From NCBI GenBank assembly GCA_903828515.1, contig CAIKMD010000007.1, positions 1 through 64,000 of the forward strand: a stretch of DNA of 64,000 bases. Reading direction: 5' to 3'. Position 1 is the stretch's first letter. The number at the start of each line of letters is the position of its first letter. Made by a program: the position numbers and the translations under genes. Positions 1-64,000 of this stretch are shown piece after piece. This DNA comes from an uncultured Rhodospirillales bacterium (lineage in GTDB: Bacteria > Pseudomonadota > Alphaproteobacteria > ATCC43930 > CGMCC-115725). The notes under the pieces are model-generated. The model ran no database searches. It was not told the DNA's origin and saw only the letters and a program-made list of their open reading frames with translations.

Positions 1-1
1 C

Positions 2-637
2 CAGGCCGGCGGGTCGGAGCGCGGCCGCGACTTCGCCGCCAAACACGCCGATTCGATCATCGCCGGCGCCAACGGCAACAAGGCTAAAAAGGAATTCCGC
101 GACGATGTCCGCCGCCGCGCGGCGAAATTCGGCCGCAATCCGGACGACATCAAGGTGCTTTATCTCTTCGGGGCGGTGATGGGCGACACCGAGGCGGAAG
201 CCAAGGCCAAATATGCGCGCAATATCGCGCAGCCCCGCTTCATCGATCGCAGGCTCGCGCTGATCAGCGGCATCACCGATATCGATTTCGCGAAGTTCCC
301 CATGGACCGACCCTTGCCGCTGGATCTGACGACCAATGGCGAATCCGCATCGCTCAAGCGATTTGCCCAATTCGGCAGCGGCAAGACACTCAGCCAAGTG
401 ATCGAGGACGGGGCGGCCGACGTCGTCGGAACCCCGGATCAATGCGCCGCGTACATGGAACAGATGATGGAGGAGGTCGGCGGCGACGGTTTCCTCATCC
501 GGCACCCGTTCCACCACATCAACCGCCGCTACATCCTCGAAGTGACCGAGGGGCTGGTCCCGGCGCTGCAAAAGCGCGGCCTTGTTCGCACCGAATACAC
601 CAAGCCGACGCTGCGCGAGACCTTGCGCGAGTTTTAG
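2..637 (+). CDS. LLM-class flavin-dependent monooxygenase, C-terminal part (5' end outside window)
   Basis: The frame is open from the window edge, so the N-terminus is missing. The visible 211 residues start with QAGGSERGRDFAAKHAD, the conserved segment of the NtaA/SnaA/DmoA group of bacterial luciferase-like monooxygenases that lines the FMN site. The C-terminus (GFLIRHPFHHINRRY, then VPALQKRGLVRTEY) is also typical of that group. Such enzymes use reduced FMN from a partner reductase to oxidise nitrogen- or sulfur-containing small molecules in the cytoplasm. The start codon offered inside the window (GTG at 155) is only an internal valine. A cyanuric-acid-hydrolase-type gene follows after 476 bases, so a role in breakdown of a nitrogen-containing compound is plausible but inferred. 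Confidence 0.9.
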   Translation, partial: QAGGSERGRDFAAKHADSIIAGANGNKAKKEFRDDVRRRAAKFGRNPDDIKVLYLFGAVMGDTEAEAKAKYARNIAQPRFIDRRLALISGITDIDFAKFPMDRPLPLDLTTNGESASLKRFAQFGSGKTLSQVIEDGAADVVGTPDQCAAYMEQMMEEVGGDGFLIRHPFHHINRRYILEVTEGLVPALQKRGLVRTEYTKPTLRETLREF

Positions 638-1113
638 GCATGTCGCGCGTCAAACGCCGCATGGCGGTTCGCGGATATAGAGACGGATATTCCGCGATCG
701 CCGTGCGTCGCGATCCGGCGGGCGCGCCATCGTCGGCATGTAACCGTCTGGTTAGTCTTTCTGTTTCCGCCCCGGACCACCGTCGCGCTGAATTTCGTGC
801 AGCACAGGCTAAGGCCTGTGCAGTCGGCTTCTCGTGCGACGATGCAAACGCGGCGTCGCCGCTTATGATTCGGGGTGACCGGTCTCGCCGGCACCGTCGC
901 GGCACTTTTTGCACGCGGCCGAAAATGCACAAAACATTCAGGCATTTCAATTTCATCGAAGCGACTCGGCGTAGCCACTCGTGGCTTCCGACGGTTCGCT
1001 GTGCCGGGGTTGGCACCGTGATTGCCTATCAAATTGCATACAAGATTGCATGCTTATCGATCACGGGCGATCGAAGGCAGGCGGCCCGCTTCTAACGATT
1101 GGAGATTTCGGTC
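638..1113. other. 476-base intergenic region without a convincing gene
   Basis: Open frames here on both strands show no recognisable protein and overlap neighbouring genes. The only structure I could see is a direct repeat of ATTGCAT just upstream of the next gene, listed separately. No terminator-like hairpin with a T-run was evident after the monooxygenase stop. Confidence 0.6.
1033..1051. promoter_or_regulatory. candidate repressor operator upstream of the ring-opening amidohydrolase
   Basis: ATTGCAT occurs at 1033-1039 and again at 1045-1051, 12 bases apart. The segment TTGCATACAAG (1034-1044) is one base away from the palindrome TTGTATACAA, a type of site recognised by GntR-family repressors. 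It lies 63-81 bases before the amidohydrolase start. No GntR gene is in the window. This is pattern-based inference. Confidence 0.3.
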
Positions 1114-2226
1114 GTGCTCGAGGCTCAGGTCCACACCGTTCCGATGGCGAGCCCCGACGATGTCAGCGGCGTGGCTGCCCTGTTCGACAGCGGGAAGGTC
1201 AATGCCGAACATGTCGCGGCGATCATCGCCCAGACCGAAGGCGATGGACATGCGCGCGGCTATTCCTCGCTGTCGCTGCAACTGCTCTTCGGTCAACGCC
1301 TCGGCATGACGACCGCGGAAATCTTCGATCGCATTCCGATGCTGATGATCGGCGGCACGGCCGGCCTGATGAGTCCCCATTTCACGCTTTTCGTGAACAA
1401 GCCGGCGACGGCCGCGACGGGCAGCGCGCGGCGTCTTGCGATCGGTGTCGCCTCCACGCGGACGCTGCTTCCCGAAGAATATGGCACCGCCGCCCAAGTC
1501 GAGTTGGTGGCCTCGGGCGTGCGCGAGGCGATGCGCCGCGCCGGCATCACCCGTGCCGAAGACGTTGCCTGTGTCGAATTGAAGACCCCGCAAATGACGG
1601 CGTCGCGCGTGGCCGATGCGGCAACGCGGGGGAAGAAGCCGGTCGATCCGAACCCGACGGTCGTATCGTTCAGGGGCCGCGGCGCGGCGGCGCTGGGCGC
1701 GGCGGTGGCGCTGGGTGAAATTTCGCCGGCGATGATCTCCGACGCGATCATCGGTCAGCGTCCGGATCTCTATACCGAAAAGGCATCCGCGTCGTCGGGA
1801 ACCGAGCAGGTCGCGGTGCGGATCGTCGTGCTCGGCAATGTCGCCGGCGCGCCCGGCGATTATGTCGTTGGTCACGGCGTGATGCAGAACCAACTCGACA
1901 TCGTCGGCGCGCGCGTAGCCTTCCGGGAGGCCGGATTGCGCCTCGAGGACGGCGTCGTCCTTCCCGCGGATCGCGGCAAGGTGGCCGCCGTGTTCGTCAA
2001 CGCGGGCGCCAATGCCCTGCCGCATTGCCTCGGCCGCCGCCACACCATGGCAACCGATTTCATGAATGGCTTCGCGGGTCACGTCGCCAAGGCGGTGGCG
2101 CACGCCAATGTATCGGCGATCGTTCAGGACACGCTCGTGCTCGCCAGTGCCGGGTCGGAGCATCAGGGTCCGCCGGGATCGAATCTCGTTTGCGTGGTGG
2201 CCAATCACGGCGCAGGTGCCGCGTGA
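1114..2226 (+). CDS. ring-opening amidohydrolase (cyanuric acid hydrolase / barbiturase family)
   Basis: At 370 residues it matches the AtzD/TrzD/barbiturase family, which hydrolyses cyclic amides such as cyanuric acid or barbiturate in the cytoplasm. Family motifs are clear in all three pseudo-repeats: LMSPHFT (Ser about 87), ELKTPQ (Lys about 157) with ASSGTEQ (Ser about 228), and GRRHTM with GSEHQGPPG (Ser about 348). The central Ser-Lys pair, which I recall as the catalytic one in AtzD-type enzymes, is intact. The lysine equivalents of the other two pairs appear replaced: AQTEG where AtzD has GKTEG, and VNAG where AtzD has AKAE. The substrate may therefore differ from cyanuric acid. I chose GTG 1114 because GGAG lies 9 bases upstream; a TTG at 1099 is the alternative. 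The downstream permease start overlaps the stop, so the enzyme is co-transcribed with a transporter. Confidence 0.88.
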   Translation: MLEAQVHTVPMASPDDVSGVAALFDSGKVNAEHVAAIIAQTEGDGHARGYSSLSLQLLFGQRLGMTTAEIFDRIPMLMIGGTAGLMSPHFTLFVNKPATAATGSARRLAIGVASTRTLLPEEYGTAAQVELVASGVREAMRRAGITRAEDVACVELKTPQMTASRVADAATRGKKPVDPNPTVVSFRGRGAAALGAAVALGEISPAMISDAIIGQRPDLYTEKASASSGTEQVAVRIVVLGNVAGAPGDYVVGHGVMQNQLDIVGARVAFREAGLRLEDGVVLPADRGKVAAVFVNAGANALPHCLGRRHTMATDFMNGFAGHVAKAVAHANVSAIVQDTLVLASAGSEHQGPPGSNLVCVVANHGAGAA

Positions 2227-3005
2227 TTCAATCCCTGTCCCGTCACACCTTGCGCACGGTGGTCAGCCCGATCGCGTTCGGGCTCGGTCTGGTGCTGACC
2301 TGGGAATTGGTCTGCGACGCCTTCAAGGTCTCGAAGTTCATCATCCCGCGGCCATCGGCCATCGGCCCGATGTTCTTCTCGCATTGGGATGTGATCTGGC
2401 CCAACGCGCTGCAAACCCTGTCGACGACCTTCGCCGGGTTCGCCATCGGCATTTCCCTCGGATTCCTCCTCGGCGTCGCGCTGGGCGCCTCGGCGGGCCT
2501 GCACAAGACGATTTTCGCGACGCTGATCGGCATCAACAACATCCCGAAAATCGCGTTTACCCCTCTGATGGTGCTGTGGATCGGACTCGGCACGATTCCC
2601 GCGATCATGACGTCGGCTTTCATCGTCATCTTTCCGATCGCCATCATCGTCTCGTCGAGCGTCGCGGCGATGGATGCCGAGTTGAGCGATGTGCTGCGCT
2701 CGCTCGGCGCGAGCCGGCTTCTGACGTTGATCAAAATTGGCATTCCCCAGGCCATGCCGGGCTTTTTCGCCGCGTTGAAGATCGCGATCACGCTGGCGTT
2801 GATCGGCACTTTTCTTTCCGAATCCGTCGCCGCCAACCGAGGCCTCGGATACATGATGGAGCGCGCGGCGTCGGATTTCGACGTCGAACTGGTCTTCAGC
2901 GGACTGACCGCGCTCGTCGTGATCGCCCTCAGCCTGTACGTGCTGGTGATCGTGATCGAACGACGTGTCGTCGGTTGGGCTTATCGCAAAGGCAAGGCGA
3001 CGTGA
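2223..3005 (+). CDS. ABC transporter permease (SsuC/TauC/NrtB type)
   Basis: A 260-residue inner-membrane protein with about six hydrophobic segments and the binding-protein-dependent permease (EAA) loop near DVLRSLGASRLLTLIKIGIP, where it would contact the ATPase. The N-terminal pattern (FIIPRPSAI followed by a tryptophan-rich segment) is usual for nitrate/sulfonate/taurine/pyrimidine-precursor importers. The GTG start overlaps the TGA of the amidohydrolase (GTGA), so the two are translationally coupled. An SBP gene follows. No ABC ATPase gene is present, which may be explained by the rearrangement inside the next gene. The cargo is probably the amidohydrolase substrate or a relative of it (inference). 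Confidence 0.9.
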   Translation: MIQSLSRHTLRTVVSPIAFGLGLVLTWELVCDAFKVSKFIIPRPSAIGPMFFSHWDVIWPNALQTLSTTFAGFAIGISLGFLLGVALGASAGLHKTIFATLIGINNIPKIAFTPLMVLWIGLGTIPAIMTSAFIVIFPIAIIVSSSVAAMDAELSDVLRSLGASRLLTLIKIGIPQAMPGFFAALKIAITLALIGTFLSESVAANRGLGYMMERAASDFDVELVFSGLTALVVIALSLYVLVIVIERRVVGWAYRKGKAT

Positions 3006-3066
3006 ACGCCTGCGAAAACATCGGGGTACGGAACGGCCATCGGCAACTGCAACGAAGGAGGTCAGT

Positions 3067-4476
3067 ATGACGCATTCGGTCCGTTCGATGCTTTCACCGG
3101 CAATCGCGCTCGCGCTTGCCGCGTTCGCTCTCGTCCTGCCGGCGGCGCCGGCACGGGCGCTCGAAAAAATCCCCCTCACCCTGGCCTGGGTTATCGGCGG
3201 GTCGAACGGGCCGCTCTTTCTCGCGATGGATCGCGGTTATTTCGCCGCCGAGGGTTTGGAGATCGAATGGGTGCCGGGCGACGGCTCGGCCAATGTCGTG
3301 AACCGCCTGGCGAGCGGCGCCTACCAGATCGGTTTCGGCGACATCGCCTCACTGATCAAGTTCAACACGCTCAATCCCGATAAGAAGGTCATGGCGCTCT
3401 ACAACCAGTTTCCCGCCGATCTGAGCATCGTCTCCCTGAAGGGCCGGGGCATTACCGAGCCCGCCGATCTCAAGGGCAAAACCGTCGGCGCACCGACCGG
3501 CGACACCGCTTACAAAATGTTCGCCGCCTTTGCCGCCAAGAACAACCTGTCCGACAGCGACATCAAGTGGGAGCACATGGCGATCACGCTGCGCGAGCCG
3601 ATGCTGATCCAGGGCAAGGTGGACGCGATCACCGCCAATGAGAGCACCGCCTATTTCGCCTTGAAGGGCGCGGGCATCGCCGATGCCGACATGGTCTTCA
3701 TTCGCTACCCGCAGCACGGCGTCAATCTCATCGGCAGCGGCTTGATGGCGAACGAATCCTACATCAAGGAACACCCCGACGTGATCCGCAAGATCGTCAA
3801 GGCGTTCAACCGCGGCTGGGAAGACACTTTCGCCAATCCGCAGGCTTCGCTCGACGCGGCGCTCCAGCTCGACGCCCGTCCGAGCCACGCCTTGCGCGAG
3901 GCGCTCGAACATTCGGATCGGGTCGACGATCTTTTTCTCGAGCGCGCGGTCATCCATGTGAGCGACCGCCTCAGCCTTCTGGCCTCGCTGGAATCGTTCA
4001 GCGAGGTCTTCATGCCGGACGAGAACGCGGTGCTGGCGCTGCTCGGCAATCTTTTGCATCGCTACCGCTATGTGTTCGTCGATCTGCCGACCACGATCGC
4101 GCCGCGCATGATCCGCGTTCTTCATCTGCCGAGCACCTGTCTTCTGGTCAGCGATGGCAGCCTCGTCTCGGCGCGCGATGTCGCGCGCTGGCGCGAGAAT
4201 ATCGGCCCGAACAGTCCGGAACGCTCGACCCTGCACGTCCTCAACAAGAGCGGCGCGGACGGCAGCCTGCCCGATGCCGAGTTCATTCGCGCGGCGGGTC
4301 AGGCTCCCGACATCGTCATCAAATACGACCGCGAAATCGGCACCGCGTCGAATCTCGGTGTTCGGGGCGTGCAGAAATGCGCGTCGCTGCAGACCGGCCT
4401 CGCGCCGATTTATCGCCTGCTTGCCGGCGAACGCCTGATCGAAGAGCGTTCGTGGCTGAAACGGATTTTCGGATGA
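3067..4476 (+). CDS. chimeric ORF: ABC solute-binding protein (N-terminal) joined in frame to the C-terminal half of CpaE
   Basis: The 469-residue frame starts at ATG 3067 after a strong AAGGAGG. Residues 1 to about 33 are a signal peptide ending ARA. Residues 34 to about 260 are an NMT1/SsuA-like SBP (MDRGYFAAEGLEIEW, ADLKGKTVGAP). From about residue 265 the sequence changes to that of the Tad pilus protein CpaE: ARPSHALREALEH, DDLFLERA, the Walker-B-like YVFVDLP and the C-terminal LAPIYRLLAGE. The SBP lacks its last 60-70 residues. The CpaE part lacks its receiver domain and the ParA-type Walker A. The junction lies near 3841-3870. As written, the signal peptide would export a CpaE fragment, so I think neither function survives. 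cpaF overlaps the stop (ATGA), the normal cpaE-cpaF spacing. The cause could be a deletion, an inversion or an assembly chimera. Confidence 0.85.
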   Translation: MTHSVRSMLSPAIALALAAFALVLPAAPARALEKIPLTLAWVIGGSNGPLFLAMDRGYFAAEGLEIEWVPGDGSANVVNRLASGAYQIGFGDIASLIKFNTLNPDKKVMALYNQFPADLSIVSLKGRGITEPADLKGKTVGAPTGDTAYKMFAAFAAKNNLSDSDIKWEHMAITLREPMLIQGKVDAITANESTAYFALKGAGIADADMVFIRYPQHGVNLIGSGLMANESYIKEHPDVIRKIVKAFNRGWEDTFANPQASLDAALQLDARPSHALREALEHSDRVDDLFLERAVIHVSDRLSLLASLESFSEVFMPDENAVLALLGNLLHRYRYVFVDLPTTIAPRMIRVLHLPSTCLLVSDGSLVSARDVARWRENIGPNSPERSTLHVLNKSGADGSLPDAEFIRAAGQAPDIVIKYDREIGTASNLGVRGVQKCASLQTGLAPIYRLLAGERLIEERSWLKRIFG

Positions 4477-5870
4477 GCGAATTCGGCTTCGGCAAAAAAA
4501 CCAGCGATCTGGCGGAAGAACTGCCGATTCTGGTCACACGCCACGACCGTCCGCCGACCCCGCTGTCGGTCGAAATCCCCAAGCCGGTGATTCGCCGCAA
4601 CGTTGCCGCGGCGATGGAATTCATCCGCGACCAGGTCCTGTCGCGGATCGAGCCGGGCACGGCGATACGGCTGAGCCAGGCGGAGCTGATGCAGCGGGTC
4701 GATCAGTTGATCGCCGAAATCGCCAACGAGCAGAAACTGCTGCTGAACCAGGTCGAACAGCGCGCGCTCGGCGCGGCGATCGTCGATGACATGATCGGGC
4801 TGGGGCCGCTGGAGACGCTGCTGCGCGACGACACCGTCGCCGATATTCTGGTCAACGGACCGGCGATGATCTTCGTCGAGCGGCGCGGCAAGCTCGAATT
4901 GACGCAATATCACTTCCGCAACAACGCTCATGTGCTGCACGTCGCGCAGCGGATCGCGTCCGCCATCGGCCGCCGGATCGACGAATCGAGCCCGATGCTG
5001 GATGCGCGGCTGGCGGACGGCAGCCGCGTCAACGTGATCATTCCGCCGCTCAGCCTCAAGGGGCCGTGCATTTCCATTCGCAAGTTTTCGCGGAGCGTCA
5101 TGGATTTCTCGAAATTCGCCCAACTGGGCTCGGTTTCGCCTCATCTCGGCCGTGCGCTCGAAATCGCCGCGCGGTGCCGGCTCAACATCATCATTTCGGG
5201 TGGCACGGGGTCGGGCAAGACAACGCTGCTGAACGCGATGTCGCGCATGATCGATCACGGCGAGCGCATCATCACGATGGAGGACGCGGCGGAGCTGCAG
5301 CTTCAGCAGCCTCACGTCATTCAGCTCGAAACCCGTCCCGCGAATATCGAGGGCAACGGCGAGATCACGCAACGCGATCTGGTTCGCAATGCGCTGCGCA
5401 TGCGCCCGGACCGGATCATCATCGGCGAGGTTCGGGGCGCCGAGGCATTCGACATGATGCAGGCGATGAACACCGGGCATAACGGCTCGATGTCGACGGT
5501 TCATGCCAATTCCGCGCGCGACGCGCTGTCGCGGATCGAGAACATGATCCTGATGGCCAGCGTCAATCTGCCGATCCGGGCGATCCGCGGCCAGATGACC
5601 AGCGCGATCGATCTGATCGTCCATACCGAACGCATGCGCGACGGCATCCGCCGGGTGACCGAAGTGGTCGAAATCGTCGGGATCGAGGAAGAGACGATCA
5701 CGCTCGGCACCTTGTTCACCTATCGCTTCCACGGCGAAAACGACGACGGCAGTCTGCGCGGCACGTTCGAATCGTCGCAATTGCGGCCGCGATTTTTGCC
5801 GCGAGTCGAGTATTTCGGCCTGGCCGACGCCTTTCTCGCAACGCTTGTTCCCGAGCCCGTGAAAGCCTAG
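4473..5870 (+). CDS. cpaF: CpaF/TadA, Tad pilus assembly ATPase
   Basis: A 465-residue type II/IV secretion ATPase that powers Flp/Tad pilus assembly at the cytoplasmic face of the inner membrane. It has Walker [10 protein letters not shown] (residues 243-251), a Walker B region IIIGEVRG (around 315), the His-box [18 protein letters not shown], and the N-terminal domain with [20 protein letters not shown]. Length and order are normal for CpaF. The ATG overlaps the stop of the chimeric upstream frame by four bases, keeping the usual cpaE-cpaF coupling. The start is fixed by this overlap and by typical N-terminal length. Upstream Tad genes (cpaA, cpaB, cpaC, cpaD and most of cpaE) are absent here. 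Confidence 0.96.
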
Positions 5871-5875
5871 CGACG

Positions 5876-6832
5876 ATGGCGATGCTCGCGGGCGCCCTTG
5901 CGTTGCTGTTGTTGAGCTGGGCGGTCCTGGCCGGCGCCGTGGTCGCGGGGCGCAAGGCGCGCGGCAAGCTGGACGAACGGCTGTTGCTGGTGGCGGCGCC
6001 GGGGCGACCCGTCGGCATGCCCGAGGAAGTTGCGCCGGCCCCGCCCAGCGTTCTGCCGGCTTTCGATCTGCGCATGCGGGATTTCTTCACCTATCGCCTG
6101 CCGCGCACTTGGGCGATGCGCAAAGGCGGCATCTATCTGGCCGCCGCGGCGCTGATCCTCGGCGGCGGCGCCTGGCTCTTGTTTTCGACTCTCCTTCACA
6201 TGCAATTTGTCGTCGGGGTCCTGCTCACCCTGGTGACGGCTTACATGGGGCCGCGCACGCTCCTGAAGCGGGAGCAGAGCAAAGCCGAGCAGCTTTTCCT
6301 GAACGTCTTTCCCGATGCGATCGATATGGTGATCCGGATGCTGCGTGCCGGCTTGCCGATTTCGTCGACCGTGCGTACCGTCGGCTCCGAAGGGCCGCGG
6401 CCGGTGAACGAGGTCTTTCGCGCGATCGGCGAACAAATGGATATCGGCATTCCGCTCGACGATGCGTTGTTGAGTTCGGGCGAGCGGATCGGCCTGGCCG
6501 ATTTTCGCTTCTTCACGGTCGCCGTGGCGCTCCAGCATTCGACTGGCGGTAATCTCGCCTCGACGCTCGAGACGATCGGCGAAATCATGCGCAAGCGTCG
6601 CGCCATGCGGCTGAAGGGTCAGGCGACGACCGGCGAGGTGCGGGTCTCGGCCTATATTCTCGGCGGTTTGCCGTTTCTGGTTACCGGCGTGCTGCTGCTG
6701 ATCAATCCCACCTATCTGGTGCCGTTGGTATCGGACAGGCGAGGGAACATCATCGTCGGGATGGCGCTGGGCGCGCTGTTCCTCGGTTTCATGACGATGC
6801 GGCGCATGATGCGCAGTTTGATCGAGAAATGA
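5876..6832 (+). CDS. tadB: TadB, Tad pilus inner-membrane platform protein
   Basis: A 318-residue membrane protein with an N-terminal transmembrane helix, a central hydrophobic pair and a type II secretion system F domain at roughly residues 140-270 (FPDAIDMVIRMLRAGLPI, then ALQHSTGGNLASTLETI). TadB and TadC form the platform that works with CpaF to polymerise Flp pilin. The gene begins five bases after the cpaF stop. ATG 5876 is followed by another ATG at 5882, either of which could be used. Confidence 0.94.
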   Translation: MAMLAGALALLLLSWAVLAGAVVAGRKARGKLDERLLLVAAPGRPVGMPEEVAPAPPSVLPAFDLRMRDFFTYRLPRTWAMRKGGIYLAAAALILGGGAWLLFSTLLHMQFVVGVLLTLVTAYMGPRTLLKREQSKAEQLFLNVFPDAIDMVIRMLRAGLPISSTVRTVGSEGPRPVNEVFRAIGEQMDIGIPLDDALLSSGERIGLADFRFFTVAVALQHSTGGNLASTLETIGEIMRKRRAMRLKGQATTGEVRVSAYILGGLPFLVTGVLLLINPTYLVPLVSDRRGNIIVGMALGALFLGFMTMRRMMRSLIEK

Positions 6833-6854
6833 GAATCGTGGATCGCGTGTCACG

Positions 6855-7748
6855 ATGCTGCTTCTAGGCGCGTTTTCACTGTTGCTGTGCGGCGGTGCCT
6901 TCATCGCCTATTTCTTTTACGTGCGCCGCGAGATGGTGGCCGAGCGCGTGTCGATGGTCAGCCGCCCGGCGGTATCGGCCGTCGAAACGATCGGTCCCGA
7001 AACCCGCGGTTTTCGACCACCGGCCAACGCCCCTGACGCGGCGGAGCTTCGCGAGATGGGACGTATCCTCGTTCGCCTGCATGTCGAACCGCAATGGACG
7101 CCCTCGGCCCTGACCGGAACCCGTCTCGCAGCCGCCGTGATCTTCGCGGCGCTGGCCTGGTTCGGAGCGATGAAGGTGGCATCGCTGGCGGCGGTGCCGC
7201 TGGTCTCCCTGGGTCTCGCGTTCTGCCTCGGGGTCGGCGGCTGGTTCGCCGTGCCGTGGTATCTCCGTCGACGGGTCAAGAAGCGCATCAACGTGGTCGA
7301 GACGGGATTGCCCGAGGCGCTCGAACTCCTGGTCGTGTGTGTCGAGGCGGGTCTGTCGCTCGAGGACGGATTGACGCGTGTCGTCGCGGAGCTGCACCGC
7401 TCGCGTCCCGAACTTGCCGAGGAATTGGCGCTCACCTCGGCCGATCTGAAGATTCTATCCAGCCGCGATCAAGCGCTGTTCAATCTGGCCGACCGCGTCA
7501 ACATCGCCAGCGTCCGCTCCGTCGTTACCACCCTGGCGCAATCGATGCGATACGGCACGCCGCTGGCGCAAGCGTTGCGCGTGGTCGCGTCGGATCTGCG
7601 CAACGATTCGCTGCTGCGGCTCGAAGAGCGGGCCAATCGATTGCCGGTTCTCCTGACCCTGCCGATGATGCTGTTCATCATGCCGACGATCTTCCTGATC
7701 GTCGGCGGGCCCGCCGCGCTGCGGCTGATGGATGCGTTTTTCCACTGA
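6855..7748 (+). CDS. tadC: TadC, Tad pilus inner-membrane platform protein
   Basis: A 297-residue paralogue of TadB with the F domain at about residues 145-275 (LPEALELLVVCVEAGLSLEDGL, shortened here to its core LVVCVEAGLSLEDGL, and LAQSMRYGTPLAQALRV). It has an N-terminal helix, a mid-protein pair of helices and a C-terminal helix near PMMLFIMPTIFLIVGGP. It follows tadB by 22 bases in the same operon. The fold partner and role are as for TadB. Nothing unusual is seen. Confidence 0.93.
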   Translation: MLLLGAFSLLLCGGAFIAYFFYVRREMVAERVSMVSRPAVSAVETIGPETRGFRPPANAPDAAELREMGRILVRLHVEPQWTPSALTGTRLAAAVIFAALAWFGAMKVASLAAVPLVSLGLAFCLGVGGWFAVPWYLRRRVKKRINVVETGLPEALELLVVCVEAGLSLEDGLTRVVAELHRSRPELAEELALTSADLKILSSRDQALFNLADRVNIASVRSVVTTLAQSMRYGTPLAQALRVVASDLRNDSLLRLEERANRLPVLLTLPMMLFIMPTIFLIVGGPAALRLMDAFFH

Positions 7749-7864
7749 TCGCGGCGTGGCGAATTTCGCCGGACGACAAGATCGCGACCTTGTTGATGCA
7801 GATCAATCGGGCGATGGGGAAACATCCGAGACTGTCGGTATCGAATGAATCGGAAAGTCACGCG

Positions 7865-8527
7865 ATGTTTTACGGGCGATCGTCGCATTCCAACACGCTT
7901 GGCCTGATTGCCGCCGCCCTCGTCTTGGGCCTGACCGGATGTCTTTTCCCGCGCATCGCCGCCGCCGAGCGGACCTATCCGCCGATCTTCGACACGCGCG
8001 AAAGCGCATCGAACGTCATTCAGAAATTTCCGAAATGGATGAGCATGCTCGAACGCAATTTCGCCGAAGAAAGAGGCGGGGATGCGTCGTGCAACGGGTC
8101 GTCGCCGCGCCCGGCCTGCATCATCGCGTCGTGGAAGAGCTTTATCGATCGCGAGCAAGGGCATCCCGCCCGGGCCATGCTCGACGAGGTCAACGCGGAA
8201 ATCAACAAGCACGTCTACCGGTTGGACCCGTATTACTGGGAGACGCCGCGGGAATTGATCACCAAGGAGGGCGACTGCAAGGATTATGCGATCGCCAAAT
8301 ATTTCACCCTGCGGAAACTGGGCTGGAGCGCCGACGATCTGCGCGTCGTCGTGCTGCGCGACGTGGATATCGCCGTCGACCATGCGATCGTCGTGGCCTA
8401 TCTCGACGGCAAGACCTATTCGCTCGACAATCTCGTGCCGATGGTCTTGCCGACCGAAGTGATCCATCACTATCGGCCTTATTATTCGATCAACGAAAAT
8501 CGCTGGTGGCTGCACGTCGCGCGATGA
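7865..8527 (+). CDS. transglutaminase-like cysteine peptidase (BTLCP family), exported
   Basis: 220 residues with an N-terminal export signal. LGLTGC looks like a lipobox, so it may be a lipoprotein, but PRIAAA followed by ERTYPP could instead be a signal peptidase I site. The catalytic triad of the bacterial transglutaminase-like cysteine proteinases is visible: Cys138 (GDCKDYA), His173 (VDHAIVV) and Asp188 (SLDNL). Family members are periplasmic; some are linked to LapG-like cleavage of adhesins, but the target here is unknown. ATG 7865 has GGAAAG seven bases upstream; ATG 7814 is an in-frame alternative without a better site. It follows tadC by 116 bases and ends before a strong hairpin, so it may be the last gene of the Tad transcript. 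Confidence 0.87.
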   Translation: MFYGRSSHSNTLGLIAAALVLGLTGCLFPRIAAAERTYPPIFDTRESASNVIQKFPKWMSMLERNFAEERGGDASCNGSSPRPACIIASWKSFIDREQGHPARAMLDEVNAEINKHVYRLDPYYWETPRELITKEGDCKDYAIAKYFTLRKLGWSADDLRVVVLRDVDIAVDHAIVVAYLDGKTYSLDNLVPMVLPTEVIHHYRPYYSINENRWWLHVAR

Positions 8528-8537
8528 GGGCGCGTGC

Positions 8538-8577
8538 GGATACCACAGCCGAAGGCGAGTCTTCGGCTGCGGTATCC
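8538..8577. terminator. strong hairpin between convergent genes
   Basis: GGATACC-A-CAGCCGAAG, a six-base loop (GCGAGT), then CTTCGGCTG-C-GGTATCC: 16 paired bases with one mismatch. It sits between the end of the cysteine peptidase gene and the end of the convergent microprotein gene. A probable bidirectional terminator, although there is only a short T-run after it. Confidence 0.75.
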
Positions 8578-8579
8578 GT

Positions 8580-8768
8580 TCAGGCGTCGAGATTGACGTG
8601 GAGGCGGGTCCGGGAATGATAGCGGATCAACTCCGTGCGCTCGCGCTGAAGCGCATTGAGCAGATACATTTTCCGCTGACGCTCCATCACCGGAAGCGTC
8701 CCGAAAACCGCGATCGTATGGTCGATGCGTCCCAATTGAATCGCATCCAGTGTGCCGACGGCGCGCAT
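8580..8768 (-). CDS. Crp-linked microprotein (62 residues)
   Basis: A short charged protein with the pattern DAIQLGRIDHTIAVF followed by KMYLLNALQRERTEL. The same pattern occurs in the 63-residue protein at 33603-33794 (DVIQLRRIDEAIAAF, then KSYLLRALEHERREL). Both lie directly after a FixK-like Crp/Fnr gene on the same strand. Conservation of two motifs at the same spacing and the shared context are the evidence that both are real genes. It is probably a helical, soluble protein. ATGs at 8771 and 8768 follow GGGGTGG; the second has more usable spacing. I do not know its function; a partner or modulator of the neighbouring regulator is a guess. Confidence 0.7.
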   Translation of the reverse strand: MRAVGTLDAIQLGRIDHTIAVFGTLPVMERQRKMYLLNALQRERTELIRYHSRTRLHVNLDA

Positions 8769-8781
8769 CATTCCACCCCGC

Positions 8782-9474
8782 CTAACTGAAATCGGCCAAG
8801 TCGACGAGCGCATCGCGATCGGCGATGCGAATGTGATGCAGGCTCTGTTGTTCGATGATGTGGTCCTTTTTCAGCCGGCTGAACACCCGGCTGACGGTTT
8901 CGATGGTAAGCCCGAGATGATCGCCGATATCCGTCCTGGTCATCGGCAGCGAGATGTCGCGCGTGCCGGATTTGTCGGCCATCATCAGGATGAAATTGGC
9001 GATCCGCTCCATCGCGCTCATCTGGCCGAGAAGGGCCATCCGGTTGCGCGCGGCACAAAGTTCGGTGCGCATGACGTTGACGAGGGACCGCGCGATGGCC
9101 AGTTCCTGGTCGGCCAGCGCGTGAACCTTCCAGCGGGCGTAGCGGACCATGATGGTATCGGCCACGACTTCCGCTGAGAACGCATGATATTCGGCGGCGT
9201 CGAGTCCGATGAAATCGCCGGGCAGAAAGAAGTTGCCGACGTGACGACGGCCATCGGCGAGCAGCTTGCAGCCGCGCACCGCGCCCGAAATCACCTTGAA
9301 GTAGAATTCCGCGGCATCGCCCTCGAAGAACAAGGGTTCGTCGCGTTTCACCGTGATGATAACGCCGATCTGATCGAGCGCGGCCATGCCGTCGACAATG
9401 GAGCCGAGACCCTTCGGCTCGGGCAAGTGACGTCCGGCGGCGATTTCGGTTTGAACTTGAAGACCCCTAAACAT
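8782..9474 (-). CDS. Crp/Fnr family transcriptional regulator, FixK/NnrR-like
   Basis: 230 residues: a cyclic-nucleotide-binding-like beta barrel (FFEGDAAEFYFKVISGAVR, LADGRRHVGNFFLPGDFIG), a dimer helix and a C-terminal winged helix-turn-helix (RTDIGDHLGLTIETVSRVF). The N-terminal cysteine cluster of oxygen-sensing Fnr is absent, which points to a FixK- or NnrR-like protein. The recognition helix ETVSRVFSRLK is the usual one for TTGAT-N4-ATCAA-like sites, though no such site was found nearby. A short ORF with a very good ribosome site precedes it by 33 bases and a microprotein gene follows it. Confidence 0.93.
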   Translation of the reverse strand: MFRGLQVQTEIAAGRHLPEPKGLGSIVDGMAALDQIGVIITVKRDEPLFFEGDAAEFYFKVISGAVRGCKLLADGRRHVGNFFLPGDFIGLDAAEYHAFSAEVVADTIMVRYARWKVHALADQELAIARSLVNVMRTELCAARNRMALLGQMSAMERIANFILMMADKSGTRDISLPMTRTDIGDHLGLTIETVSRVFSRLKKDHIIEQQSLHHIRIADRDALVDLADFS

Positions 9475-9932
9475 GACTGAAACCCTTTGCTGCGACTTAT
9501 CGAGCGTCTAACTCGTGATCGTGCAGTTGAGCGAGAGCGCATCGCTCGTCGGGAGAGACGTGTTGGGGGTCGGTCGGCGATAGGTAAAACGCGATAGGTC
9601 CATCGTTTTCTCCTCCAACATGGCCTGGGCTTGTGCCCCGCTTTTGCGGCTGCTCGCGTCAGAGCGCCGGCCATCAATTTTCGTAACACTCCACCCGCTA
9701 TTGGTGAAAGCTTCGGAATCTACCCACAGGGCCGGTGCAATATCACCGGGTGGTGTCGGTTCGACTTCGTGGCACCACCGGGGGTGAGGCGATTCGGGAA
9801 GCGTCAGTTATCACAAAGTTTTTCGCGACTGACGCGCGCGGAAATCACGGAAAAGCCCTCGACATCGGAATCGAGATCGGCAACCGGCGCCCTCGGCGGG
9901 TCGTCGGACCGCACGTTCAGGTTGTGGTGCCT
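9475..9932. other. 458-base region between a Crp/Fnr gene and an SBP gene, holding one small ORF
   Basis: Apart from the 31-codon ORF at 9508-9603 I see no gene. The rest should contain the promoter of the Crp/Fnr gene, which reads leftwards. I found neither a FixK-type dyad nor a clear sigma-70 pair by eye. Longer open frames crossing this region are out-of-frame readings of the SBP gene. Confidence 0.5.
9508..9603 (-). CDS. candidate 31-residue leader peptide or small protein upstream of the Crp/Fnr regulator
   Basis: On the minus strand GGAGGAG is followed after five bases by ATG, the best ribosome-binding site in this region. The frame encodes a peptide beginning MDLSRFTYRRPTPNTSLP and ending NCTITS, rich in Ser, Thr and Pro with a single Cys near the end. 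It stops 33 bases before the regulator. Too short for a statistical case from sequence alone. It could be a translated leader that couples or attenuates the regulator gene, or a free small peptide. No modifying enzyme is nearby, so calling it a peptide natural product precursor would be speculation. Confidence 0.4.
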   Translation of the reverse strand: MDLSRFTYRRPTPNTSLPTSDALSLNCTITS

Positions 9933-10946
9933 TTATTGATAGTCGAGGGTCATGAAGCCGGGGACAAGTTGCCCCATGCCGAGCGTCTCGGCGCCGGCGG
10001 TGGCCAGCAGGATGTCCCACGTCTTGCGGATATCCGCCTCGCTCGTCGGCCCGAAGGCGCTTAACAGCATGGGCCGCGACCCGTTGCGCATCGCCGCCAC
10101 GACGGCCTCGTCCGTGATGTTCAATTCCTGGGCGCGCGCGGTCCAGAGCGAGTCGTCGCTTTGCAGGTCTTTGACCGATTCTCGATAGGCGGCCAAAAAC
10201 GCGCGGACATTGTTCGGATGCGCGGCGGCGTGATCGGTGTCGCCCACGTACATGAGAAGCGGCGTATCGGGCAGGCCCAATTGTTCGTTGAAATCCTGGA
10301 TCCGCGCCATCACGCGAAATTTGCCGCTGACCACCAGCGGCGCGGTGAGATCGTTGAACATCAGCGTCGCGTCGATCTGGTTCTGCGCCATCAGTCCCTG
10401 CAACACGCCGATCGCGGCTTCCTGAATGACGACGCCTTTTTCGAGATCGAACCCGTAGACCTTTTGCGCCAGCGCGCGCATCACCGTCCACTCGAGGCCG
10501 GCACGGTTGTTGACGCCGACTTTCTTGCCCTTGAGGTCGCCCAGATTGCGGTTCGGCGAATCCACCGCGGTGACGATCGTCGTCGCCCAGCCGAGAAACG
10601 GCGCGATGCCGACGATCTTCACGCCGCCGGCTTTGACCCGCGAGATATCGTTCCAACCCATGATGCCGATATCGGCGCCGCCGGATTGAAACGCGACCGT
10701 GGTCGTCTGGGTCGTCGCGGATGGTTTGGTTTCGAGCTTGAAGCCGTATTTGTCGTCGAGGTGGAGTTTCTGAATCACGAAGGGGGGGAAAGACTGGGTG
10801 CCCGACGGATTGACCAGCAGACGCACAACGCCGCCGTCACCCTTGATCGAAGCGTTCGCCGCCTGCGCGACCTGATCGCTCGGAGTCGCGCCGACGGGGC
10901 CCGCCAACGCGACGATGGCGGCGAGCATCAGACAAAAACGGAACAT
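9933..10946 (-). CDS. ABC transporter solute-binding protein (NMT1/SsuA-like), paralogue A
   Basis: 337 residues with a signal peptide (cut probably after VGA) and a type 2 periplasmic-binding fold: GDGGVVRLLVNPSGTQSFPP, then GGADIGIMGWNDI and LKGKKVGV. The end GMGQLVPGFMTLDYQ is nearly identical in the four paralogues at 9933, 10954, 16199 and 17235, which marks a lineage-specific expansion. It lies seven bases from paralogue B, so both are co-transcribed leftwards with the RutA-like oxygenase. The ligand is unknown; the operon suggests a nitrogen heterocycle or amide. No ATPase gene accompanies it. Confidence 0.9.
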   Translation of the reverse strand: MFRFCLMLAAIVALAGPVGATPSDQVAQAANASIKGDGGVVRLLVNPSGTQSFPPFVIQKLHLDDKYGFKLETKPSATTQTTTVAFQSGGADIGIMGWNDISRVKAGGVKIVGIAPFLGWATTIVTAVDSPNRNLGDLKGKKVGVNNRAGLEWTVMRALAQKVYGFDLEKGVVIQEAAIGVLQGLMAQNQIDATLMFNDLTAPLVVSGKFRVMARIQDFNEQLGLPDTPLLMYVGDTDHAAAHPNNVRAFLAAYRESVKDLQSDDSLWTARAQELNITDEAVVAAMRNGSRPMLLSAFGPTSEADIRKTWDILLATAGAETLGMGQLVPGFMTLDYQ

Positions 10947-10953
10947 GCGGCCT

Positions 10954-11958
10954 CTATTGGTATTCGAGGGTCATGAAACCGGGGATGAGATCGCTCATGC
11001 CGAGTTTCTCGGCGCCGGCCGTCGCCAGAAGAACGCTCCAGGTTTTCCGGATATCCGCCTCGGTCGTCGGCTTGAAGCGGCTCATCAGCATCGGCCGCGT
11101 CTGATTGCGCAGGGCGACGATCGTCGGCTCGTCGTTCATGTTCAATTCCTTGCCGCGCTCGAACCAGGCCGAGTCGTCGCTTTCGAGATAGGCGATCGCC
11201 TCGCGATAGGCCGCCAGATAGGCTTTCACGTTGTTCGGGTGCGCGGCGGCATAATCGGTATCGACCGCGTAGAGCAGCAGCGGGGTCTCGGGCACGCCGA
11301 GCTCGTCGCCGAAGTCCCGGATCGTCGCCAGCACGCGGAAATTGCCGCTGACCACCATCGGCGCGGTCTGGTCGTTCCACATCTGCGAGACGTCGAGTTG
11401 TTTCTGCTCCATGAACCCGCGCAACAGCGGGATCGAGGCCTCCTGCATCACGATGCTCTGTTCGAAATCGAATTTGTATTTCCCTTGGGCAAGGGCGCGC
11501 ATCACCACCGTGTCGAGGCTGGTGCGGCTGTAAATCCCGAACTTCTTGCCTTTGACGTCGCCCAGATTCTTGATCGGCGAGTCGATGGGAAGAACGACGG
11601 TGTTGGCCCAGCCCATGAAGGGGGCGATGCCGACGACTTTCACGCCGCCCGCCTTGACCCGCGAGAGATCGTTCCAGCCATACATGCCGATCTCGGCGCT
11701 GCCGGTTTGAAAGCCGGTCGTCGTGCTTTGCGTCGAGGTCGCCGGGACGGTTTCGAGCTTGAAGCCGTATTTCTGGTCGAGGTTGAGTTTCCGGATCACG
11801 TAAGGCGGAAACGATTGAGTGCCCGACTGATTGAGCAGCAGGCGGATGGTGCCGCCGTCGCCCTTGATCGCCGTGCCCTCGGCGGCGGTCGCGTTCACGG
11901 CCCACAGGCCGAGGAGCGCGACGATGGCGACAGTGAATGCGTTTCGAAACCGGTTCAT
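10954..11958 (-). CDS. ABC transporter solute-binding protein (NMT1/SsuA-like), paralogue B
   Basis: 334 residues, signal peptide ending ATAA, same family and architecture as paralogue A, with AIKGDGGTIRLLLNQSGTQS, the GMYGWNDLSRVKAGGVKVVG block and a conserved C-terminus (LIPGFMTLEYQ). It sits between the RutA-like monooxygenase (13 bases upstream) and paralogue A. Two similar receptors in one operon suggest either two related ligands or different affinities. Confidence 0.9.
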   Translation of the reverse strand: MNRFRNAFTVAIVALLGLWAVNATAAEGTAIKGDGGTIRLLLNQSGTQSFPPYVIRKLNLDQKYGFKLETVPATSTQSTTTGFQTGSAEIGMYGWNDLSRVKAGGVKVVGIAPFMGWANTVVLPIDSPIKNLGDVKGKKFGIYSRTSLDTVVMRALAQGKYKFDFEQSIVMQEASIPLLRGFMEQKQLDVSQMWNDQTAPMVVSGNFRVLATIRDFGDELGVPETPLLLYAVDTDYAAAHPNNVKAYLAAYREAIAYLESDDSAWFERGKELNMNDEPTIVALRNQTRPMLMSRFKPTTEADIRKTWSVLLATAGAEKLGMSDLIPGFMTLEYQ

Positions 11959-11971
11959 GGAATTTTCCTCT

Positions 11972-13066
11972 TCAGGCTGCGGTCGCGCGTTCTTCGCCGA
12001 GATTGATCGAGATGCCTTCGTGCCGGAGCATGTCCTTGAGCATCGGCGCGACGCCGCGCCGGAAAAACGCCAGGTCCTGCACGAAATCGAGAAAGCTGAA
12101 CTGCAAGGCGTCGACGCCGGTCTCGACGATGAGCGCGGTCAATTTGCGCGCGATCGTCTCGGGCGAGCCCATGACCGTGAAGCCGCTGCCGAAGCCGATG
12201 ACGGTCGGGGCGCGGAGATAGTCGGCGCGGCGCGAACCGCGCATGTTGCCTTCGAGCGAGACGATGAGGTTGTTCAGCGCTTCGTGGTCGAGCTCGTCGC
12301 GCAGCCGCGCGAACTCGGCCTCCGCCTCGGCGTCGGTGTCGCGGATCAGCAGGAAGAGGTTGGTCACGATCTTGACCGACCGCGCTTCCTCGGCGGCGAA
12401 TTGGCGGACCTTGGCGATCTCGCTGGCGCGCAGGCCGATGAACGCATAATCCGAATGCCTGGCGCCGAAATGCAATCCTTCGTCCGATCCGCCGGCGCTG
12501 ACGATCATCGGATAGGGCTTCTGGCGCGGTTTCGGCGCCGACACGCAATCGACGAGGTTGAAGAACCGGCCCTTGAAGGTGACCTTGTCCTGCGACCACA
12601 AGGCCTTGATCGCGGTCGTCCATTCCTCGGCGTATTCGTAGCGGAAATTGGTGTAGTCCTCGGGCAGGACCCCCATCTGCTCGTATTCGTCGAGCGAATT
12701 GCCGGTGACGATGTTGATGCCGAAGCGGCCGTTGCTGACATCGTCGATGGTCGCGACCATCTTGGCCGCGACGGTCGGGTGAAACAGCAGCGGGTTGATC
12801 GTCGCGAAAAGTTTCACCCGATGGGTGCAGGCGGCGATGGCGCTGACCAGGGTCAAGGGTTCGAGCGCCTGCTCCCAATGGTGGGTCGGGCCGCCGAGGC
12901 CCTTCCACTTCCCCATCCAGAACAGGTAGTCGATCCCGACCTCTTCGGCGAGCAGGGCGATCCGCTTGTGCAAGGCGAAGGTCGGCTGATAGTGCGGCGC
13001 GCGTTTCGAGAAGATGAAGCCATTGCTGGCGATGGGCATGAAGATGCCGAACTCGACTTTTCGCAC
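11972..13066 (-). CDS. RutA-like flavin-dependent (pyrimidine-type) oxygenase
   Basis: 364 residues, an LLM-class flavin monooxygenase with the RutA layout: FGIFMPIASNGFIFS near the N-terminus, KGLGGPTHHWEQALEPLTL, ATIDDVSNGRFGINIVTGN, EYEQMGVLPEDY and the FKGRFFNLVDC block. RutA inserts oxygen into the uracil ring using FMNH2 from RutF. No rutB-rutG genes are present, so the ring substrate may be something else. I chose GTG 13066 (AAGGGG nine bases upstream; N-terminus as in RutA); GTG 13111 would add 15 poorly conserved residues. It heads the leftward operon with two SBPs and is divergent from an asparaginase-fold gene. Confidence 0.85.
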   Translation of the reverse strand: MRKVEFGIFMPIASNGFIFSKRAPHYQPTFALHKRIALLAEEVGIDYLFWMGKWKGLGGPTHHWEQALEPLTLVSAIAACTHRVKLFATINPLLFHPTVAAKMVATIDDVSNGRFGINIVTGNSLDEYEQMGVLPEDYTNFRYEYAEEWTTAIKALWSQDKVTFKGRFFNLVDCVSAPKPRQKPYPMIVSAGGSDEGLHFGARHSDYAFIGLRASEIAKVRQFAAEEARSVKIVTNLFLLIRDTDAEAEAEFARLRDELDHEALNNLIVSLEGNMRGSRRADYLRAPTVIGFGSGFTVMGSPETIARKLTALIVETGVDALQFSFLDFVQDLAFFRRGVAPMLKDMLRHEGISINLGEERATAA

Positions 13067-13358
13067 TGCCGCATGCCCCTTCCGCGTTACGTCGCGACGG
13101 AACACACACAAGAATCATGCCAACCCCGATTGCGACAAACTGCATCCTATGGCCGGATTTCAATCGCCTTTGAACAAGTCGGCCCGCTTCAAATCATGGT
13201 GCACTGTCGGCCTGAACCAACTTTGAGCGGGCGCGCACAAAGAATCGGCAACAGGCGGCGGAACGACAGGGGGCCGATCGGTCCTTCACGGTGCGGCCTT
13301 TGGCGCGACATTTGCGTGTACGCGTGATGCGGGTTTACGGCGACAGAGGAGATATGAG
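13067..13358. promoter_or_regulatory. divergent promoter region with TTCAA/TTGAA dyads
   Basis: The region drives the RutA-like operon leftwards and the asparaginase-like gene rightwards. TTCAA at 13159-13163 and TTGAA at 13170-13174 form a dyad with a six-base spacer. A second imperfect dyad, CGCTTCAAA (from about 13185) and CTTTGAGCG (about 13222), lies next to it. Likely a shared operator for a regulator not encoded here. Pattern-based only. Confidence 0.35.
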
Positions 13359-15032
13359 ATGACGGCGAAGATCAGGATTGCGCATCTGGCGGGACCGAAC
13401 GCGACCATCCAGAATTCGCCGCCGCTGGTCACCTCGAACAAGGCGCGGGCGAAATATGGTCTGCCGCCGTTGACCGACGCGGAGGAAAAGGTCGCGCGGT
13501 TCGATGCCTTGCGTCCGCAAAAACTCGCAGCGCCGGCGACGGTCTATGTCGAACAGTTCACCGCCCATCCGCTCGAAGCTGACGCCGCGGAGCTTTATGC
13601 GCCGCCCGACGGCTATATCAACGCGCAAGGCGAGTTTTCGACCGAGAAGCGCGGGCCCGGCGACCGCCCGGTGTTCAAGGTCGAGCTCGACCCCGAGGAC
13701 GGGTATTACCCGATGCCGTACATGGCGCGGCAAGCCGATGGCACCGCGTGGGACCATCACGGCACCTCGGCACGCGCCTCGCGCGCCAACAGCCGTCAGC
13801 CGTTCATGCCGGACGGCAAGCGCACTTTCGACGAGATCAACCGCCTCGGCATCGACCATGACGGCGTTGCCAACATCATCGGCAACGTTGCCGAGGTCGA
13901 TTACTTCCGTCTTGCGCCGTCGGGCGGTTACATGAAAGGCAATGCCGAGGCCGAGATTGCGCCGGAAACGCCGGGCAAGGATTTCTTTCCCTATCGGCCG
14001 GCGCATCTCGAAATCTCGCCGCCGCGCATGACCCTGGCGCGCATCACCAACATGGCGCAGAAGATTCTCGGCAGCGGCAGTTACGACGGCGCGATCTGGA
14101 CGCAGGGCAGTCCCCGCGTCGAAGAAACGATGTACTGGTTCAACCTCACCATGGACGTGACGGTGCCGATCTGCGGCAACGCGGCGCAGCGCTATCACGG
14201 CATGATCAGCAATGACGGGCCCAAGAACATCGCCGATTCGGTCGAATGGATTCAGTCAAAGGTCTGGGCCGACGGTGACGGACGCAACCGCATCGGCATG
14301 GTGCTGGTGCAGGACCAGCGCGTCTTTGCCGCGCGCGAGGTGACCAAGGCCGACGCGCGCCCCGGCGGCTATGTCGTGACCGGCGGGTGCGGCGGCATTC
14401 TCGGCGTGTCGGGCGGCACGGGCGGCGCCGTGCTGCGCTACATCCCGGCGATGCGCCACACCTATACGTCCGAGGTGCGGGTGACGAAGCTGCCATCCTC
14501 GGTCGAAGGTATCACGCGCGGCGCCTCGGGGATCGAACGCATTCCGGTCGCGATCAAGAACGCGGCGGGCGAGTTGCTGGAGACCGCGATTCCGAAAGTC
14601 TCGATCGTCAAGGACGCGAGCTATATCGAGGACGAATGGGACGGCGATCCGGCGCAGGAGGTCGATATCATCGCCCTTGTGGATTACATGCTGAAAAAGG
14701 CGCCGCTTGCCGGGTTCGTGCTCGAAGGCCTGAGCCCCTACGGCAAGGCCTCGTCGCGGTCGCGCATGCAGGCTTTGACCCGCGCGATCTATTCCGGCTT
14801 TCCGGTCGTCACGGTCGGGCGCGGCAACACCGAGGGGTTTGCCATCGGCGCCGGGGCGCTCATCGGCGGCTCGAACCTGACGGCGACGAAAGCACGTCTC
14901 CTGCTGATGCTGTGCATCATGAAACTCGGCATGTTCCCGGCCGCGCGCGATCCCACCAATCCGACAAAGGACGAAATCCAGGCCGTGCGCCGGAAGGCGG
15001 ACGAGTATCAGGCGATTTTCAACACGCACTGA
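13359..15032 (+). CDS. asparaginase-fold protein with an N-terminal extension and altered active site
   Basis: 557 residues. The last 330 follow the L-asparaginase fold: an EETMYWFNLTMDVTVPICG block, SNDGPKNIADSVEW, AAREVTKADARPGGY and a C-terminal domain with VDIIALVDYMLKKAPLAGFV and TKARLLLML. The N-terminal threonine of the GGTI motif is present as NATIQ (Thr16). The second motif, normally HGTDTxEET, reads QGSPRVEET (249-257), so the conserved Thr-Asp pair becomes Ser-Pro. About 200 residues separate the first motif from the rest, more than in ordinary asparaginases. It is predicted to be cytoplasmic. The substrate may be an amide or ring-opened intermediate; a non-hydrolytic role is possible. 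AGGAG precedes the ATG. Confidence 0.75.
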   Translation: MTAKIRIAHLAGPNATIQNSPPLVTSNKARAKYGLPPLTDAEEKVARFDALRPQKLAAPATVYVEQFTAHPLEADAAELYAPPDGYINAQGEFSTEKRGPGDRPVFKVELDPEDGYYPMPYMARQADGTAWDHHGTSARASRANSRQPFMPDGKRTFDEINRLGIDHDGVANIIGNVAEVDYFRLAPSGGYMKGNAEAEIAPETPGKDFFPYRPAHLEISPPRMTLARITNMAQKILGSGSYDGAIWTQGSPRVEETMYWFNLTMDVTVPICGNAAQRYHGMISNDGPKNIADSVEWIQSKVWADGDGRNRIGMVLVQDQRVFAAREVTKADARPGGYVVTGGCGGILGVSGGTGGAVLRYIPAMRHTYTSEVRVTKLPSSVEGITRGASGIERIPVAIKNAAGELLETAIPKVSIVKDASYIEDEWDGDPAQEVDIIALVDYMLKKAPLAGFVLEGLSPYGKASSRSRMQALTRAIYSGFPVVTVGRGNTEGFAIGAGALIGGSNLTATKARLLLMLCIMKLGMFPAARDPTNPTKDEIQAVRRKADEYQAIFNTH

Positions 15033-15047
15033 GCCGGGTATCCCGCC

Positions 15048-15094
15048 GGCGAACGGGGCCGCGCGTCCCGTTCGCCCGGTCGTGGCACGTTTTT
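15048..15094 (+). terminator. terminator-like hairpin after the asparaginase-fold gene
   Basis: GGCGAACGGG (15048-15057) and CCCGTTCGCC (15067-15076) form a perfect ten-base stem with a nine-base loop. A run of five T follows 14 bases later (15090-15094). The distance to the T-run is long for a classical terminator. Confidence 0.5.
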
Positions 15095-15112
15095 GTACCT
15101 ATTTCGGCAAGC

Positions 15113-15160
15113 GTCCGAAAATGCCGCGCGGGTAGGATCGCGAATGTCCGAAAGTCGGAC
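15113..15160. promoter_or_regulatory. phased GTCCGAAA repeats, second one palindromic
   Basis: GTCCGAAA lies at 15113-15120 and 15146-15153, 33 bases apart, close to three helical turns. The second copy extends to GTCCGA-AAG-TCGGAC (15146-15160), a perfect six-base dyad. Probable operator for the downstream transport operon; the binding protein is unknown. Confidence 0.35.
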
Positions 15161-15336
15161 GCAAGCGGTCGGCAACGCGTAACTGTCTCGTCGTCGATCA
15201 AAAACGGCACGGGGATGATCGCTCGTCACTTTCGCTCGTGAAGACGAACGTTTTCTTTTTTATCGGGCTCTCGCGACGCCGCTGGTTACGGCGTTGCGAC
15301 GTTTCTTGATCGCACGGTCAAAAGGAATCGAGCCCC

Positions 15337-16194
15337 TTGTCAGTACAGCCGAGCGCCATCGCCGATAATCCAGCCTCGATCTGGCAACCCGTGCCGGTAG
15401 GCCGCGCGGGGAAGGCGAGAAAATGGTTCGGCGAACGCGCCGGCAATCACGCCATCAAGCTGGCGTCGGCCTTGACCCTGATCGGCATCTGGTATCTCGG
15501 CTCGACGATCCTGCCGTCGAGCGTCATGCCGTCGCCGAGCGTCGTCATCGTCGTCCTGTGGCACGAGATCCACGCCAGCCCGATCTGGATCAATGTGGCG
15601 ATCAGCATGGGCCGCATCGCGCTTGCCTTTACGGTGGCGCTGTCGGTGTCGCTCGTGCTCGGCTTCGCGATGGGTCTGTCGAAGACGGCCGAGCGCTTCT
15701 TCGACGTTTGGGTCGTCTGCGGGCTTTCGCTTCCCAGCCTGGTCACGATTTTGACGATCTTCATGATCGTCGGACTGAACGACCGGGCGGCGATCCTCGG
15801 CGCCGCGCTGCCGGTGGTGCCGATCCTCACGATCAATATCTGGGCCGGCATCAAGAGCGTCGATCAAAAGCTGATCGACATGGCCAAAGCCTATCACGCC
15901 GATCGCCTGCTGATCATTCGCTCGGTGGTCGCGCCGCAGATCGCGCCGATCGTGCTCGCCTCCTCACGCTTCGGCCTCGGTCTGATCTGGAAGATGGTGC
16001 TGTTCGTCGAGCTGCTCGGGCGCAGCGACGGGATCGGTTACAAGATCGAATTCTATTATCAGATGTTCAACATGGCCGAAGTGCTCGCCCATGCGCTTCT
16101 GTTCCTGCTGATCATGATTTTTCTCGAGTTCGTCGTGCTCGGCAATATCGAGCGCCACCTGTTCCGGTGGCGCCCGGCGCAGCGTCGCGTGTGA
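15337..16194 (+). CDS. ABC transporter permease (SsuC/TauC/NrtB type)
   Basis: 285 residues with a cytoplasmic N-terminal tail of about 40 residues, about six membrane segments and the EAA loop (DMAKAYHADRLLIIRSVVAP). It starts at TTG 15337 with AAGGA upstream; no better in-frame start gives the full first helix. The SBP gene begins five bases after its stop, and a second SBP and an NtaA-like monooxygenase follow. It is the only permease for the four paralogous SBPs in this 10-kb cluster, and no ATPase gene is nearby. Confidence 0.9.
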   Translation: MSVQPSAIADNPASIWQPVPVGRAGKARKWFGERAGNHAIKLASALTLIGIWYLGSTILPSSVMPSPSVVIVVLWHEIHASPIWINVAISMGRIALAFTVALSVSLVLGFAMGLSKTAERFFDVWVVCGLSLPSLVTILTIFMIVGLNDRAAILGAALPVVPILTINIWAGIKSVDQKLIDMAKAYHADRLLIIRSVVAPQIAPIVLASSRFGLGLIWKMVLFVELLGRSDGIGYKIEFYYQMFNMAEVLAHALLFLLIMIFLEFVVLGNIERHLFRWRPAQRRV

Positions 16195-16198
16195 ACCG

Positions 16199-17203
16199 AT
16201 GATCCCGCGAGGTGCCCGACGGACGATTGCGATCGTTGCCGCGCTGGGATGGCTGGCGATCGTCGCCCCCGTGTTCGCCGACACGGTCCCGCGCGCGGAC
16301 GGCGGCACGATCCGGCTTCTCTATAATATTCCCGGCACGAACTCGTTTCCGCCCTACGTGATCCAGAAATACGCGCTCGACAAAAAGCACGGCTTCACGC
16401 TGGAAGCGATTCCGACCGCCAACACACAGAGCGCTGTGATCGCGATGCAGTCGGGCGGCGCCGAGATCGCGCTGTTCGGCTGGAACGACATCGCGCGAAT
16501 CCGCAGCGCCGGCGTCAAGATCGTCGGCATCGCGCCGTTTCTTGCGTTCGGCGTCGATTTCATCGTGGTGCCGACGGATTCGCCGATCAAGGATTTCGGC
16601 GATCTCAAGGGCAAGAAGATCGGCGTCAGCGGGATTACCGCGATCAACACGATCGCGATGGCGGCGCTGGCGAAATCGAAATACCATTTCGATCTTGCCA
16701 AGGACGCGACGTTGCAGGCGGGCGCACCGGCTCTGCTGCAGGGCCTGCTCGAACAGGGGCAGGTCGATGCCTCGGGAATCTTCAACTCGGTCGCGCCCAG
16801 CATGGTGGCGACCGGCAAATTCCGCATCCTGACCAACATCAAGGGCATCACCGAGCAACTGGGCCTGCCCGATACGCCCTATCTCCTTTATGTCGCCGAT
16901 ACCGATTACGCCGCCGCGCACCCGGACAATGTGAAGGCCTTCGTCGCGGCCTATCGCGATAGCGTCCAGGTTCTCGAGACCGACGACGCGCCGTGGCTCG
17001 ATCACGGCAAGGAATTGCAGATGAGCCCCGAGGTCGTCGCGCTGTTCAGCGCCGAGGCGCGGGCCGATCTGCGGACGACATTCGCGCCCAACACCGAGGC
17101 CGATATCCGCAAGACCTTCGACCTGCTGCTGGCCACCGCCGGCGCCGAAGCGATGGGCATGAGCGCGCTGCCGTCCGGCTTCATGACTCTCGATTACCAA
17201 TGA
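16199..17203 (+). CDS. ABC transporter solute-binding protein (NMT1/SsuA-like), paralogue C
   Basis: 334 residues, signal peptide ending VFA, then RADGGTIRLLYNIPGTNSFP and the GGAEIALFGWNDIARIRSAG block shared with the other three paralogues. C-terminus SALPSGFMTLDYQ. It lies between the permease and paralogue D in the rightward operon, so it is the most likely direct partner of that permease. Ligand unknown. Confidence 0.91.
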   Translation: MIPRGARRTIAIVAALGWLAIVAPVFADTVPRADGGTIRLLYNIPGTNSFPPYVIQKYALDKKHGFTLEAIPTANTQSAVIAMQSGGAEIALFGWNDIARIRSAGVKIVGIAPFLAFGVDFIVVPTDSPIKDFGDLKGKKIGVSGITAINTIAMAALAKSKYHFDLAKDATLQAGAPALLQGLLEQGQVDASGIFNSVAPSMVATGKFRILTNIKGITEQLGLPDTPYLLYVADTDYAAAHPDNVKAFVAAYRDSVQVLETDDAPWLDHGKELQMSPEVVALFSAEARADLRTTFAPNTEADIRKTFDLLLATAGAEAMGMSALPSGFMTLDYQ

Positions 17204-17234
17204 GCGCCGCGACCTTGATGGAGAACCCGACAGC

Positions 17235-18236
17235 ATGATCACGACATTGACGAGAGTCCTGTTCGCGGTTTCGGCGCTTCTCGCGGTCGGGGCGGTGAGC
17301 GCCCGCGCTGCCGAGCCGGCGGTCAAAGGCGATGGCGGCAAGGTCAGACTCCTTTATTACCCCTCCGGCACCAACGCCTTTCCGGCCGCGATCATCCCGA
17401 AACTGGGACTCGACAAGAAATACGGTTTCGAGATCGTGCCGGTGCCGACCGCGTCGCCCGCGACGATGGCGACCGCCATTCAATCCGGCGCCGGCGATAT
17501 CGGCATGTTCGGCTGGAACGATACCGCGCGGATGCGCAATGCCGGGGTGAAGATCATCGGCGTCGCGCCGTTTCTCACCTTCGGCGCCGATTTCATCGTC
17601 GTGTTGAAGGATTCGCCGATTAAGACCTATGCCGATCTGAAGGGCAAGAAGGTCGGCGTGCCGAGCCGGGTCTCGATCAACACCATCGCGATGCGTGCCA
17701 TCGCCGAGCAGAAATATCATTTCGACCTGATGAAGGATTCGTCGATGCAGGACGGCGCGCCGACCCTGCTCTGGGCCTTGCTCGAACAGGGACAGCTCGA
17801 CGCATCGGAAATCTTCAACTCGGTCGTGCCGTCGATGATGGTGACCGGCAAGTTCCGCATTCTCACCAACATCAAGGCGATCGTCGATCAACTCGGTCTG
17901 CCCGAGACGCCCTATCTGTTCTATTCGGCCGACGAAACCTTCGCGAAGGCGCATCCCGACAATGTTCGCGCGTTTCTTGCCGCGAACGCCGAGTCGATCG
18001 AGATCATGCGCAAAGACGACGACGTCTGGGTCGAGCCGGCCAAGCCCTTCAACATGACGCCCGAGGCGCTCGCGTCGTTCCGCGCCGAGGCCAGGGCCGA
18101 TCTGCAGACCAAGTTCAAGGCGACCACCGAGGCCGATCTCCGCAAGACCTTCGATCTTCTGCTGGCGACCGCGGGTGCCGACGCGATGGGCATGAGCGTG
18201 CTGCCGGCCGGCTTCATGACCCTCGATTACCAATAA
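17235..18236 (+). CDS. ABC transporter solute-binding protein (NMT1/SsuA-like), paralogue D
   Basis: 333 residues, signal peptide ending ARA, followed by VKGDGGKVRLLYYPSGTNAF. Closest by eye to paralogue C (shared SEIFNSV / SGIFNSV and long identical stretches) and so probably a tandem duplication. C-terminus SVLPAGFMTLDYQ. It is 31 bases downstream of C and 35 bases upstream of the monooxygenase gene. Confidence 0.91.
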   Translation: MITTLTRVLFAVSALLAVGAVSARAAEPAVKGDGGKVRLLYYPSGTNAFPAAIIPKLGLDKKYGFEIVPVPTASPATMATAIQSGAGDIGMFGWNDTARMRNAGVKIIGVAPFLTFGADFIVVLKDSPIKTYADLKGKKVGVPSRVSINTIAMRAIAEQKYHFDLMKDSSMQDGAPTLLWALLEQGQLDASEIFNSVVPSMMVTGKFRILTNIKAIVDQLGLPETPYLFYSADETFAKAHPDNVRAFLAANAESIEIMRKDDDVWVEPAKPFNMTPEALASFRAEARADLQTKFKATTEADLRKTFDLLLATAGADAMGMSVLPAGFMTLDYQ

Positions 18237-18271
18237 TCACGCCGACTGTATTCAACACGGGAGTTTCGCGC

Positions 18272-19615
18272 ATGAAAGCCAAGATGCACCTCGCCTTCGA
18301 CCTGTCCTGGACGCATCTCCAGGGGCGCTGGCGTCTGCCGGGTTCGTGGACCGGTCGGACCTATCCCGATCTCGGCATGTTCAAGGAAATCGCCGCCATC
18401 GCCGAACGGGGTTGCATCGACATGCTGTTCTTCGGCGACAGCACGGGGATCCCCAGCACATGGCGCGGCTCGATCGACGCGGCGGTACGCTGGGGCATCG
18501 ACTTCCCGCGTCAGGACATGAGCGGCTATATCGCGGCGCTGGCCCAGGACACCAAGCATATCGGCTTCGGCCTGACCTATTCCTCGACCTTCATGCACCC
18601 TTTCTATGTCGCGCGCCTGCTCAACTCGCTCGATCACCTGACCAACGGACGGATCGCGTTCAACGTCGTCACCTCGACGCGCCGCGCCGATGCCGCCAAT
18701 TACGGGTTCGACGAATTGATGGAGCACAATTCGCGCTACGAGCGGATGGAAGAATTCGTCGACGTGTGCAAGGCGCTGTGGGCCAGCGTCGACGCGGATG
18801 CTTTCGTGTGGGACCGCGAAAGCGGCGAGGTCATCCCCGATCCGACCAAGGTGCGCGCGATCAATCACCGGGGCGATTTCTTCAAGGTGAAGGGGCCGCT
18901 GAGTTGCGTGCCGTCGCCGCAAGGACGGCCGGTGCTGATCCAGGCGGGCGGTTCGCCGCGCGGCATCAAGGCGTCGGCGCATTTCGCCGATCATATCTTT
19001 GCCTCCAGCCGGCCGGGCCCCCTCAAGGCCAAACACCGGCGCGAACTCGACGGCGAACTGACGGCTGCCGGCCGCGACCCGAGCCAGGTCGGCATTCTGT
19101 GGGGCGTCATCGTCATTCTGGGGGAAACCGAAGAAGAAGCCCTGCGCCGCCGCGAAACCCTGCTGACCGCCATGCCCTTCGAAGCCGCGGGCGCTTTCAT
19201 CTCGGGCGGCGCGGGTTACGATTTCTCGACACTTCCCGCGCGGTTCAAGCTGCGCGAACTGAACGAGGAAATCGCCGCGACTCAGGCCTCGCCGGTCGGC
19301 ATCGTGCATAAAATGGCGACCGAGGTCGGCTTCGAGACCGAGATCACCCGCGAGGAATTCTACGAACGTGCGATGAAAGCGGCGATCGGCTACGACCATA
19401 CGATCGCGGGCACGGCCAGCCAGGTGGCGGATTATCTCGAGGAGGAGTTCGAGGCGTCGGGCAGCCGCGGCGGCTTCATGATCGGCCATCCGCCTTCGAC
19501 GCCGAAGGACATCCTCAACGTGACCGACTTCCTGGTCCCCGAGCTGCAACGGCGCGGCCGCTTCCGCACATCCTATGAAGGCGAGACTCTCGCGCAGAAC
19601 CTTCTCGCCGCGTAA
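18272..19615 (+). CDS. LLM-class flavin monooxygenase (NtaA/SnaA/DmoA-like)
   Basis: 447 residues, near the usual 440-450 of nitrilotriacetate/DMS/DBT-sulfone monooxygenases. Motifs: GRWRLPGSWTGR, YIAALAQDTKHIGFG, LDHLTNGRIAFNVVTS, RYERMEEFVDVCKALW and VLIQAGGSPRGIKASAHFAD. FMNH2-dependent oxidation in the cytoplasm; substrates in the family carry N-alkyl, aminocarboxylate or sulfur groups. It ends the rightward operon and is convergent with the next gene (six-base gap). The fragment at the left window edge belongs to the same group. Confidence 0.92.
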   Translation: MKAKMHLAFDLSWTHLQGRWRLPGSWTGRTYPDLGMFKEIAAIAERGCIDMLFFGDSTGIPSTWRGSIDAAVRWGIDFPRQDMSGYIAALAQDTKHIGFGLTYSSTFMHPFYVARLLNSLDHLTNGRIAFNVVTSTRRADAANYGFDELMEHNSRYERMEEFVDVCKALWASVDADAFVWDRESGEVIPDPTKVRAINHRGDFFKVKGPLSCVPSPQGRPVLIQAGGSPRGIKASAHFADHIFASSRPGPLKAKHRRELDGELTAAGRDPSQVGILWGVIVILGETEEEALRRRETLLTAMPFEAAGAFISGGAGYDFSTLPARFKLRELNEEIAATQASPVGIVHKMATEVGFETEITREEFYERAMKAAIGYDHTIAGTASQVADYLEEEFEASGSRGGFMIGHPPSTPKDILNVTDFLVPELQRRGRFRTSYEGETLAQNLLAA

Positions 19616-19621
19616 GCACCG

Positions 19622-20587
19622 TCAGGGCTTCACCGGCACGAACGCCGTGGTGAGGATCTGGTCGTCGCTCGGCTTGGTCGTGAGGATGTTCATATCGACG
19701 AAGGATTGCTTGAGGACTTCGATCGCCTTCGGGTCAAAGTTTCCGTCATCCTCGAGCATCGCGATTTCGTCGTCATAGGTCTTGTTCATCGAGGTCGCCG
19801 ACCGGTCGAGCACGCGCATGGCGATCGCGGTGGTCTTTTCCTTGTTCGCCTTCATGAACGCGATCGACGCAAAAAATCCCTGCAGGAAGCGGCGGACCAG
19901 ATCGGGGTTCGATGCGACCAGGGATTGACGGGCGAAGATCACATGGGCATGGAATTCCGGCGCGTACTTCTCCATGCCGAGGAAGACACGGCCCATGCCA
20001 TGCTCTTCCATGAAATAGCCGTTCTCGGTGCTGGCGGTCATGCCGTCGATCTGATGGGTCTTCAAGGCCGCGGTCGCGGCATCGAACCCGCCCAGGGCGA
20101 CGCCCTTGATGCCGTCCGGTCCCCAGCCTTCCTGCACCGAGACGCGTTTCACCAGCCATTCGGTCAGCGAGCCGACGGTCGTGATCGACAGCGACTTGCC
20201 CTTGAGATCGGCGGCGGATTTGATCGTCGAATCCGCCGCGATGATGATCGAGAGGTTGCGCGGCGCGCCGGCGAAAGCGGCGACGGTGATGACGGGCGAG
20301 CCCTTGGCGACAAAGGCCATCGACGGTCCGCTGCCGAGACCGACGTCGAGGCTGTCGGCGGCCAGGGCCTGCTGGATCTTGGCGTCGCCGCCGAGGCCGC
20401 TGATCTCCACCGCGATGCCGTATCGGGCGAAGATGCCTTCCGCGTCGCCGACATCGAGCGGCAGGAAGGCCCAGGTCGTGTTCGACGGCTTGGCGACGCG
20501 GACCGTGTCGGCGGCCTGCGCCGTCGCGCCTGCACCGAACAGATGTGCCGCGATCAGCACGACGACGAACGCACCACGCCGCCACAT
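19622..20587 (-). CDS. ABC transporter solute-binding protein (SsuA/NrtA-like)
   Basis: 321 residues, signal peptide ending AQA, and a type 2 periplasmic-binding fold with FLPLDVGDAEGIFARYGIAV, GSGPSMAFVAKGSPV and DLKGKSLSITTVGSLTEWLV. It differs from the four paralogues to its left. No permease or ATPase is adjacent. I chose ATG 20587 because AAGGCAAAG lies directly upstream; ATG 20611 would add eight residues before the signal peptide. It is divergent from the receptor operon starting at 20720. Confidence 0.87.
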   Translation of the reverse strand: MWRRGAFVVVLIAAHLFGAGATAQAADTVRVAKPSNTTWAFLPLDVGDAEGIFARYGIAVEISGLGGDAKIQQALAADSLDVGLGSGPSMAFVAKGSPVITVAAFAGAPRNLSIIIAADSTIKSAADLKGKSLSITTVGSLTEWLVKRVSVQEGWGPDGIKGVALGGFDAATAALKTHQIDGMTASTENGYFMEEHGMGRVFLGMEKYAPEFHAHVIFARQSLVASNPDLVRRFLQGFFASIAFMKANKEKTTAIAMRVLDRSATSMNKTYDDEIAMLEDDGNFDPKAIEVLKQSFVDMNILTTKPSDDQILTTAFVPVKP

Positions 20588-20719
20588 TCTTTGCCTTGCC
20601 CCCCATAACATTCCAAAGATATACCATAGACTTATGCGTCACGGGACGGTTTGCCGACGGGGTTCTCCGGGGGAGAACAACATCGCACCGGCGCACGCGG
20701 GCTTGAGGGGGAAGGCATT

Positions 20720-21601
20720 TTGCGGGTCGGGGGAAATCGTTCGCCGCAACGACAACGTCGGCGGCTGATCGAGGTTTGGGCGCGCAACGCCGGGCGCGTC
20801 GTGGCGGCGGCGCTCTTCGTCGCGCTCGCGACCGGCCCTGCCTGGGCCGACAGCATCGAGTTGCGCGGTTCGGGGACGGTCGCGCTGATCATGCGCTCGC
20901 TGGCGGAAGACTATATGCGAAGCCAGCCGGCGACGATCGTCACAGTCAGCGCCGGCGGATCGTGGTGGGGCTTCAAATCCGTCATCGACGGCACCGCCGA
21001 TATCGCGATGGCCTCGGACGAGCCGACCGACGATCTCGCGGCGCTCGTCAAGGAACGCGGGATCAAGCTGACCGACGTGACGCTCGGGCTCGACGCCGTG
21101 GCGCCGATCGTCAGCGACGCCAACACCCTCACCGATATCTCGCTCGCCCAGTTGCGCGACATCTATCGCGGCAAGATCGCCAAATGGAGCGCGATCGGCG
21201 GCGCCGATCTTGCCATCGAGGTCCTGACCGGTGAAGCGACCAGCGGCACCTTCGAGATATGGAACGAGCGCGTCCTCGGCTACGGCGCGGTGATCACGCC
21301 GACCGCGAAGATCGTCGCCGGGCCTCAATTGGCGCAACGCCTGAAGGATAATCCCGGCGCCATCGCCTATACGACGCTCGCTTTCGTCTCGGGGTTCAAA
21401 TCGCTTTCCGTCGATGGGGTTGCCGCGTCGGCGGATTCGGTGCGGACCCATCGCTATGCCATCGCGCGGCCGTTGAAGCTTTTCGCGCGCGATCCGGTCC
21501 GCCCCGAACTGAAAAAATTCATCGACTTCGCGCTCGGGCCCGCCGGTCAGGCCATCGTCGCGAAACAGAAATTCGTGACCGTGAGCGGAGAGCAGAAATG
21601 A
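20720..21601 (+). CDS. PstS-like periplasmic substrate-binding protein 1
   Basis: A PBP-like domain of the phosphate-binding type: SIELRGSGTVALIMRSLAEDY, GGSWWGFKSVIDGTADIAMA, a DIYRGKIAKWSAIGG block and TFEIWNERVLGYG. About 293 residues with an N-terminal signal peptide ending AWA. TTG 20720 with GGGGGAAGG just upstream is my preferred start, since it supplies the charged n-region; GTG 20801 would give a very short signal. The gene overlaps the next PstS-like gene by four bases (ATGA). There are no pstC/pstA/pstB genes, so ordinary phosphate transport is not supported by context. Confidence 0.8.
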   Translation: MRVGGNRSPQRQRRRLIEVWARNAGRVVAAALFVALATGPAWADSIELRGSGTVALIMRSLAEDYMRSQPATIVTVSAGGSWWGFKSVIDGTADIAMASDEPTDDLAALVKERGIKLTDVTLGLDAVAPIVSDANTLTDISLAQLRDIYRGKIAKWSAIGGADLAIEVLTGEATSGTFEIWNERVLGYGAVITPTAKIVAGPQLAQRLKDNPGAIAYTTLAFVSGFKSLSVDGVAASADSVRTHRYAIARPLKLFARDPVRPELKKFIDFALGPAGQAIVAKQKFVTVSGEQK

Positions 21602-22521
21602 GCGTCGCGCGGAATCTCGTCGCGTGCGCCGTGCTTTGCGCTGGTCTGGTCTTCGCCGGTGCCGGCGCCATCGCGGCGGACGAGCCGGGCGGCGACTCCG
21701 ACATTCGCCCCACGCAGCGCGGCCTGTGGCACGACATAAGGTGCCTCGGGGTCATGCGCTCGATGCTGGGCGAGGCCGGCTGCGCGATCGGCGGCAATTC
21801 CCTGCTGGTTGCCGGTTCGACCGCGTTCACCCGCTACGCGCCGGGGCTGGAACGCGGCTACCAGAAAACCCATCCCGACATTCACATGACGTTCGGCGGC
21901 GGCAACGCGCTCGCCGGCATCATCGCCGTGCAGCGCCGGGCGATCGACATCGCCGTCGTCGCGCGCGATCTCGTTCCGCATGAATATTCGATCGACACGC
22001 AACTCTATCTGATCGGCAAGGATGCGATCGGCATCGCGGTCAATCCGGCCAATCCAGTGGACGGGATCACCTTCGCCCAGGCCGCCGCGATTTTTCGCGG
22101 CGAGATTCGGGATTGGGCGGCGGTCGGCGGAACGCCGGGTCCGATCCATGTTTTCACCCGCGCGGCGAATTCGGCGACGCTGCAAAGCCTCGAGGATCTT
22201 TTGCTGGCGGGCGAAGACATTTCCGGTTCGGCCAAGACCTTCCCCGATGCGGTCGCTTTGGGAAAAGCGATCACCGACGATCCGCAAGGCGTCGGCTTTC
22301 TCGCCCTGCACGACGCGCAATCCGGCGGACGGCTTCTGAAGATCAATGGCGTGCCGATGGAACGCGAGACGATCCTCTCGGGTCGCTATCCGATCAGCCG
22401 GCCGCTCTATCTGCTCGCCGGCGCCGATGCGGGGCCGGCCGTGCGCGATTTCATCGCATTCGTCACCAGCCCGAACGGCCAGGGCTTGATGGAAACCAAC
22501 GGCGCGATCCGCGTGCGCTGA
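21598..22521 (+). CDS. PstS-like periplasmic substrate-binding protein 2
   Basis: 307 residues, signal peptide ending IAA, PBP-like domain with LLVAGSTAFTRYAPGLERGY, GGNALAGIIAVQRRAIDIAVV, the FRGEIRDWAAVGG block and the C-terminal DFIAFVTSPNGQGLMETNG. It differs considerably from the gene before it. Its short insert with three cysteines after the signal peptide (around IRCLGVMRSMLGEAGCAIGG) is not a standard PstS feature. Translationally coupled to the preceding gene and 16 bases from the TAXI-like gene, so the three form an operon. Confidence 0.82.
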   Translation: MSVARNLVACAVLCAGLVFAGAGAIAADEPGGDSDIRPTQRGLWHDIRCLGVMRSMLGEAGCAIGGNSLLVAGSTAFTRYAPGLERGYQKTHPDIHMTFGGGNALAGIIAVQRRAIDIAVVARDLVPHEYSIDTQLYLIGKDAIGIAVNPANPVDGITFAQAAAIFRGEIRDWAAVGGTPGPIHVFTRAANSATLQSLEDLLLAGEDISGSAKTFPDAVALGKAITDDPQGVGFLALHDAQSGGRLLKINGVPMERETILSGRYPISRPLYLLAGADAGPAVRDFIAFVTSPNGQGLMETNGAIRVR

Positions 22522-22537
22522 ACGGCTGGAGCTGCCC

Positions 22538-23719
22538 ATGGTCGAGAATGCCGAAGAAGTCGTCGATAATGTCCTTCATTATCTTCAGCGGACCGCGTGG
22601 ATCCGCAATACGCTGGGCATCCTGCTGGTGGTCGCGGTCGTCGGCATCTGCGGCTGGCAGGTCTACAAGCTCATTCCGCGTTCCTACGAACTCGATCTCT
22701 CGGGCGGCAACATGCTGGAGAACCGGCATTTCTTCGCCAAGGCCGTCCAGGGCGTCGGGGTGAAATACGGTCTCGCCATCAATGTCGCGCCGGTCGATAC
22801 CAATACCCAGGCGCTTGAATTGGTGAACAACGGCAAGCTCCAGGCGGCGTTGGTGCAGGGCGGCCTCGATCGGGTCTATCCGAACGTCCAGCAGGTCGCG
22901 ACGCTGGCGCCCGAGGTCGTGCATCTCGTCGTCCGGCCCGAGATCAAGTCGGTCGCCGATTTGCGCGGGACGGTGATCAATGTCGGCGAAAAGCGCGGCG
23001 CTTCCGAATATGTCACCGGCCGCATTCTGAGTTACAGCGGCTATCAGGAAGGCATCGACTATTCGACGACGAATTATTCGCCCGATCAGCTCGTCCAGTT
23101 GCCGCCGGGGCGGCTGCCCGATGCGGCATTCGTGATCTCGACCGTGCCGTCTTTCCTGGTCGAGTTCCTGGTCAAGGAGCGCGGCTACAAGATGATCGAG
23201 ATTCCGTTTCCGGGGGCGCTGGCCTTTCGCTACGGATGGATTCAGTCGGTCACCGTGCAGCCCTATACATATAGTGTGTCGCCCGCAGTGCCGGAGCAGG
23301 GGATCACCTCGATCGGCATCAACATGATGCTGGTCGCCAACAAGAACGTGCCGGTTGAACCGCTCGAGAAACTGCTGGAAACGATTTTCGATCGTGGCGT
23401 GGCCAACCGGCTGAATCTGACCCTGGACGATACGGCGATCACCCAGTCGACCGGATACCCGCTATCGCCGGCGACCTTTGCCTATCTCGACCGCAACGAA
23501 TCAATCTTTTCGAAACAGACGGTCGACACCGCGAAAACGTGGTTCGAGGCCATCCTGAGCACGGCGACTTCGCTGCTCGTCGTCTATAAATGGTTCAAGG
23601 GTGTCGAGAAAGAAGAAGAACGCGAGGCCGAAGAAGAGGTCGCTAAAAAAGAAGAAAAAGACGGCGAAGGCAAAATCGTCGTGGCCGGCACGGCGGGCGT
23701 ACACGGGCACGCGGAATAG
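22538..23719 (+). CDS. membrane-anchored TAXI-family (TRAP-type) solute receptor-like protein
   Basis: 393 residues. Residues about 1-24 are cytoplasmic, 25-46 form one transmembrane helix (LGILLVVAVVGICGWQVYKL), and about 50-330 form a TAXI/NMT1-type binding domain (NGKLQAALVQGGLDRVYPNV, VADLRGTVINVGEKRGASEY). A weak hydrophobic stretch near 335-352 is followed by an acidic and lysine-rich tail (EKEEEREAEEEVAKKEEK). Ordinary TAXI proteins are freely exported and work with TRAP membrane subunits; this one keeps an uncleaved anchor and has no TRAP genes nearby. It shares an operon with two PstS-like proteins. A sensory or scaffolding role is conceivable, but this is inference. Confidence 0.82.
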   Translation: MVENAEEVVDNVLHYLQRTAWIRNTLGILLVVAVVGICGWQVYKLIPRSYELDLSGGNMLENRHFFAKAVQGVGVKYGLAINVAPVDTNTQALELVNNGKLQAALVQGGLDRVYPNVQQVATLAPEVVHLVVRPEIKSVADLRGTVINVGEKRGASEYVTGRILSYSGYQEGIDYSTTNYSPDQLVQLPPGRLPDAAFVISTVPSFLVEFLVKERGYKMIEIPFPGALAFRYGWIQSVTVQPYTYSVSPAVPEQGITSIGINMMLVANKNVPVEPLEKLLETIFDRGVANRLNLTLDDTAITQSTGYPLSPATFAYLDRNESIFSKQTVDTAKTWFEAILSTATSLLVVYKWFKGVEKEEEREAEEEVAKKEEKDGEGKIVVAGTAGVHGHAE

Positions 23720-23999
23720 CGCCGGCCAGATTCCCAGGTTTCTCGGGGGAAATCTCAAGTTTTTCGAGCGCGCGCGGCGCGGTTCCGCATGTAAAGCTTT
23801 CTGGATCGGTAAGGAAAACGCGCCTGCCTAATGTTCGAAATCATACAAAGCGTGCATTTTCTATATAAAACGACATTTTTGGCAAAGTAATTCCGAATAA
23901 ACACGCCTAGCGCTTTCCCTGGGTCCCTGTCACACCACCTTCAGCCTGCGCGCACGCGATTGGCCGGAGCTGGATGTGCTTCGGCAAAAAAGGGAATCT

Positions 24000-24770
24000 G
24001 TGGCTCAACCGCCCGCCGAGACGACTCGTCCGAATAATTTGTTGCTGGCCGCATTGTCACAAGCCGATTTTGCCCTGTTGCGGCCGGGTTTGACGCCGCT
24101 TGTCCTTCCGGTTCGTCACGTCATCGAAGACGCCGACAAACCGATCAAGCACGTCTATTTCCTGGAAACGGGCATTGCCTCCGTCGTCGCCGTCTATGCC
24201 GGCGCCGGACAGGTCGAGGTCGGCCTGATCGGGCGGGAAGGGATGAGCGGCGTCGTCGTCGTCCTCGGCGACCATCGTTCCGCCAATTCGACCTACATGC
24301 AGGTCGCGGGGAGCGGGTTTCGCATCGCGGCCGATGATCTGCGCGCCGCGATGGAACAGAGCGCAACGCTCCGGCACTCTTTTCTCCAATTTGCCCAAGC
24401 CTTCATGATTCAAACCGCGCAGACGGCCGCCGCCAATGCGCGCGCGTCGGCGGACCAGCGTCTGGCGCGATGGCTGCTGATGGCGCATGACCGCCTGGAC
24501 GGCGACGCGCTTCCGCTCACGCATGAATTTCTCGCGCTGATGCTGGCGGTGTTGCGTCCCGGCGTCACCATCGCGTTGCATCGTCTCAAGGGCAAAGGTC
24601 TCATCCGCCCCGAACGCGGGCGCGTGATCCTGCGCGACCGCAAAGGGTTGGAAGCGCTCGCGGGCGCTTGCTACGGCGTGCCCGAGGCGGAATATCGGCG
24701 CCTGACCGACAAGCAATCGCACAAGACCGTCCGGCCGCGCGCCAAAAGGCCGTCACGCGCGACACGCTAA
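24000..24770 (+). CDS. Crp/Fnr family transcriptional regulator (variant helix-turn-helix)
   Basis: 256 residues. The cyclic-nucleotide-binding-like domain (HVIEDADKPIKHVYFLETGIASVV, GQVEVGLIGREGMSG) belongs to a Crp group common in Alphaproteobacteria. The HTH region reads LTHEFLALMLAVLRPGVTIALH with KGKGLIRPERGRVI, a variant of the usual ETVSR recognition helix, so FNR-like sites are not expected. The C-terminal 30 residues are basic. GTG 24000 is preferred (AAGGGA five bases upstream); GTG 23976 would add eight residues. An AT-rich stretch at about 23840-23890 probably contains its promoter. It precedes the cupin-amidase operon by 174 bases. Confidence 0.88.
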   Translation: MAQPPAETTRPNNLLLAALSQADFALLRPGLTPLVLPVRHVIEDADKPIKHVYFLETGIASVVAVYAGAGQVEVGLIGREGMSGVVVVLGDHRSANSTYMQVAGSGFRIAADDLRAAMEQSATLRHSFLQFAQAFMIQTAQTAAANARASADQRLARWLLMAHDRLDGDALPLTHEFLALMLAVLRPGVTIALHRLKGKGLIRPERGRVILRDRKGLEALAGACYGVPEAEYRRLTDKQSHKTVRPRAKRPSRATR

Positions 24771-24858
24771 GCGTGGTGATCGCAGGCCGACATGATCCGT
24801 GACGTCGGGGACGTTCCGGAAGCGGGCTCGTCTTCCCTGATGTTGTAATATCGGCCCC

Positions 24859-24921
24859 GGTTTGGTCTACTGACGACAACACCAACAGCCGCACGGGTTT
24901 GGCCGTTTATCGGACCAAACC
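24859..24921. promoter_or_regulatory. spaced inverted repeat upstream of the cupin operon
   Basis: GGTTTGGTC (24859-24867) and GACCAAACC (24913-24921) are exact inverted copies separated by 45 bases. The right arm ends 23 bases before the cupin start. It could be two half-operators or a long-loop hairpin in the transcript leader. Confidence 0.4.
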
Positions 24922-24944
24922 TGCGACTTTAAAGGGAGATTCCG

Positions 24945-25883
24945 ATGAAGCGCAGCGTCACGATCATGAGCATCGCGGATGTCGAATATTACACGACGCC
25001 GGGCCTCGGCCGCGAAGGCAGCAGCGGCGGCAAGGCGTTTCCGCTCGATACGTGCATCCCCGGCGTCATCCTCGAATTCGGCTGGCGCAATTACGACACC
25101 GGTTACGGCACGCCGCGCCACAAGCACATCTTCGATCAGTATCGCTACAACCTCAGCGGCCGCCGGATGATCAAGGACGGGTTCCTCGAAGCGGGCGAAG
25201 TCGCCTTTTATCCGGAAGGGGTCTATTACGGCCCGCAACTCCAGGAAGAACCCTGCACCGGCCTGAGCATGCAGTTTCAGGGCCTGACCGGCATTCCCTA
25301 TCTGACCCATCAGGAACTGCGCGATGCGCGCAAGGCGCTGATCGCCGAAGGCGGCACCTTCAAGGGCGGCATCTACACGAAAATTCTGCCCGACGGCCGC
25401 AAGATCAATAAGGATTCGCACGCGGCCTGCACCGAATACGTCTCGGGCCAAACCATCGAATTTCCGGTCGGCCGGTTCGAAAAGCCGATCGTGATGCGTC
25501 CGCAGGGCCATCCGTGGATCGGCGACCGCAAGCTTGCCGGCGTCGAGCACAAGCGGCTCGGCACGTTCGGCGGTTCGGGCATCCGGATGACGCGGCTTCT
25601 GCCCGGCGCCAAGATTCCGGCGACTCATATGGACGATGCCGAAATCCGTTACCTGATCAGCGGTTCGATCAACTACGACGGCAAGACCTGGCAGGGCGGC
25701 ACGACTACGGAGGCCGGCACTTATATGTACGTCCAGCAGGGCGCCGATGTTGGCGAGATCACGACCGATACGGGCGGCGAGTTCTATGTCATCGAATTGC
25801 CGATGCTGGCGGACATCGAGGCTGAGTTGTCGCGCGGCGTCGCCCGCGTGCAGCCCCGCCGCGAAATGGCCGGCGCGAAGTAA
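24945..25883 (+). CDS. bicupin-domain protein
   Basis: 312 residues with two cupin cores. The first contains GTPRHKHIFDQYRYNLSG (residues about 61-78), with a His-x-His metal site; the second has TRLLPGAKIPATHMDDAEIR and GTYMYVQQGAD, where the metal site is less complete. Cupins of this size include dioxygenases, isomerases and binding proteins, and I cannot assign one. It has no signal peptide. It starts the operon cupin-VOC-SBP-amidase, spaced 9, 33 and 120 bases, which suggests joint use in breakdown of an amide or ring compound. AGGGAG precedes the ATG. Confidence 0.8.
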   Translation: MKRSVTIMSIADVEYYTTPGLGREGSSGGKAFPLDTCIPGVILEFGWRNYDTGYGTPRHKHIFDQYRYNLSGRRMIKDGFLEAGEVAFYPEGVYYGPQLQEEPCTGLSMQFQGLTGIPYLTHQELRDARKALIAEGGTFKGGIYTKILPDGRKINKDSHAACTEYVSGQTIEFPVGRFEKPIVMRPQGHPWIGDRKLAGVEHKRLGTFGGSGIRMTRLLPGAKIPATHMDDAEIRYLISGSINYDGKTWQGGTTTEAGTYMYVQQGADVGEITTDTGGEFYVIELPMLADIEAELSRGVARVQPRREMAGAK

Positions 25884-25892
25884 GGCGCCGAC

Positions 25893-26291
25893 ATGGCCAA
25901 GCTCCGGCATATCGCGATCACGGTCAGCGACATCAAACGCGAAATCGCTTTCTATGAAACCGTCTTCGGCTTCACCAAGCATTCCGAGAACGATCACGCC
26001 GCCAGCCTGTCGGACGGCGTGATGAACGTGACGCTGCTCAAATTCCGCAGCGACGAATTGGCCGGTGACGAGCGGGGCAAGGATTTCGTCGGCCTCCATC
26101 ACATCGGCTTCGTCGTCGACGATCCGAACGAGATGGCGGGCATGGACCAGCGCATCAAGGACAATGGCGGCAAGTTCCACATGGAAGCGCGCGCCGGCCA
26201 GAATCTCGAAATCAAATACCGCGATCCGTTCGGCATCGTCTTCGATGTCGCCGATCCGGCCCATTCCTGGGCCGGTATTTCACTGAAATAG
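25893..26291 (+). CDS. VOC-family (glyoxalase/extradiol dioxygenase fold) protein
   Basis: 132 residues, a single-chain vicinal oxygen chelate fold with two beta-alpha-beta-beta-beta units: LRHIAITVSDIKREIAFYE at the start and GLHHIGFVVDD in the middle, then YRDPFGIVFDVADP. The metal ligands expected at His6 and at the second-repeat His are present; the C-terminal glutamate is Asp (FDVAD) here. Families include glyoxalase I, isomerases and ring-cleaving dioxygenases. The exact reaction is unknown. It lies in an operon between the cupin and an SBP gene. Confidence 0.88.
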   Translation: MAKLRHIAITVSDIKREIAFYETVFGFTKHSENDHAASLSDGVMNVTLLKFRSDELAGDERGKDFVGLHHIGFVVDDPNEMAGMDQRIKDNGGKFHMEARAGQNLEIKYRDPFGIVFDVADPAHSWAGISLK

Positions 26292-26324
26292 CGGCAGCGA
26301 CGATATCGACCGGGGGGAATCGAC

Positions 26325-27431
26325 ATGACGAAGCATCTCTATGCCTATGGCGCTGCGCTCTTCGCGTTGCTGGCGATTGCACGACCCGCGGCGGCGCAAG
26401 ACTGGAAAGCCGAGTGGGATCGCACCGTCGCGGCGGCGAACGCGGAAGGCGCGCTGACGCTCGATTCGCAGCCCAATCTCGAAATGCGCAAATATGTCGA
26501 AGGCGAGTGGGCCAAGGCCTATCCCAAGATCGTCCTGTCGGTCTCGGCGCTGCCGGGCGCGCAATATATCGCGCGGGTCCGCACCGAACGTTCGGTCGAC
26601 AAATATCTCTGGGATGTGTCCGTCTCCAGCACGGTGAGCGGTTACAATTTTTATCACGACGGCATCCTCGATCCGCTGATGCCCGAATTCATCGCGCCCG
26701 ACATCAAGGACCCGGCGACCTGGGGCGGTTGGGATCGCGTGTTCATGGACAAGGCGGGCAAATATGTGTTCGGCATGTCGGCGGCGCTCAAATCGCCCTA
26801 CTACAACACCGCGCATGTCTCGACGGAAAAGGTCGACAAGCTCGGCCTGAAAGTGCTGCTCGATCCCGAATACAAGGGAAAGATTTTGTGGCACGACCCG
26901 CTGATCTCGGGCTCCGGCCAGACTTTCTCTTATGTCCTGCGCTCGCGCCTCGGCGACGACAATCTCAAGAAACTGATCCTCGATCAGAAAGTCGTCTTCA
27001 TGGCGCAGCAGGATCAGGTGGTCGAGGCGATGGCGCGCAATGTCGGCTGGATCGGCATCGGCCCGTTCGTGCGCGCCCATCTCGAGCCTTATCTGACCGC
27101 CGGCGTCAAAGTCGACGTGCGCGCGTTCGGCAACGAACCCGAGGTCAATGAAATGGGCACCGGCGGTGCCGGTCTCTACGTCTATAACAAGCGCCCGCAT
27201 CCGAACGCGGCGCGGGTCTTCGTCAACTGGCTGCTGAGCAAGGATATCCAATTAGGTCTCGCGAAGGCGACGTTGCAGGATTCGCGGCGCCAGGATCTGC
27301 CCTCGGTGTCCGAGCCGGAACGCCAGCCGGTCAAGGGCGGGACCTATCTCGAAACCCAACGCGAAGAGCGCCTCGACGATCTGAACGCGGCGATCAAGTT
27401 CGTCGGCGACGTGCGAAAATCCGCCCCCTGA
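26325..27431 (+). CDS. extracellular solute-binding protein family 1 (iron(III)/polyamine-type)
   Basis: 368 residues, signal peptide ending AAA (cleavage before QDWKAEW). Fold and motifs (YPKIVLSVSALPGAQYIARV, WHDPLISGSGQTFSYVL, GAGLYVYNKRPHPNAARVFV) match family 1 SBPs of the FbpA/PotD kind. These usually serve two-gene permease systems, but no permease or ATPase is next to it. In the cupin/VOC/amidase operon it probably captures the compound that is then degraded (inference). Confidence 0.9.
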   Translation: MTKHLYAYGAALFALLAIARPAAAQDWKAEWDRTVAAANAEGALTLDSQPNLEMRKYVEGEWAKAYPKIVLSVSALPGAQYIARVRTERSVDKYLWDVSVSSTVSGYNFYHDGILDPLMPEFIAPDIKDPATWGGWDRVFMDKAGKYVFGMSAALKSPYYNTAHVSTEKVDKLGLKVLLDPEYKGKILWHDPLISGSGQTFSYVLRSRLGDDNLKKLILDQKVVFMAQQDQVVEAMARNVGWIGIGPFVRAHLEPYLTAGVKVDVRAFGNEPEVNEMGTGGAGLYVYNKRPHPNAARVFVNWLLSKDIQLGLAKATLQDSRRQDLPSVSEPERQPVKGGTYLETQREERLDDLNAAIKFVGDVRKSAP

Positions 27432-27551
27432 CAAAGCGGGTCATGTTCGACGATGGCGGATGGCCGGTCAAAGGGCACATTGCGGCCAGTTTTCTTGTCT
27501 CGGCATGGCATGATGAAAGACGTGAGACAAACGGCACGGAGTTGATGGCCC

Positions 27552-29033
27552 ATGGCCGATCCCTTCAAAATCGTGGACGCGACGATCGCCGAGATTCATG
27601 CGGCGTTTCAGTCGGGCGCGCTGACCGCGCGCAAACTGGTCGAAATCTATCTCGCGCGGATCGAGGCCTATGACAAAAAAGGTCCGACGATCAATGCGTT
27701 GATCTCGATCAACCCGAACGCCCTCGACGAGGCTGACCGGCTCGATCGCGCCTTCAAGGCGTCGGGACCGGTCGGCCCGCTGCACGGCATTCCGGTGGTG
27801 GTCAAGGATCAGGCAGACGTCAAGGAAATGCCGACCACGTTGGGTTCGATCCTGTTCAAGGATTTCCGCCCCGGCCGCGACTGTTTCGTCGCCGCGCGGT
27901 TGCGCGAGGCGGGCGCCATTCTTCTCGCCAAGGGCACGCTGGGCGAACTCGGCGCCGGCGACAGCCATGGCTCGCTCTACGGCTCGACCCGCAATCCCTA
28001 CGACCTCGAACGCACGGTCGGCGGATCGTCCGGCGGTCCGGCCGCCGCCGTCTCGGCGAATTTCGCGACGCTCGGCGTGGGGCAGGAAGGTCTTGCCTCG
28101 ATCCGCCGGCCGGCGATCTGGAACGGCATCGTCGGCATGCGGCCGAGCGGCGGCCTGGTCAGCCGCACCGGCGTCTATGAAGGCTGGCCGAGTCTGAACG
28201 GCTCGCTCGGGCCGTTCGCGCGCAATGTCATGGACATGGCGACGCTGCTCGACGTCATGGTCGGCTACGACCCCGCCGATCCCTCGACCGCGCATGGCGT
28301 CGGCCATGCACCGAAAAGCTACGCGGCTTTGCTCGATGCCGGCGCGCTCAAGGGCGCGCGCATCGGCATTTTGCGCGAGACGATGGGAATCGATTCCGAA
28401 CCGGAGTCCGACGATTTTGCCAAGGTGACCGAGGTGTTCGACCGCGCGATCGGCGAATTGCGCAAGGCCGGAGCCGAGATCGTCGATCCCGTCGTCATCG
28501 AGGACATGACGGCATTGCTGGCGAAGCGCGCTTTCGGGGGCATCGAAAGCAAGCACGCATGGACGCTTTATTTCGCCGGCACCAATGCGCCCTTCGCCTC
28601 GCGCGAGGAAGCGATGGCCTCGCCGCTTTTTGCCAAGCTCTTGCCGACGACCCGTGATCGCTGGCTGCGCACCGGTTCGCCGGAGAAACTGGCGGCCTCC
28701 TATCCGGCGCGCATCAGCCTGATGACGAACCTGTTGAAGACGATGGCCGATCACCGGCTCGATGCGATCGTCCACAAGGCGGTCGAGCATACGCCGACCT
28801 TGATCCGCGACGGCGTCAACCCGCCCTATGTCGACCAGAAGGGCGCGCCGCACATCAACACGTTCCTGCAGACCGTGCCGTCGGTGGTCGTGCCGGCCGG
28901 TGTCACGCGCGACAATCTGCCGGCGGGGATCACCTTCCTCGGGCGGCCCTATTCGGATGTTGCGATGTTGCGCTTCGCCTATGCCTATGAGCAGGCGACG
29001 CATTATCGCGTGGCGCCGAAGACCACGCCGTAA
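27552..29033 (+). CDS. amidase signature family hydrolase
   Basis: 493 residues, cytoplasmic. The Ser-Ser-Lys triad of the amidase signature family is visible: Lys85 (VVVKDQADV), the cis-Ser at about 160 (GGSSGGPAAAVSA) and the nucleophile Ser183 (GQEGLASIRRPA). The motif differs from the consensus GxDxGGSIR (QEGLASIR). Family members hydrolyse amides, including biuret-like and allophanate compounds, so a role after ring opening is possible, but the substrate is not determined by sequence. Length and domain order are normal. It follows the SBP gene by 120 bases and is probably the last gene of that operon. Confidence 0.92.
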   Translation: MADPFKIVDATIAEIHAAFQSGALTARKLVEIYLARIEAYDKKGPTINALISINPNALDEADRLDRAFKASGPVGPLHGIPVVVKDQADVKEMPTTLGSILFKDFRPGRDCFVAARLREAGAILLAKGTLGELGAGDSHGSLYGSTRNPYDLERTVGGSSGGPAAAVSANFATLGVGQEGLASIRRPAIWNGIVGMRPSGGLVSRTGVYEGWPSLNGSLGPFARNVMDMATLLDVMVGYDPADPSTAHGVGHAPKSYAALLDAGALKGARIGILRETMGIDSEPESDDFAKVTEVFDRAIGELRKAGAEIVDPVVIEDMTALLAKRAFGGIESKHAWTLYFAGTNAPFASREEAMASPLFAKLLPTTRDRWLRTGSPEKLAASYPARISLMTNLLKTMADHRLDAIVHKAVEHTPTLIRDGVNPPYVDQKGAPHINTFLQTVPSVVVPAGVTRDNLPAGITFLGRPYSDVAMLRFAYAYEQATHYRVAPKTTP

Positions 29034-29222
29034 GACTCCGGGTCAATCGGCCTGTTCGAGAGAGAGTGCCCGTCCGGCGCGCCGCCCCGGTTTACTTTTT
29101 ATTAGCCATGAATCGCACTCGCCCGTTCTCGGGAAACGAGAAATGCGCGGAAGTTTAACCATTAGGAGACGAATTTTCGCAACGCTGGTCTCTCGATCGT
29201 GGCTTGCGACCAGGAGACTCCC

Positions 29223-29906
29223 TTGCGGATATTGATCGCCGACGACCACGAATTGTTCAGCGAGCTGATCACCAGCGTCGTCTTGGCCCATGGCGTCGCC
29301 GGTACGGTCTCGACGTGCCGGAATTTCGACGACGCTTATGACATGGTCGGCACGCGCAAGATCGGCGAAGACCGGAAGTTCGATCTCATCATTCTCGACA
29401 TGCGCATGCCGGGGATGAATGGGTTGAGCGGCCTGCGGCGGATGCTGTCGATCGCCGGCGGTACGCCGGTGGCGATCATTTCGGGGATGCTGTCGCCGGC
29501 CGAAGCGCGCGAGGTCATGCGCGAGGGCGCCGCGGGCTTCCTGCCGAAAACCATGCCGCTTCACCAGCTCGACGACGCCTTGCGTCAATTGCTGGCCGGC
29601 GACCGCTTCGTGCCGAGCTTTCTCATGGTCGACAAACGCGCCGGCGCGGTGGCGTCGCGCAACCCCGAGCGCGCGAGCTGGAACGACCTCACCGCGCGCG
29701 AGCGCCAGGTCCTGACCGAGCTGATGCAGGGTTGGTCCAACAAACAGATCGCGGAAAATCTCGGCATCGCGGAAATCACCGTGAAAAGCCATCTGATGCA
29801 TTTGTTTCGCAAGATCAACGCGCGCAATCGCACCGACGCGGTTCGCATCGCGATGCAGTTCGCGGATCGCCCCGACACGGAACCGGCCAATTCCTCGGCC
29901 GCCTGA
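29223..29906 (+). CDS. two-component response regulator, NarL/LuxR type
   Basis: 227 residues: receiver domain (acidic pocket IADDHE, phospho-accepting Asp in LIILDMRMPG, Lys in FLPKT) and a C-terminal LuxR helix-turn-helix (LTARERQVLTELMQGWSNKQ, then TVKSHLMHLFRKINARNRTD). I prefer TTG 29223 because CCAGGAGAC lies upstream and the protein then begins MRILIADDHE; GTG 29199 is the alternative. No sensor kinase is adjacent. The H-box-receiver gene starts five bases after its stop, so they are co-transcribed. Confidence 0.93.
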   Translation: MRILIADDHELFSELITSVVLAHGVAGTVSTCRNFDDAYDMVGTRKIGEDRKFDLIILDMRMPGMNGLSGLRRMLSIAGGTPVAIISGMLSPAEAREVMREGAAGFLPKTMPLHQLDDALRQLLAGDRFVPSFLMVDKRAGAVASRNPERASWNDLTARERQVLTELMQGWSNKQIAENLGIAEITVKSHLMHLFRKINARNRTDAVRIAMQFADRPDTEPANSSAA

Positions 29907-29910
29907 TCGC

Positions 29911-30544
29911 GATGGACAAGACCGCCCACGATCTGAACAACGCACTCGGCGCGGTCATGGGTTTCGCGTCGCTCGCGCGGGCGTGTCTGCGCAATCTCGT
30001 GGCGGAAATGGCCGATTCATCGCCGCGCGTGGCAAGCGAACTGGCGTCGATCCAATCGATCGTCGATAAAATCGCGCAAAGCGCGGATGAGGCGCACCGG
30101 CTGGTCGCGGGAACGGTGGACACCGTCGATCTTCCCTCGGCGGTCGCCGCCGATTTCGAGGCCGAGCTTCGCATCGATACGCGCGTTCTCGTGATCGACG
30201 ATTCGCCGTCGCTGTCGGTCATGATGACGACGATCCTGCGTCAAGCCGGCTACGAGGTCGAATCCTTCACCGAGCCGACCGAAGCCCTCCAGCGATTTAC
30301 CGAGGCGCCGGGCGCCTTCGATCTCGTCATTACCGATGCGATCATGCCGGGAATGTCCGGCGTGGAACTGAGCGCCCGGATACGGGCGGTGCGTCCGGAT
30401 TTGCCGGTCGTCATCTGTACCGGATCACACGTGAGTGGTCTGGAGAACGACCAGCTTCCGGCCGGTATTCGCGCAATCATCGGAAAGCCCTATCGGCCGC
30501 GCGAACTCACCGCGCTCGTCCGGCAGGTCCTCGCAGCCGCCTGA
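29911..30544 (+). CDS. H-box plus receiver protein lacking a kinase ATPase domain
   Basis: 210 residues. The protein begins directly with a histidine-kinase-type dimerisation helix: TAHDLNNALGAVMGFA with His6 in the HDxNN motif, as in NtrB-like kinases. After about 70 residues of helix comes a complete receiver domain (VLVIDDSPS, phospho-accepting Asp in LVITDAIMPGMSG, Lys in IGKPYRP). There is no HATPase domain, so it cannot autophosphorylate by itself. A role as a phosphotransfer intermediate or as a partner of a kinase elsewhere is inferred. It follows the LuxR-type regulator by five bases and precedes the HPt-like gene by 108 bases. Confidence 0.85.
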
Positions 30545-30652
30545 AGGCGGCCTCTCATACTTCTGTCTGATCACCGGCTGCGGCGCGTCCTGTCAGGGTA
30601 CCGGTGGCGACGTGCTGTTGGTACGCCGCGACAGATTCCTTTCCGGGTGCCC

Positions 30653-30991
30653 ATGATGGATAAATCCGATTTCGACGAAACCTGCATTCGTGCCTTGATC
30701 GAGGATCTCGGCGAAGATCTGGGGCACGAGATACTCGGCGTGTTTTTCTCGGCGACGGGCGGCGATTTGGATTTCCTGTGCCGCATCGAATGCGAGGACA
30801 ATCGGAACCTGATTCGCAGCCGTGCCCGTTCGATCGATAGTGCCGCCGTGGCGTTCGGTTTCAACCTGGTGTCCCGACTGGCGCGTGAGCTGGAGACGGA
30901 CGCGGCCACGGTATCGGCACCCGATTTCGAGACCAGGGTCGCGGCGTTAAACGATGCTTTCATCGCCGCACGCAGCCGGATTTCGCGCTAG
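30653..30991 (+). CDS. HPt-domain-like protein with arginine in place of the phospho-histidine
   Basis: 112 residues that fit an HPt four-helix bundle: DETCIRALIEDLGEDLGHEI at the start, then RNLIRSRARSIDSAAVAFGF where HPt proteins have AHSLKGSAANLG. The active His aligns with Arg59. Other expected residues (the hydrophobic helix core and the Gly after the motif) are kept. A phosphorelay HPt needs the histidine, so this is a degenerate or regulatory version. ATG 30653 and 30656 are both possible. Between the H-box-receiver gene and the H-box-terminated gene it probably interacts with those proteins, but this is inferred. Confidence 0.72.
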   Translation: MMDKSDFDETCIRALIEDLGEDLGHEILGVFFSATGGDLDFLCRIECEDNRNLIRSRARSIDSAAVAFGFNLVSRLARELETDAATVSAPDFETRVAALNDAFIAARSRISR

Positions 30992-31094
30992 GCAAAATTC
31001 GGGTCCGGTTCGCCGCCGGTCGATTGACCCAGGTCAATGCCGCCACGTTCCGCGTCACGCATTCTCACCGCGTTGTCGGGATGGGAGTTGTGCC

Positions 31095-31760
31095 ATGACG
31101 GTTCGGCGGAAAGCCCCTTCGGAGAGCGGCGATTTCATCGCCGTGGACCTCACCGACAACCAGCTTATTGAAGCATTGCCGTTGGTTCGGACGATCTGGC
31201 CTTGCGTCACCCCCGATATGTGGCGCTGCTTTGCCGGTTCACCGACGGAACGCGCCGGGGGACGCGCGCCGACCATCGTGGGTTTGTTCGACGCGGCCGG
31301 GGTCCAGTGCGGATTGTTCGCCTATCGCCTGGATCGGCGTGGCGAAGAAGGCACGATCTTCGTCATCTCGCTGTTCAGTGCCGTCGATGTCGCGAACTCC
31401 CTGGCGCCGGTCCGTGCTTTATTCGATGCCGTCGAAGATCGTGCCCGACGGCACGGCTGCGCCCGCGTCACCATTCGTCTCGGGAGCGATCAAAGCGGAT
31501 TGGCGCGTCGCCTGCGCGACCTCGATCTTTCCGGCTCGCCGCTCGCGGTGGCGATCATCGACGAAAGGACCGCGACGGTTTTCGAGCCGCCTTCGCCGCG
31601 ACGCGGCGCGAAGCACGATTTCAACAATCTGATCACCGTGGTCCTCGGCAATCTCGCGATGCTGAGGTCTCATCTCCTCGACCCGGAGCATCGCGATATG
31701 GCGATGGCGGCGCATGAGGCGGCGGGGCTTCTCGCCGTCCACCACCAGCCGAGCCGGTAA
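31095..31760 (+). CDS. GNAT-like N-terminal domain ending in a kinase-type H-box, no ATPase domain
   Basis: 221 residues. Residues about 20-160 look like a GNAT-type fold (TIFVISLFSAVDVANSLAPV, then a helix before GCARVTIRL), though no acetyl-CoA loop is certain. Residues 173-195 are the histidine kinase H-box KHDFNNLITVVLGNLAML with His174. The frame ends 25 residues later, at HHQPSR, where the catalytic ATPase domain should begin. The next gene lies eight bases away on the opposite strand, so there is no room for a lost domain. Either a natural truncated phospho-acceptor or the stump of a kinase. SD-like GGGAG precedes ATG 31095. Confidence 0.7.
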   Translation: MTVRRKAPSESGDFIAVDLTDNQLIEALPLVRTIWPCVTPDMWRCFAGSPTERAGGRAPTIVGLFDAAGVQCGLFAYRLDRRGEEGTIFVISLFSAVDVANSLAPVRALFDAVEDRARRHGCARVTIRLGSDQSGLARRLRDLDLSGSPLAVAIIDERTATVFEPPSPRRGAKHDFNNLITVVLGNLAMLRSHLLDPEHRDMAMAAHEAAGLLAVHHQPSR

Positions 31761-31768
31761 AGCGGAAA

Positions 31769-32503
31769 TCAGTGCCGGGCCACCGCGACGGCGAAGACAT
31801 ATCCCGCGCCGCGAACCGTTTTGATCAGATCGGGGTTGGCGGGATCGGTTTCGATCTTCTTGCGCAATCGGCCGATTTGCGTGTCGACGGCGCGGTCAAA
31901 AGGCTCCCAATCCCGCCCTTTCACGAGTTCCATCAACTGATCGCGGTTGAGCACCCGATTGGGATGAGACGCGAAGACGCGCATGAGTTCGAACTCGCCG
32001 GAGGTGAGCGCGACGGGTTCTCCGTCCGGGCGCCGCAATTCCCGGCGCAGCAAATCGAGGCTCCAGCCTTGAAAGGCGAGAACATCACCCGTCGCCGGTG
32101 TCGCGACCGGCGGCGCGGGAGGATCGGGTGTCTCCGGGATGCGGCGTAAAACCGTGCGAATACGCGCCAGGACCTCGCGGAGGTGAAAGGGCTTGGCGAT
32201 GTAATCGTCGGCCCCGGCTTCGAGTCCGACCACGCGGTCGATCAGTTCGTCCTTGCCGGTCAGCATGATGATCGGCGTTCGGGTGTTCTGGCGTATGTCG
32301 CGGGCCAGCGAGAGCCCGTCCTCGCCCGGCATCATGAGATCGAGCAAAACGAGATCGATGTTTCCGGGGGCGAAGGCGCGCCGCATGCCCGCGCCATCGG
32401 CGGCATCGCTGACCTTGAAGCCCTCGCCCTCAAGATAGCGGCGTAACATGCGCCGAATCGCCGGCTCATCGTCGACCACCAGGATATGCCGTGGTTCGCT
32501 CAT
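31769..32503 (-). CDS. two-component response regulator, OmpR/PhoB type
   Basis: 244 residues: receiver domain (LVVDDEPAIRR, phospho-accepting Asp in LVLLDLMMPGEDG, Lys in YIAKPF), a proline-rich linker, and a C-terminal winged-helix DNA-binding domain (ALTSGEFELMRVFASHPNRV, IGRLRKKIETDPANPDLIKT). The start at 32503 (MSEPRH) gives the usual N-terminus. It is divergent from a FixK-like Crp gene, and the intergenic DNA contains two GTCACAA repeats. No kinase gene is adjacent; the H-box proteins beside it lack an ATPase domain. Confidence 0.94.
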   Translation of the reverse strand: MSEPRHILVVDDEPAIRRMLRRYLEGEGFKVSDAADGAGMRRAFAPGNIDLVLLDLMMPGEDGLSLARDIRQNTRTPIIMLTGKDELIDRVVGLEAGADDYIAKPFHLREVLARIRTVLRRIPETPDPPAPPVATPATGDVLAFQGWSLDLLRRELRRPDGEPVALTSGEFELMRVFASHPNRVLNRDQLMELVKGRDWEPFDRAVDTQIGRLRKKIETDPANPDLIKTVRGAGYVFAVAVARH

Positions 32504-32509
32504 TCGCCT

Positions 32510-32526
32510 GTCACAAACCGTCACAA
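32510..32526. promoter_or_regulatory. direct repeats GTCACAA, candidate OmpR-type operator
   Basis: GTCACAA occurs at 32510 and again at 32520, ten bases (one helical turn) apart. OmpR/PhoB-type regulators bind such direct repeats. The site is only a few bases upstream of the OmpR-type gene's start on the minus strand and in the common upstream region of the divergent Crp gene. Autoregulation and control of the Crp gene are inferred. Confidence 0.5.
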
Positions 32527-32647
32527 TCGGTTTCTAAATGTCTCGAAACGATACCAGAACCGGCTTGTTCTAGCATCAACCGGTGACACGCCGACCCTAA
32601 TTCTATCCCCGTCTGACCGATCGCGATCCGCCAGCCGGGGGAAGCCC

Positions 32648-33349
32648 ATGTACGCCGACATTTCGACCGCCGTCGCGCCGAAGCTCGAAACCGCCGGCCT
32701 CGCCATGTGCCGCGGGCTCGCCCACCAGGCGACCAGCCGGATCATGGCGGTCAGCGCGATGCAAAAATACCAACCGGGCGAGTGTCTCTTTTCCGAAGGC
32801 GACGATGCCGACGGCATTTACGAAATTACCGGCGGGATGCTCCGCCTCTACAAGCTGTTGCCCGACGGGCGCCGCCAGATCACCGGCTTTCTCGGCGCCG
32901 GCCAGGTTCTCGGTCTCGCGCCCGAGGGGACGCATATCTATACCGCCGAGGCGATCGCGCCGGTGACGGTGTGCCGCTATGCGCGCGCTGCCCTCGACCG
33001 GTTGCTGGACGACGTACCGGGCCTCGCGCGCCGCCTCTTATCGGTGACCTCGCATGAATTGCGGGCCGCCCAGGACCAGATGCTGTTGCTGGGCCGCAAG
33101 GCGGCCGGCGAAAAGGTTGCGAGCTTCCTGCTCCTGATGGCGCGCCACCAGGGCGACGGCGCAGACGGAATCTTCATTCCGATGGCGCGCGGGGACATTG
33201 CCGATTATCTCGGTCTCACGACCGAAACGGTTTCCCGGACCTTCACCAAGCTGAAGCTGGCGGGCGTGATCGCGTTGCCGACCCCCAATCATGTCGATAT
33301 CCCGGATCGTCGACGACTCGAAGATGCCGCAAATGGAACCGATGGCTGA
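32648..33349 (+). CDS. Crp/Fnr family transcriptional regulator, FixK/NnrR-like
   Basis: 233 residues, start ATG 32648 after GGGGGAAG. Sensory barrel (GECLFSEGDDADGIYEITGG, LPDGRRQITGFLGAGQVLG) and C-terminal HTH (RGDIADYLGLTTETVSRTFT). It resembles the regulator at 8782-9474 in size, in the ETVSR recognition helix and in being followed by a related microprotein. The N-terminal cysteines are not arranged as in Fnr. Divergent from the OmpR-type regulator, so the two may regulate each other. Confidence 0.93.
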   Translation: MYADISTAVAPKLETAGLAMCRGLAHQATSRIMAVSAMQKYQPGECLFSEGDDADGIYEITGGMLRLYKLLPDGRRQITGFLGAGQVLGLAPEGTHIYTAEAIAPVTVCRYARAALDRLLDDVPGLARRLLSVTSHELRAAQDQMLLLGRKAAGEKVASFLLLMARHQGDGADGIFIPMARGDIADYLGLTTETVSRTFTKLKLAGVIALPTPNHVDIPDRRRLEDAANGTDG

Positions 33350-33361
33350 CGGGTCGATGGG

Positions 33362-33571
33362 ATGACACAATTCCGCCGCCATATCGAAGCCTTGAGCGCG
33401 GCCGCGAATAATGGGACATCGGCGATGATCGGTCTGGTGGCGCTTTGCCTGATCGCGACCAGTGCTTACCGCGCATCCGACGCCGGAACCCTCCTGTCGG
33501 GCGCGATCGCGTCAGCCTCGGTCGCGACGACCTCGCCGGCACGAATTTCAAATTTCCCGTCCTATCCCTGA
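33362..33571 (+). CDS. possible 69-residue membrane peptide
   Basis: A short frame 13 bases after the Crp gene with one hydrophobic stretch (AMIGLVALCLIATSAY) that could be a membrane segment or signal sequence. The ribosome site is weak and I recognise no family. It might belong to the Crp-microprotein unit, but it has no counterpart at the 8.6-kb copy. Kept as a low-confidence gene. Confidence 0.3.
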   Translation: MTQFRRHIEALSAAANNGTSAMIGLVALCLIATSAYRASDAGTLLSGAIASASVATTSPARISNFPSYP

Positions 33572-33602
33572 AATGCGACCGGATAATCACGCGGAGACGA
33601 CG

Positions 33603-33794
33603 ATGCGTTCCCTTTTGAGCGTGGATGTCATTCAGTTGAGACGGATCGACGAGGCAATCGCCGCGTTCAAGGCGGCCTCGGCTTTCGACCAGGAAAAGAA
33701 GAGCTATCTGTTGCGCGCGCTGGAGCACGAACGCCGGGAGCTTCTGAAGTCCAATCCCGCGATCAAGGTCTTGCGTCGCCTCCAGGTGGCCTGA
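33603..33794 (+). CDS. Crp-linked microprotein (63 residues)
   Basis: A small charged helical protein with VDVIQLRRIDEAIAAF and KKSYLLRALEHERRELLK. It matches the protein at 8580-8768 over two motifs at the same spacing, which supports both genes. GGAGACG precedes the ATG. It lies 253 bases after a FixK-like Crp gene on the same strand. The function is unknown; a small partner or output protein of the regulator is a reasonable guess. Confidence 0.7.
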   Translation: MRSLLSVDVIQLRRIDEAIAAFKAASAFDQEKKSYLLRALEHERRELLKSNPAIKVLRRLQVA

Positions 33795-34095
33795 CCCGCG
33801 CGCCTCGACCGCCCATCCCAAGGCGGCGTTCAAATCCCACAATCGCATCATCGGAAATCTACTTTTGAGTGCGGGGCCGCTATCCGGCGTGCCATGCCGG
33901 TTCGTGTCATTGCCGCAACACGCCGGAAAAACCGGTCCGGTTGTTCTTGTGTCGTGACAGGGCCGCAATTACCCTTCGGCGCGGCCCCATCACGAGCGCA
34001 AACCCGCGATATTGCCGATCGTCTAAAAGACGCAGCCGACCGCGTCCCGATTTTCATCGACAGATTTTGTCGGGCTTTCCGATCCGAGGATTTCG
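33795..34095. other. 301-base intergenic region, no gene seen
   Basis: Short open frames here have no recognisable sequence. Two small dyads occur before the next gene: GTCTAAAAGAC (34021-34031) and CGACA-GATTT-TGTCG (34058-34072), about 24 bases before the start codon. They could be regulatory, but nothing stronger is visible. Confidence 0.5.
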
Positions 34096-34671
34096 ATGGC
34101 TTCCAGATTTCACCGCGGCGCGATTGCCTACACCCAGAATGGCCGCTCCTATGTCGTCGACGAGGTCGATGATGGTGTCGTCTATTGCTCGACGGAGAAC
34201 GGCGCCGAAACCGAATTTTCCGAAGCGTCGTTGATGACGGAAACCGAATGGAACGCCCGGTCGGATAACAAAAGCGGGCTACTCTACGAGCGATTGAAGC
34301 AATCGCGATTCTATGCGCCACCGTCGGGAAAGCCCGATCGCGCCGGCGCCGAACAGGTGCTCGCGAAGATCGAACGGCTCCAGCCCGGCATTCTCGATTT
34401 CGCCGCGTTTTCGACCGCCTCGCGGATCCTGACCGAGGCGGGCGACGACGCGCTCGTCGCCAAGCTCGCGGTCGCCAAGTGCCGCGACATCTTCGAAGCG
34501 GCGCCGCCCGAGACGCGGGCGAGCCTGCTGGCGTTCATGCTGGGCGTGCAGACCGATATTCTGATCGGGGCGGGCCGGCTCGGCGACAATCTGATGCGGG
34601 CGATGATCGAAAAAGGGATGGCGTCGCATAGCGATGCGTTCGCCAGTTTCGGCTCCCGCCGCCGTATCTGA
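34096..34671 (+). CDS. protein of unknown function with an SH3-like N-terminus
   Basis: 191 residues, no signal peptide or membrane segment. Residues about 3-50 form a beta-rich stretch (FHRGAIAYTQNGRSYVVDEV, then VVYCSTENGAETEF) that resembles a small SH3-like barrel. The remainder is helical and charged (LAKIERLQPGILDFAAF, CRDIFEAAPPETRASLLAFM). I do not recognise a family. The stop overlaps the start of the next gene by one base (TGATG), so both proteins are made from one transcript. A relation to the outer-membrane protein is suggested only by that coupling. Confidence 0.6.
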   Translation: MASRFHRGAIAYTQNGRSYVVDEVDDGVVYCSTENGAETEFSEASLMTETEWNARSDNKSGLLYERLKQSRFYAPPSGKPDRAGAEQVLAKIERLQPGILDFAAFSTASRILTEAGDDALVAKLAVAKCRDIFEAAPPETRASLLAFMLGVQTDILIGAGRLGDNLMRAMIEKGMASHSDAFASFGSRRRI

Positions 34672-35483
34672 TGCCGGCGCGTCTTTTTCTGGCGGCGATC
34701 GCGACGAGTTTCGTCCTGGCGACCGCGGCGCAAGCCGACGAATTGCGCGATCTTTGTCCCGACCGTCCCGGCAAGGGCACGGCGACGTGCACCGTCGATG
34801 CCGGTCATTTTCAGATCGAAAGCGAAGTGTTCAGCGCCGCCTATCAACGCCGTTCCGGCGTGACGACGGATAGCTACGCCGTCGGCACGTCGGTCGTGAA
34901 ATTCGGCGTCACCGACAATTGGGATATCGAGGCCATCGTCGCGCCTTACGCCGCGGTCCGGACGCATAACGGCAATAACGGCCGCACGCAAAGCATCGAC
35001 GGTGTCGGCGATTTCTATCTCCAGACCAAGGTGAATATTCTCGGCAACGACGATTCCGCTTTCACCCTGGCGGTCAACCCCTGGGTGAAATTGCCGACGG
35101 CGCGGATCGGCATCGGCAACGGGGCGGTCGAAACCGCGCTCGTCGTACCGATGGGCTACGATCTCGGCGACGGCTGGTCGCTCGGATCGTCGCCCGAAAT
35201 CGATGTGCTGAAGAACGCGGCCAATTCCGGCCGGCATTTGGGCATCGTCGATCTGGTCGGCGTCAATCGCGCGATTGGAGGTGGTGTCACGCTCGGCGCG
35301 GAACTCTGGGGCGCGGCGAATTTCGACGCGACTGGCACGGTGCGGCAATATTCCTTCGATCTCGACGCGGCGTGGCAGCCCGAAAGCGATGGGAACGTGC
35401 AATATGACGTCGGGGTCAATCGCGGCTTGAACGGCAACACGCCGGCGTGGCAAGCCTATATCGGGATCACGCGACGCTTCTGA
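34671..35483 (+). CDS. outer-membrane beta-barrel protein of the phenol-degradation MetA/transporter type
   Basis: 270 residues, signal peptide ending AQA. The mature protein has alternating beta strands, several short GN/DG turns and a C-terminal phenylalanine (GITRRF), the usual signal for barrel insertion. The strands around SIDGVGDFYLQTKVNILG and DLGDGWSLGSSPEIDVL resemble the putative MetA-pathway outer-membrane proteins, whose role is probably uptake or storage of hydrophobic compounds. Coupled to the unknown gene upstream and 35 bases before the DUF4239-like gene. Moderately sure of the family, not of the substrate. Confidence 0.75.
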   Translation: MPARLFLAAIATSFVLATAAQADELRDLCPDRPGKGTATCTVDAGHFQIESEVFSAAYQRRSGVTTDSYAVGTSVVKFGVTDNWDIEAIVAPYAAVRTHNGNNGRTQSIDGVGDFYLQTKVNILGNDDSAFTLAVNPWVKLPTARIGIGNGAVETALVVPMGYDLGDGWSLGSSPEIDVLKNAANSGRHLGIVDLVGVNRAIGGGVTLGAELWGAANFDATGTVRQYSFDLDAAWQPESDGNVQYDVGVNRGLNGNTPAWQAYIGITRRF

Positions 35484-35518
35484 CGTCGAATCGCACGGCC
35501 GTCGCATCGGGGGAAGAG

Positions 35519-36265
35519 ATGAATTCCTGGCACGTCATGGGCTGGAGCTTTCTCAGCATCTTTGGCTGTTCGATGGCCGGTTATCTCCTGCGATCATTGA
35601 TGCGCGAGCATCAGCTTTCGGATCCGACCCGCGAAGTCGTCAAGCTCACGGCGGGCGTGGTGGCCAGCATGACCGCGCTGGTGCTCGGCCTTCTCGTCGC
35701 CTCGACCAAGCAATCCTATGACAGCAAGGTCGGCGAGATTCGGACCTTCGTCACCAACATCACGCTGATGGATCGCTCGATGCGGCATTACGTTCCGAGC
35801 CTTGCGCCGGAACGCGAGGCGCTGGCCGGCTTTACCCAGGCGATGATCGATCAGCTCTGGACGCCCAACGCGCCGGATGTCGACGTGTTGGGCTTTCTCG
35901 ACAAAGTGCGCGACCGGGTGCGCAATCTCGAACCGCCGACCGACGCATTGAAATTCCAGCAGATCCGCATTCTCGATCTCAGCAACGTGTTGATGCTCAC
36001 CAGCAATCAGTTGCTCAGCGGCGACGACGCCGAGATTCCGGTGCCGCTGCTCGTGGTCGTGGTCGTCTGGCTGTCGGCGATCTTCCTGGGGTTCGGCCTC
36101 TTTGCGCCGGTCAACCTGCCGAGCATCGTCGCGCTCGCGATCGGCGCCGGCGCCATTTCGATGTCGGTGTTCCTGATCGTCGAAATGTCAGGGCCGTTCG
36201 ATGGCCTCATTCGCATTTCACCGCACGCGATGGAACACGCCCTGGCGGCCATCAAAGCGCCCTAG
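35519..36265 (+). CDS. DUF4239-like (bestrophin-like) integral membrane protein
   Basis: 248 residues. The first segment (WSFLSIFGCSMAGYLL), a second around residues 45-65 (AGVVASMTALVLGLLVAS), and two C-terminal segments (LLVVVVVWLSAIFLGFGLFA and AIGAGAISMSVFLIVEM) frame a helical soluble loop with KQSYDSKVGEIRTFVTNITL. This arrangement fits the DUF4239 family, annotated as bestrophin-like. Function unknown. The start ATG 35519 has GGGGGAAGAG directly upstream. It ends four bases from the convergent M20 gene. Confidence 0.75.
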   Translation: MNSWHVMGWSFLSIFGCSMAGYLLRSLMREHQLSDPTREVVKLTAGVVASMTALVLGLLVASTKQSYDSKVGEIRTFVTNITLMDRSMRHYVPSLAPEREALAGFTQAMIDQLWTPNAPDVDVLGFLDKVRDRVRNLEPPTDALKFQQIRILDLSNVLMLTSNQLLSGDDAEIPVPLLVVVVVWLSAIFLGFGLFAPVNLPSIVALAIGAGAISMSVFLIVEMSGPFDGLIRISPHAMEHALAAIKAP

Positions 36266-36269
36266 AGGT

Positions 36270-37547
36270 TCAGCGCGGTTTTTCCTGGCTGCAGATGTCG
36301 ACCATCGTGCGCGCATAGACGCAGGCGGCGCGATAGAGCGCCTCGATGGTGAACGAACGGCGGAACGAATGCGTCTCCGAACGCGGGCCATAGGTGATTG
36401 CCGGAATGCCCAGCTCGTTGAAGATGTTGATGTCGCGCCACATGCTGCACGTTGCCGAGTTGGGTTTGGGCGGCGGGCCGCCGAACGTCGCCTCGTGCGC
36501 GGCAAGCACCGCCGCGGTGATCCGCTCGGCGTTTTTCGCCTGATGGCCGGGCCGGAACAGATAAAGCTCGACCTCGCTTGCCGGAACCGATGCGGCTTTC
36601 AACGTCTCTTCGATCTCGCGGCGCAGGACCAGCGGGTCCTGGCCGGGAACGATAAAGGCACCGAGATAGACGCGGCAGATTTGCGGCGTCGAGCCGAGTG
36701 AATTCGGGTCGCCGCCGCGAATGGCGCCGACCTGCGCTTTCGGGATGACCAGGCCGCCGGGAAATTCTTTCGTGCAGCGCTTTTGATAGTCGGTCGCCCA
36801 GGCTTCGAGCGCCTGAACCGCGACCGCCGCGCGCACGATCATGTTGGGGCTCGCCGCCAGTGTCGTGCGGTCGGGCAGATAGGGCGTGTAGAAGCCCGGC
36901 TGGTCCGAGACGAAGCTGATCTTGTACCAGGCCATGCCGGCCTCGACGCTGACGATGCTGAATCCGGTGCCCTCGGCGATCAGCGCGTAATCGGCGATGC
37001 CGCCATGGGTCGCGAGATAGCGCGCGCCGAGATCCTTGGTCTCGACGAGATCGCCGGGCCTGTCGCTGCTCGGCTCATGACTGGTCTCGCCGACCACGGC
37101 GGTCAGCACCACGTCGCCCTTGAGCGTGATGCCGGATTTTTTGATCGCCTTGGCCGCGATCAAAAACGCCGCCATCGGCCCCTTGTCGTTGACGATCCCT
37201 TCGCCGACCAGATCGGCGCCATCGATCCAGGCCTTGTGGTGGACGTCGGCGTCCGGGTCGTTGCGCGACCAGATATCGCTCGCGCGCACCGACGTATCCA
37301 TGTGGCTGTTGAAGAGGAGGCTATAGCCGTCGCCGCTGCCGGGCAGGCGTCCCAGGACATTGGGGCGATCGGCGAGCAACCCGATCTTGCGGACCTTGAG
37401 CCCCTCATTTTCCATCCACTGCGCGACGTAGTCGGCGACCGGCGCCTCGGTTGGGCCGGCACTGTCGATGTTGCAGATGGTCAGCGCCAGTTGGACGAGC
37501 TCGTCCTTGTCGATCTGCGCGATGATCGCGTCGATGGGCACGGCCAT
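36270..37547 (-). CDS. M20-family metallopeptidase/amidohydrolase
   Basis: 425 residues, start ATG 37547 (MAVPIDAIIAQ), after GGGGAAA; an upstream extension of 65 residues is not conserved-looking. Metal site: His-x-Asp in LLFNSHMDTS, Asp in IVNDKGPMAAF, the catalytic Glu region in VVGETSHEPSSD and the late HSF near the C-terminus. The family removes acyl or aminoacyl groups (ArgE, DapE, carboxypeptidase G2 types). The dimerisation domain lies at about residues 185-310. Convergent with the DUF4239 gene and divergent from an alpha/beta hydrolase. No substrate can be assigned. Confidence 0.88.
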   Translation of the reverse strand: MAVPIDAIIAQIDKDELVQLALTICNIDSAGPTEAPVADYVAQWMENEGLKVRKIGLLADRPNVLGRLPGSGDGYSLLFNSHMDTSVRASDIWSRNDPDADVHHKAWIDGADLVGEGIVNDKGPMAAFLIAAKAIKKSGITLKGDVVLTAVVGETSHEPSSDRPGDLVETKDLGARYLATHGGIADYALIAEGTGFSIVSVEAGMAWYKISFVSDQPGFYTPYLPDRTTLAASPNMIVRAAVAVQALEAWATDYQKRCTKEFPGGLVIPKAQVGAIRGGDPNSLGSTPQICRVYLGAFIVPGQDPLVLRREIEETLKAASVPASEVELYLFRPGHQAKNAERITAAVLAAHEATFGGPPPKPNSATCSMWRDINIFNELGIPAITYGPRSETHSFRRSFTIEALYRAACVYARTMVDICSQEKPR

Positions 37548-37713
37548 GAATTTCCCCGGTGTTGAAACGCGTTGACGAATTTTGGCAGGTTCCGTCGGCG
37601 GGGTGAAGTGTCGCGGCAAGGTTCGCGGAAATTCGTGCCCGCCCAAACCGGCCCGTGTTATGAGATAGGGCGGCTTCGCGCCCGCCTGTTCCGATTCCCG
37701 TCGAGGTAATTCA

Positions 37714-38568
37714 ATGCCCGAACTTGCCATCAATGGATGCACGATCGCCTATCAGGAACGCGGCACAGGTATACCCGTCGTGCTGACGCCGGGCGGGCGC
37801 TGGGGCGGTTACGTGCAGCGAGTGATCGCCGAGGAACTCGCCCAAAATTATCGGGTGATCACCTGGGACCGGCGCAACACGGATGCTCGAGCGAGCATCC
37901 TGATCGCGGGCGATCAATCGGAGGCCGACATCTGGGCTGATGATCTGGCCGGCTTGATCGAGGCGCTGAAACTCGGGCCGTGCTGGGTCGGCGAATATGC
38001 CGGCTGCCGCACCACGCCCTTGCTCGCGATCAAATATCCGAAGCTGGTGAAAGGCATGCTGCTGTGCTGGCCGTCGGGCGGCGACTATCCGGCGGCGCGC
38101 CTGCCGAAGAATTTCTATCAGCAATACACCCGCGCGGCGTTGCGGCGCGGGATGCAGGGCGTCATCGAGACGAGTCATTTCGCCGATTCGATCAAGCAGA
38201 ACCCGGCCAATCGCGACGTGCTCATGGCGATGGACCCGCGCGAATTCGTGCGCCAGATGGCCTATTGGGAAGCCTTCTTCATCACCAGCGCCGATCTGCC
38301 GATCACCGGTTGCCGGTTGAGCGACGCGGAATGGGCTTCGATCACGGTGCCGGCCACGATCACCGGCGGTTGCGATCCGACCCATCCGACCGCAGCGGCG
38401 CAAAAGCTCCACACGCTGATGCGCAATTCGCGCTACCACGATCCGGTGGTGACGCCCGAGGAATGGCACGCGGTGTTTGACCCCGGCCCTTATCCGAAGA
38501 CCTCGGATTTCCAGGGCGCGCGGATCGCGCCGGTCTGGCGCGCTTTCCTCAAGGACATGGAAGGCTAG
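37714..38568 (+). CDS. alpha/beta hydrolase-fold protein with Tyr at the nucleophile elbow
   Basis: 284 residues, no signal peptide. The N-terminal strand and oxyanion pattern (GTGIPVVLTPGGRWGG) and the VIAEELAQNYRVITWDRRN block are typical of the fold. The nucleophile elbow, usually GxSxG, reads VGEYAGCR, so the Ser is replaced by Tyr (or the Cys three residues later). The C-terminal His is in EEWHAVFDP. Such changes occur in non-hydrolytic members, so activity should not be assumed. The next gene starts ten bases downstream and is co-transcribed. Confidence 0.82.
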   Translation: MPELAINGCTIAYQERGTGIPVVLTPGGRWGGYVQRVIAEELAQNYRVITWDRRNTDARASILIAGDQSEADIWADDLAGLIEALKLGPCWVGEYAGCRTTPLLAIKYPKLVKGMLLCWPSGGDYPAARLPKNFYQQYTRAALRRGMQGVIETSHFADSIKQNPANRDVLMAMDPREFVRQMAYWEAFFITSADLPITGCRLSDAEWASITVPATITGGCDPTHPTAAAQKLHTLMRNSRYHDPVVTPEEWHAVFDPGPYPKTSDFQGARIAPVWRAFLKDMEG

Positions 38569-38577
38569 GCCGCGTCG

Positions 38578-39378
38578 ATGAAGCGGGTCTGCCTGATCGG
38601 TTGCGGCGGCATCGCCGCCGACACGATCGCGGCGGTGACATCCGCTTCGACACCACTGAAGATCGTCGGTGCGCTGGCGCGGGCGGGTGGTGCGGACGCG
38701 GCGCGCAAGCGTCTGCCCGACCTGATCGTCGTCGAGTCGCTGGATGACCTGCTGGCGCTGACGCCCGATATCGTCGTCGAAGCGGCCGGGCAGGGCGCGG
38801 TCGGCGCTTATGCGGAAACCGTGCTGCGTGCCGGCATCGATCTCGTCGTGGTGTCGATCGGCGCGCTGGCGGCACCGGGCATGCTCGAGCGCCTGCAAGC
38901 CGCGGCGCGCGAGAATGGCGCGCGCCTCATTCTGCCGGCGGGGGCGATTGCCGGGATCGACGCGCTCGCGGCGATGAAGTTGCGCGGTCTGCGCACGGTG
39001 CGCTATCGCGGGGTGAAACCACCGCGCGCCTGGCGCGGCTCGCCGGCGGAAAAACGCTTCGACCTCGACAGTCTCACCGCGCGCACGTTGTTGTTCGACG
39101 GCACGGCGCGCGAAGCAGCCCTGGCCTTTCCCGAGAACGCCAATGTTGCTGCGACGGTGGCCTTGGCGGGGCTCGGGTTCGATGCGACGCGCGTCGAACT
39201 CGTCGCGGATCCGGCGTCGCGGCGCAATCTGCACGAGATCGATGCCGAGGGCGAGACCGGCGAACTCCATCTGGAGATTCGCGGGCTCGCCTCCGCGCGC
39301 AATCCGAAAACCTCGGCGCTGACCGCGCTGAGCGTGGCGCGCGCGCTGATCAACGAAGCGGCAACGATCGTTATTTAG
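38578..39378 (+). CDS. aspartate dehydrogenase-like (NadX-type) oxidoreductase
   Basis: 266 residues. Rossmann motif VCLIGCGGIAADTIAAV at the start, then EAAGQGAVGAYAETVL, the GAIAGIDALAAMKLRGL loop and the KPPRAWRGSPAEK block that are typical of L-aspartate dehydrogenases. His in RRNLHEIDAEG corresponds to the active-site His. These enzymes interconvert L-aspartate and oxaloacetate/ammonia (or iminoaspartate) with NAD(P). Here the neighbour is an alpha/beta-hydrolase-like protein rather than nadA/nadC, so a catabolic ammonia-releasing role is more likely than NAD synthesis (inference). The 3' end overlaps the convergent hydrolase by eight bases. Confidence 0.87.
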   Translation: MKRVCLIGCGGIAADTIAAVTSASTPLKIVGALARAGGADAARKRLPDLIVVESLDDLLALTPDIVVEAAGQGAVGAYAETVLRAGIDLVVVSIGALAAPGMLERLQAAARENGARLILPAGAIAGIDALAAMKLRGLRTVRYRGVKPPRAWRGSPAEKRFDLDSLTARTLLFDGTAREAALAFPENANVAATVALAGLGFDATRVELVADPASRRNLHEIDAEGETGELHLEIRGLASARNPKTSALTALSVARALINEAATIVI

Positions 39379-40288
39379 ATTTCGAAATCTCCCGCACAAA
39401 CTCTAATAACGCCGGCCCCAGCGTATCGAACGGCAGGTTGATCTGCATCGCCGGCGAGACGTGGTTCTGGTCGCGCGCATAGACGAACCACGGCATCTTG
39501 CCGTCGCATTGGGTCAACGCCGCGACCAGGGCGGGCGAGCCCCATTGCAGCGGATAGGGATCGAATTCGGTGACCGAGACGAAAACCGGCGGATGGCCCG
39601 GCCGGACATGGTTGATCGGGCTGCGCGCGGCCCATTTGGTTTCGTCGCTGCCGAAATAGGCGATCTGGTGCGGCGGCGGCTTGCCGGGGCTGAACTGCGG
39701 GTGATGCGGCGCGAACACGCCGGAGAGCAGGATCGCGCCGGCGATTTGTGGTCCGGCCGCGCCGTGAACTTCCGGGATGAAAGTCCAGGTCGCGGCATGG
39801 GTAGCGCCCGCCGATTGTCCCATCAGGATGATGCAATCGGGATCGCCGCCATATTGCGCGACATTGTCGCGCAGCCAGGCGACCGCCTTGCCGACATCGG
39901 CGCCGCCCGCCGGCCAGGTGTGCTCGGGCGCCAGGCGATAGGTCATGTTGACGCCGATCAGCCCGTTGCGCGCGAAGAAGATCGGCACGTTGTCATAGAT
40001 CAAACCAGGCAGGGCGCTGCGCTCGCCGGCGATATAGCCGCCGCCATGGACATAGACGACGACCGGCGCCTTGGTCGGTTTCTGGGCAGGCCGATAGAGG
40101 TCCATGCGATGTCGCTCGTGCTCGCCATAGGCAATGTCGCGGACGATTGCGATCCCGTCCTTGGGCGCGCGTTCCTGCAACGGCGCGTGCAGCGCATAGG
40201 TCGCCTGCAGCACCTCGGGGTTGAAGGCGCGGCCGAGGCTGCGGATCGCGGCGGCAAGTTCGGCTTTGTCGGTATCGGCGGACGGCAT
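39371..40288 (-). CDS. alpha/beta hydrolase, hormone-sensitive-lipase (HSL) type esterase
   Basis: 305 residues, start ATG 40288 (MPSADTDK). Oxyanion motif VYVHGGGYIAGE, nucleophile Ser in LMGQSAGATHA, Asp in VSVTEFDPY and His in RDQNHVSPAM are all in the expected order. No signal peptide. Family members hydrolyse short-chain esters or arylformamides; the N-terminal YRLAPEHTWPA block matches this type. Divergent from the Rieske oxygenase gene cluster, so it could hydrolyse an ester or formamide connected to the same pathway. Confidence 0.9.
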   Translation of the reverse strand: MPSADTDKAELAAAIRSLGRAFNPEVLQATYALHAPLQERAPKDGIAIVRDIAYGEHERHRMDLYRPAQKPTKAPVVVYVHGGGYIAGERSALPGLIYDNVPIFFARNGLIGVNMTYRLAPEHTWPAGGADVGKAVAWLRDNVAQYGGDPDCIILMGQSAGATHAATWTFIPEVHGAAGPQIAGAILLSGVFAPHHPQFSPGKPPPHQIAYFGSDETKWAARSPINHVRPGHPPVFVSVTEFDPYPLQWGSPALVAALTQCDGKMPWFVYARDQNHVSPAMQINLPFDTLGPALLEFVREISKSK

Positions 40289-40412
40289 GATGTCTCCGGT
40301 TCTATCGCTGATGGCAGGTGAGGTATTCCGAGCGATTGTTTGATCTTGAGCGCCGGCCTCGCGTATCCTCATTTCTGCTCCGGGATGGTTCCATTCTACC
40401 GAGGAGAAGACA

Positions 40413-41699
40413 ATGCTTTCGGCGGCCGAGAATGAACTTCTGACCCGGACGGGCAAGGGAACCACGGCGGGCGACTATCTGCGCCGGTTCTGGATGCCGG
40501 CGCTGCTGACCGAAGAAATCCCGGCGCCCGATTGCCCCCCGGTTCGCGTCCGCCTGATGGGCGAATGCCTGATCGCGTTCCGCGACAGTTCCGGGCGCGC
40601 CGCGCTGGTCGGCCAATACTGCATGCACCGGCAGATGGATCTGTTTTTCGGCCGCAACGAGGAAGGCGGCATCCGTTGCGCCTATCACGGCTGGAAATTC
40701 GATGCCGACGGCAATTGCGTCGACCTGCCGACCGAACCCAAGGGCAGCAAGTACAAGGACAACGTCCACCTCACGTCTTACCCGTGCCAGGAATTCGCCG
40801 GCATCGTCTGGGCCTATCTCGGCCCGAAAGACGCGGACGCGCAGATTCCGCAATTCGAGTTCAATTCCCTGCCGCCCGAGAACATGTACCTGCGCAAGAG
40901 CCTGCTCTCGTGCAATTACCTGCAGGCGATGGAGGGCAATCTCGATTCGAGCCACACCGGCTATCTGCACAGTTTTTCGAGCGGCAGCGCGCTCGATCCG
41001 CGCGGGCAGGGGCACGGCAAGCGCGGTGGCGTGACCCATCAGTACCAGGCGTCGCTGCCGTCCTTCGAGGTGAAGGACACCGACTATGGCTGCATGATCG
41101 GCGCCAAGCGGAAATCGGCGAGCGGCCCGGCCTATTGGCGGGTCACGCAATGGCTCCTGCCGGTGCACACGCTGATCGCGGCCAATGTCGGCGAGACGCT
41201 GTTGTGGGACGCGTGGGTCCCGATGGATGACGAGCACACCTGGGTCTATCGCATCGAATACAACCCGTGGCGGGCGCTGACCAAACAGGAACTCTTCGAA
41301 TACAACAATGTCGGCTTTGCCCGGCTCAACGTGGAAAACATTCCCGGCACCTATCTGCCGGTGCGCAACAAAGAGAACGACTATCTGATCGATCGCGAAT
41401 TGCAGCGCACCTATTCCTATACCGGGATCAAGGGCACCAATGCCCAGGACGCGGCCGCGATCGAGAACCAAGGTCCGACGCCGATCGCCGATCGCACGAA
41501 AGAAAATCTGAGCAGCAGCGATCTCGCCATCATCCGGATGCGCCGCAAATTCCTGAACGTGTTGCAAGACTTCAAAGACGGGGTCGAGCCGGCGCCGGCG
41601 CTCAACGGCGACATGTACAAGGTGCGCGCCATTGCCATGTCGCTCGAAGACGACGGCGTGCCGTTCTACGAAGGCGCCAAGGAATTGCTCTTTTTGTGA
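40413..41699 (+). CDS. Rieske non-haem iron oxygenase, phthalate dioxygenase-like, copy 1
   Basis: 428 residues. Rieske [2Fe-2S] ligands: Cys70-Met-His72 and Cys89-Ala-Tyr-His92. Mononuclear iron site: NLDSSHTGYLH with Asp178, His181 and His186. The sequence closely resembles the phthalate 4,5-dioxygenase/vanillate-demethylase kind, which needs a separate ferredoxin-reductase component not seen here. About 70% identical by eye to the gene at 44893-46176. In an apparent operon with an aldolase and a molybdopterin enzyme. ATG preceded by GAGGAGAAG. Substrate unknown; an aromatic acid or related compound is likely. Confidence 0.92.
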   Translation: MLSAAENELLTRTGKGTTAGDYLRRFWMPALLTEEIPAPDCPPVRVRLMGECLIAFRDSSGRAALVGQYCMHRQMDLFFGRNEEGGIRCAYHGWKFDADGNCVDLPTEPKGSKYKDNVHLTSYPCQEFAGIVWAYLGPKDADAQIPQFEFNSLPPENMYLRKSLLSCNYLQAMEGNLDSSHTGYLHSFSSGSALDPRGQGHGKRGGVTHQYQASLPSFEVKDTDYGCMIGAKRKSASGPAYWRVTQWLLPVHTLIAANVGETLLWDAWVPMDDEHTWVYRIEYNPWRALTKQELFEYNNVGFARLNVENIPGTYLPVRNKENDYLIDRELQRTYSYTGIKGTNAQDAAAIENQGPTPIADRTKENLSSSDLAIIRMRRKFLNVLQDFKDGVEPAPALNGDMYKVRAIAMSLEDDGVPFYEGAKELLFL

Positions 41700-41714
41700 A
41701 TCGGAGATCGCGAC

Positions 41715-42488
41715 ATGAGTTTGGAAGACGTCAAACGCGAGGTCGCGCTCGGAAGCCGGATTCTCTCGATCACCGGATTGGCCGCGGGCGTGCGCGCCTC
41801 GATGGGCCATGTCAGCCTGCGCGATCCGTCCGATCCCAACCGCTTCGTCGTCAAGGGCCGCGGCTACAAGATCGATGTGCTCGCGCGCATGCAGCCCGAG
41901 AACATGGTGGTCTGCGATCTCAATGGCTACCTGCTCGACGGGCCGCCGGGCGTGCTTCAATGCAACGAGGTGATGATCCACGCCTCGGTGTTCAAGGCGC
42001 GGCCCGAGGTGAATTCGGTCGTCCACGTTCATCCGCCGTTCAGCGTGATGATGACCGTGCTCGGGATTCCGCTGGTGCCGGTGGTGCTCGAAGGGATGCG
42101 TCTGGTGCGCCATCCGTTGCCGGTCTATCGCCACATGGCCTTGATCACCTCGGCCGAGCAGGGGCGCGAGATGGCGGAATGTCTCGGCAAGGCCAATGCC
42201 GTGCATCTTCTCGGTCATGGCGAGACGACCTGCGGCAAGACCATGGAAGAAGCGGTGACCAACATGGTCCAGCTCGAGAACCAGGCGCAGATGAATTGCC
42301 ATGCCCGCGCCGTCGGCGGCCCCAACCATGCGCGGATCACCGACGACCTGATCGAGGAATATCTGCAGTGGAAGCCGCTGTCGGAGCCGCATTTCCAGGA
42401 AGCGGTCGCGCGGCTCGGCCCGGCCAATATGGGCGGCAGCATCTGGAGCGACCTGATGGATAAGGCCGCGAAGGAGATGGACGCCTGA
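41715..42488 (+). CDS. class II aldolase/adducin family protein
   Basis: 257 residues. Zinc site: His-x-His in VVHVHPPFSV and a later His in LGHGETTCGKT; the Glu in QCNEVMIHASVF is in the usual acid position. N-terminal GLAAGVRASMGHVSLRDPSD is a typical start of the class II aldolase fold. Members include fuculose-phosphate aldolase, decarboxylases for aromatic acids and methylthioribulose dehydratase. It lies between a Rieske oxygenase and a molybdenum enzyme, so decarboxylation or retro-aldol cleavage of an oxidised ring product is plausible. The next gene starts two bases after its stop. Confidence 0.9.
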   Translation: MSLEDVKREVALGSRILSITGLAAGVRASMGHVSLRDPSDPNRFVVKGRGYKIDVLARMQPENMVVCDLNGYLLDGPPGVLQCNEVMIHASVFKARPEVNSVVHVHPPFSVMMTVLGIPLVPVVLEGMRLVRHPLPVYRHMALITSAEQGREMAECLGKANAVHLLGHGETTCGKTMEEAVTNMVQLENQAQMNCHARAVGGPNHARITDDLIEEYLQWKPLSEPHFQEAVARLGPANMGGSIWSDLMDKAAKEMDA

Positions 42489-42490
42489 GC

Positions 42491-44833
42491 ATGGCCGATC
42501 TCGCCGCGCGCGATGGACAGACCGGTTTGGGCGCGCCCCTGCCGCGTCTCGAAGATGCGCGGTTGCTGACCGGTCAAGGCCGCTACGTCGACGATCTGAT
42601 CCTGCGCGACATGGCTTATGCCTATGTCGTGCGTTCGCCGCACGCCCATGCGCGCATCGCCGGGATCGACAAGACCGCCGCGCTCGCCGCACCCGGCGTG
42701 CTCGCGGTGCTGACCGGCGACGACGTTGTCCGCGAAAATCTCAATCCTTTGCGCTGCGGCTCGTTTCCGAAACTGGCGCCGGGCGCCGCGTCCTATTGCG
42801 CGACGCAGTCGATTCTCGTTGCGGACAAGGCGCGCCATGTCGGCGACCGCGTGGCGCTGGTCGTGGCCGAAACCCTGGCCCAGGCGAAAGACGCCGGCGA
42901 GCTGCTCGATATTCGCTATGAGCCTTTGCCGGCCGTGACCTTGATCGACGCGCTCGCGCCGGGCGCCGCGAAGGTCTGGGACGCGGCGTCCGGCAATCTC
43001 GGTTTCGAACTCGAACACGGTGACCGCGCCGAAGTCGCGCACCAGTTCGCCGCTGCCGCGCATGTGACGAAGATCGCGGTGCATTATCCCAGCGCCTCGG
43101 CCAATACGATGGAGCCGCGCGGTGTCATCGCGATGCGCGATCCGCTCGATGGCCGGGTGACGCTGTGCTCCAGCACCCAGAACCCCTTTCGCGTGCGTGA
43201 GAATGTCTGCGATGTGCTGGGGATTCCGCAAACCGGCCTGCGCGTCAAAGCGATGGATGTCGGCGGTTCGTTCGGCATGAAGGGCCAAACCTATCCCGAG
43301 GAAGTGCTCGTCGTCTGGGCTTCGACAAAGCTGAAGCGGCCGGTCAAATGGATCGCCGATCGCAGCGAGGCGCTGGCCACCGACATGCACGGACGGCACC
43401 AGATCACGCAAGCCGAACTGGCGCTCGATCGTGACGGTCATATCCTGGCGTTCCGCACGACCGTCGCCATCGATCTCGGCGCCTATCTCAGCTATTCGGC
43501 GGGCGTGCCGCCGCACAATGCCAGCATCTCCTATCCGGGGACCTATAACGTCCCGCTGATCCATTCGCTGGTGCGGGCGACCTACACCAACACCAGTCCG
43601 AAGGGGCCTTATCGCGGCACGGCCAAGCCCGAAGCGAGTTTCGTCCTCGAACGCCTGGTCGAGAAGGCGGCGCGCGAAATGAAGATCGATCCGGTCGATC
43701 TGCGCCGGCGCAATCTCATCCGGCGTATCGATATGCCGTATACGGCGTTGGGCGGTTACGTCTACGACAGCGGTGATTTCGAGCGGTTGCTCGACAAGGC
43801 GCTGGTGCTGGCCGATTGGGACAATTTCGCTGCGCGCCGGGCCGAGAGCGAGCGGCGCGGCTTCAAGCGCGGCATCGGCGTCTCGATGCATTGTCAGCGC
43901 GCCGGCGCCGGTTCCGAACGGATGGAAATCCGCATCGATCAGAACGGCGCGGTCAGTCTTTATGTCGGCACGTTCTCGACCGGTCAGGGTCATGAGACGA
44001 TGTTCGCGCAGATGGTGTCCGACTGGCTCGGCGTGAAGGTGACCGACATTCGTCTCTTTCAGGGCGATACCGACCGCGTGCTCTACGGCCGCGGCAGTTC
44101 CGCGCAACGCAGCATGAGCACCGGCGGCTCGGCCCTGCGGGTTGCCGCCGACGATGTGATCGCCAAGGGCAAGCGGCTGTCGGCCTGGATGCTGGAGGTG
44201 TCCGAGGCCGATATCGTGTTCGAGCGTGGACTCTTTCGCATTATCGGCACCGACCGGGCGGTGAGCCTGGCCGAGGTGGCGAAGAAATCCTATCTCGGCG
44301 GCGTACCGAAAGAATTCGGCCTTGGGCTCGATGGCGTCGGCACGGATCCCGGTCTCTTCACCTATCCGAATGGCTGCATGATCGTCGAGGTCGAAGTCGA
44401 CGCCGACTCAGGCGTGATCAAGGTGAAACGGCTCTCGGCGATCGACGATGTCGGCGTGGTGGTCAATCCGCTGACCCTCGAGGGCCAGTTGCACGGCTCG
44501 ATCGCGCAGGGCCTCGGCGAGACCCTGATGGAATCGATGGTCTATGACCGCGTGAGCGGGCAATTGATCTCGGGCAGTTTCATGGATTACGCGATGCCGC
44601 GCGCCGATGTCATGCCCGAGATCGAATCCGAGGTCGCGCTGGTGCCGAGCAACACCAATCTTCTCGGCACCAAAGGCGGCAGCGAGGCGGGCAATGTCGC
44701 GACACCGGCCGCGATCATCAATGCGGTGCTCGACGCGCTCGCGCCTTTGGGCGTGACCGATTTGCCGATGCCGGCGACGTCCGAAAGCGTCTGGCGCGCC
44801 ATTCACGCGGCGGGGTTGCGACAAACCGGCTGA
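42491..44833 (+). CDS. xanthine dehydrogenase family protein, molybdopterin-binding subunit
   Basis: 780 residues, the large subunit of a molybdenum hydroxylase (CoxL/XdhB kind). Motifs: LPRLEDARLLTGQGRYVDDL at the N-terminus, GSFGMKGQTYPEE, SPKGPYRGTAKPEASFVLER, STGQGHETMF and GTKGGSEAGNVATPAAIINA, with the catalytic Glu at the E of SEAGN. The active-site loop lacks the AYRCSFR of true CO dehydrogenases, so it is a form II-like hydroxylase of N-heterocycles or aldehydes. The small [2Fe-2S] and FAD subunits are not next to it, which is unusual. Assembly factors are also absent. ATG 42491, two bases after the aldolase stop. Confidence 0.91.
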   Translation: MADLAARDGQTGLGAPLPRLEDARLLTGQGRYVDDLILRDMAYAYVVRSPHAHARIAGIDKTAALAAPGVLAVLTGDDVVRENLNPLRCGSFPKLAPGAASYCATQSILVADKARHVGDRVALVVAETLAQAKDAGELLDIRYEPLPAVTLIDALAPGAAKVWDAASGNLGFELEHGDRAEVAHQFAAAAHVTKIAVHYPSASANTMEPRGVIAMRDPLDGRVTLCSSTQNPFRVRENVCDVLGIPQTGLRVKAMDVGGSFGMKGQTYPEEVLVVWASTKLKRPVKWIADRSEALATDMHGRHQITQAELALDRDGHILAFRTTVAIDLGAYLSYSAGVPPHNASISYPGTYNVPLIHSLVRATYTNTSPKGPYRGTAKPEASFVLERLVEKAAREMKIDPVDLRRRNLIRRIDMPYTALGGYVYDSGDFERLLDKALVLADWDNFAARRAESERRGFKRGIGVSMHCQRAGAGSERMEIRIDQNGAVSLYVGTFSTGQGHETMFAQMVSDWLGVKVTDIRLFQGDTDRVLYGRGSSAQRSMSTGGSALRVAADDVIAKGKRLSAWMLEVSEADIVFERGLFRIIGTDRAVSLAEVAKKSYLGGVPKEFGLGLDGVGTDPGLFTYPNGCMIVEVEVDADSGVIKVKRLSAIDDVGVVVNPLTLEGQLHGSIAQGLGETLMESMVYDRVSGQLISGSFMDYAMPRADVMPEIESEVALVPSNTNLLGTKGGSEAGNVATPAAIINAVLDALAPLGVTDLPMPATSESVWRAIHAAGLRQTG

Positions 44834-44892
44834 AGCGGCCGCGCGAATTTATTGTTAGTCTCGACCCGGCGACCGATCTCAAGGAGGATGCG

Positions 44893-46176
44893 ATGCTTTC
44901 CGCGGCGGAGAACGAGCTTCTGACGCGAACCGATCAGGATACGCTGGCCGGACAATATTTCCGCCGCTTCTGGATGCCGGCTTTGTTGTCGGAGGAAATC
45001 CCCAGCCCCGATTGCCCGCCGGTTCGTGTTCGCCTGATGGGTGAGAACCTGATCGCGACGCGCGATTCGAGCGGCCGCATCGGCCTGATGGGCGCCTATT
45101 GCATGCATCGCCAGATGGATCTGTTCTTCGGCCGCAACGAGGAGAACGGGCTGCGCTGCGTCTATCACGGCTGGAAATTCGATGTCGAGGGCAATTGCGT
45201 CGACATGCCGACCGAGACCGAGGCGAGCAATTACAAGCATCGGATCAAGCTCACCGCCTATCCGGCCCGAGAATTCGCCGGCATCGTCTGGGCCTATATG
45301 GGCCCGAAGGATCTGCCGGTCGAATTCCCCGATTTCGAATTCAATAACCTGCCGAAAGAGAACGTCTATATCCGCAAGAGCATGCTCGAATGCAATTACC
45401 TTCAGGCGATGGAGGGGAATCTCGATTCGAGCCATGTCGGCATCCTGCATCGCTTCCTCGCGACCGGCGGGCTCACGCCGACGGTCGGCGGAGTCACCGA
45501 TATCGGCGAGGCGCAGACGGTGCGCGACGTGGTGCCGAGCTTCGAGATCAAGGATACCGCGGGCGGCTTCATGATCGGCGCCAAGCGCGCGCGCGGCGAC
45601 GGCAAGGCCTATTGGCGCATTACCCAATGGCTGCTGCCGGTTCATACGATGATCCCGAGCGAACCGGGCGAAACGTTGTTGTGGGATGCGTGGGTTCCGA
45701 TCGACGACACCCATACCTGGGTCTATCGCGTGCAATACAATCCGTGGCGACCGATCTCCGCCAAGGAAATCTTCGAATTCAACAATGTCGGCCTGATGCC
45801 GATCAACGTCGAGAACATCCCCGGCACCTATCTGCCGGTGCGCAACCGGAGCAATAATTACCAGATCGATCGCGAATTGCAGCGGACCTATAATTTCACC
45901 GGCATCAAGGGCAACAATGCCCAGGACGCGGCGGCGATCGAGAATCAGGGGCCGACGCCGATCGCCGATCGAGCCAAGGAGAATCTGGGTTCGCGCGACC
46001 TCGCCATCATGCAGGCGCGCAAGCGATTGCTTCAGGCCTTGAAGGAATTCAAGGACGGAGTCGAACCGTTACCCGCGTTGAAGGGTGATCTTTACAAGAT
46101 GCGGCCGATCGCGGTGTTTCTCGACGATAACGGAACGCCGTTTTACGACGGCGCGAAGGAACACATTTTCGTCTGA
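44893..46176 (+). CDS. Rieske non-haem iron oxygenase, phthalate dioxygenase-like, copy 2
   Basis: 427 residues with the same cofactor ligands as the copy at 40413-41699 (Cys70/His72, Cys89/His92, NLDSSHVGILH) and the same C-terminal blocks (NIPGTYLPVRNRSNNYQIDR, GTPFYDGAKEHIFV). The N-terminal variable region and the substrate-side loop around LATGGLTPTVGGVTDIGEAQ differ, so the substrate may differ. AAGGAGG lies just before the ATG. It ends the rightward gene cluster; a hairpin repeat follows. Confidence 0.92.
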   Translation: MLSAAENELLTRTDQDTLAGQYFRRFWMPALLSEEIPSPDCPPVRVRLMGENLIATRDSSGRIGLMGAYCMHRQMDLFFGRNEENGLRCVYHGWKFDVEGNCVDMPTETEASNYKHRIKLTAYPAREFAGIVWAYMGPKDLPVEFPDFEFNNLPKENVYIRKSMLECNYLQAMEGNLDSSHVGILHRFLATGGLTPTVGGVTDIGEAQTVRDVVPSFEIKDTAGGFMIGAKRARGDGKAYWRITQWLLPVHTMIPSEPGETLLWDAWVPIDDTHTWVYRVQYNPWRPISAKEIFEFNNVGLMPINVENIPGTYLPVRNRSNNYQIDRELQRTYNFTGIKGNNAQDAAAIENQGPTPIADRAKENLGSRDLAIMQARKRLLQALKEFKDGVEPLPALKGDLYKMRPIAVFLDDNGTPFYDGAKEHIFV

Positions 46177-46204
46177 TGCGGTCAGGATGGTTTCTCAAGC
46201 TGAA

Positions 46205-46338
46205 CCACACCTCACCCTCCCATCGCTTCGCGACGGGCCCCTCCCTCTCCCCGCAAGCGCGGAGAGGGGCTGATCGCATCAACCCTCTCCGCCCATTGGG
46301 GGGAGAGGGTGCGAGCGTGAGCGAGCGGGTGAGGTGGG
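46205..46338. repeat. intergenic palindromic repeat element
   Basis: A dyad of about 130 bases. Outer arms CACCTCACCC (46208-46217) and GGGTGAGGTG (about 46327-46336) enclose inner hairpins built from CCCTCTCCCC/GGGGAGAGGG-like arms. This composition is common in intergenic repeats of Proteobacteria. It may also end transcription of the Rieske gene and the convergent SBP gene. No ORF of note. Confidence 0.6.
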
Positions 46339-46372
46339 TGCGCGCCAACCTCAAACGATCAAGCTCTAAAAC

Positions 46373-47323
46373 TCAGCGGACGAATTTGTCCGTATAGAGC
46401 GTGTCGATCGAGGTGACGTCAGTTGCCTTCATCAGATCATAGTTGACCATGAAGTCGACCACGTTCTGGATGCCTTGTTTCTCGAACTTGCCGTCCTTGC
46501 TGAGGTCGAGGATTTTATAGATCGCCTCGGCGGCCTCGTCGGAATAGTGGTGGATCTCTTTCATCTTGGCGATCGCGAAGGGCTTGCCGGCCGGGCTCAT
46601 CAGGAAGCGGTTGGCTTCGAGGATCGAGGCGACGACGCGCTTGACCGTATCGGGCTTCTTCTCGATGAAATCCTTGCCGGCGACGATCGTATAGGAGAGC
46701 CAGGGATTGCCCTCGTATTTGTCGACCGTGAGCAGCGTCTTCACCTTGCCCTGAATCTGCAGATCGACCATCTGATGCGGGCTGAGGACGACGCCGTCGA
46801 TGCCGCCGGTGGTCAGCAGCGCCACGCTCGATTCGACGCCGCCGGTCGAAATGAACTGGATGTCGCTGATGCCCAGACCCTTGGCGACCAATCGTCCGTA
46901 AGCGTGTTCCGCGCCGCCGAGCCGCGACACGCCGATCTTCGCGCCTTTCAAATCGGCCGGGGCATTAAAGCGGCTCTTGGTGCCGACCCAGACCGCGAAG
47001 CCGTCTTCCGATTGCAGATTGGCGATGATGACCGAGGGCACGCCCTTGGCGATGGCGGGAATGTCAGTGGCGCCGGTCGACGAGCCGATCTGAATGGCGC
47101 CCGAGGCGATGTCGCGCTGCAGGTCAGGGCCGCTCTGGGTCGGGACCCATTCCGCCTCGATGCCGTTCTTCTTGAAGAATCCCTGTTCCTGCGCCGCCAG
47201 CACCGGGAGGTAGTACACCGCCGACAATTTGATCGCGGTGCCGTAGACGACTTTTTCCTGCGCGGCGAGGTTGGAGGCGGATAGCGCCAGAAGGAACAAT
47301 CCAAAAAGAAAAGACATTCTCAT
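46373..47323 (-). CDS. ABC transporter solute-binding protein (SsuA/TauA/NMT1-like)
   Basis: 316 residues, signal peptide ending NLAA. Type 2 periplasmic-binding fold: AAQEQGFFKKNGIEAEWVPT, GAIQIGSSTGATDIPAIAKG and ADLKGAKIGVSRLGGAEHAY. ATG 47323 is chosen over the ATG at 47317 because of the slightly better upstream GGGAG; the upstream frame start adds nothing conserved. The last gene of the leftward operon ATPase-permease-permease-SBP, separated from the permease by about 47 bases. Ligand unknown, probably an aromatic or sulfonated compound related to the Rieske enzymes. Confidence 0.92.
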   Translation of the reverse strand: MRMSFLFGLFLLALSASNLAAQEKVVYGTAIKLSAVYYLPVLAAQEQGFFKKNGIEAEWVPTQSGPDLQRDIASGAIQIGSSTGATDIPAIAKGVPSVIIANLQSEDGFAVWVGTKSRFNAPADLKGAKIGVSRLGGAEHAYGRLVAKGLGISDIQFISTGGVESSVALLTTGGIDGVVLSPHQMVDLQIQGKVKTLLTVDKYEGNPWLSYTIVAGKDFIEKKPDTVKRVVASILEANRFLMSPAGKPFAIAKMKEIHHYSDEAAEAIYKILDLSKDGKFEKQGIQNVVDFMVNYDLMKATDVTSIDTLYTDKFVR

Positions 47324-47369
47324 CGCCTGAGTGCTCCCGTTCGTTCGGTTGGAAGAAAAAATCTGCGTA

Positions 47370-48119
47370 TCAAGCGCGCCAGCGGCCAAAGTACCGCGCC
47401 ATGTACCAAAGCGCCATGTTGATGATGACGGTGATCGACGCGGTGACGATCACCGCCGCATAAAGGTCCGCCGTCTTGAAGGTGACGGCGTAGCCATGCA
47501 CCACGACGCCGAGCCCGTGCCGTGCCAATGCCAGTTCGACGATGAAGACGCCCATCATCGACGCGTTGCAGGCGTAATAGAAACCGGACGACAGGACCGG
47601 CAGCATCGACGGCAACGTTACCTTCCGGAAAATCTGCACCTTGCCGAAGCCCATCGCCTTCGCCAGCAGCAATTGATTCGGTTTGACCTCCGACGCGGCC
47701 GCCATGACGTTGAGGATCATCGGGAAGAACCCCGAGAGCGCGCCGAACACGATGATCGGCGGCTTGCCGATCCCGAACCACAGCAGGAACAGCGGCAGCA
47801 GGGTCACTTTCGGAATTGAGACGCCCAGGGCGAAGAGCGGCGTGAACACTTTATAGGCATAAGGCGACTGGTTGATCGCGAAGCCGATCAGGATCGCCGC
47901 GGCGACGCCGCTGGCGAAAGCGGCGGCGAATTCGGTGAGGGTCGCCGCGATGTCGGGGATCGCGGCGAGGGTCACCGGGACGATCTCGCGCATCGCCTCG
48001 ATCGGGCCGGCGAGAAACAGGGAATCGATCCACTCCCATCGCACCGCGAGTTCCCACACGATCAGGAACGCAACGATGGCGCCGGTCCGGATGACGAGCG
48101 GAAGATGCTTGTCCGTCAT
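47370..48119 (-). CDS. ABC transporter permease 2 (SsuC/TauC type)
   Basis: 249 residues, about six membrane segments, with the EAA loop region near LAKAMGFGKVQIFRKVTLPS. ATG at 48119 overlaps the TGA of permease 1 (ATGA), so the two permeases form a heterodimeric pore with the ATPase encoded upstream. All four components of one importer are present in this operon, the only complete ABC system in the window. Confidence 0.93.
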   Translation of the reverse strand: MTDKHLPLVIRTGAIVAFLIVWELAVRWEWIDSLFLAGPIEAMREIVPVTLAAIPDIAATLTEFAAAFASGVAAAILIGFAINQSPYAYKVFTPLFALGVSIPKVTLLPLFLLWFGIGKPPIIVFGALSGFFPMILNVMAAASEVKPNQLLLAKAMGFGKVQIFRKVTLPSMLPVLSSGFYYACNASMMGVFIVELALARHGLGVVVHGYAVTFKTADLYAAVIVTASITVIINMALWYMARYFGRWRA

Positions 48120-48880
48120 CGCACCCAGCGCCGTTCGAGAAGGCTGAACAGGGAATTGCCGGCGACGCCGATGCAGAGCGTGATGAGGATCAGCGCGTAG
48201 AGTTCGGGCGTGTGGTAATTGACCGCCGCCCAGTCGATCAGCGAGCCCAGTCCCGTATTCACCACCAGCAATTCGCCGGTGACGACGCCGATGACGGTAT
48301 AGCCGAAGCCGAGCCGCAATCCGGCGAGGATGGTCGGCGCGGCGGCGGGCAGCACGACCTTGATGAAAATCGCCAGGCGCCCGTAACCGACCGACCGCGC
48401 CAACGCGATGTAGTTGGGTTCAACCTGGCGCAACCCGGCGGTGGTGTTGAAGACGACGACGAAGATGCCGAGCAGCACGCCGAAAACGATATTGGGCAGC
48501 ACGCCGATGCCGAGGATCAGGATGATGACGGGGTAAAGGATGATCTTCGGAATCGCGTAGAGGACGAGAAGCACCGGCTCGAACGCGTCGCCGATCACTT
48601 TGGAACTCGCGAACGCTATTCCGACGAGCATGCCGAGCGCTGCCGTGATCGCGTAAGCCGCGACGACTTCGCCGATCGTGGTCAGCGCATTGGCATAGAA
48701 ATCGGGCACCTCGCCGCGCAGGAGGGCGATGTCGAAGATCTGCGCGAAAACCTTGCTCGGCGGCGCCAGCAGGATCGGACTGACATGGGACAGACGCGCG
48801 AACACTTCCCAAAGCACCAGGATGCCGCCGACAAAGATGAGACGGGCGATGGCGGGACGCGGCCGGCGCATCGTCATCAT
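48116..48880 (-). CDS. ABC transporter permease 1 (SsuC/TauC type)
   Basis: 254 residues, about six membrane segments, EAA loop near LARSVGYGRLAIFIKVVLPA. The start ATG 48880 overlaps the stop of the ATPase gene by four bases (ATGA), which fixes the start although ATGs follow at 48877 and 48871. A partner of permease 2; a dimer of unequal subunits is expected. Confidence 0.93.
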   Translation of the reverse strand: MMTMRRPRPAIARLIFVGGILVLWEVFARLSHVSPILLAPPSKVFAQIFDIALLRGEVPDFYANALTTIGEVVAAYAITAALGMLVGIAFASSKVIGDAFEPVLLVLYAIPKIILYPVIILILGIGVLPNIVFGVLLGIFVVVFNTTAGLRQVEPNYIALARSVGYGRLAIFIKVVLPAAAPTILAGLRLGFGYTVIGVVTGELLVVNTGLGSLIDWAAVNYHTPELYALILITLCIGVAGNSLFSLLERRWVR

Positions 48881-49698
48881 TCGTGCGGCAACGCGATTTC
48901 GTCTTGTTCGGCCTTCGCGCGCTTGATCGAGATCAGGGATTCGCCCTTCAGCTCGTTCCACAGCGTGTCGACCATCTGGCTGAATTCGGGTTTGCCGATG
49001 GTGCGCGGGCGCGGCAGGGGATTGACGATCTCGGCCTTGATCCGGCCGGGCCGTGCCGAGAACACGGCGATGCGCTCGCCGAGATAGACCGCCTCGGTCA
49101 GGCTATGCGTGACGAAGACGATGGTGCGGCGGACCTGGCGCCAGATCTCGATCAGCTCGTCGCCGAGGATGATGCGCGACTGTTCGTCGAGCGCGCCGAA
49201 CGGCTCGTCCATCAGGATGATGTCGGTCTCGAGCGCCAGCGAACGGCAAATCGCGACGCGCTGCGCCATGCCGCCCGAGAGCTGGCGCGGATAGTAATGC
49301 GCGAAATCCTCGAGCCCGACCATGCGGAGATATTTGAACGCGCGATCCTTGCGCTCGGCCTTGTCGATGCCCTGGGCCTCAAGCCCGAATTCGACGTTCT
49401 TCAGGACCGTCCGCCAGGGATAGAGGACCGGGTCCTGAAACATATAGGCCATCAGTTTCGGATTGGGTCCGGTTACCAACTGGCCGCCGACGCGAACCTC
49501 GCCGACGCCGGAATCGTAGGGCGTCAATCCGGCGATGATGTTGAGGAGGGTCGATTTGCCGCAGCCGCTGGGCCCGAGCAAAATCAGGAAGTCGTTTTCC
49601 TTGGCCGAGAGGCTGATGGTATCGAGAGTGCGGACTTTCCGGCCGCTGGCAACATCGTCATGCGTCTTGCTGACGTTCGTCACCTCGATAATGGCCAT
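48877..49698 (-). CDS. ABC transporter ATP-binding protein (SsuB/TauB type)
   Basis: 273 residues. Walker A LLGPSGCGKSTLLN, Q-loop near MFQDPVLYPWRTV, signature LSGGMAQRVA, Walker B IILMDEPFGALDE and H-loop FVTHSLTEAV are all present, so the subunit should be active. GTG 49713 is an alternative start five residues longer. It heads the four-gene importer operon, 107 bases after the Rieske gene at 49805. Confidence 0.95.
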   Translation of the reverse strand: MAIIEVTNVSKTHDDVASGRKVRTLDTISLSAKENDFLILLGPSGCGKSTLLNIIAGLTPYDSGVGEVRVGGQLVTGPNPKLMAYMFQDPVLYPWRTVLKNVEFGLEAQGIDKAERKDRAFKYLRMVGLEDFAHYYPRQLSGGMAQRVAICRSLALETDIILMDEPFGALDEQSRIILGDELIEIWRQVRRTIVFVTHSLTEAVYLGERIAVFSARPGRIKAEIVNPLPRPRTIGKPEFSQMVDTLWNELKGESLISIKRAKAEQDEIALPHE

Positions 49699-49804
49699 CC
49701 CCGACTTCACCACTCATCTTGCTCGAATAAAATTAGCACAGATGATTTGGGCGACGTAGCAGATTCCCCCCACGCTTACGCGGCAACACACGAAAGAGGT
49801 GTAT

Positions 49805-51085
49805 TCAGCGCGTCAGTGGATCGCCGTGCATCGCGTTGAGCTGGATGTCGATCTCGACCGTGGGCCGGACGTCGACGAAGCTCGGGCTGGTCGCGGTGGC
49901 GGCCGCATCGCCGAGCGACGCGGTGGCGAGGCCCCAGGCGCGCGGAACGATTTTCGCATCGCGTGTCCAACGCTTCAGGGTCCCGCCGTTTTCGCGCGCG
50001 GTGACTTCGCGGTCCCACAGCCGGCGAATGGCGATGACGCCGGTATCGGCGCGGCCCGGCCGTTCGTGATCGCGGTCGGCGATGCGGCCTTGCCCGACCT
50101 GCGCGATGTCGTCCTGCAGGCGGACCAGATCGACGCGATTCTTGTCGACGTCGCGCAGCGAAACCCGGCCGCGCAGAATTTCGCGCGCGACGTGCTGATG
50201 CGCCGTGTCGATCAGCATCCGTCGCTCCTGGCGCCGCGCCTTGACCCGCTCGGCGGTCTCGCCGCTGACCGGAATGCGATGAAGGCCGAACTGCATGTGC
50301 TGGACGTCGTCGATCGGCACCCACCAGAACAGCGATTCCTGCCAGCCGATTTCGGGGTCGGTCGGCAGCGCCGTCATATAGAAGATGTTGGGCATGCCGA
50401 ATTGCTGCACCCGCAACTGTCCGTCGGCGCGCGCGAAGGTATAGACGACGCCCCAGTCGGATTCCTCGGCGCGCAACTGGGCGCCGCGGCCGATGCCGTT
50501 ATAGGAGGCTTCGTTGTCGCGATGGACGAAGCCGACATGGCTCATGTCGAGCGCGTTCTCGACGTTCTGGAAGTAATTGCACTCGCGCAAGTACGAATCG
50601 ATTTCGATCAGCCCGCCGAAACCGTCGAACTCGGGAAACCGCGGCAGTTCCGGTGCTGCGCCGCTGCCGAGGAAGACGAAGATCAGGCCGAGATATTCCT
50701 GGGTCGGATGCGAGGCGAGGGTGACCCGGTCGCAATAGCTCGAATCCTCAGCCGGCTGTTCGACGCACGCGCCGTCGGCGGCGAATTTCCAGCCGTGATA
50801 GAAGCACCGCAAGGCGTCGCCCTCGACCCAGCCCGATGACAATTGCGTGCCGCGATGCGGACAACGCGCATCGACCAGGCAGACCCGGCCGCTCTCGCCG
50901 CGATAAAGGGTGAAATCCTCGCTCATGATCCGGAGCGGCACCGGCTTGCCGATGGCAAGATCGGCCGAATGATAAACCGGCTGCCAGAACTGCCGGAGAT
51001 ACTGGCCCGCCGCCGTGCCCGGTCCGGTGCGCGCGTAATCCACCATCTTGGTGGACCGCTGATTGGCGGTGGCGCTCATCGACAT
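49805..51085 (-). CDS. Rieske non-haem iron oxygenase, divergent type
   Basis: 426 residues. Rieske ligands CPHRG (Cys75, His77) and CFYHGW (Cys94, His97); mononuclear iron site NALDMSHVGFVH. It is only distantly related to the copies at 40413 and 44893 and belongs to a different branch. Three starts are possible (51094, 51085, 51079); 51085 has GGAG at a suitable distance. It is just upstream of, and probably co-transcribed with, the complete ABC importer, suggesting that the importer brings in its substrate. Confidence 0.9.
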   Translation of the reverse strand: MSMSATANQRSTKMVDYARTGPGTAAGQYLRQFWQPVYHSADLAIGKPVPLRIMSEDFTLYRGESGRVCLVDARCPHRGTQLSSGWVEGDALRCFYHGWKFAADGACVEQPAEDSSYCDRVTLASHPTQEYLGLIFVFLGSGAAPELPRFPEFDGFGGLIEIDSYLRECNYFQNVENALDMSHVGFVHRDNEASYNGIGRGAQLRAEESDWGVVYTFARADGQLRVQQFGMPNIFYMTALPTDPEIGWQESLFWWVPIDDVQHMQFGLHRIPVSGETAERVKARRQERRMLIDTAHQHVAREILRGRVSLRDVDKNRVDLVRLQDDIAQVGQGRIADRDHERPGRADTGVIAIRRLWDREVTARENGGTLKRWTRDAKIVPRAWGLATASLGDAAATATSPSFVDVRPTVEIDIQLNAMHGDPLTR

Positions 51086-51430
51086 GGCGGACATCTCCGG
51101 GCGGCGGCTGGCTTCCGTCGATCAGCATATAGAGTCTTCTGGTTCAGCCGCCAATCCTCGCGCGCGCCCGCACCGTTACGGTGCCGCCCTGGCCGGGGAC
51201 TGCCGGGGAACTGGCAAAGTCGTGGTTAATGTTGAGGTTCATTAAGATTAACAATCGGCCGATTTACAGTTAAATTAACTATCGTTACTGACAAAACTGT
51301 AAAAAATGAAGTGTTAACCAGTGATTTCAACGCGTTAAGCTTCTATTTGTTTGAAATTAACATCCCCTAAACATTAGCTTCCTGGCAACCCAAAGTCGCA
51401 CGCTGGGTTTACAGGAAAGACTTAACCGTC
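51086..51430. promoter_or_regulatory. 345-base divergent regulatory region with an AT-rich, TTAA-rich segment
   Basis: Sets apart the leftward Rieske operon from the giant repeat gene. The half nearest the giant gene is strikingly AT-rich in this GC-rich genome, with eight TTAA tetramers between 51226 and 51360 (starts at 51226, 51242, 51248, 51270, 51275, 51314, 51335, 51357). The spacing does not match CtrA boxes (TTAA-N7-TTAA). AT-rich binding by a xenogeneic silencer or a MucR-type protein is possible. Contains the leader hairpin listed next. Confidence 0.6.
51381..51419 (+). promoter_or_regulatory. leader hairpin overlapping the ribosome-binding site of the giant gene
   Basis: CCTG (51381-51384) pairs with CAGG (51412-51415) and AACCCA (51387-51392) with TGGGTT (51404-51409), separated by an eleven-base loop. 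The AGGAAAG ribosome site (51413-51419), eleven bases before ATG 51431, overlaps the 3' arm. Folding would hide part of it, so translation of the giant protein may be controlled by RNA structure or by a binding protein. Confidence 0.45.
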
Positions 51431-54400
51431 ATGGCATTCGCCGCCCTCCTTCGTGCCGTCCCGAAATCAGTGGTGCTCGCCGCATCCGCTTCGCGCGTCT
51501 CTTCGCGCACGGCATGGCTCGCGGCCTCACTGACAACGGGCATGGTGGCGATTGCTTTCATCTTGTTCGCGAGCGCGCCCGCCTCGGCGCAAGCCGCGAG
51601 CTGTACCAATGACGCCAACGCGGTCACATGCGCGGGCAGCGTAACCACGGGGACCGGCTTGAGCGTCGGGGCCGGCGGCGGCGGCGGCGGCGGCGATTGC
51701 GATTTTTGCACCGGCTCGCCCGGCAATGGCGGCAACGGCAGTACCGGCCACACGATCGACGTCACCCTCAATCCCGGCAATAGCGTGACGAGCTCGAGCG
51801 ACACCGGACTCTACGGCCAATCCAATGGCGGCGGCGGCGGTGGCGGCGGCGATAATATCGGCTTCGCCGGCGATGGCGGTCACGGCGGCAACGGCGGCAC
51901 CGGTGGTTTTGTCGGCGTCACCAATAACGGCGCGATCGCCACGACCGGCGTGGGCGTCATCGGCATGTCCGGCTTGAGCCAGGGCGGCGGCGGCGGCAAT
52001 GGCGGCGATTCGGACTCGCTGTTTTCCGGCAGCGGCGGCAACGGCGGCGTCGGCGGCACGGGCGGCACGGTTCAGATCACCAATAATCTCACGGTCACCA
52101 CCAATGGCGATCAAGCCATCGGCATCCTCGGGCAAAGCCTCGGCGGTCATGGCGGCAGCGGCGGCGATGGCGGCGCCATCGTCGCGCAAGGTGGTTCGGG
52201 CAGTTCCTCGGGCGCCGGTGGATCGGTCATTCTCGGCAACACCGACGCGGTCGAAACCTTCGGCACGAATTCGGCGGCGATGGTCGGGCAAAGCATCGGC
52301 GGCTTTGCCGGTTCCGGCGGTTCCGGCACCGGCATCTCGGGCGGCGGCGGCGGCGGCGCGGGCGGCGGCAATGGCGGCACGGTCTCGGCGACCAACTTTA
52401 TCGCCTCGACCCTGACCACGCATGAAGACGGCTCCTACGGCATTCTGGCGCAGAGCATCGGCGGTGGCGGCGGTTCGGGCGGCAGCGGCAGTGGCATCTT
52501 CGGCGGCGGCGGCGGCGGCTCGGCCGGCGGCTTCGGCGGCGACGTCACGGCGGAAAATTTCGGCACGATCATGACCAGCGGCAGCCTGATCGGCGCCAAC
52601 GGCAACAGCTCGACCGGCATCCTCGCGCAAAGCATCGGCGGCGGCGGCGGCAATGGCGGCAGCGGCGGCGGTCTCGTCTCGGTTGGCGGCAATGGCAGCG
52701 CGACCAGCGATGGCGGCGTTGTCACGCTGAACAATTACGGCACGGTGACGACCATTGGCGACGGCTCGCTCGCGTTACAAGCGCAAAGCATCGGCGGCGG
52801 CGGCGGCAATGGCGGCAGCGCCAGCGGTCCGTTCTCGGTCGGCGGTACCGGCGGCGGCGGCGGCCAGGGCGGACTCGTTAGCCTCGGCAATAGCGGCACG
52901 CTCTCGACCGGCGGCAACGATGCCTCGGCGATCGCGGCGCAGAGCATCGGCGGTGGCGGCGGCAATGGCGGCGGCGCGGTGGCGGCGGGTCTCGGCGTGA
53001 GCGTCGGCATCGGCGGCTCGGGCGGCGCAGGCGGCGACGGCGCGCTGGTCGATGTCGCCAGCAGCAGCGGCACGATCACGACGATCGGCGATCGCTCGCG
53101 CGGCGTTCTCGCGCAGAGCCTCGGCGGCGGCGGCGGCACCGGTGGCTTCGCGGTCAGCGTTGCGGTCGGCACTTCCGCATCGATCGCGGTCGGTATCGGC
53201 GGCTCGGGCGGCAATGGCGGCGACGGCGGCGAGGTCGTACTCAACAATTCCAGCACCATCGCGACGACGGGCATGCTCGCCCACGGCATCGAGGCGCAAA
53301 GCGTCGGCGGCGGCGGCGGCGATGGCGGCTTCAGCGTCGCGGTTGCGGCCAGCGCGGGCTTCTCGGGTACGCTCGCGATGGGCGGAACCGGCGGCGGCGG
53401 CGGCATCGGCGGATCAGTCTTTGCCACCAACAGCGGCGACATTTCGACGGGCGGCAGCCAGGCCTACGGCATTCTCGCGCAGAGCATCGGCGGCGGCGGC
53501 GGCGACGGTGGCTTCAGCATCGCGGGCTCGGTCAGCGCGGGCGGTCCTGCCGCGGCGTTGAGCTTCGGCGGCAGCGGCGGTAGCGGCGGCACGGGCGGCA
53601 TCGCCGCGATCGACAACACCGGCAACATCACGACCATCGGCGACAATGCGCACGGTCTCTTTGTTCAGAGCATCGGCGGCGGCGGCGGCGCGGGCGGCTA
53701 CAGCATCGCGGGCACGATCAGCGACACCGGCAATCTCGGTTTGAGCTTCGGCGGCGCCGGCGGCGCCGGCACCACGGCGAATACCGCGACGGTCGTCAAC
53801 GGCTCCAGCGCGTCGCCCAATGCGACCACGATCAGCACCACCGGCATGCATGCCGACGGCATCGTCGCGCAAAGCATCGGCGGCGGCGGTGGCGACGGCG
53901 GCTTCTCGGTCGCTGGCGGCATCAGCGGCGGCACCTCGCTCGACTTTGGCTTCGGCGGTGGCGGCGGTAGTGGGGGCACCGGTGCGCAGGCGTCGGTGAC
54001 GACCTATTCCAACATTACTACCAACAACGCGATGTCCGACGGCATCCTCGCCCAGAGCATCGGCGGCGGCGGCGGTGACGGCGGTTTCGCCATCGCGGGC
54101 AGTCTGTCCGACGGCGGCACCGGCGTAAATTTCTCCCTCGGCGGTCACGGCGGTAACGGCAACACCGCGGCCGGTGTCGATGTCACCAATGGCGGCACGA
54201 TTCTGACGAAGGGTATCGGATCGAACGGCATCGAAGCGCAGGCGATCGGCGGCGGCGGCGGCGCGGGCGGTTTCGCCGGTTCCCTTTCGGGTGGTTTCGG
54301 CGACGGCGCGCAACTCGCGGTCTCGATCGGCGGCGGCGGCGGCACGGGCGGCGACGCCGGTCTCGTCAGCGCGACCAACAGCGGCACGATCACCACGCAA

Positions 54401-57400
54401 CAGGATTCGGCCTCGGCCATCATCGCGCAAAGCATTGGCGGCGGCGGCGGCAATGGCGGCTTCAGCCTCAGCGCGGCCTTCGGCACCCAGCCCAACGCGG
54501 GGAATCTCAGTGTCGCGATCGGCGGTCATGGCGGCAGCGGCGGGACCGGTGGCGAAGTCGATGTCACCAACACCAACACGCTGACGACGACGGGCGATCA
54601 TTCCTACGGCATTTTCGCGCAGAGCATTGGTGGTGGCGGCGGCGCGGGCGGCTTTGCCGCGACCGGCACGCTCTCGACCAACGCCGACGCAAAGCAACTC
54701 TCGGTCGCGATCGGCGGCCATGGCGGCACCGGCAACGATGCCGGCCTGGTCAACGTGCAGAATGCCGGCAACATCGTCACCGGCGGCGTCAACGCCAACG
54801 CGATCCTCGCGCAAAGCATCGGCGGCGGCGGCGGCAATGGCGGCTTCGCGCTCAGCGCAACCGCCTCGGGTCCCGGCGGCGCGAGCGGCGATATTTCGGT
54901 CGGTGGTTTCGGCGCCGGCGCCGGCAACGGCAATGAAGTCGACGTCACCAGCAGCGGCACGATCACAACGGCGGGTTCGAACGCCATCGGTATCGAAGCG
55001 CAAAGCATCGGCGGCGGCGGCGGCAACGGCGGCATGGCCGTCGCGCTGAACTTCGGCACCACCTCGGCCGACCCCGAATCGCAATCGACGCAGCTCACCG
55101 TTGCGGTCGGCGGCGGCGGCGGCATCGGCGGCACGGGTGGTCTCGTCAACGTTATCAATGACGGCCACATCACCACCGTCGGCGAACAGGCTTACGGCAT
55201 CGAGGCACAGAGCATCGGCGGCGGCGGCGGCGATGGCGGAGTCAGCCTCGCGGGTTCGGTCCTGCTTGGCCCCAGCAACAACACGCCAAAAACCCAGGTC
55301 GCGATTTCGGTCGGCGGCTTCGGCGGCAACGGCAATAACGGCGGCACGGTCATCGTCAATCAGACCGGCGGCGTGACCACCGGCGGCGACGGCGCGACCG
55401 GCATCTTCGCGCAGAGCATTGGCGGCGGTGGCGGCGACGGCGGTGCCTCGCGCGCGTTCACGATGTCCCTCGGGCCGCCGTGTCCGGACGCGGATCCGGA
55501 ATGCGCGGCGAAGAATCGTTCGCTCGCTCTGGCGATCGGCGGCTTCGGCGGCGGCGCCAGCGATGGCGGCACCGTCACGGTCACCAATGCCGGCACGATC
55601 CGGACGACGGGCGCTGATGCCGACGGCATCCTGGCGCAGAGCGTCGGCGGCGGCGGTGGTCTTGGCGGCAACGGCCATGTCGGTGCCGGTGAGCCTGGTC
55701 TTGGCGCGACCGTGCTCGGCCGTCTCGACGGCCAAAAGGATCAGACCAAATTCCTGAAATCGCTGACCATCGCGGTCGGCGGCTCCGGCGGTTCGAGCGG
55801 CAACGGCGATCTCGTCACCGTCAACAACACCGGCGACATCTATACGTCGGGCACCACGTCGTTCGGCATCGTGGCGCAGAGCATCGGCGGCGGCGGCGGC
55901 ATCGGCGGCAACGGCGATACCGGTGCGATCGGCAAACTCGGCATCGGCGGTGCCGGTGGCGCGGCCGGCAATGGCGGCACCGTCAACGTGACGCAGATCG
56001 GCAATGTGATGACCTCGGGCGACGGCGCCACGGCGATCTTCGCGCAAAGCGTCGGCGGCGGCGGCGGTATCGCGGGTAACGTCGATCGTGGTCTTGCGAC
56101 CAGCATGAGCGAAGTCGGTGTCGACATACCCGGCGTCAATATCGGCGCGGGCGCGGCGTTCGGCCAGGATGGCGGCGGCGGCGGCAATGGCGGCGACGTC
56201 ACGGTGACGAGTTCGGGCATCGTCTACACCACCGGCGTTGGCGCCGACGGCATCTTCGCGCAGAGCGTGGGCGGCGGCGGCGGCGTTGCCGGCGCGCTCG
56301 GCAATACGCTCGACGGCCATTCGATCCTCGGTTGGACCGGCAGCGTCGGCGACGCCGGCAAAGCGGGCACGGTCACCGTCGATCACACCGGCACCATTCT
56401 CGTGACCGGCGATTATTCCACCGGCATCTATGCGCAGAGCGCGGGCGGTACTGGTAAAGGCGGCGACGTCAACATCAGCCTCGATGGTGCGGTTGGCGCG
56501 AGCGGTCTCGATGGCGTCGGCATCTTTGCGCAGAGCCTTGGCGGCGGCGGCAACGGCGACATCACCGTCACCGTCAAGGCCAATGGCATGGCGGTGGGCG
56601 GCACCGGTGCATTCGCCGCGGGCATCATGCTCGCCGACGGCGCCACCAACACGATCAACATCAATCATGGTGGCTTCGTCGGCACGATGGACGGCGGCAA
56701 CGGCAACGCGATCGTCGCGACCGGCGGCAACGACACCGTCAACAACGCCGGCACGATCACCGGCTCGATCGATCTCGGCGGCGGCATCAACGCCTTCAAC
56801 AACCTGCCCGGCGCGACCCTCAATCTTGGTCACATGACCAACTCTGCGACCTCGACGTTCACCAACGGCAACGGCTCGACGGTCAACGTGCTGAGCGGCG
56901 GTTCGTTCACCAACAACAACGCGAGCGGCACCGGCTTCGAGAACAACAACGGCACGTTCAACGTGGAAGTGGGTGGCGTCGTCAACGGCACCGGCCAGTA
57001 TCTCCAGACCGCCGGCACCACCACGGTCGACGGCACCTGGACGCAATCGCTCAGCGATTTCGAAGGCGGCCAGCTCAACGGTCTGGGCGTCGTCAACGGT
57101 ACCGTCTTCAACAATGCCAATCCCGGAGTCGGCCCCGCGCATACCGGCGTTAACGCCGGCGTCAGCGGCGTCGACCCGCTGGTCTTCACCGGCCTCGTCA
57201 CCGGCACCGGCAACTACAGCGGCGACGTCGAATTCGACGGCCAGTTCTCGCCGGGCAGCTCGGCGAGTTCGGTTGCCAATCTCAACACCCCTGGTGTCGC
57301 CGCGCCGTTCTCGACCAATCCGGCTTACTACCCGCTCGGCACCGGCAGCGTCGCCTCGATCACCGGCGAGCACCTGATCTTCGGCGCGACCAACACCACG

Positions 57401-60400
57401 TTCATGGACGTCAGTGGCGCCGCGGCCGATCACATCACCGTCGATACCGCCAATCTCGGTGGCGTGCTGACCTTGGTGCCGACCGCGCCGGTCGCCGGCA
57501 GCTACACGCTGCTCCAGGCCTCGGGTTCGGGCAGCGGCATCGTCGGCGACTTCGCGCTCGCCCAGATGCTCAACATCGGCAACAACAGCGACCTCTATAT
57601 GACGCGCACCAACGACGCGTCGGGCTACACGGCGAATTTGCGCTCGACCTCGGCGGACTACGGCGTCGCGGTCGGCACCACGTTCACCCAGATCGGCGGC
57701 GCCGGGATCAATCCGGGCGACTTCGGCCTCAGCGTCAATCCGACTCTGACCACGCTCGGTTCCAGCGCGACCTTCGGCACCGGCGGCGCCGGCGCCAATG
57801 ACGGGCCTGGCGGCAATGGCGGCAACGGCATGTCGACGGATATCGTTCTCGGCAGCGGCAATGCCCTCGCGGTGGGCGCGGGCGGCGATGGCGGCTTCGG
57901 CACGGGTTCGGCGCCGAACGGCAAAGGCGGCGACGCCGGCTTTGGCCTCGGCACGGCGATCATGAACGGCGCGACGGGTTCGGCGACGGCCTATGGCACC
58001 GGCGGCAACGGCGGTCTCGCGATGGGCAACGACGTCGGCGGCAATGGCGGCAACGGCGCCGCGCTGGCGACGGCGGCTCTCGGCACGGCCGGCCCGATCA
58101 ACGCGAAAGCGGTGGCGAATGGCGGGCTCGGCGGCAATTCGAATTCCGGCAATGGCGGTCTCGGCGGCGGCGCCGCGGCAAGCGCGATTGCGATCACCAG
58201 CGACGGCAATGCGACGGCCATCGCCAATACGTTCACGACCGGCGGCACGGGCGGCACCGGATCGGGCGCCGGCAATTTCGGCGGCGACGGCGGCATCGCG
58301 ACCTCGTCGACGGCGAGCGCGCACACCGACGGGGCCGGCAACGGCATCGCGGTTGCCTCGGTCGAGCAGACCGGCGGCGCCGGTGGCGCGGGTCTCAACA
58401 ACGCCTCGGGTGGCGCGGGCGCGGCTTCGACCCTGACCAATGCGGTCAACGGCGTTACCCACGGCATTCTGCAATTGTTCCAGACCGCCATCGGCGGCGC
58501 GGGCGGTGCGGGCGATCACGTCGGCGCGGGCGGCATGGGTGCCGACGGCACGTCGACCCTTACCTATAACGACGGCCTCGCGAGCGAAGTCGATGCAACG
58601 ACGACCGGCATCGGCGGCATGGGCGGTGACGGCACGAACCACGCTTTCGCCGGTAACGGCGGCACGGGCACGGCAACGACGGTCCTGACCGCGAACACGA
58701 ATGCGAATGCTTCGGCGATCGCGGTGGGCGGCAATGGCGGCGACGCCGTTCCGGCCAATCGCGGCGGCATCGGCGGCGACGCGGTCGCGACGTCCACGGC
58801 GAACATGGCTTTGGCCTCGGGCACCGCGAATTCGACGGCACTTGCCACCGGCGGTATCGGCGGCAATGGCGGCGTGGCCCGTTTCGGCGGCACCGCGTCG
58901 GCCGAAGCGATCGTCGATCAATTGATGCCCGCCTTCGGCATCGCCGATGCCTTCGGCATCGCGCAGGGCGCGGCGGTCGGACCGGCGAGCGTCCAGGCGA
59001 ACGCCACCAGCACGGCCGGCAATGTCGTGACCAACGCCATCGCGCAGGGTCCGCATAACGTGACGGTCGGCGTAACCGGCACCGGCGGCACCGGCAGCAA
59101 TCTCGGTAATGGCGGCACGGTCGATGCGTTTGGCATCGGCACCAGCACGACCAACGGTCTTGTCGATGTGAACGTGACGGGCACCGGCGGCGCGGGCAAC
59201 GCCGCGACCGGTCTCGGCAATGTTGCCGGCAACGGCGCTGCGACGAACTTCTCGACGGCGAGCTCCGCGGTGAGCGCGACCGGCAATGCGAATGTCTCGG
59301 TCGTCGGCATCGGCGGCGCGGGCGGCAATGGTTCGAGCCAGGCGACGGGCGGCCAGGGCGGCAATGCGGCGCTCGCCAACGTGGTCACCGGTTCGACGCT
59401 GGGCGGCAATCTGACCCTCAACCAGGCGGCGATCGGCGGTAACGGCGGCGCGGGCGATGATGGTGTCATGGCGGGCGCGGGCGGTCTGGCGACCTCGACC
59501 TTCGGTTACTTCGACACGGTTGGCGCGACACATCTCTTCGGCACGTCCAGCGCGATGGGCGGCACGGGCGGCGCGGGCACGAATGGCACGCTCGGCGGCA
59601 CGGGCGGCACGTCGGATGCCGGCATCGTCCTCGCCGGCATCGGCAACGGTGTCGTCACCGGCACGGTGAACAGCATCGGCGGCAACGGCGGCGCGAGCAC
59701 CGATGGCACGGCCAATGGCGGCGCCGGCGGCATCGCCTATGAAACACTCGGCGCGAGCGCGAGCAGCGTGCGCGGCGCGTTGGCTCTGACCCTCAATGCC
59801 TTCGGCGGCACCGGCGGCGACACGTTCGGCGCCGGCCATGCCGGCGGCCTCGGCGGTGACACCTTCGTCACCGGCGCGGTGATCGGTACCAGCAGCAATG
59901 GCGGCGACGTGACTGTCACCGCGAATGCGACGGGCGGTCTTGGCGGTTCGGGCACGGCGTCGACCGGCGGCGCGTCGGGCGGCAATGGCGGCAATGCCTC
60001 GCTCGTCAACATCGTCGGCGGCGACACCACGGCCTCGCTCATCCTGCGTCAGAATGCTTTCGGCGGCACCGGCGGCAACGGCGACGGTATCGGCAGTGTC
60101 GCGGGCGTCGGCGGCAACGCGGTCTCGCAATTGACCTATACCAATGCGGATCCGAACTCGCTCACCGGCCTCGTCTTCGCCCTGGGCGGCAATGGCGGCA
60201 ACGGTTCGAACGGCGTCACCGGCGGCCAAGGCGGCACCGCGACGGCGAACATCACCTTGACCGGCGATCTGCTCGCCAATCCCACGGCGATCGGTGGTAA
60301 CGGCGGCGACAACACCGACGGCACCGGCAGCGGCGGCAATGGTGGCACGGTCAGCGGCACCACCGGTCTTGCCATCGGCAGCACGCCGACCGCGCCGGTC

Positions 60401-61696
60401 ACCTCGATCGCCACGGCGATCGGCGGCAATGGCGGCATCGGTTCGGGTATCGGCAATAAAGGCGGCGACGGCGCCGTGGCGGATACGACGAGCGCGACGG
60501 CGATCAGCCCCGGCACCGGCATCGTCACCGCGCAGACCATTCAGGTCGGCGGCAGCGGCGGCAACGGCATCCTCGGCGCGAACGGCGGCAACGGCGCGTC
60601 CTCGAGCCTCGCGGCGATCAATGCCGGCGGTACCGGCACCGGTCAGATCAACCTGATCCAGCAGGCCTTCGGCGGTAATGGCGGCAATGGCGCGGTCGGC
60701 GGCAATGGCGGCAATGCGGATGCATTGACCACCGTCGCGGCGATCATCGCGGGCCAGAACGTTTACGCTGAATCGGATGCGGTCGCCGGTCTCGGCGGTC
60801 TCGGCGCCAACCCTGCGCTCAACGGCACCACCGGCACGGCGAACGTGACGGCGAACTCCTCCTCGATCGGCAACGGCCTCGCGAAGTCGAGCGCCTTCGC
60901 CGACGGCAGCTCGGGCCAGGCGCAATCGAACAGCATCACCACGGGTGGCGGTGCGATCAGCGTCAGCGCGAATGCCACGGCCGCGGTCGCGAGCCCGGTG
61001 CAGACCCTGTCGCAGACCACGGTCGGCCGTGCGGTTCCGGTCGCTCCGGCGAACTTCGTCTCCGGCGGCGTCCAGGCTTTCGCCTTCACCACCGGATTGC
61101 CGGATCGCAGCTCGGTCATCGCGACCGTGCTCAATCCCGCCTTCCCGAACATCACCGCGGTCATCCCGACCAACGACATGGGCCATTATCTCGGCGCCGC
61201 GTCGCTCGGGGTCGCGCGCGCCAGCACCGGCACGCTTCAGGTCTATGACAGCATGATCGACTTCAAGCTGTCCTACGCATCGCTCGATGCCGGCACCCAT
61301 CTCGATCTCGCGCTCTACAATCCGATCAACTTCAATGCGGGCGGGTTCTCGGCGAACGACTCGGTGAAGATCACCATCCTCACCAACTTCCCCGACTTCT
61401 CGATCACGTCGCTGGCGACGCTGCTTGCGAACACCACGAACCTCGCCGAACTCAACGCGATCTGGGGCAACCAGGTCTATGACCTGGGCGGCGTCGGCTT
61501 CGGTCTCTCGGGCACCTTCGACTTCGCCATCGACATCCAGTTGATGGCGACCGACCCGGTCGGCTTCGCCGGCAGCGCGCTCCTCGCCACCGTCCCGGAA
61601 CCGACCAGCCTGATGCTCCTGGGCACCGGTCTCTTCGGCTGGATCGTGGTTCGCCGCCGCCGCGCGATGCGGGTCGCGCCGCCGATCGCGGCCTGA
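51431..61696 (+). CDS. giant glycine-rich repeat protein with a PEP-CTERM sorting signal (3,421 residues)
   Basis: Residues 1-54 are a long signal peptide (SAPASAQAA around the cut). Residues about 70-1700 contain some 25 copies of a roughly 60-75-residue unit built around ILAQSIGGGGGNGG and a beta-strand with xxGTITTxGD. Residues about 2080-3180 carry a second repeat type rich in GGNGG and AxATAxA. A non-repetitive domain of about 200 residues follows (KLSYASLDAGTHLDLALYNP). The end is VPEPTSLMLLGTGLFGWIVV followed by RRRR, a PEP-CTERM signal for recognition by an exosortase. Similar repeats occur in autotransporters, but there is no C-terminal barrel here. Probably an extracellular matrix or cell-surface protein. 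No exosortase gene is in the window. Long antisense frames opposite it are a composition effect. Confidence 0.9.
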   Translation: MAFAALLRAVPKSVVLAASASRVSSRTAWLAASLTTGMVAIAFILFASAPASAQAASCTNDANAVTCAGSVTTGTGLSVGAGGGGGGGDCDFCTGSPGNGGNGSTGHTIDVTLNPGNSVTSSSDTGLYGQSNGGGGGGGGDNIGFAGDGGHGGNGGTGGFVGVTNNGAIATTGVGVIGMSGLSQGGGGGNGGDSDSLFSGSGGNGGVGGTGGTVQITNNLTVTTNGDQAIGILGQSLGGHGGSGGDGGAIVAQGGSGSSSGAGGSVILGNTDAVETFGTNSAAMVGQSIGGFAGSGGSGTGISGGGGGGAGGGNGGTVSATNFIASTLTTHEDGSYGILAQSIGGGGGSGGSGSGIFGGGGGGSAGGFGGDVTAENFGTIMTSGSLIGANGNSSTGILAQSIGGGGGNGGSGGGLVSVGGNGSATSDGGVVTLNNYGTVTTIGDGSLALQAQSIGGGGGNGGSASGPFSVGGTGGGGGQGGLVSLGNSGTLSTGGNDASAIAAQSIGGGGGNGGGAVAAGLGVSVGIGGSGGAGGDGALVDVASSSGTITTIGDRSRGVLAQSLGGGGGTGGFAVSVAVGTSASIAVGIGGSGGNGGDGGEVVLNNSSTIATTGMLAHGIEAQSVGGGGGDGGFSVAVAASAGFSGTLAMGGTGGGGGIGGSVFATNSGDISTGGSQAYGILAQSIGGGGGDGGFSIAGSVSAGGPAAALSFGGSGGSGGTGGIAAIDNTGNITTIGDNAHGLFVQSIGGGGGAGGYSIAGTISDTGNLGLSFGGAGGAGTTANTATVVNGSSASPNATTISTTGMHADGIVAQSIGGGGGDGGFSVAGGISGGTSLDFGFGGGGGSGGTGAQASVTTYSNITTNNAMSDGILAQSIGGGGGDGGFAIAGSLSDGGTGVNFSLGGHGGNGNTAAGVDVTNGGTILTKGIGSNGIEAQAIGGGGGAGGFAGSLSGGFGDGAQLAVSIGGGGGTGGDAGLVSATNSGTITTQQDSASAIIAQSIGGGGGNGGFSLSAAFGTQPNAGNLSVAIGGHGGSGGTGGEVDVTNTNTLTTTGDHSYGIFAQSIGGGGGAGGFAATGTLSTNADAKQLSVAIGGHGGTGNDAGLVNVQNAGNIVTGGVNANAILAQSIGGGGGNGGFALSATASGPGGASGDISVGGFGAGAGNGNEVDVTSSGTITTAGSNAIGIEAQSIGGGGGNGGMAVALNFGTTSADPESQSTQLTVAVGGGGGIGGTGGLVNVINDGHITTVGEQAYGIEAQSIGGGGGDGGVSLAGSVLLGPSNNTPKTQVAISVGGFGGNGNNGGTVIVNQTGGVTTGGDGATGIFAQSIGGGGGDGGASRAFTMSLGPPCPDADPECAAKNRSLALAIGGFGGGASDGGTVTVTNAGTIRTTGADADGILAQSVGGGGGLGGNGHVGAGEPGLGATVLGRLDGQKDQTKFLKSLTIAVGGSGGSSGNGDLVTVNNTGDIYTSGTTSFGIVAQSIGGGGGIGGNGDTGAIGKLGIGGAGGAAGNGGTVNVTQIGNVMTSGDGATAIFAQSVGGGGGIAGNVDRGLATSMSEVGVDIPGVNIGAGAAFGQDGGGGGNGGDVTVTSSGIVYTTGVGADGIFAQSVGGGGGVAGALGNTLDGHSILGWTGSVGDAGKAGTVTVDHTGTILVTGDYSTGIYAQSAGGTGKGGDVNISLDGAVGASGLDGVGIFAQSLGGGGNGDITVTVKANGMAVGGTGAFAAGIMLADGATNTININHGGFVGTMDGGNGNAIVATGGNDTVNNAGTITGSIDLGGGINAFNNLPGATLNLGHMTNSATSTFTNGNGSTVNVLSGGSFTNNNASGTGFENNNGTFNVEVGGVVNGTGQYLQTAGTTTVDGTWTQSLSDFEGGQLNGLGVVNGTVFNNANPGVGPAHTGVNAGVSGVDPLVFTGLVTGTGNYSGDVEFDGQFSPGSSASSVANLNTPGVAAPFSTNPAYYPLGTGSVASITGEHLIFGATNTTFMDVSGAAADHITVDTANLGGVLTLVPTAPVAGSYTLLQASGSGSGIVGDFALAQMLNIGNNSDLYMTRTNDASGYTANLRSTSADYGVAVGTTFTQIGGAGINPGDFGLSVNPTLTTLGSSATFGTGGAGANDGPGGNGGNGMSTDIVLGSGNALAVGAGGDGGFGTGSAPNGKGGDAGFGLGTAIMNGATGSATAYGTGGNGGLAMGNDVGGNGGNGAALATAALGTAGPINAKAVANGGLGGNSNSGNGGLGGGAAASAIAITSDGNATAIANTFTTGGTGGTGSGAGNFGGDGGIATSSTASAHTDGAGNGIAVASVEQTGGAGGAGLNNASGGAGAASTLTNAVNGVTHGILQLFQTAIGGAGGAGDHVGAGGMGADGTSTLTYNDGLASEVDATTTGIGGMGGDGTNHAFAGNGGTGTATTVLTANTNANASAIAVGGNGGDAVPANRGGIGGDAVATSTANMALASGTANSTALATGGIGGNGGVARFGGTASAEAIVDQLMPAFGIADAFGIAQGAAVGPASVQANATSTAGNVVTNAIAQGPHNVTVGVTGTGGTGSNLGNGGTVDAFGIGTSTTNGLVDVNVTGTGGAGNAATGLGNVAGNGAATNFSTASSAVSATGNANVSVVGIGGAGGNGSSQATGGQGGNAALANVVTGSTLGGNLTLNQAAIGGNGGAGDDGVMAGAGGLATSTFGYFDTVGATHLFGTSSAMGGTGGAGTNGTLGGTGGTSDAGIVLAGIGNGVVTGTVNSIGGNGGASTDGTANGGAGGIAYETLGASASSVRGALALTLNAFGGTGGDTFGAGHAGGLGGDTFVTGAVIGTSSNGGDVTVTANATGGLGGSGTASTGGASGGNGGNASLVNIVGGDTTASLILRQNAFGGTGGNGDGIGSVAGVGGNAVSQLTYTNADPNSLTGLVFALGGNGGNGSNGVTGGQGGTATANITLTGDLLANPTAIGGNGGDNTDGTGSGGNGGTVSGTTGLAIGSTPTAPVTSIATAIGGNGGIGSGIGNKGGDGAVADTTSATAISPGTGIVTAQTIQVGGSGGNGILGANGGNGASSSLAAINAGGTGTGQINLIQQAFGGNGGNGAVGGNGGNADALTTVAAIIAGQNVYAESDAVAGLGGLGANPALNGTTGTANVTANSSSIGNGLAKSSAFADGSSGQAQSNSITTGGGAISVSANATAAVASPVQTLSQTTVGRAVPVAPANFVSGGVQAFAFTTGLPDRSSVIATVLNPAFPNITAVIPTNDMGHYLGAASLGVARASTGTLQVYDSMIDFKLSYASLDAGTHLDLALYNPINFNAGGFSANDSVKITILTNFPDFSITSLATLLANTTNLAELNAIWGNQVYDLGGVGFGLSGTFDFAIDIQLMATDPVGFAGSALLATVPEPTSLMLLGTGLFGWIVVRRRRAMRVAPPIAA
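51815..56570 (+). repeat. tandem Gly-rich repeats, type 1 (AQSIGGGGG units)
   Basis: About 25 imperfect units coding for ILAQSIGGGGG-type cores, spaced about 180-225 bases. The GGCGGCGGC runs make this stretch prone to recombination and assembly collapse, so the copy number in this sequence may be inaccurate. Confidence 0.85.
57760..60930 (+). repeat. tandem Gly-rich repeats, type 2 (GGNGG/AxATA units)
   Basis: A second class of glycine-rich repeats between a non-repetitive spacer (about 56,600-57,700) and the C-terminal domain. The units are less regular than type 1 and contain many alanine, threonine and asparagine codons. They may have a different age or origin. Confidence 0.7.
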
Positions 61697-61709
61697 TCGC
61701 TGGCCTTGG

Positions 61710-61734
61710 GGAACGAAACAACGGGTATGACGTT
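61710..61734 (+). promoter_or_regulatory. candidate EcfG (general stress sigma factor) promoter
   Basis: GGAAC at 61710-61714 and CGTT at 61731-61734 with a 16-base spacer match the GGAAC-N16/17-CGTT consensus of EcfG. It lies 57-81 bases upstream of the YihY-like start. The neighbour 62791 gene has a similar element at 62683. Confidence 0.65.
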
Positions 61735-61790
61735 TCAGTAGGTTGTCGATCGAGCGCGGCAAAGTCGGAACGAAGGCGAGGCCGCCAGCC

Positions 61791-62660
61791 GTGAAGCACC
61801 TTTGGACGTGGACGAAACGGATTGCCGGCCGGATGTCGCGGGACAATGTCTCGCTGCTCGCCGCCGCGGTGACGTTTTACGTCTTCGTGGCGATCCCCTC
61901 GTCGATCACGGCAATCGTCTCGCTGTATGGGTTAGTGTTCAACGTCGGCGATATCCAGGAACATATCGCGTTCATGGAAGACCTGTTCCCGACCGACGCG
62001 ACCAAGGCACTCACCGATCTGCTGGCGACCCTCGCTTCCAATCCGACCTCTGTTCTTGGCAGCGAATTGGCGATGGGAATCCTGGTCGCGGTATGGAGCG
62101 GCCAATCCGCCGCGTCGGCGCTGGTCTCGGCGCTCGACGCGGTTTACGAAAAACGCGAGGCGCGCGGTTTTTTTGCCTTCCAGCTCACGGCGCTCGCCAT
62201 CGCACTGAGCTGGATCGTGCTCGCGGTCGCGGCGGTGACGCTCTTTTCGCTGGGCCCCTGGCTGCTCGACCGGACCTTCTTCGTCCATTTCCCCGCTTAC
62301 ATCATCCGGTGGCCGACCCTGATCGTGCTGGTCGCCGGCGCGATCGGCGCGCTTTATCGCTACGCGCCGGCGCAACGTCCCGAATATGGCTGGGGCAAGT
62401 GGGGAATTGCGTTGGCGACCACTTTGTCGCTCGGCGGTTCGGCGCTCTTCACGCTCTATGTCGAGTACTTCGCGTCTTATGACATCCGCTACGGCTCGCT
62501 CGGGGCGGCGGTGGTGATGCTGCTGTGGCTCTATGTCATGGTCTTCGCGGTCCTGCTCGGCGCCGAGCTGAACGCCGATCTCGAAGGCGAGACGCCGCGC
62601 AAGGACAGCGCCGTGCCGACGCCGACCGGCCAAATCCTCCCGGAAAGCGCTCGGCGATAG
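61791..62660 (+). CDS. YihY/BrkB-like (UPF0761) membrane protein
   Basis: 289 residues. Signature RMSRDNVSLLAAAVTFYVFV near the N-terminus, then several transmembrane segments (SWIVLAVAAVTLFSLGPWLL; YGSLGAAVVMLLWLYVMVFA) typical of the YihY/BrkB family. The start is uncertain: GTG 61791 and TTG 61743 are both possible. The C-terminal tail is charged and probably cytoplasmic. Function in the family is poorly known (serum resistance in some pathogens is historical). An EcfG-type promoter upstream suggests stress induction. Confidence 0.85.
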   Translation: MKHLWTWTKRIAGRMSRDNVSLLAAAVTFYVFVAIPSSITAIVSLYGLVFNVGDIQEHIAFMEDLFPTDATKALTDLLATLASNPTSVLGSELAMGILVAVWSGQSAASALVSALDAVYEKREARGFFAFQLTALAIALSWIVLAVAAVTLFSLGPWLLDRTFFVHFPAYIIRWPTLIVLVAGAIGALYRYAPAQRPEYGWGKWGIALATTLSLGGSALFTLYVEYFASYDIRYGSLGAAVVMLLWLYVMVFAVLLGAELNADLEGETPRKDSAVPTPTGQILPESARR

Positions 62661-62682
62661 GCCCGGTCGGAACGACGCGACG

Positions 62683-62707
62683 GGAACCTTCGGCCCTCGT
62701 CCCGGTT
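62683..62707 (+). promoter_or_regulatory. second EcfG-like promoter (weaker)
   Basis: GGAAC (62683-62687), a 16-base spacer and GGTT (62704-62707): identical to the EcfG consensus except for C to G in the -10 element. It lies 84-108 bases before the Thr-rich lipoprotein gene, so the small secreted proteins may be independently stress-controlled. Confidence 0.4.
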
Positions 62708-62790
62708 ATTAGAGAAGGATGCCGCCGGCGCGGTTTGCGAACAGGCGCACACGCGTCTCGCGGCGTTGCCATTCAACGTGGAGAGAGCAA

Positions 62791-62997
62791 ATGACGAAGG
62801 CGAGATTTCAACTTCAATATCTGGTCGGCGCGGCACTTCTGAGCAGCGTTACGGCGCTGGCAGGTTGCGTGCCTGATACACCCGCCGTGACCCGCACGAC
62901 CACGACGCAGGAACGGACCACGACCACCCCCGCGCTCTCGTCGGCGCCGTCCTATCAATCGACCACGACCACGACGACCCGGCAGGTCCAGCCGTAA
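62791..62997 (+). CDS. small Thr-rich lipoprotein
   Basis: 68 residues: a signal peptide with lipobox ALAGC (Cys26), then a Thr-rich segment (TRTTTTQERTTTTPALSS) and TTTTTTRQVQP at the end. Lipid-anchored to a membrane, probably intrinsically disordered. ATG 62791 with GGAGAGAG upstream. Function unknown. It starts a cluster of three small secreted proteins. Confidence 0.75.
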   Translation: MTKARFQLQYLVGAALLSSVTALAGCVPDTPAVTRTTTTQERTTTTPALSSAPSYQSTTTTTTRQVQP

Positions 62998-63022
62998 TCC
63001 GACCGCTTCGAAGGAGCACGTC

Positions 63023-63346
63023 ATGACGAAAACTCTGATCGCGGGCGCTTTCGCCCTAACGATGATGATGGGCGGCGCCCATGCCCAAGGCGTCTCGTCC
63101 GATTCCACGGCCAATTTTCCCAACGGGCCGGCGGGAAGCGAAAGCGTCGTCAAAACCCAGAAAGTCATCGGCGCGGATGGCACGGTCACGCAGCAATCGC
63201 AGAGCTACGACAAGACCCAGACCTACAGCAGCGGCGACGGTGCGTTGAGCGCTCACTCGACGGTTCGGACCAATGAAGTGAAAACCGTCACGCCGCCGTC
63301 GGTGTCGACGTCGACTTCCACGACGACGACCGAGCAAGTCCGCTGA
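63023..63346 (+). CDS. small secreted Ser/Thr-rich protein
   Basis: 107 residues, signal peptide ending AHA before QGVSSDS. The mature part is rich in Ser, Thr and Gln (VVKTQKVIGADGTVTQQSQS), with a C-terminal STSTSTTTTEQVR that resembles the tail of the preceding lipoprotein. Strong ribosome site GAAGGAG. Probably periplasmic or extracellular; function unknown. Gap of 25 bases to the preceding gene. Confidence 0.75.
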   Translation: MTKTLIAGAFALTMMMGGAHAQGVSSDSTANFPNGPAGSESVVKTQKVIGADGTVTQQSQSYDKTQTYSSGDGALSAHSTVRTNEVKTVTPPSVSTSTSTTTTEQVR

Positions 63347-63363
63347 CACCGGAGCGCCGTGCC

Positions 63364-63684
63364 GTGAAGCCGAAATCGAGTTGGGTCGTATCCTTGCTCG
63401 CTTTCGGTTTCATTCTCGGTGGCGGTGTCAGTGCCATTGCCCAGACGGTGACGGACCAGAATGGCAGGCGCGAGACAATTCCGCCGCAATCGACCGACCA
63501 ATCGCCGGCCCGGCCGGAGCAGAGTGTTCCCGGTCAGGTTTCCGCAACGCCCAATGGGGTCATCGCGCCGCCGAAAACCGGCGATGCCAACGTGATCCAG
63601 CCGCCCAGCGCCGGCCCCGACGCCACGCCGGTGATCAAACCGCCGGGTACGCCGGGCGGCAACACCGACATCCAACCGAAATGA
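63364..63684 (+). CDS. small secreted Pro-rich protein
   Basis: 106 residues, GTG start at 63364, signal peptide ending AIA before QTVTDQ. The mature chain is Pro-, Gly- and Gln-rich (RRETIPPQSTDQSPARPEQS; PGTPGGNTDIQPK) and probably disordered. It ends the three-gene cluster and is followed by a strong terminator. Function unknown. Confidence 0.72.
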   Translation: MKPKSSWVVSLLAFGFILGGGVSAIAQTVTDQNGRRETIPPQSTDQSPARPEQSVPGQVSATPNGVIAPPKTGDANVIQPPSAGPDATPVIKPPGTPGGNTDIQPK

Positions 63685-63685
63685 A

Positions 63686-63713
63686 AAACCGCCTCCCCGA
63701 AAGGAGGCGGTTT
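63686..63713 (+). terminator. rho-independent terminator
   Basis: AAACCGCCTCC (63686-63696) pairs with GGAGGCGGTTT (63703-63713), loop CCGAAA, eleven-base perfect stem with a short T-run. It serves the small secreted protein cluster and, in reverse, the convergent 63746 gene. Confidence 0.85.
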
Positions 63714-63745
63714 GCCGTGGCGCCCGTCGCGAGACGAAAGCGGCT

Positions 63746-63967
63746 TTAAGCTTGCTTGCGGCCGGCGAAGACCAGGCCGGCGCCGATGACGATGGCGATG
63801 ATGCCGGCATAAGGCGGAATCACATAATCGGTTTCGGTGTCCTTGGTCGCGGTGATCGGGCCGATTTTCGCGACCTGTTCCTGGTGGTGAACGGGAATGA
63901 CGTTGACGAGCAAGCCGCCCACGCCCGCGAGAATGAGAACGACCCCGACAATCAGCAATCCGCGCAT
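63746..63967 (-). CDS. small two-helix membrane protein, conserved type
   Basis: 73 residues: an N-terminal helix (LLIVGVVLILAGVGGLLVNV), a short loop with VAKIGPITATKDTETDYVIP and a C-terminal helix (YAGIIAIVIGAGLVFAGRK). The middle segment resembles DUF3185-like proteins (KIGPxxATxxxxxxYxxPP). AAGGAGC precedes the ATG. Convergent with the small secreted protein cluster across the terminator. Function unknown. Confidence 0.78.
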   Translation of the reverse strand: MRGLLIVGVVLILAGVGGLLVNVIPVHHQEQVAKIGPITATKDTETDYVIPPYAGIIAIVIGAGLVFAGRKQA

Positions 63968-64000
63968 GTTCTAGCTCCTTCGTTTATTCCAGGCGCCTTG

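Follow-up and report, generated by a model that had tools for sequence, protein, structure and literature searches.

How does a giant protein built of autotransporter-type repeats leave the cell when it ends in a PEP-CTERM sorting signal and not in a translocating barrel? The question is raised by a gene for an apparently chimeric PEP-CTERM protein (51431–61696, + strand) in the window, the whole 64,000-nucleotide stretch analysed, which is C7:1–64000 in a host genome of 4.83 Mb and 11 contigs. The gene is an intact ATG-start frame of 3,421 codons without an internal stop, and all its parts given here lie on the + strand. Hydropathy and residue pattern place a putative long signal peptide at residues 1–54 (51431–51592), with a hydrophobic core at ~27–45 and the ending ...ASAQAA, the hydropathy maximum of this signal-peptide-like N-terminus falling at residues 27–38. 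Class-1 AQSxGGGGG repeats, in units of 52–80 residues, fill residues 129–1760 (51815–56710), as delimited by motif counts, a profile search and, from residue 1351, a beta-helix model. They run into an end-of-passenger module common to barrel-type autotransporters (residues 1719–1871; 56585–57043) and then into the rest of a cap region (residues 1872–2110; 57044–57760), which was assigned with low model confidence from orthologue identity and by-eye comparison with relatives; by the same visual comparison, the cap region holds a passenger-end-like GGxLTxxP...YTLLxASG stretch. Class-2 repeats, ~40-residue GGxGG units, occupy the position of the relatives' barrel (residues ~2120–3110; 57788–60760), so that the two repeat classes of the original prediction are both present. 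A C-terminal ectodomain (residues ~3151–3386; 60881–61588), delimited by identity with a paralogue and with proteins of a sister genome, precedes the PEP-CTERM signal itself (VPEP, hydrophobic helix and RRRR; 61589–61660). The opposite strand carries a 2,810-residue open frame (53414–61846) that looks like a by-product of GC-rich repeat codons and not a second gene. Rieske oxygenases, a xanthine-dehydrogenase-type protein and an NMT1-type ABC transporter are encoded 5′ of the gene (42491–51094) and a BrkB-family protein 3′ of it (61743–62660), none with a visible link to PEP-CTERM.

The autotransporter character of the first half was apparent from motif counts against composition-preserving shuffles: 26 [AVG]Q[SA]xGG motifs (shuffle mean 0.64), 14 exact copies of AQSIGGGGG (mean 0) and 92 of GGxGG (mean 16.3). 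An HMM of the passenger end, built from eight barrel-type proteins and run on a ten-sequence set, matched residues 1719–1871 with 34.7 bits (E 6.6e-12, bias filter off in this glycine-rich protein), as well as the sister-genome orthologue and a Verrucomicrobiales protein, L080, and gave no match in the reversed sequence, in locally shuffled copies or in a class-2 paralogue. In the AlphaFold2 model of residues 1351–2150, each repeat forms three strands and 336 residues reach a pLDDT of at least 70; the strand cores are confident, but the glycine-rich loops and nearly everything beyond ~residue 1870 are not. With VIA-align, the best matches of this model were Vag8 (Z 27.2, rmsd 4.0, 358 aligned), UpaB (Z 25.5, rmsd 3.9, 330 aligned) and pertactin (Z 22.7, rmsd 3.8, 302 aligned), with beta-helical enzymes and tailspikes ranking below the autotransporter passengers at Z 22 or less, a difference to be read with care in that right-handed beta-helices of other functions score just somewhat lower. 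Foldseek alone returned no match to the model at E <= 0.001, nor did the passenger profile match any PDB sequence. The model and the structure comparison both give the beta-helical passenger that is expected of type Va. The predicted autotransporter-like AQSIGGGGG repeats are thus upheld, with about 25 AQSxGGGGG units, far above shuffles and passenger-type by HMM and model, and the class-1 half is most likely, on the modelled fold, an autotransporter-type passenger, a right-handed beta-helix with glycine-rich loops.

If so, the protein might still be type V secreted, its barrel divergent or supplied in trans in a two-partner arrangement. The autotransporter type of the passenger and of its end fits such secretion, as do three PF03797 proteins in the host genome, all encoded away from this gene. 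Yet Pfam and NCBIfam scans return no barrel model with E <= 1, in agreement with the absence of a barrel from the original prediction; PF03797, the type Va translocating beta-barrel, is not found at this threshold, the type Vb TPS domain PF05860 is absent from the Pfam matches, and none of the neighbouring genes tested encodes a barrel protein. Moreover, the C-terminus is a PEP-CTERM motif with a transmembrane helix and RRRR and not a barrel strand. We consider type V secretion distinctly unlikely.

Comparison with relatives points to a replacement of the barrel. A passenger-end scan of named genomes yielded 11 loci, a search of the class added G157, G200, G203 and G300, and G075 was found via the class-1 search. 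PF03797 occurs in the C-terminal parts of nine of the ten relatives scanned with Pfam, the tenth being L080, with neither barrel nor PEP-CTERM; outside that scan, L092 (G203) and Bradyrhizobium L084 and L085 have barrel-like ends by eye. Type Va autotransporters with AQSIGGGGG from Mesorhizobium ciceri WSM4083 (L088) and Brevundimonas lenta (L087) share with our protein the class-1 repeats, the end-of-passenger module and a probable beta-helical passenger but end in PF03797, where it has class-2 repeats, the C-terminal domain and PEP-CTERM. The repeat profile search proposed with the original prediction showed how rare class 1 is: at E <= 1e-10 the profile matches five of 385 alphaproteobacterial genomes, namely the host (in this gene only), G157 and G300 (barrel by Pfam), G203 (barrel-like end by eye) and G075, whose protein has its C-terminus beyond the sequence stretch examined.

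The PEP-CTERM signal could, in principle, be a chance resemblance in a merely secreted or periplasmic protein, given that the model spans just 24 positions. However, the last ~35 residues, which hold PEP motif, hydrophobic helix and basic cluster, exceed both Pfam and NCBIfam cut-offs, as the original prediction would have them: PF07589 matches residues 3387–3410 with 27.6 bits in the protein scan (cut-off 20.7) and the C-terminal end with 36.2 bits, also above cut-off, in the genome search, and TIGR02595 matches with 26.9 bits (cut-off 16). The signal is also kept in a paralogue and in two sister-genome proteins, and a cognate exosortase is encoded in the genome, making chance resemblance highly improbable. 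This end is the strongest of five above cut-off in the host genome, four of them in other proteins, so that the PEP-CTERM family members looked for are indeed there.

The exosortase, on whose presence the original prediction depended, is the only one found in the genome search and is XrtA (TIGR03109, 283.5 bits; cut-off 208) with an EpsI-like C-terminal domain. Its cluster encodes, all above cut-off, a PEP-CTERM export protein, a ChnLen chain-length determinant, a TIGR03016 outer-membrane protein, an XrtA polysaccharide deacetylase and an stp1 glycosyltransferase, with a tyrosine autokinase marginally below it (225.5 bits; cut-off 230.65). By gene content, XrtA sits within an exopolysaccharide operon. 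The response regulator PrsR is likewise present in the genome (TIGR02915, 649 bits; cut-off 502.6). Many, though not all, proteobacterial PEP-CTERM genes have a TTTACA motif and a sigma-54 site upstream; TTTACA occurs at −168 of our gene, and its upstream region contains no fitting −24/−12 site. Both genomes with the PEP-CTERM version of the protein encode an exosortase, and this version was seen in no exosortase-negative genome checked; among the genomes with the barrel version, G157, G423 and G425 also encode an exosortase, and the others checked do not. With known XrtA substrates (Haft et al. 2006, PMC1569441), such as the floc protein PepA (PMC9850573), our protein shares VPEP-TM-RRRR and a long upstream non-coding region, along with a putative signal peptide, with XrtA, the EPS locus and PrsR likewise in its genome, and it differs from them in its very large size and in an ectodomain of the autotransporter-passenger type.

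Within the genus, one further genome was compared, G001, a separately assembled MAG ('uncultured Rhodospirillales bacterium Umea2_bin-0321') that carries an orthologue (L035/L078) whose N-terminus is lost at a contig end. From residue 445 to ~2230, identity is 52–84% per 100-residue block; the class-1 part is collinear one-for-one at 62–84% per block and 74% overall, residues 445–1700 with a single one-residue indel, and cap residues 1721–2110 are 64.5% identical. The frameshifted or collapsed repeat assembly that might have undone the original prediction is ruled out, since the class-1 repeats are collinear in a congeneric genome assembled separately, with a dN/dS of 0.33 over class 1. With dN/dS at 0.47 in the cap and 0.39 in the class-2 start, the gene is, on these ratios, a coding sequence under purifying selection. 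The junction between passenger and class-2 repeats is present in both species, the class-2 array being much shorter in the G001 orthologue, and neither of the two flanking genes tested finds a counterpart in the G001 stretch compared. These data bear on the idea that the protein is accidental and nonfunctional, recombination with a class-2 PEP-CTERM gene having cost the passenger its barrel. Such decay would fit the single in-frame stop in the class-2-only giants of both genomes and a C-terminal domain only 35% conserved between orthologues against 74% for the class-1 part. It squares poorly with a frame open across 3,421 codons, an arrangement common to two species and purifying selection on class 1 and cap, and we regard it as unlikely.

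The C-terminal domain had been described as unique, which proved incorrect: it also ends class-2-only giants in the host and in G001. It is 70% identical to that of the second giant, on host contig C1, and ~35% identical to both G001 proteins, which are 54% identical to each other in this domain, and the PEP-CTERM signal is kept in all of them. The class-2 array is likewise collinear with that of the C1 giant, with 52% identity over ~1,050 residues. Because the C-terminal domains are closer within a genome than between orthologues, while the class-1 parts of orthologues are 74% identical, sequence comparison suggests that, once the fusion had formed, the two genes may have exchanged segments within each lineage; alternatively, the low orthologue identity may reflect rapid divergence. 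The AlphaFold2 model of the class-2 end and C-terminal domain was unusable (mean pLDDT 36.9). A C-terminal-domain profile run on the 385 genomes of the class matched mostly the PEP-CTERM end alone, and so we claim no family, some matches reaching weakly into the ectodomain.

The class-2-only giant of the host is apparently divided over two contigs, L100 (C3, 1–2881, −) and L007 (C1, 6287–14032, −), the last 93 bases of C1 being the first 93 of C3. Its order is signal peptide, one in-frame TAA, ~3,400+ codons of repeats and PEP-CTERM end, and a tRNA-like sequence lies directly upstream. In the G001 counterpart (L036, 4962–8804, +), the single in-frame TAA at 6405 may be a true interruption, a sequencing error or a programmed event. 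Upstream of L036 4962 we noted TTTACA copies and, by eye, a −24/−12-like TTGGCCCGGCTTTTGC, which resemble the PEP-CTERM regulatory pair reported in 2006 (PMC1569441).

Taken with the exosortase data, the protein is probably an autotransporter-type passenger joined to a class-2-repeat/PEP-CTERM module that replaces its translocating barrel. In the route we propose, the N-terminal signal would direct Sec export, the C-terminal helix would hold the protein in the inner membrane, XrtA would cleave at PEP, and the product would be released or attached to exopolysaccharide, forming an extended rod displayed at the surface or within the matrix; export would then have ceased to be type V. Exosortase acts at the inner membrane, and for this reason 'processed and sorted by exosortase', as a proposed role, is a more accurate wording than the predicted 'exported by exosortase'; the surface or matrix location is likewise one that we infer. 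We know of no established account of outer-membrane passage by PEP-CTERM proteins, and two products of the XrtA operon, its TIGR03016 outer-membrane protein and its export protein, would be candidates for this exit. Since PEP-CTERM proteins have been tied to exopolysaccharide loci (PMC1569441) and to floc formation (PMC9850573), the function is, by analogy, most likely matrix scaffolding or adhesion. The close relatives of the passenger use a built-in barrel and our protein seemingly the PEP-CTERM route, a matched pair with the same cargo and two export solutions, suggesting that the modularity of autotransporter passengers allows them to pass from one secretion system to another in the course of evolution. 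More tentatively, passengers may be re-routable in general, a beta-helical passenger being displayed without a type V barrel via the exosortase/exopolysaccharide pathway, in which case the PEP-CTERM system would bring rods of thousands of residues through the outer membrane; we put this at somewhat less than an even chance.

No description of PEP-CTERM with autotransporter repeats was found in the literature searched, whose coverage left out most subscription papers. Some Verrucomicrobia PEP-CTERM proteins contain autotransporter-associated strand repeats (TIGR02601/PF12951). The Verrucomicrobiales protein L080 (2246–11320, +), from a genome with two exosortase matches, resembles ours in its class-1 repeats and passenger-end module without a barrel, but has no PEP-CTERM match and has TafC-like N-terminal and TSP3-like C-terminal parts, both below cut-off. 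The principle of anchoring a passenger by PEP-CTERM extends beyond this one gene, since in L111 (585 residues) of another alphaproteobacterium, G416, passenger-like repeats also continue directly into a PEP-CTERM tag, no barrel being present; L111 is six times shorter, lacks AQSIGGGGG and class-2 repeats, and is judged a beta-helix by eye only. Two passenger-like PEP-CTERM proteins are in fact encoded in G416, L111 (2261–4015, −) and L107 (1314–5138, +), the latter with a second, internal PEP-CTERM-type match at ~residues 208–257.
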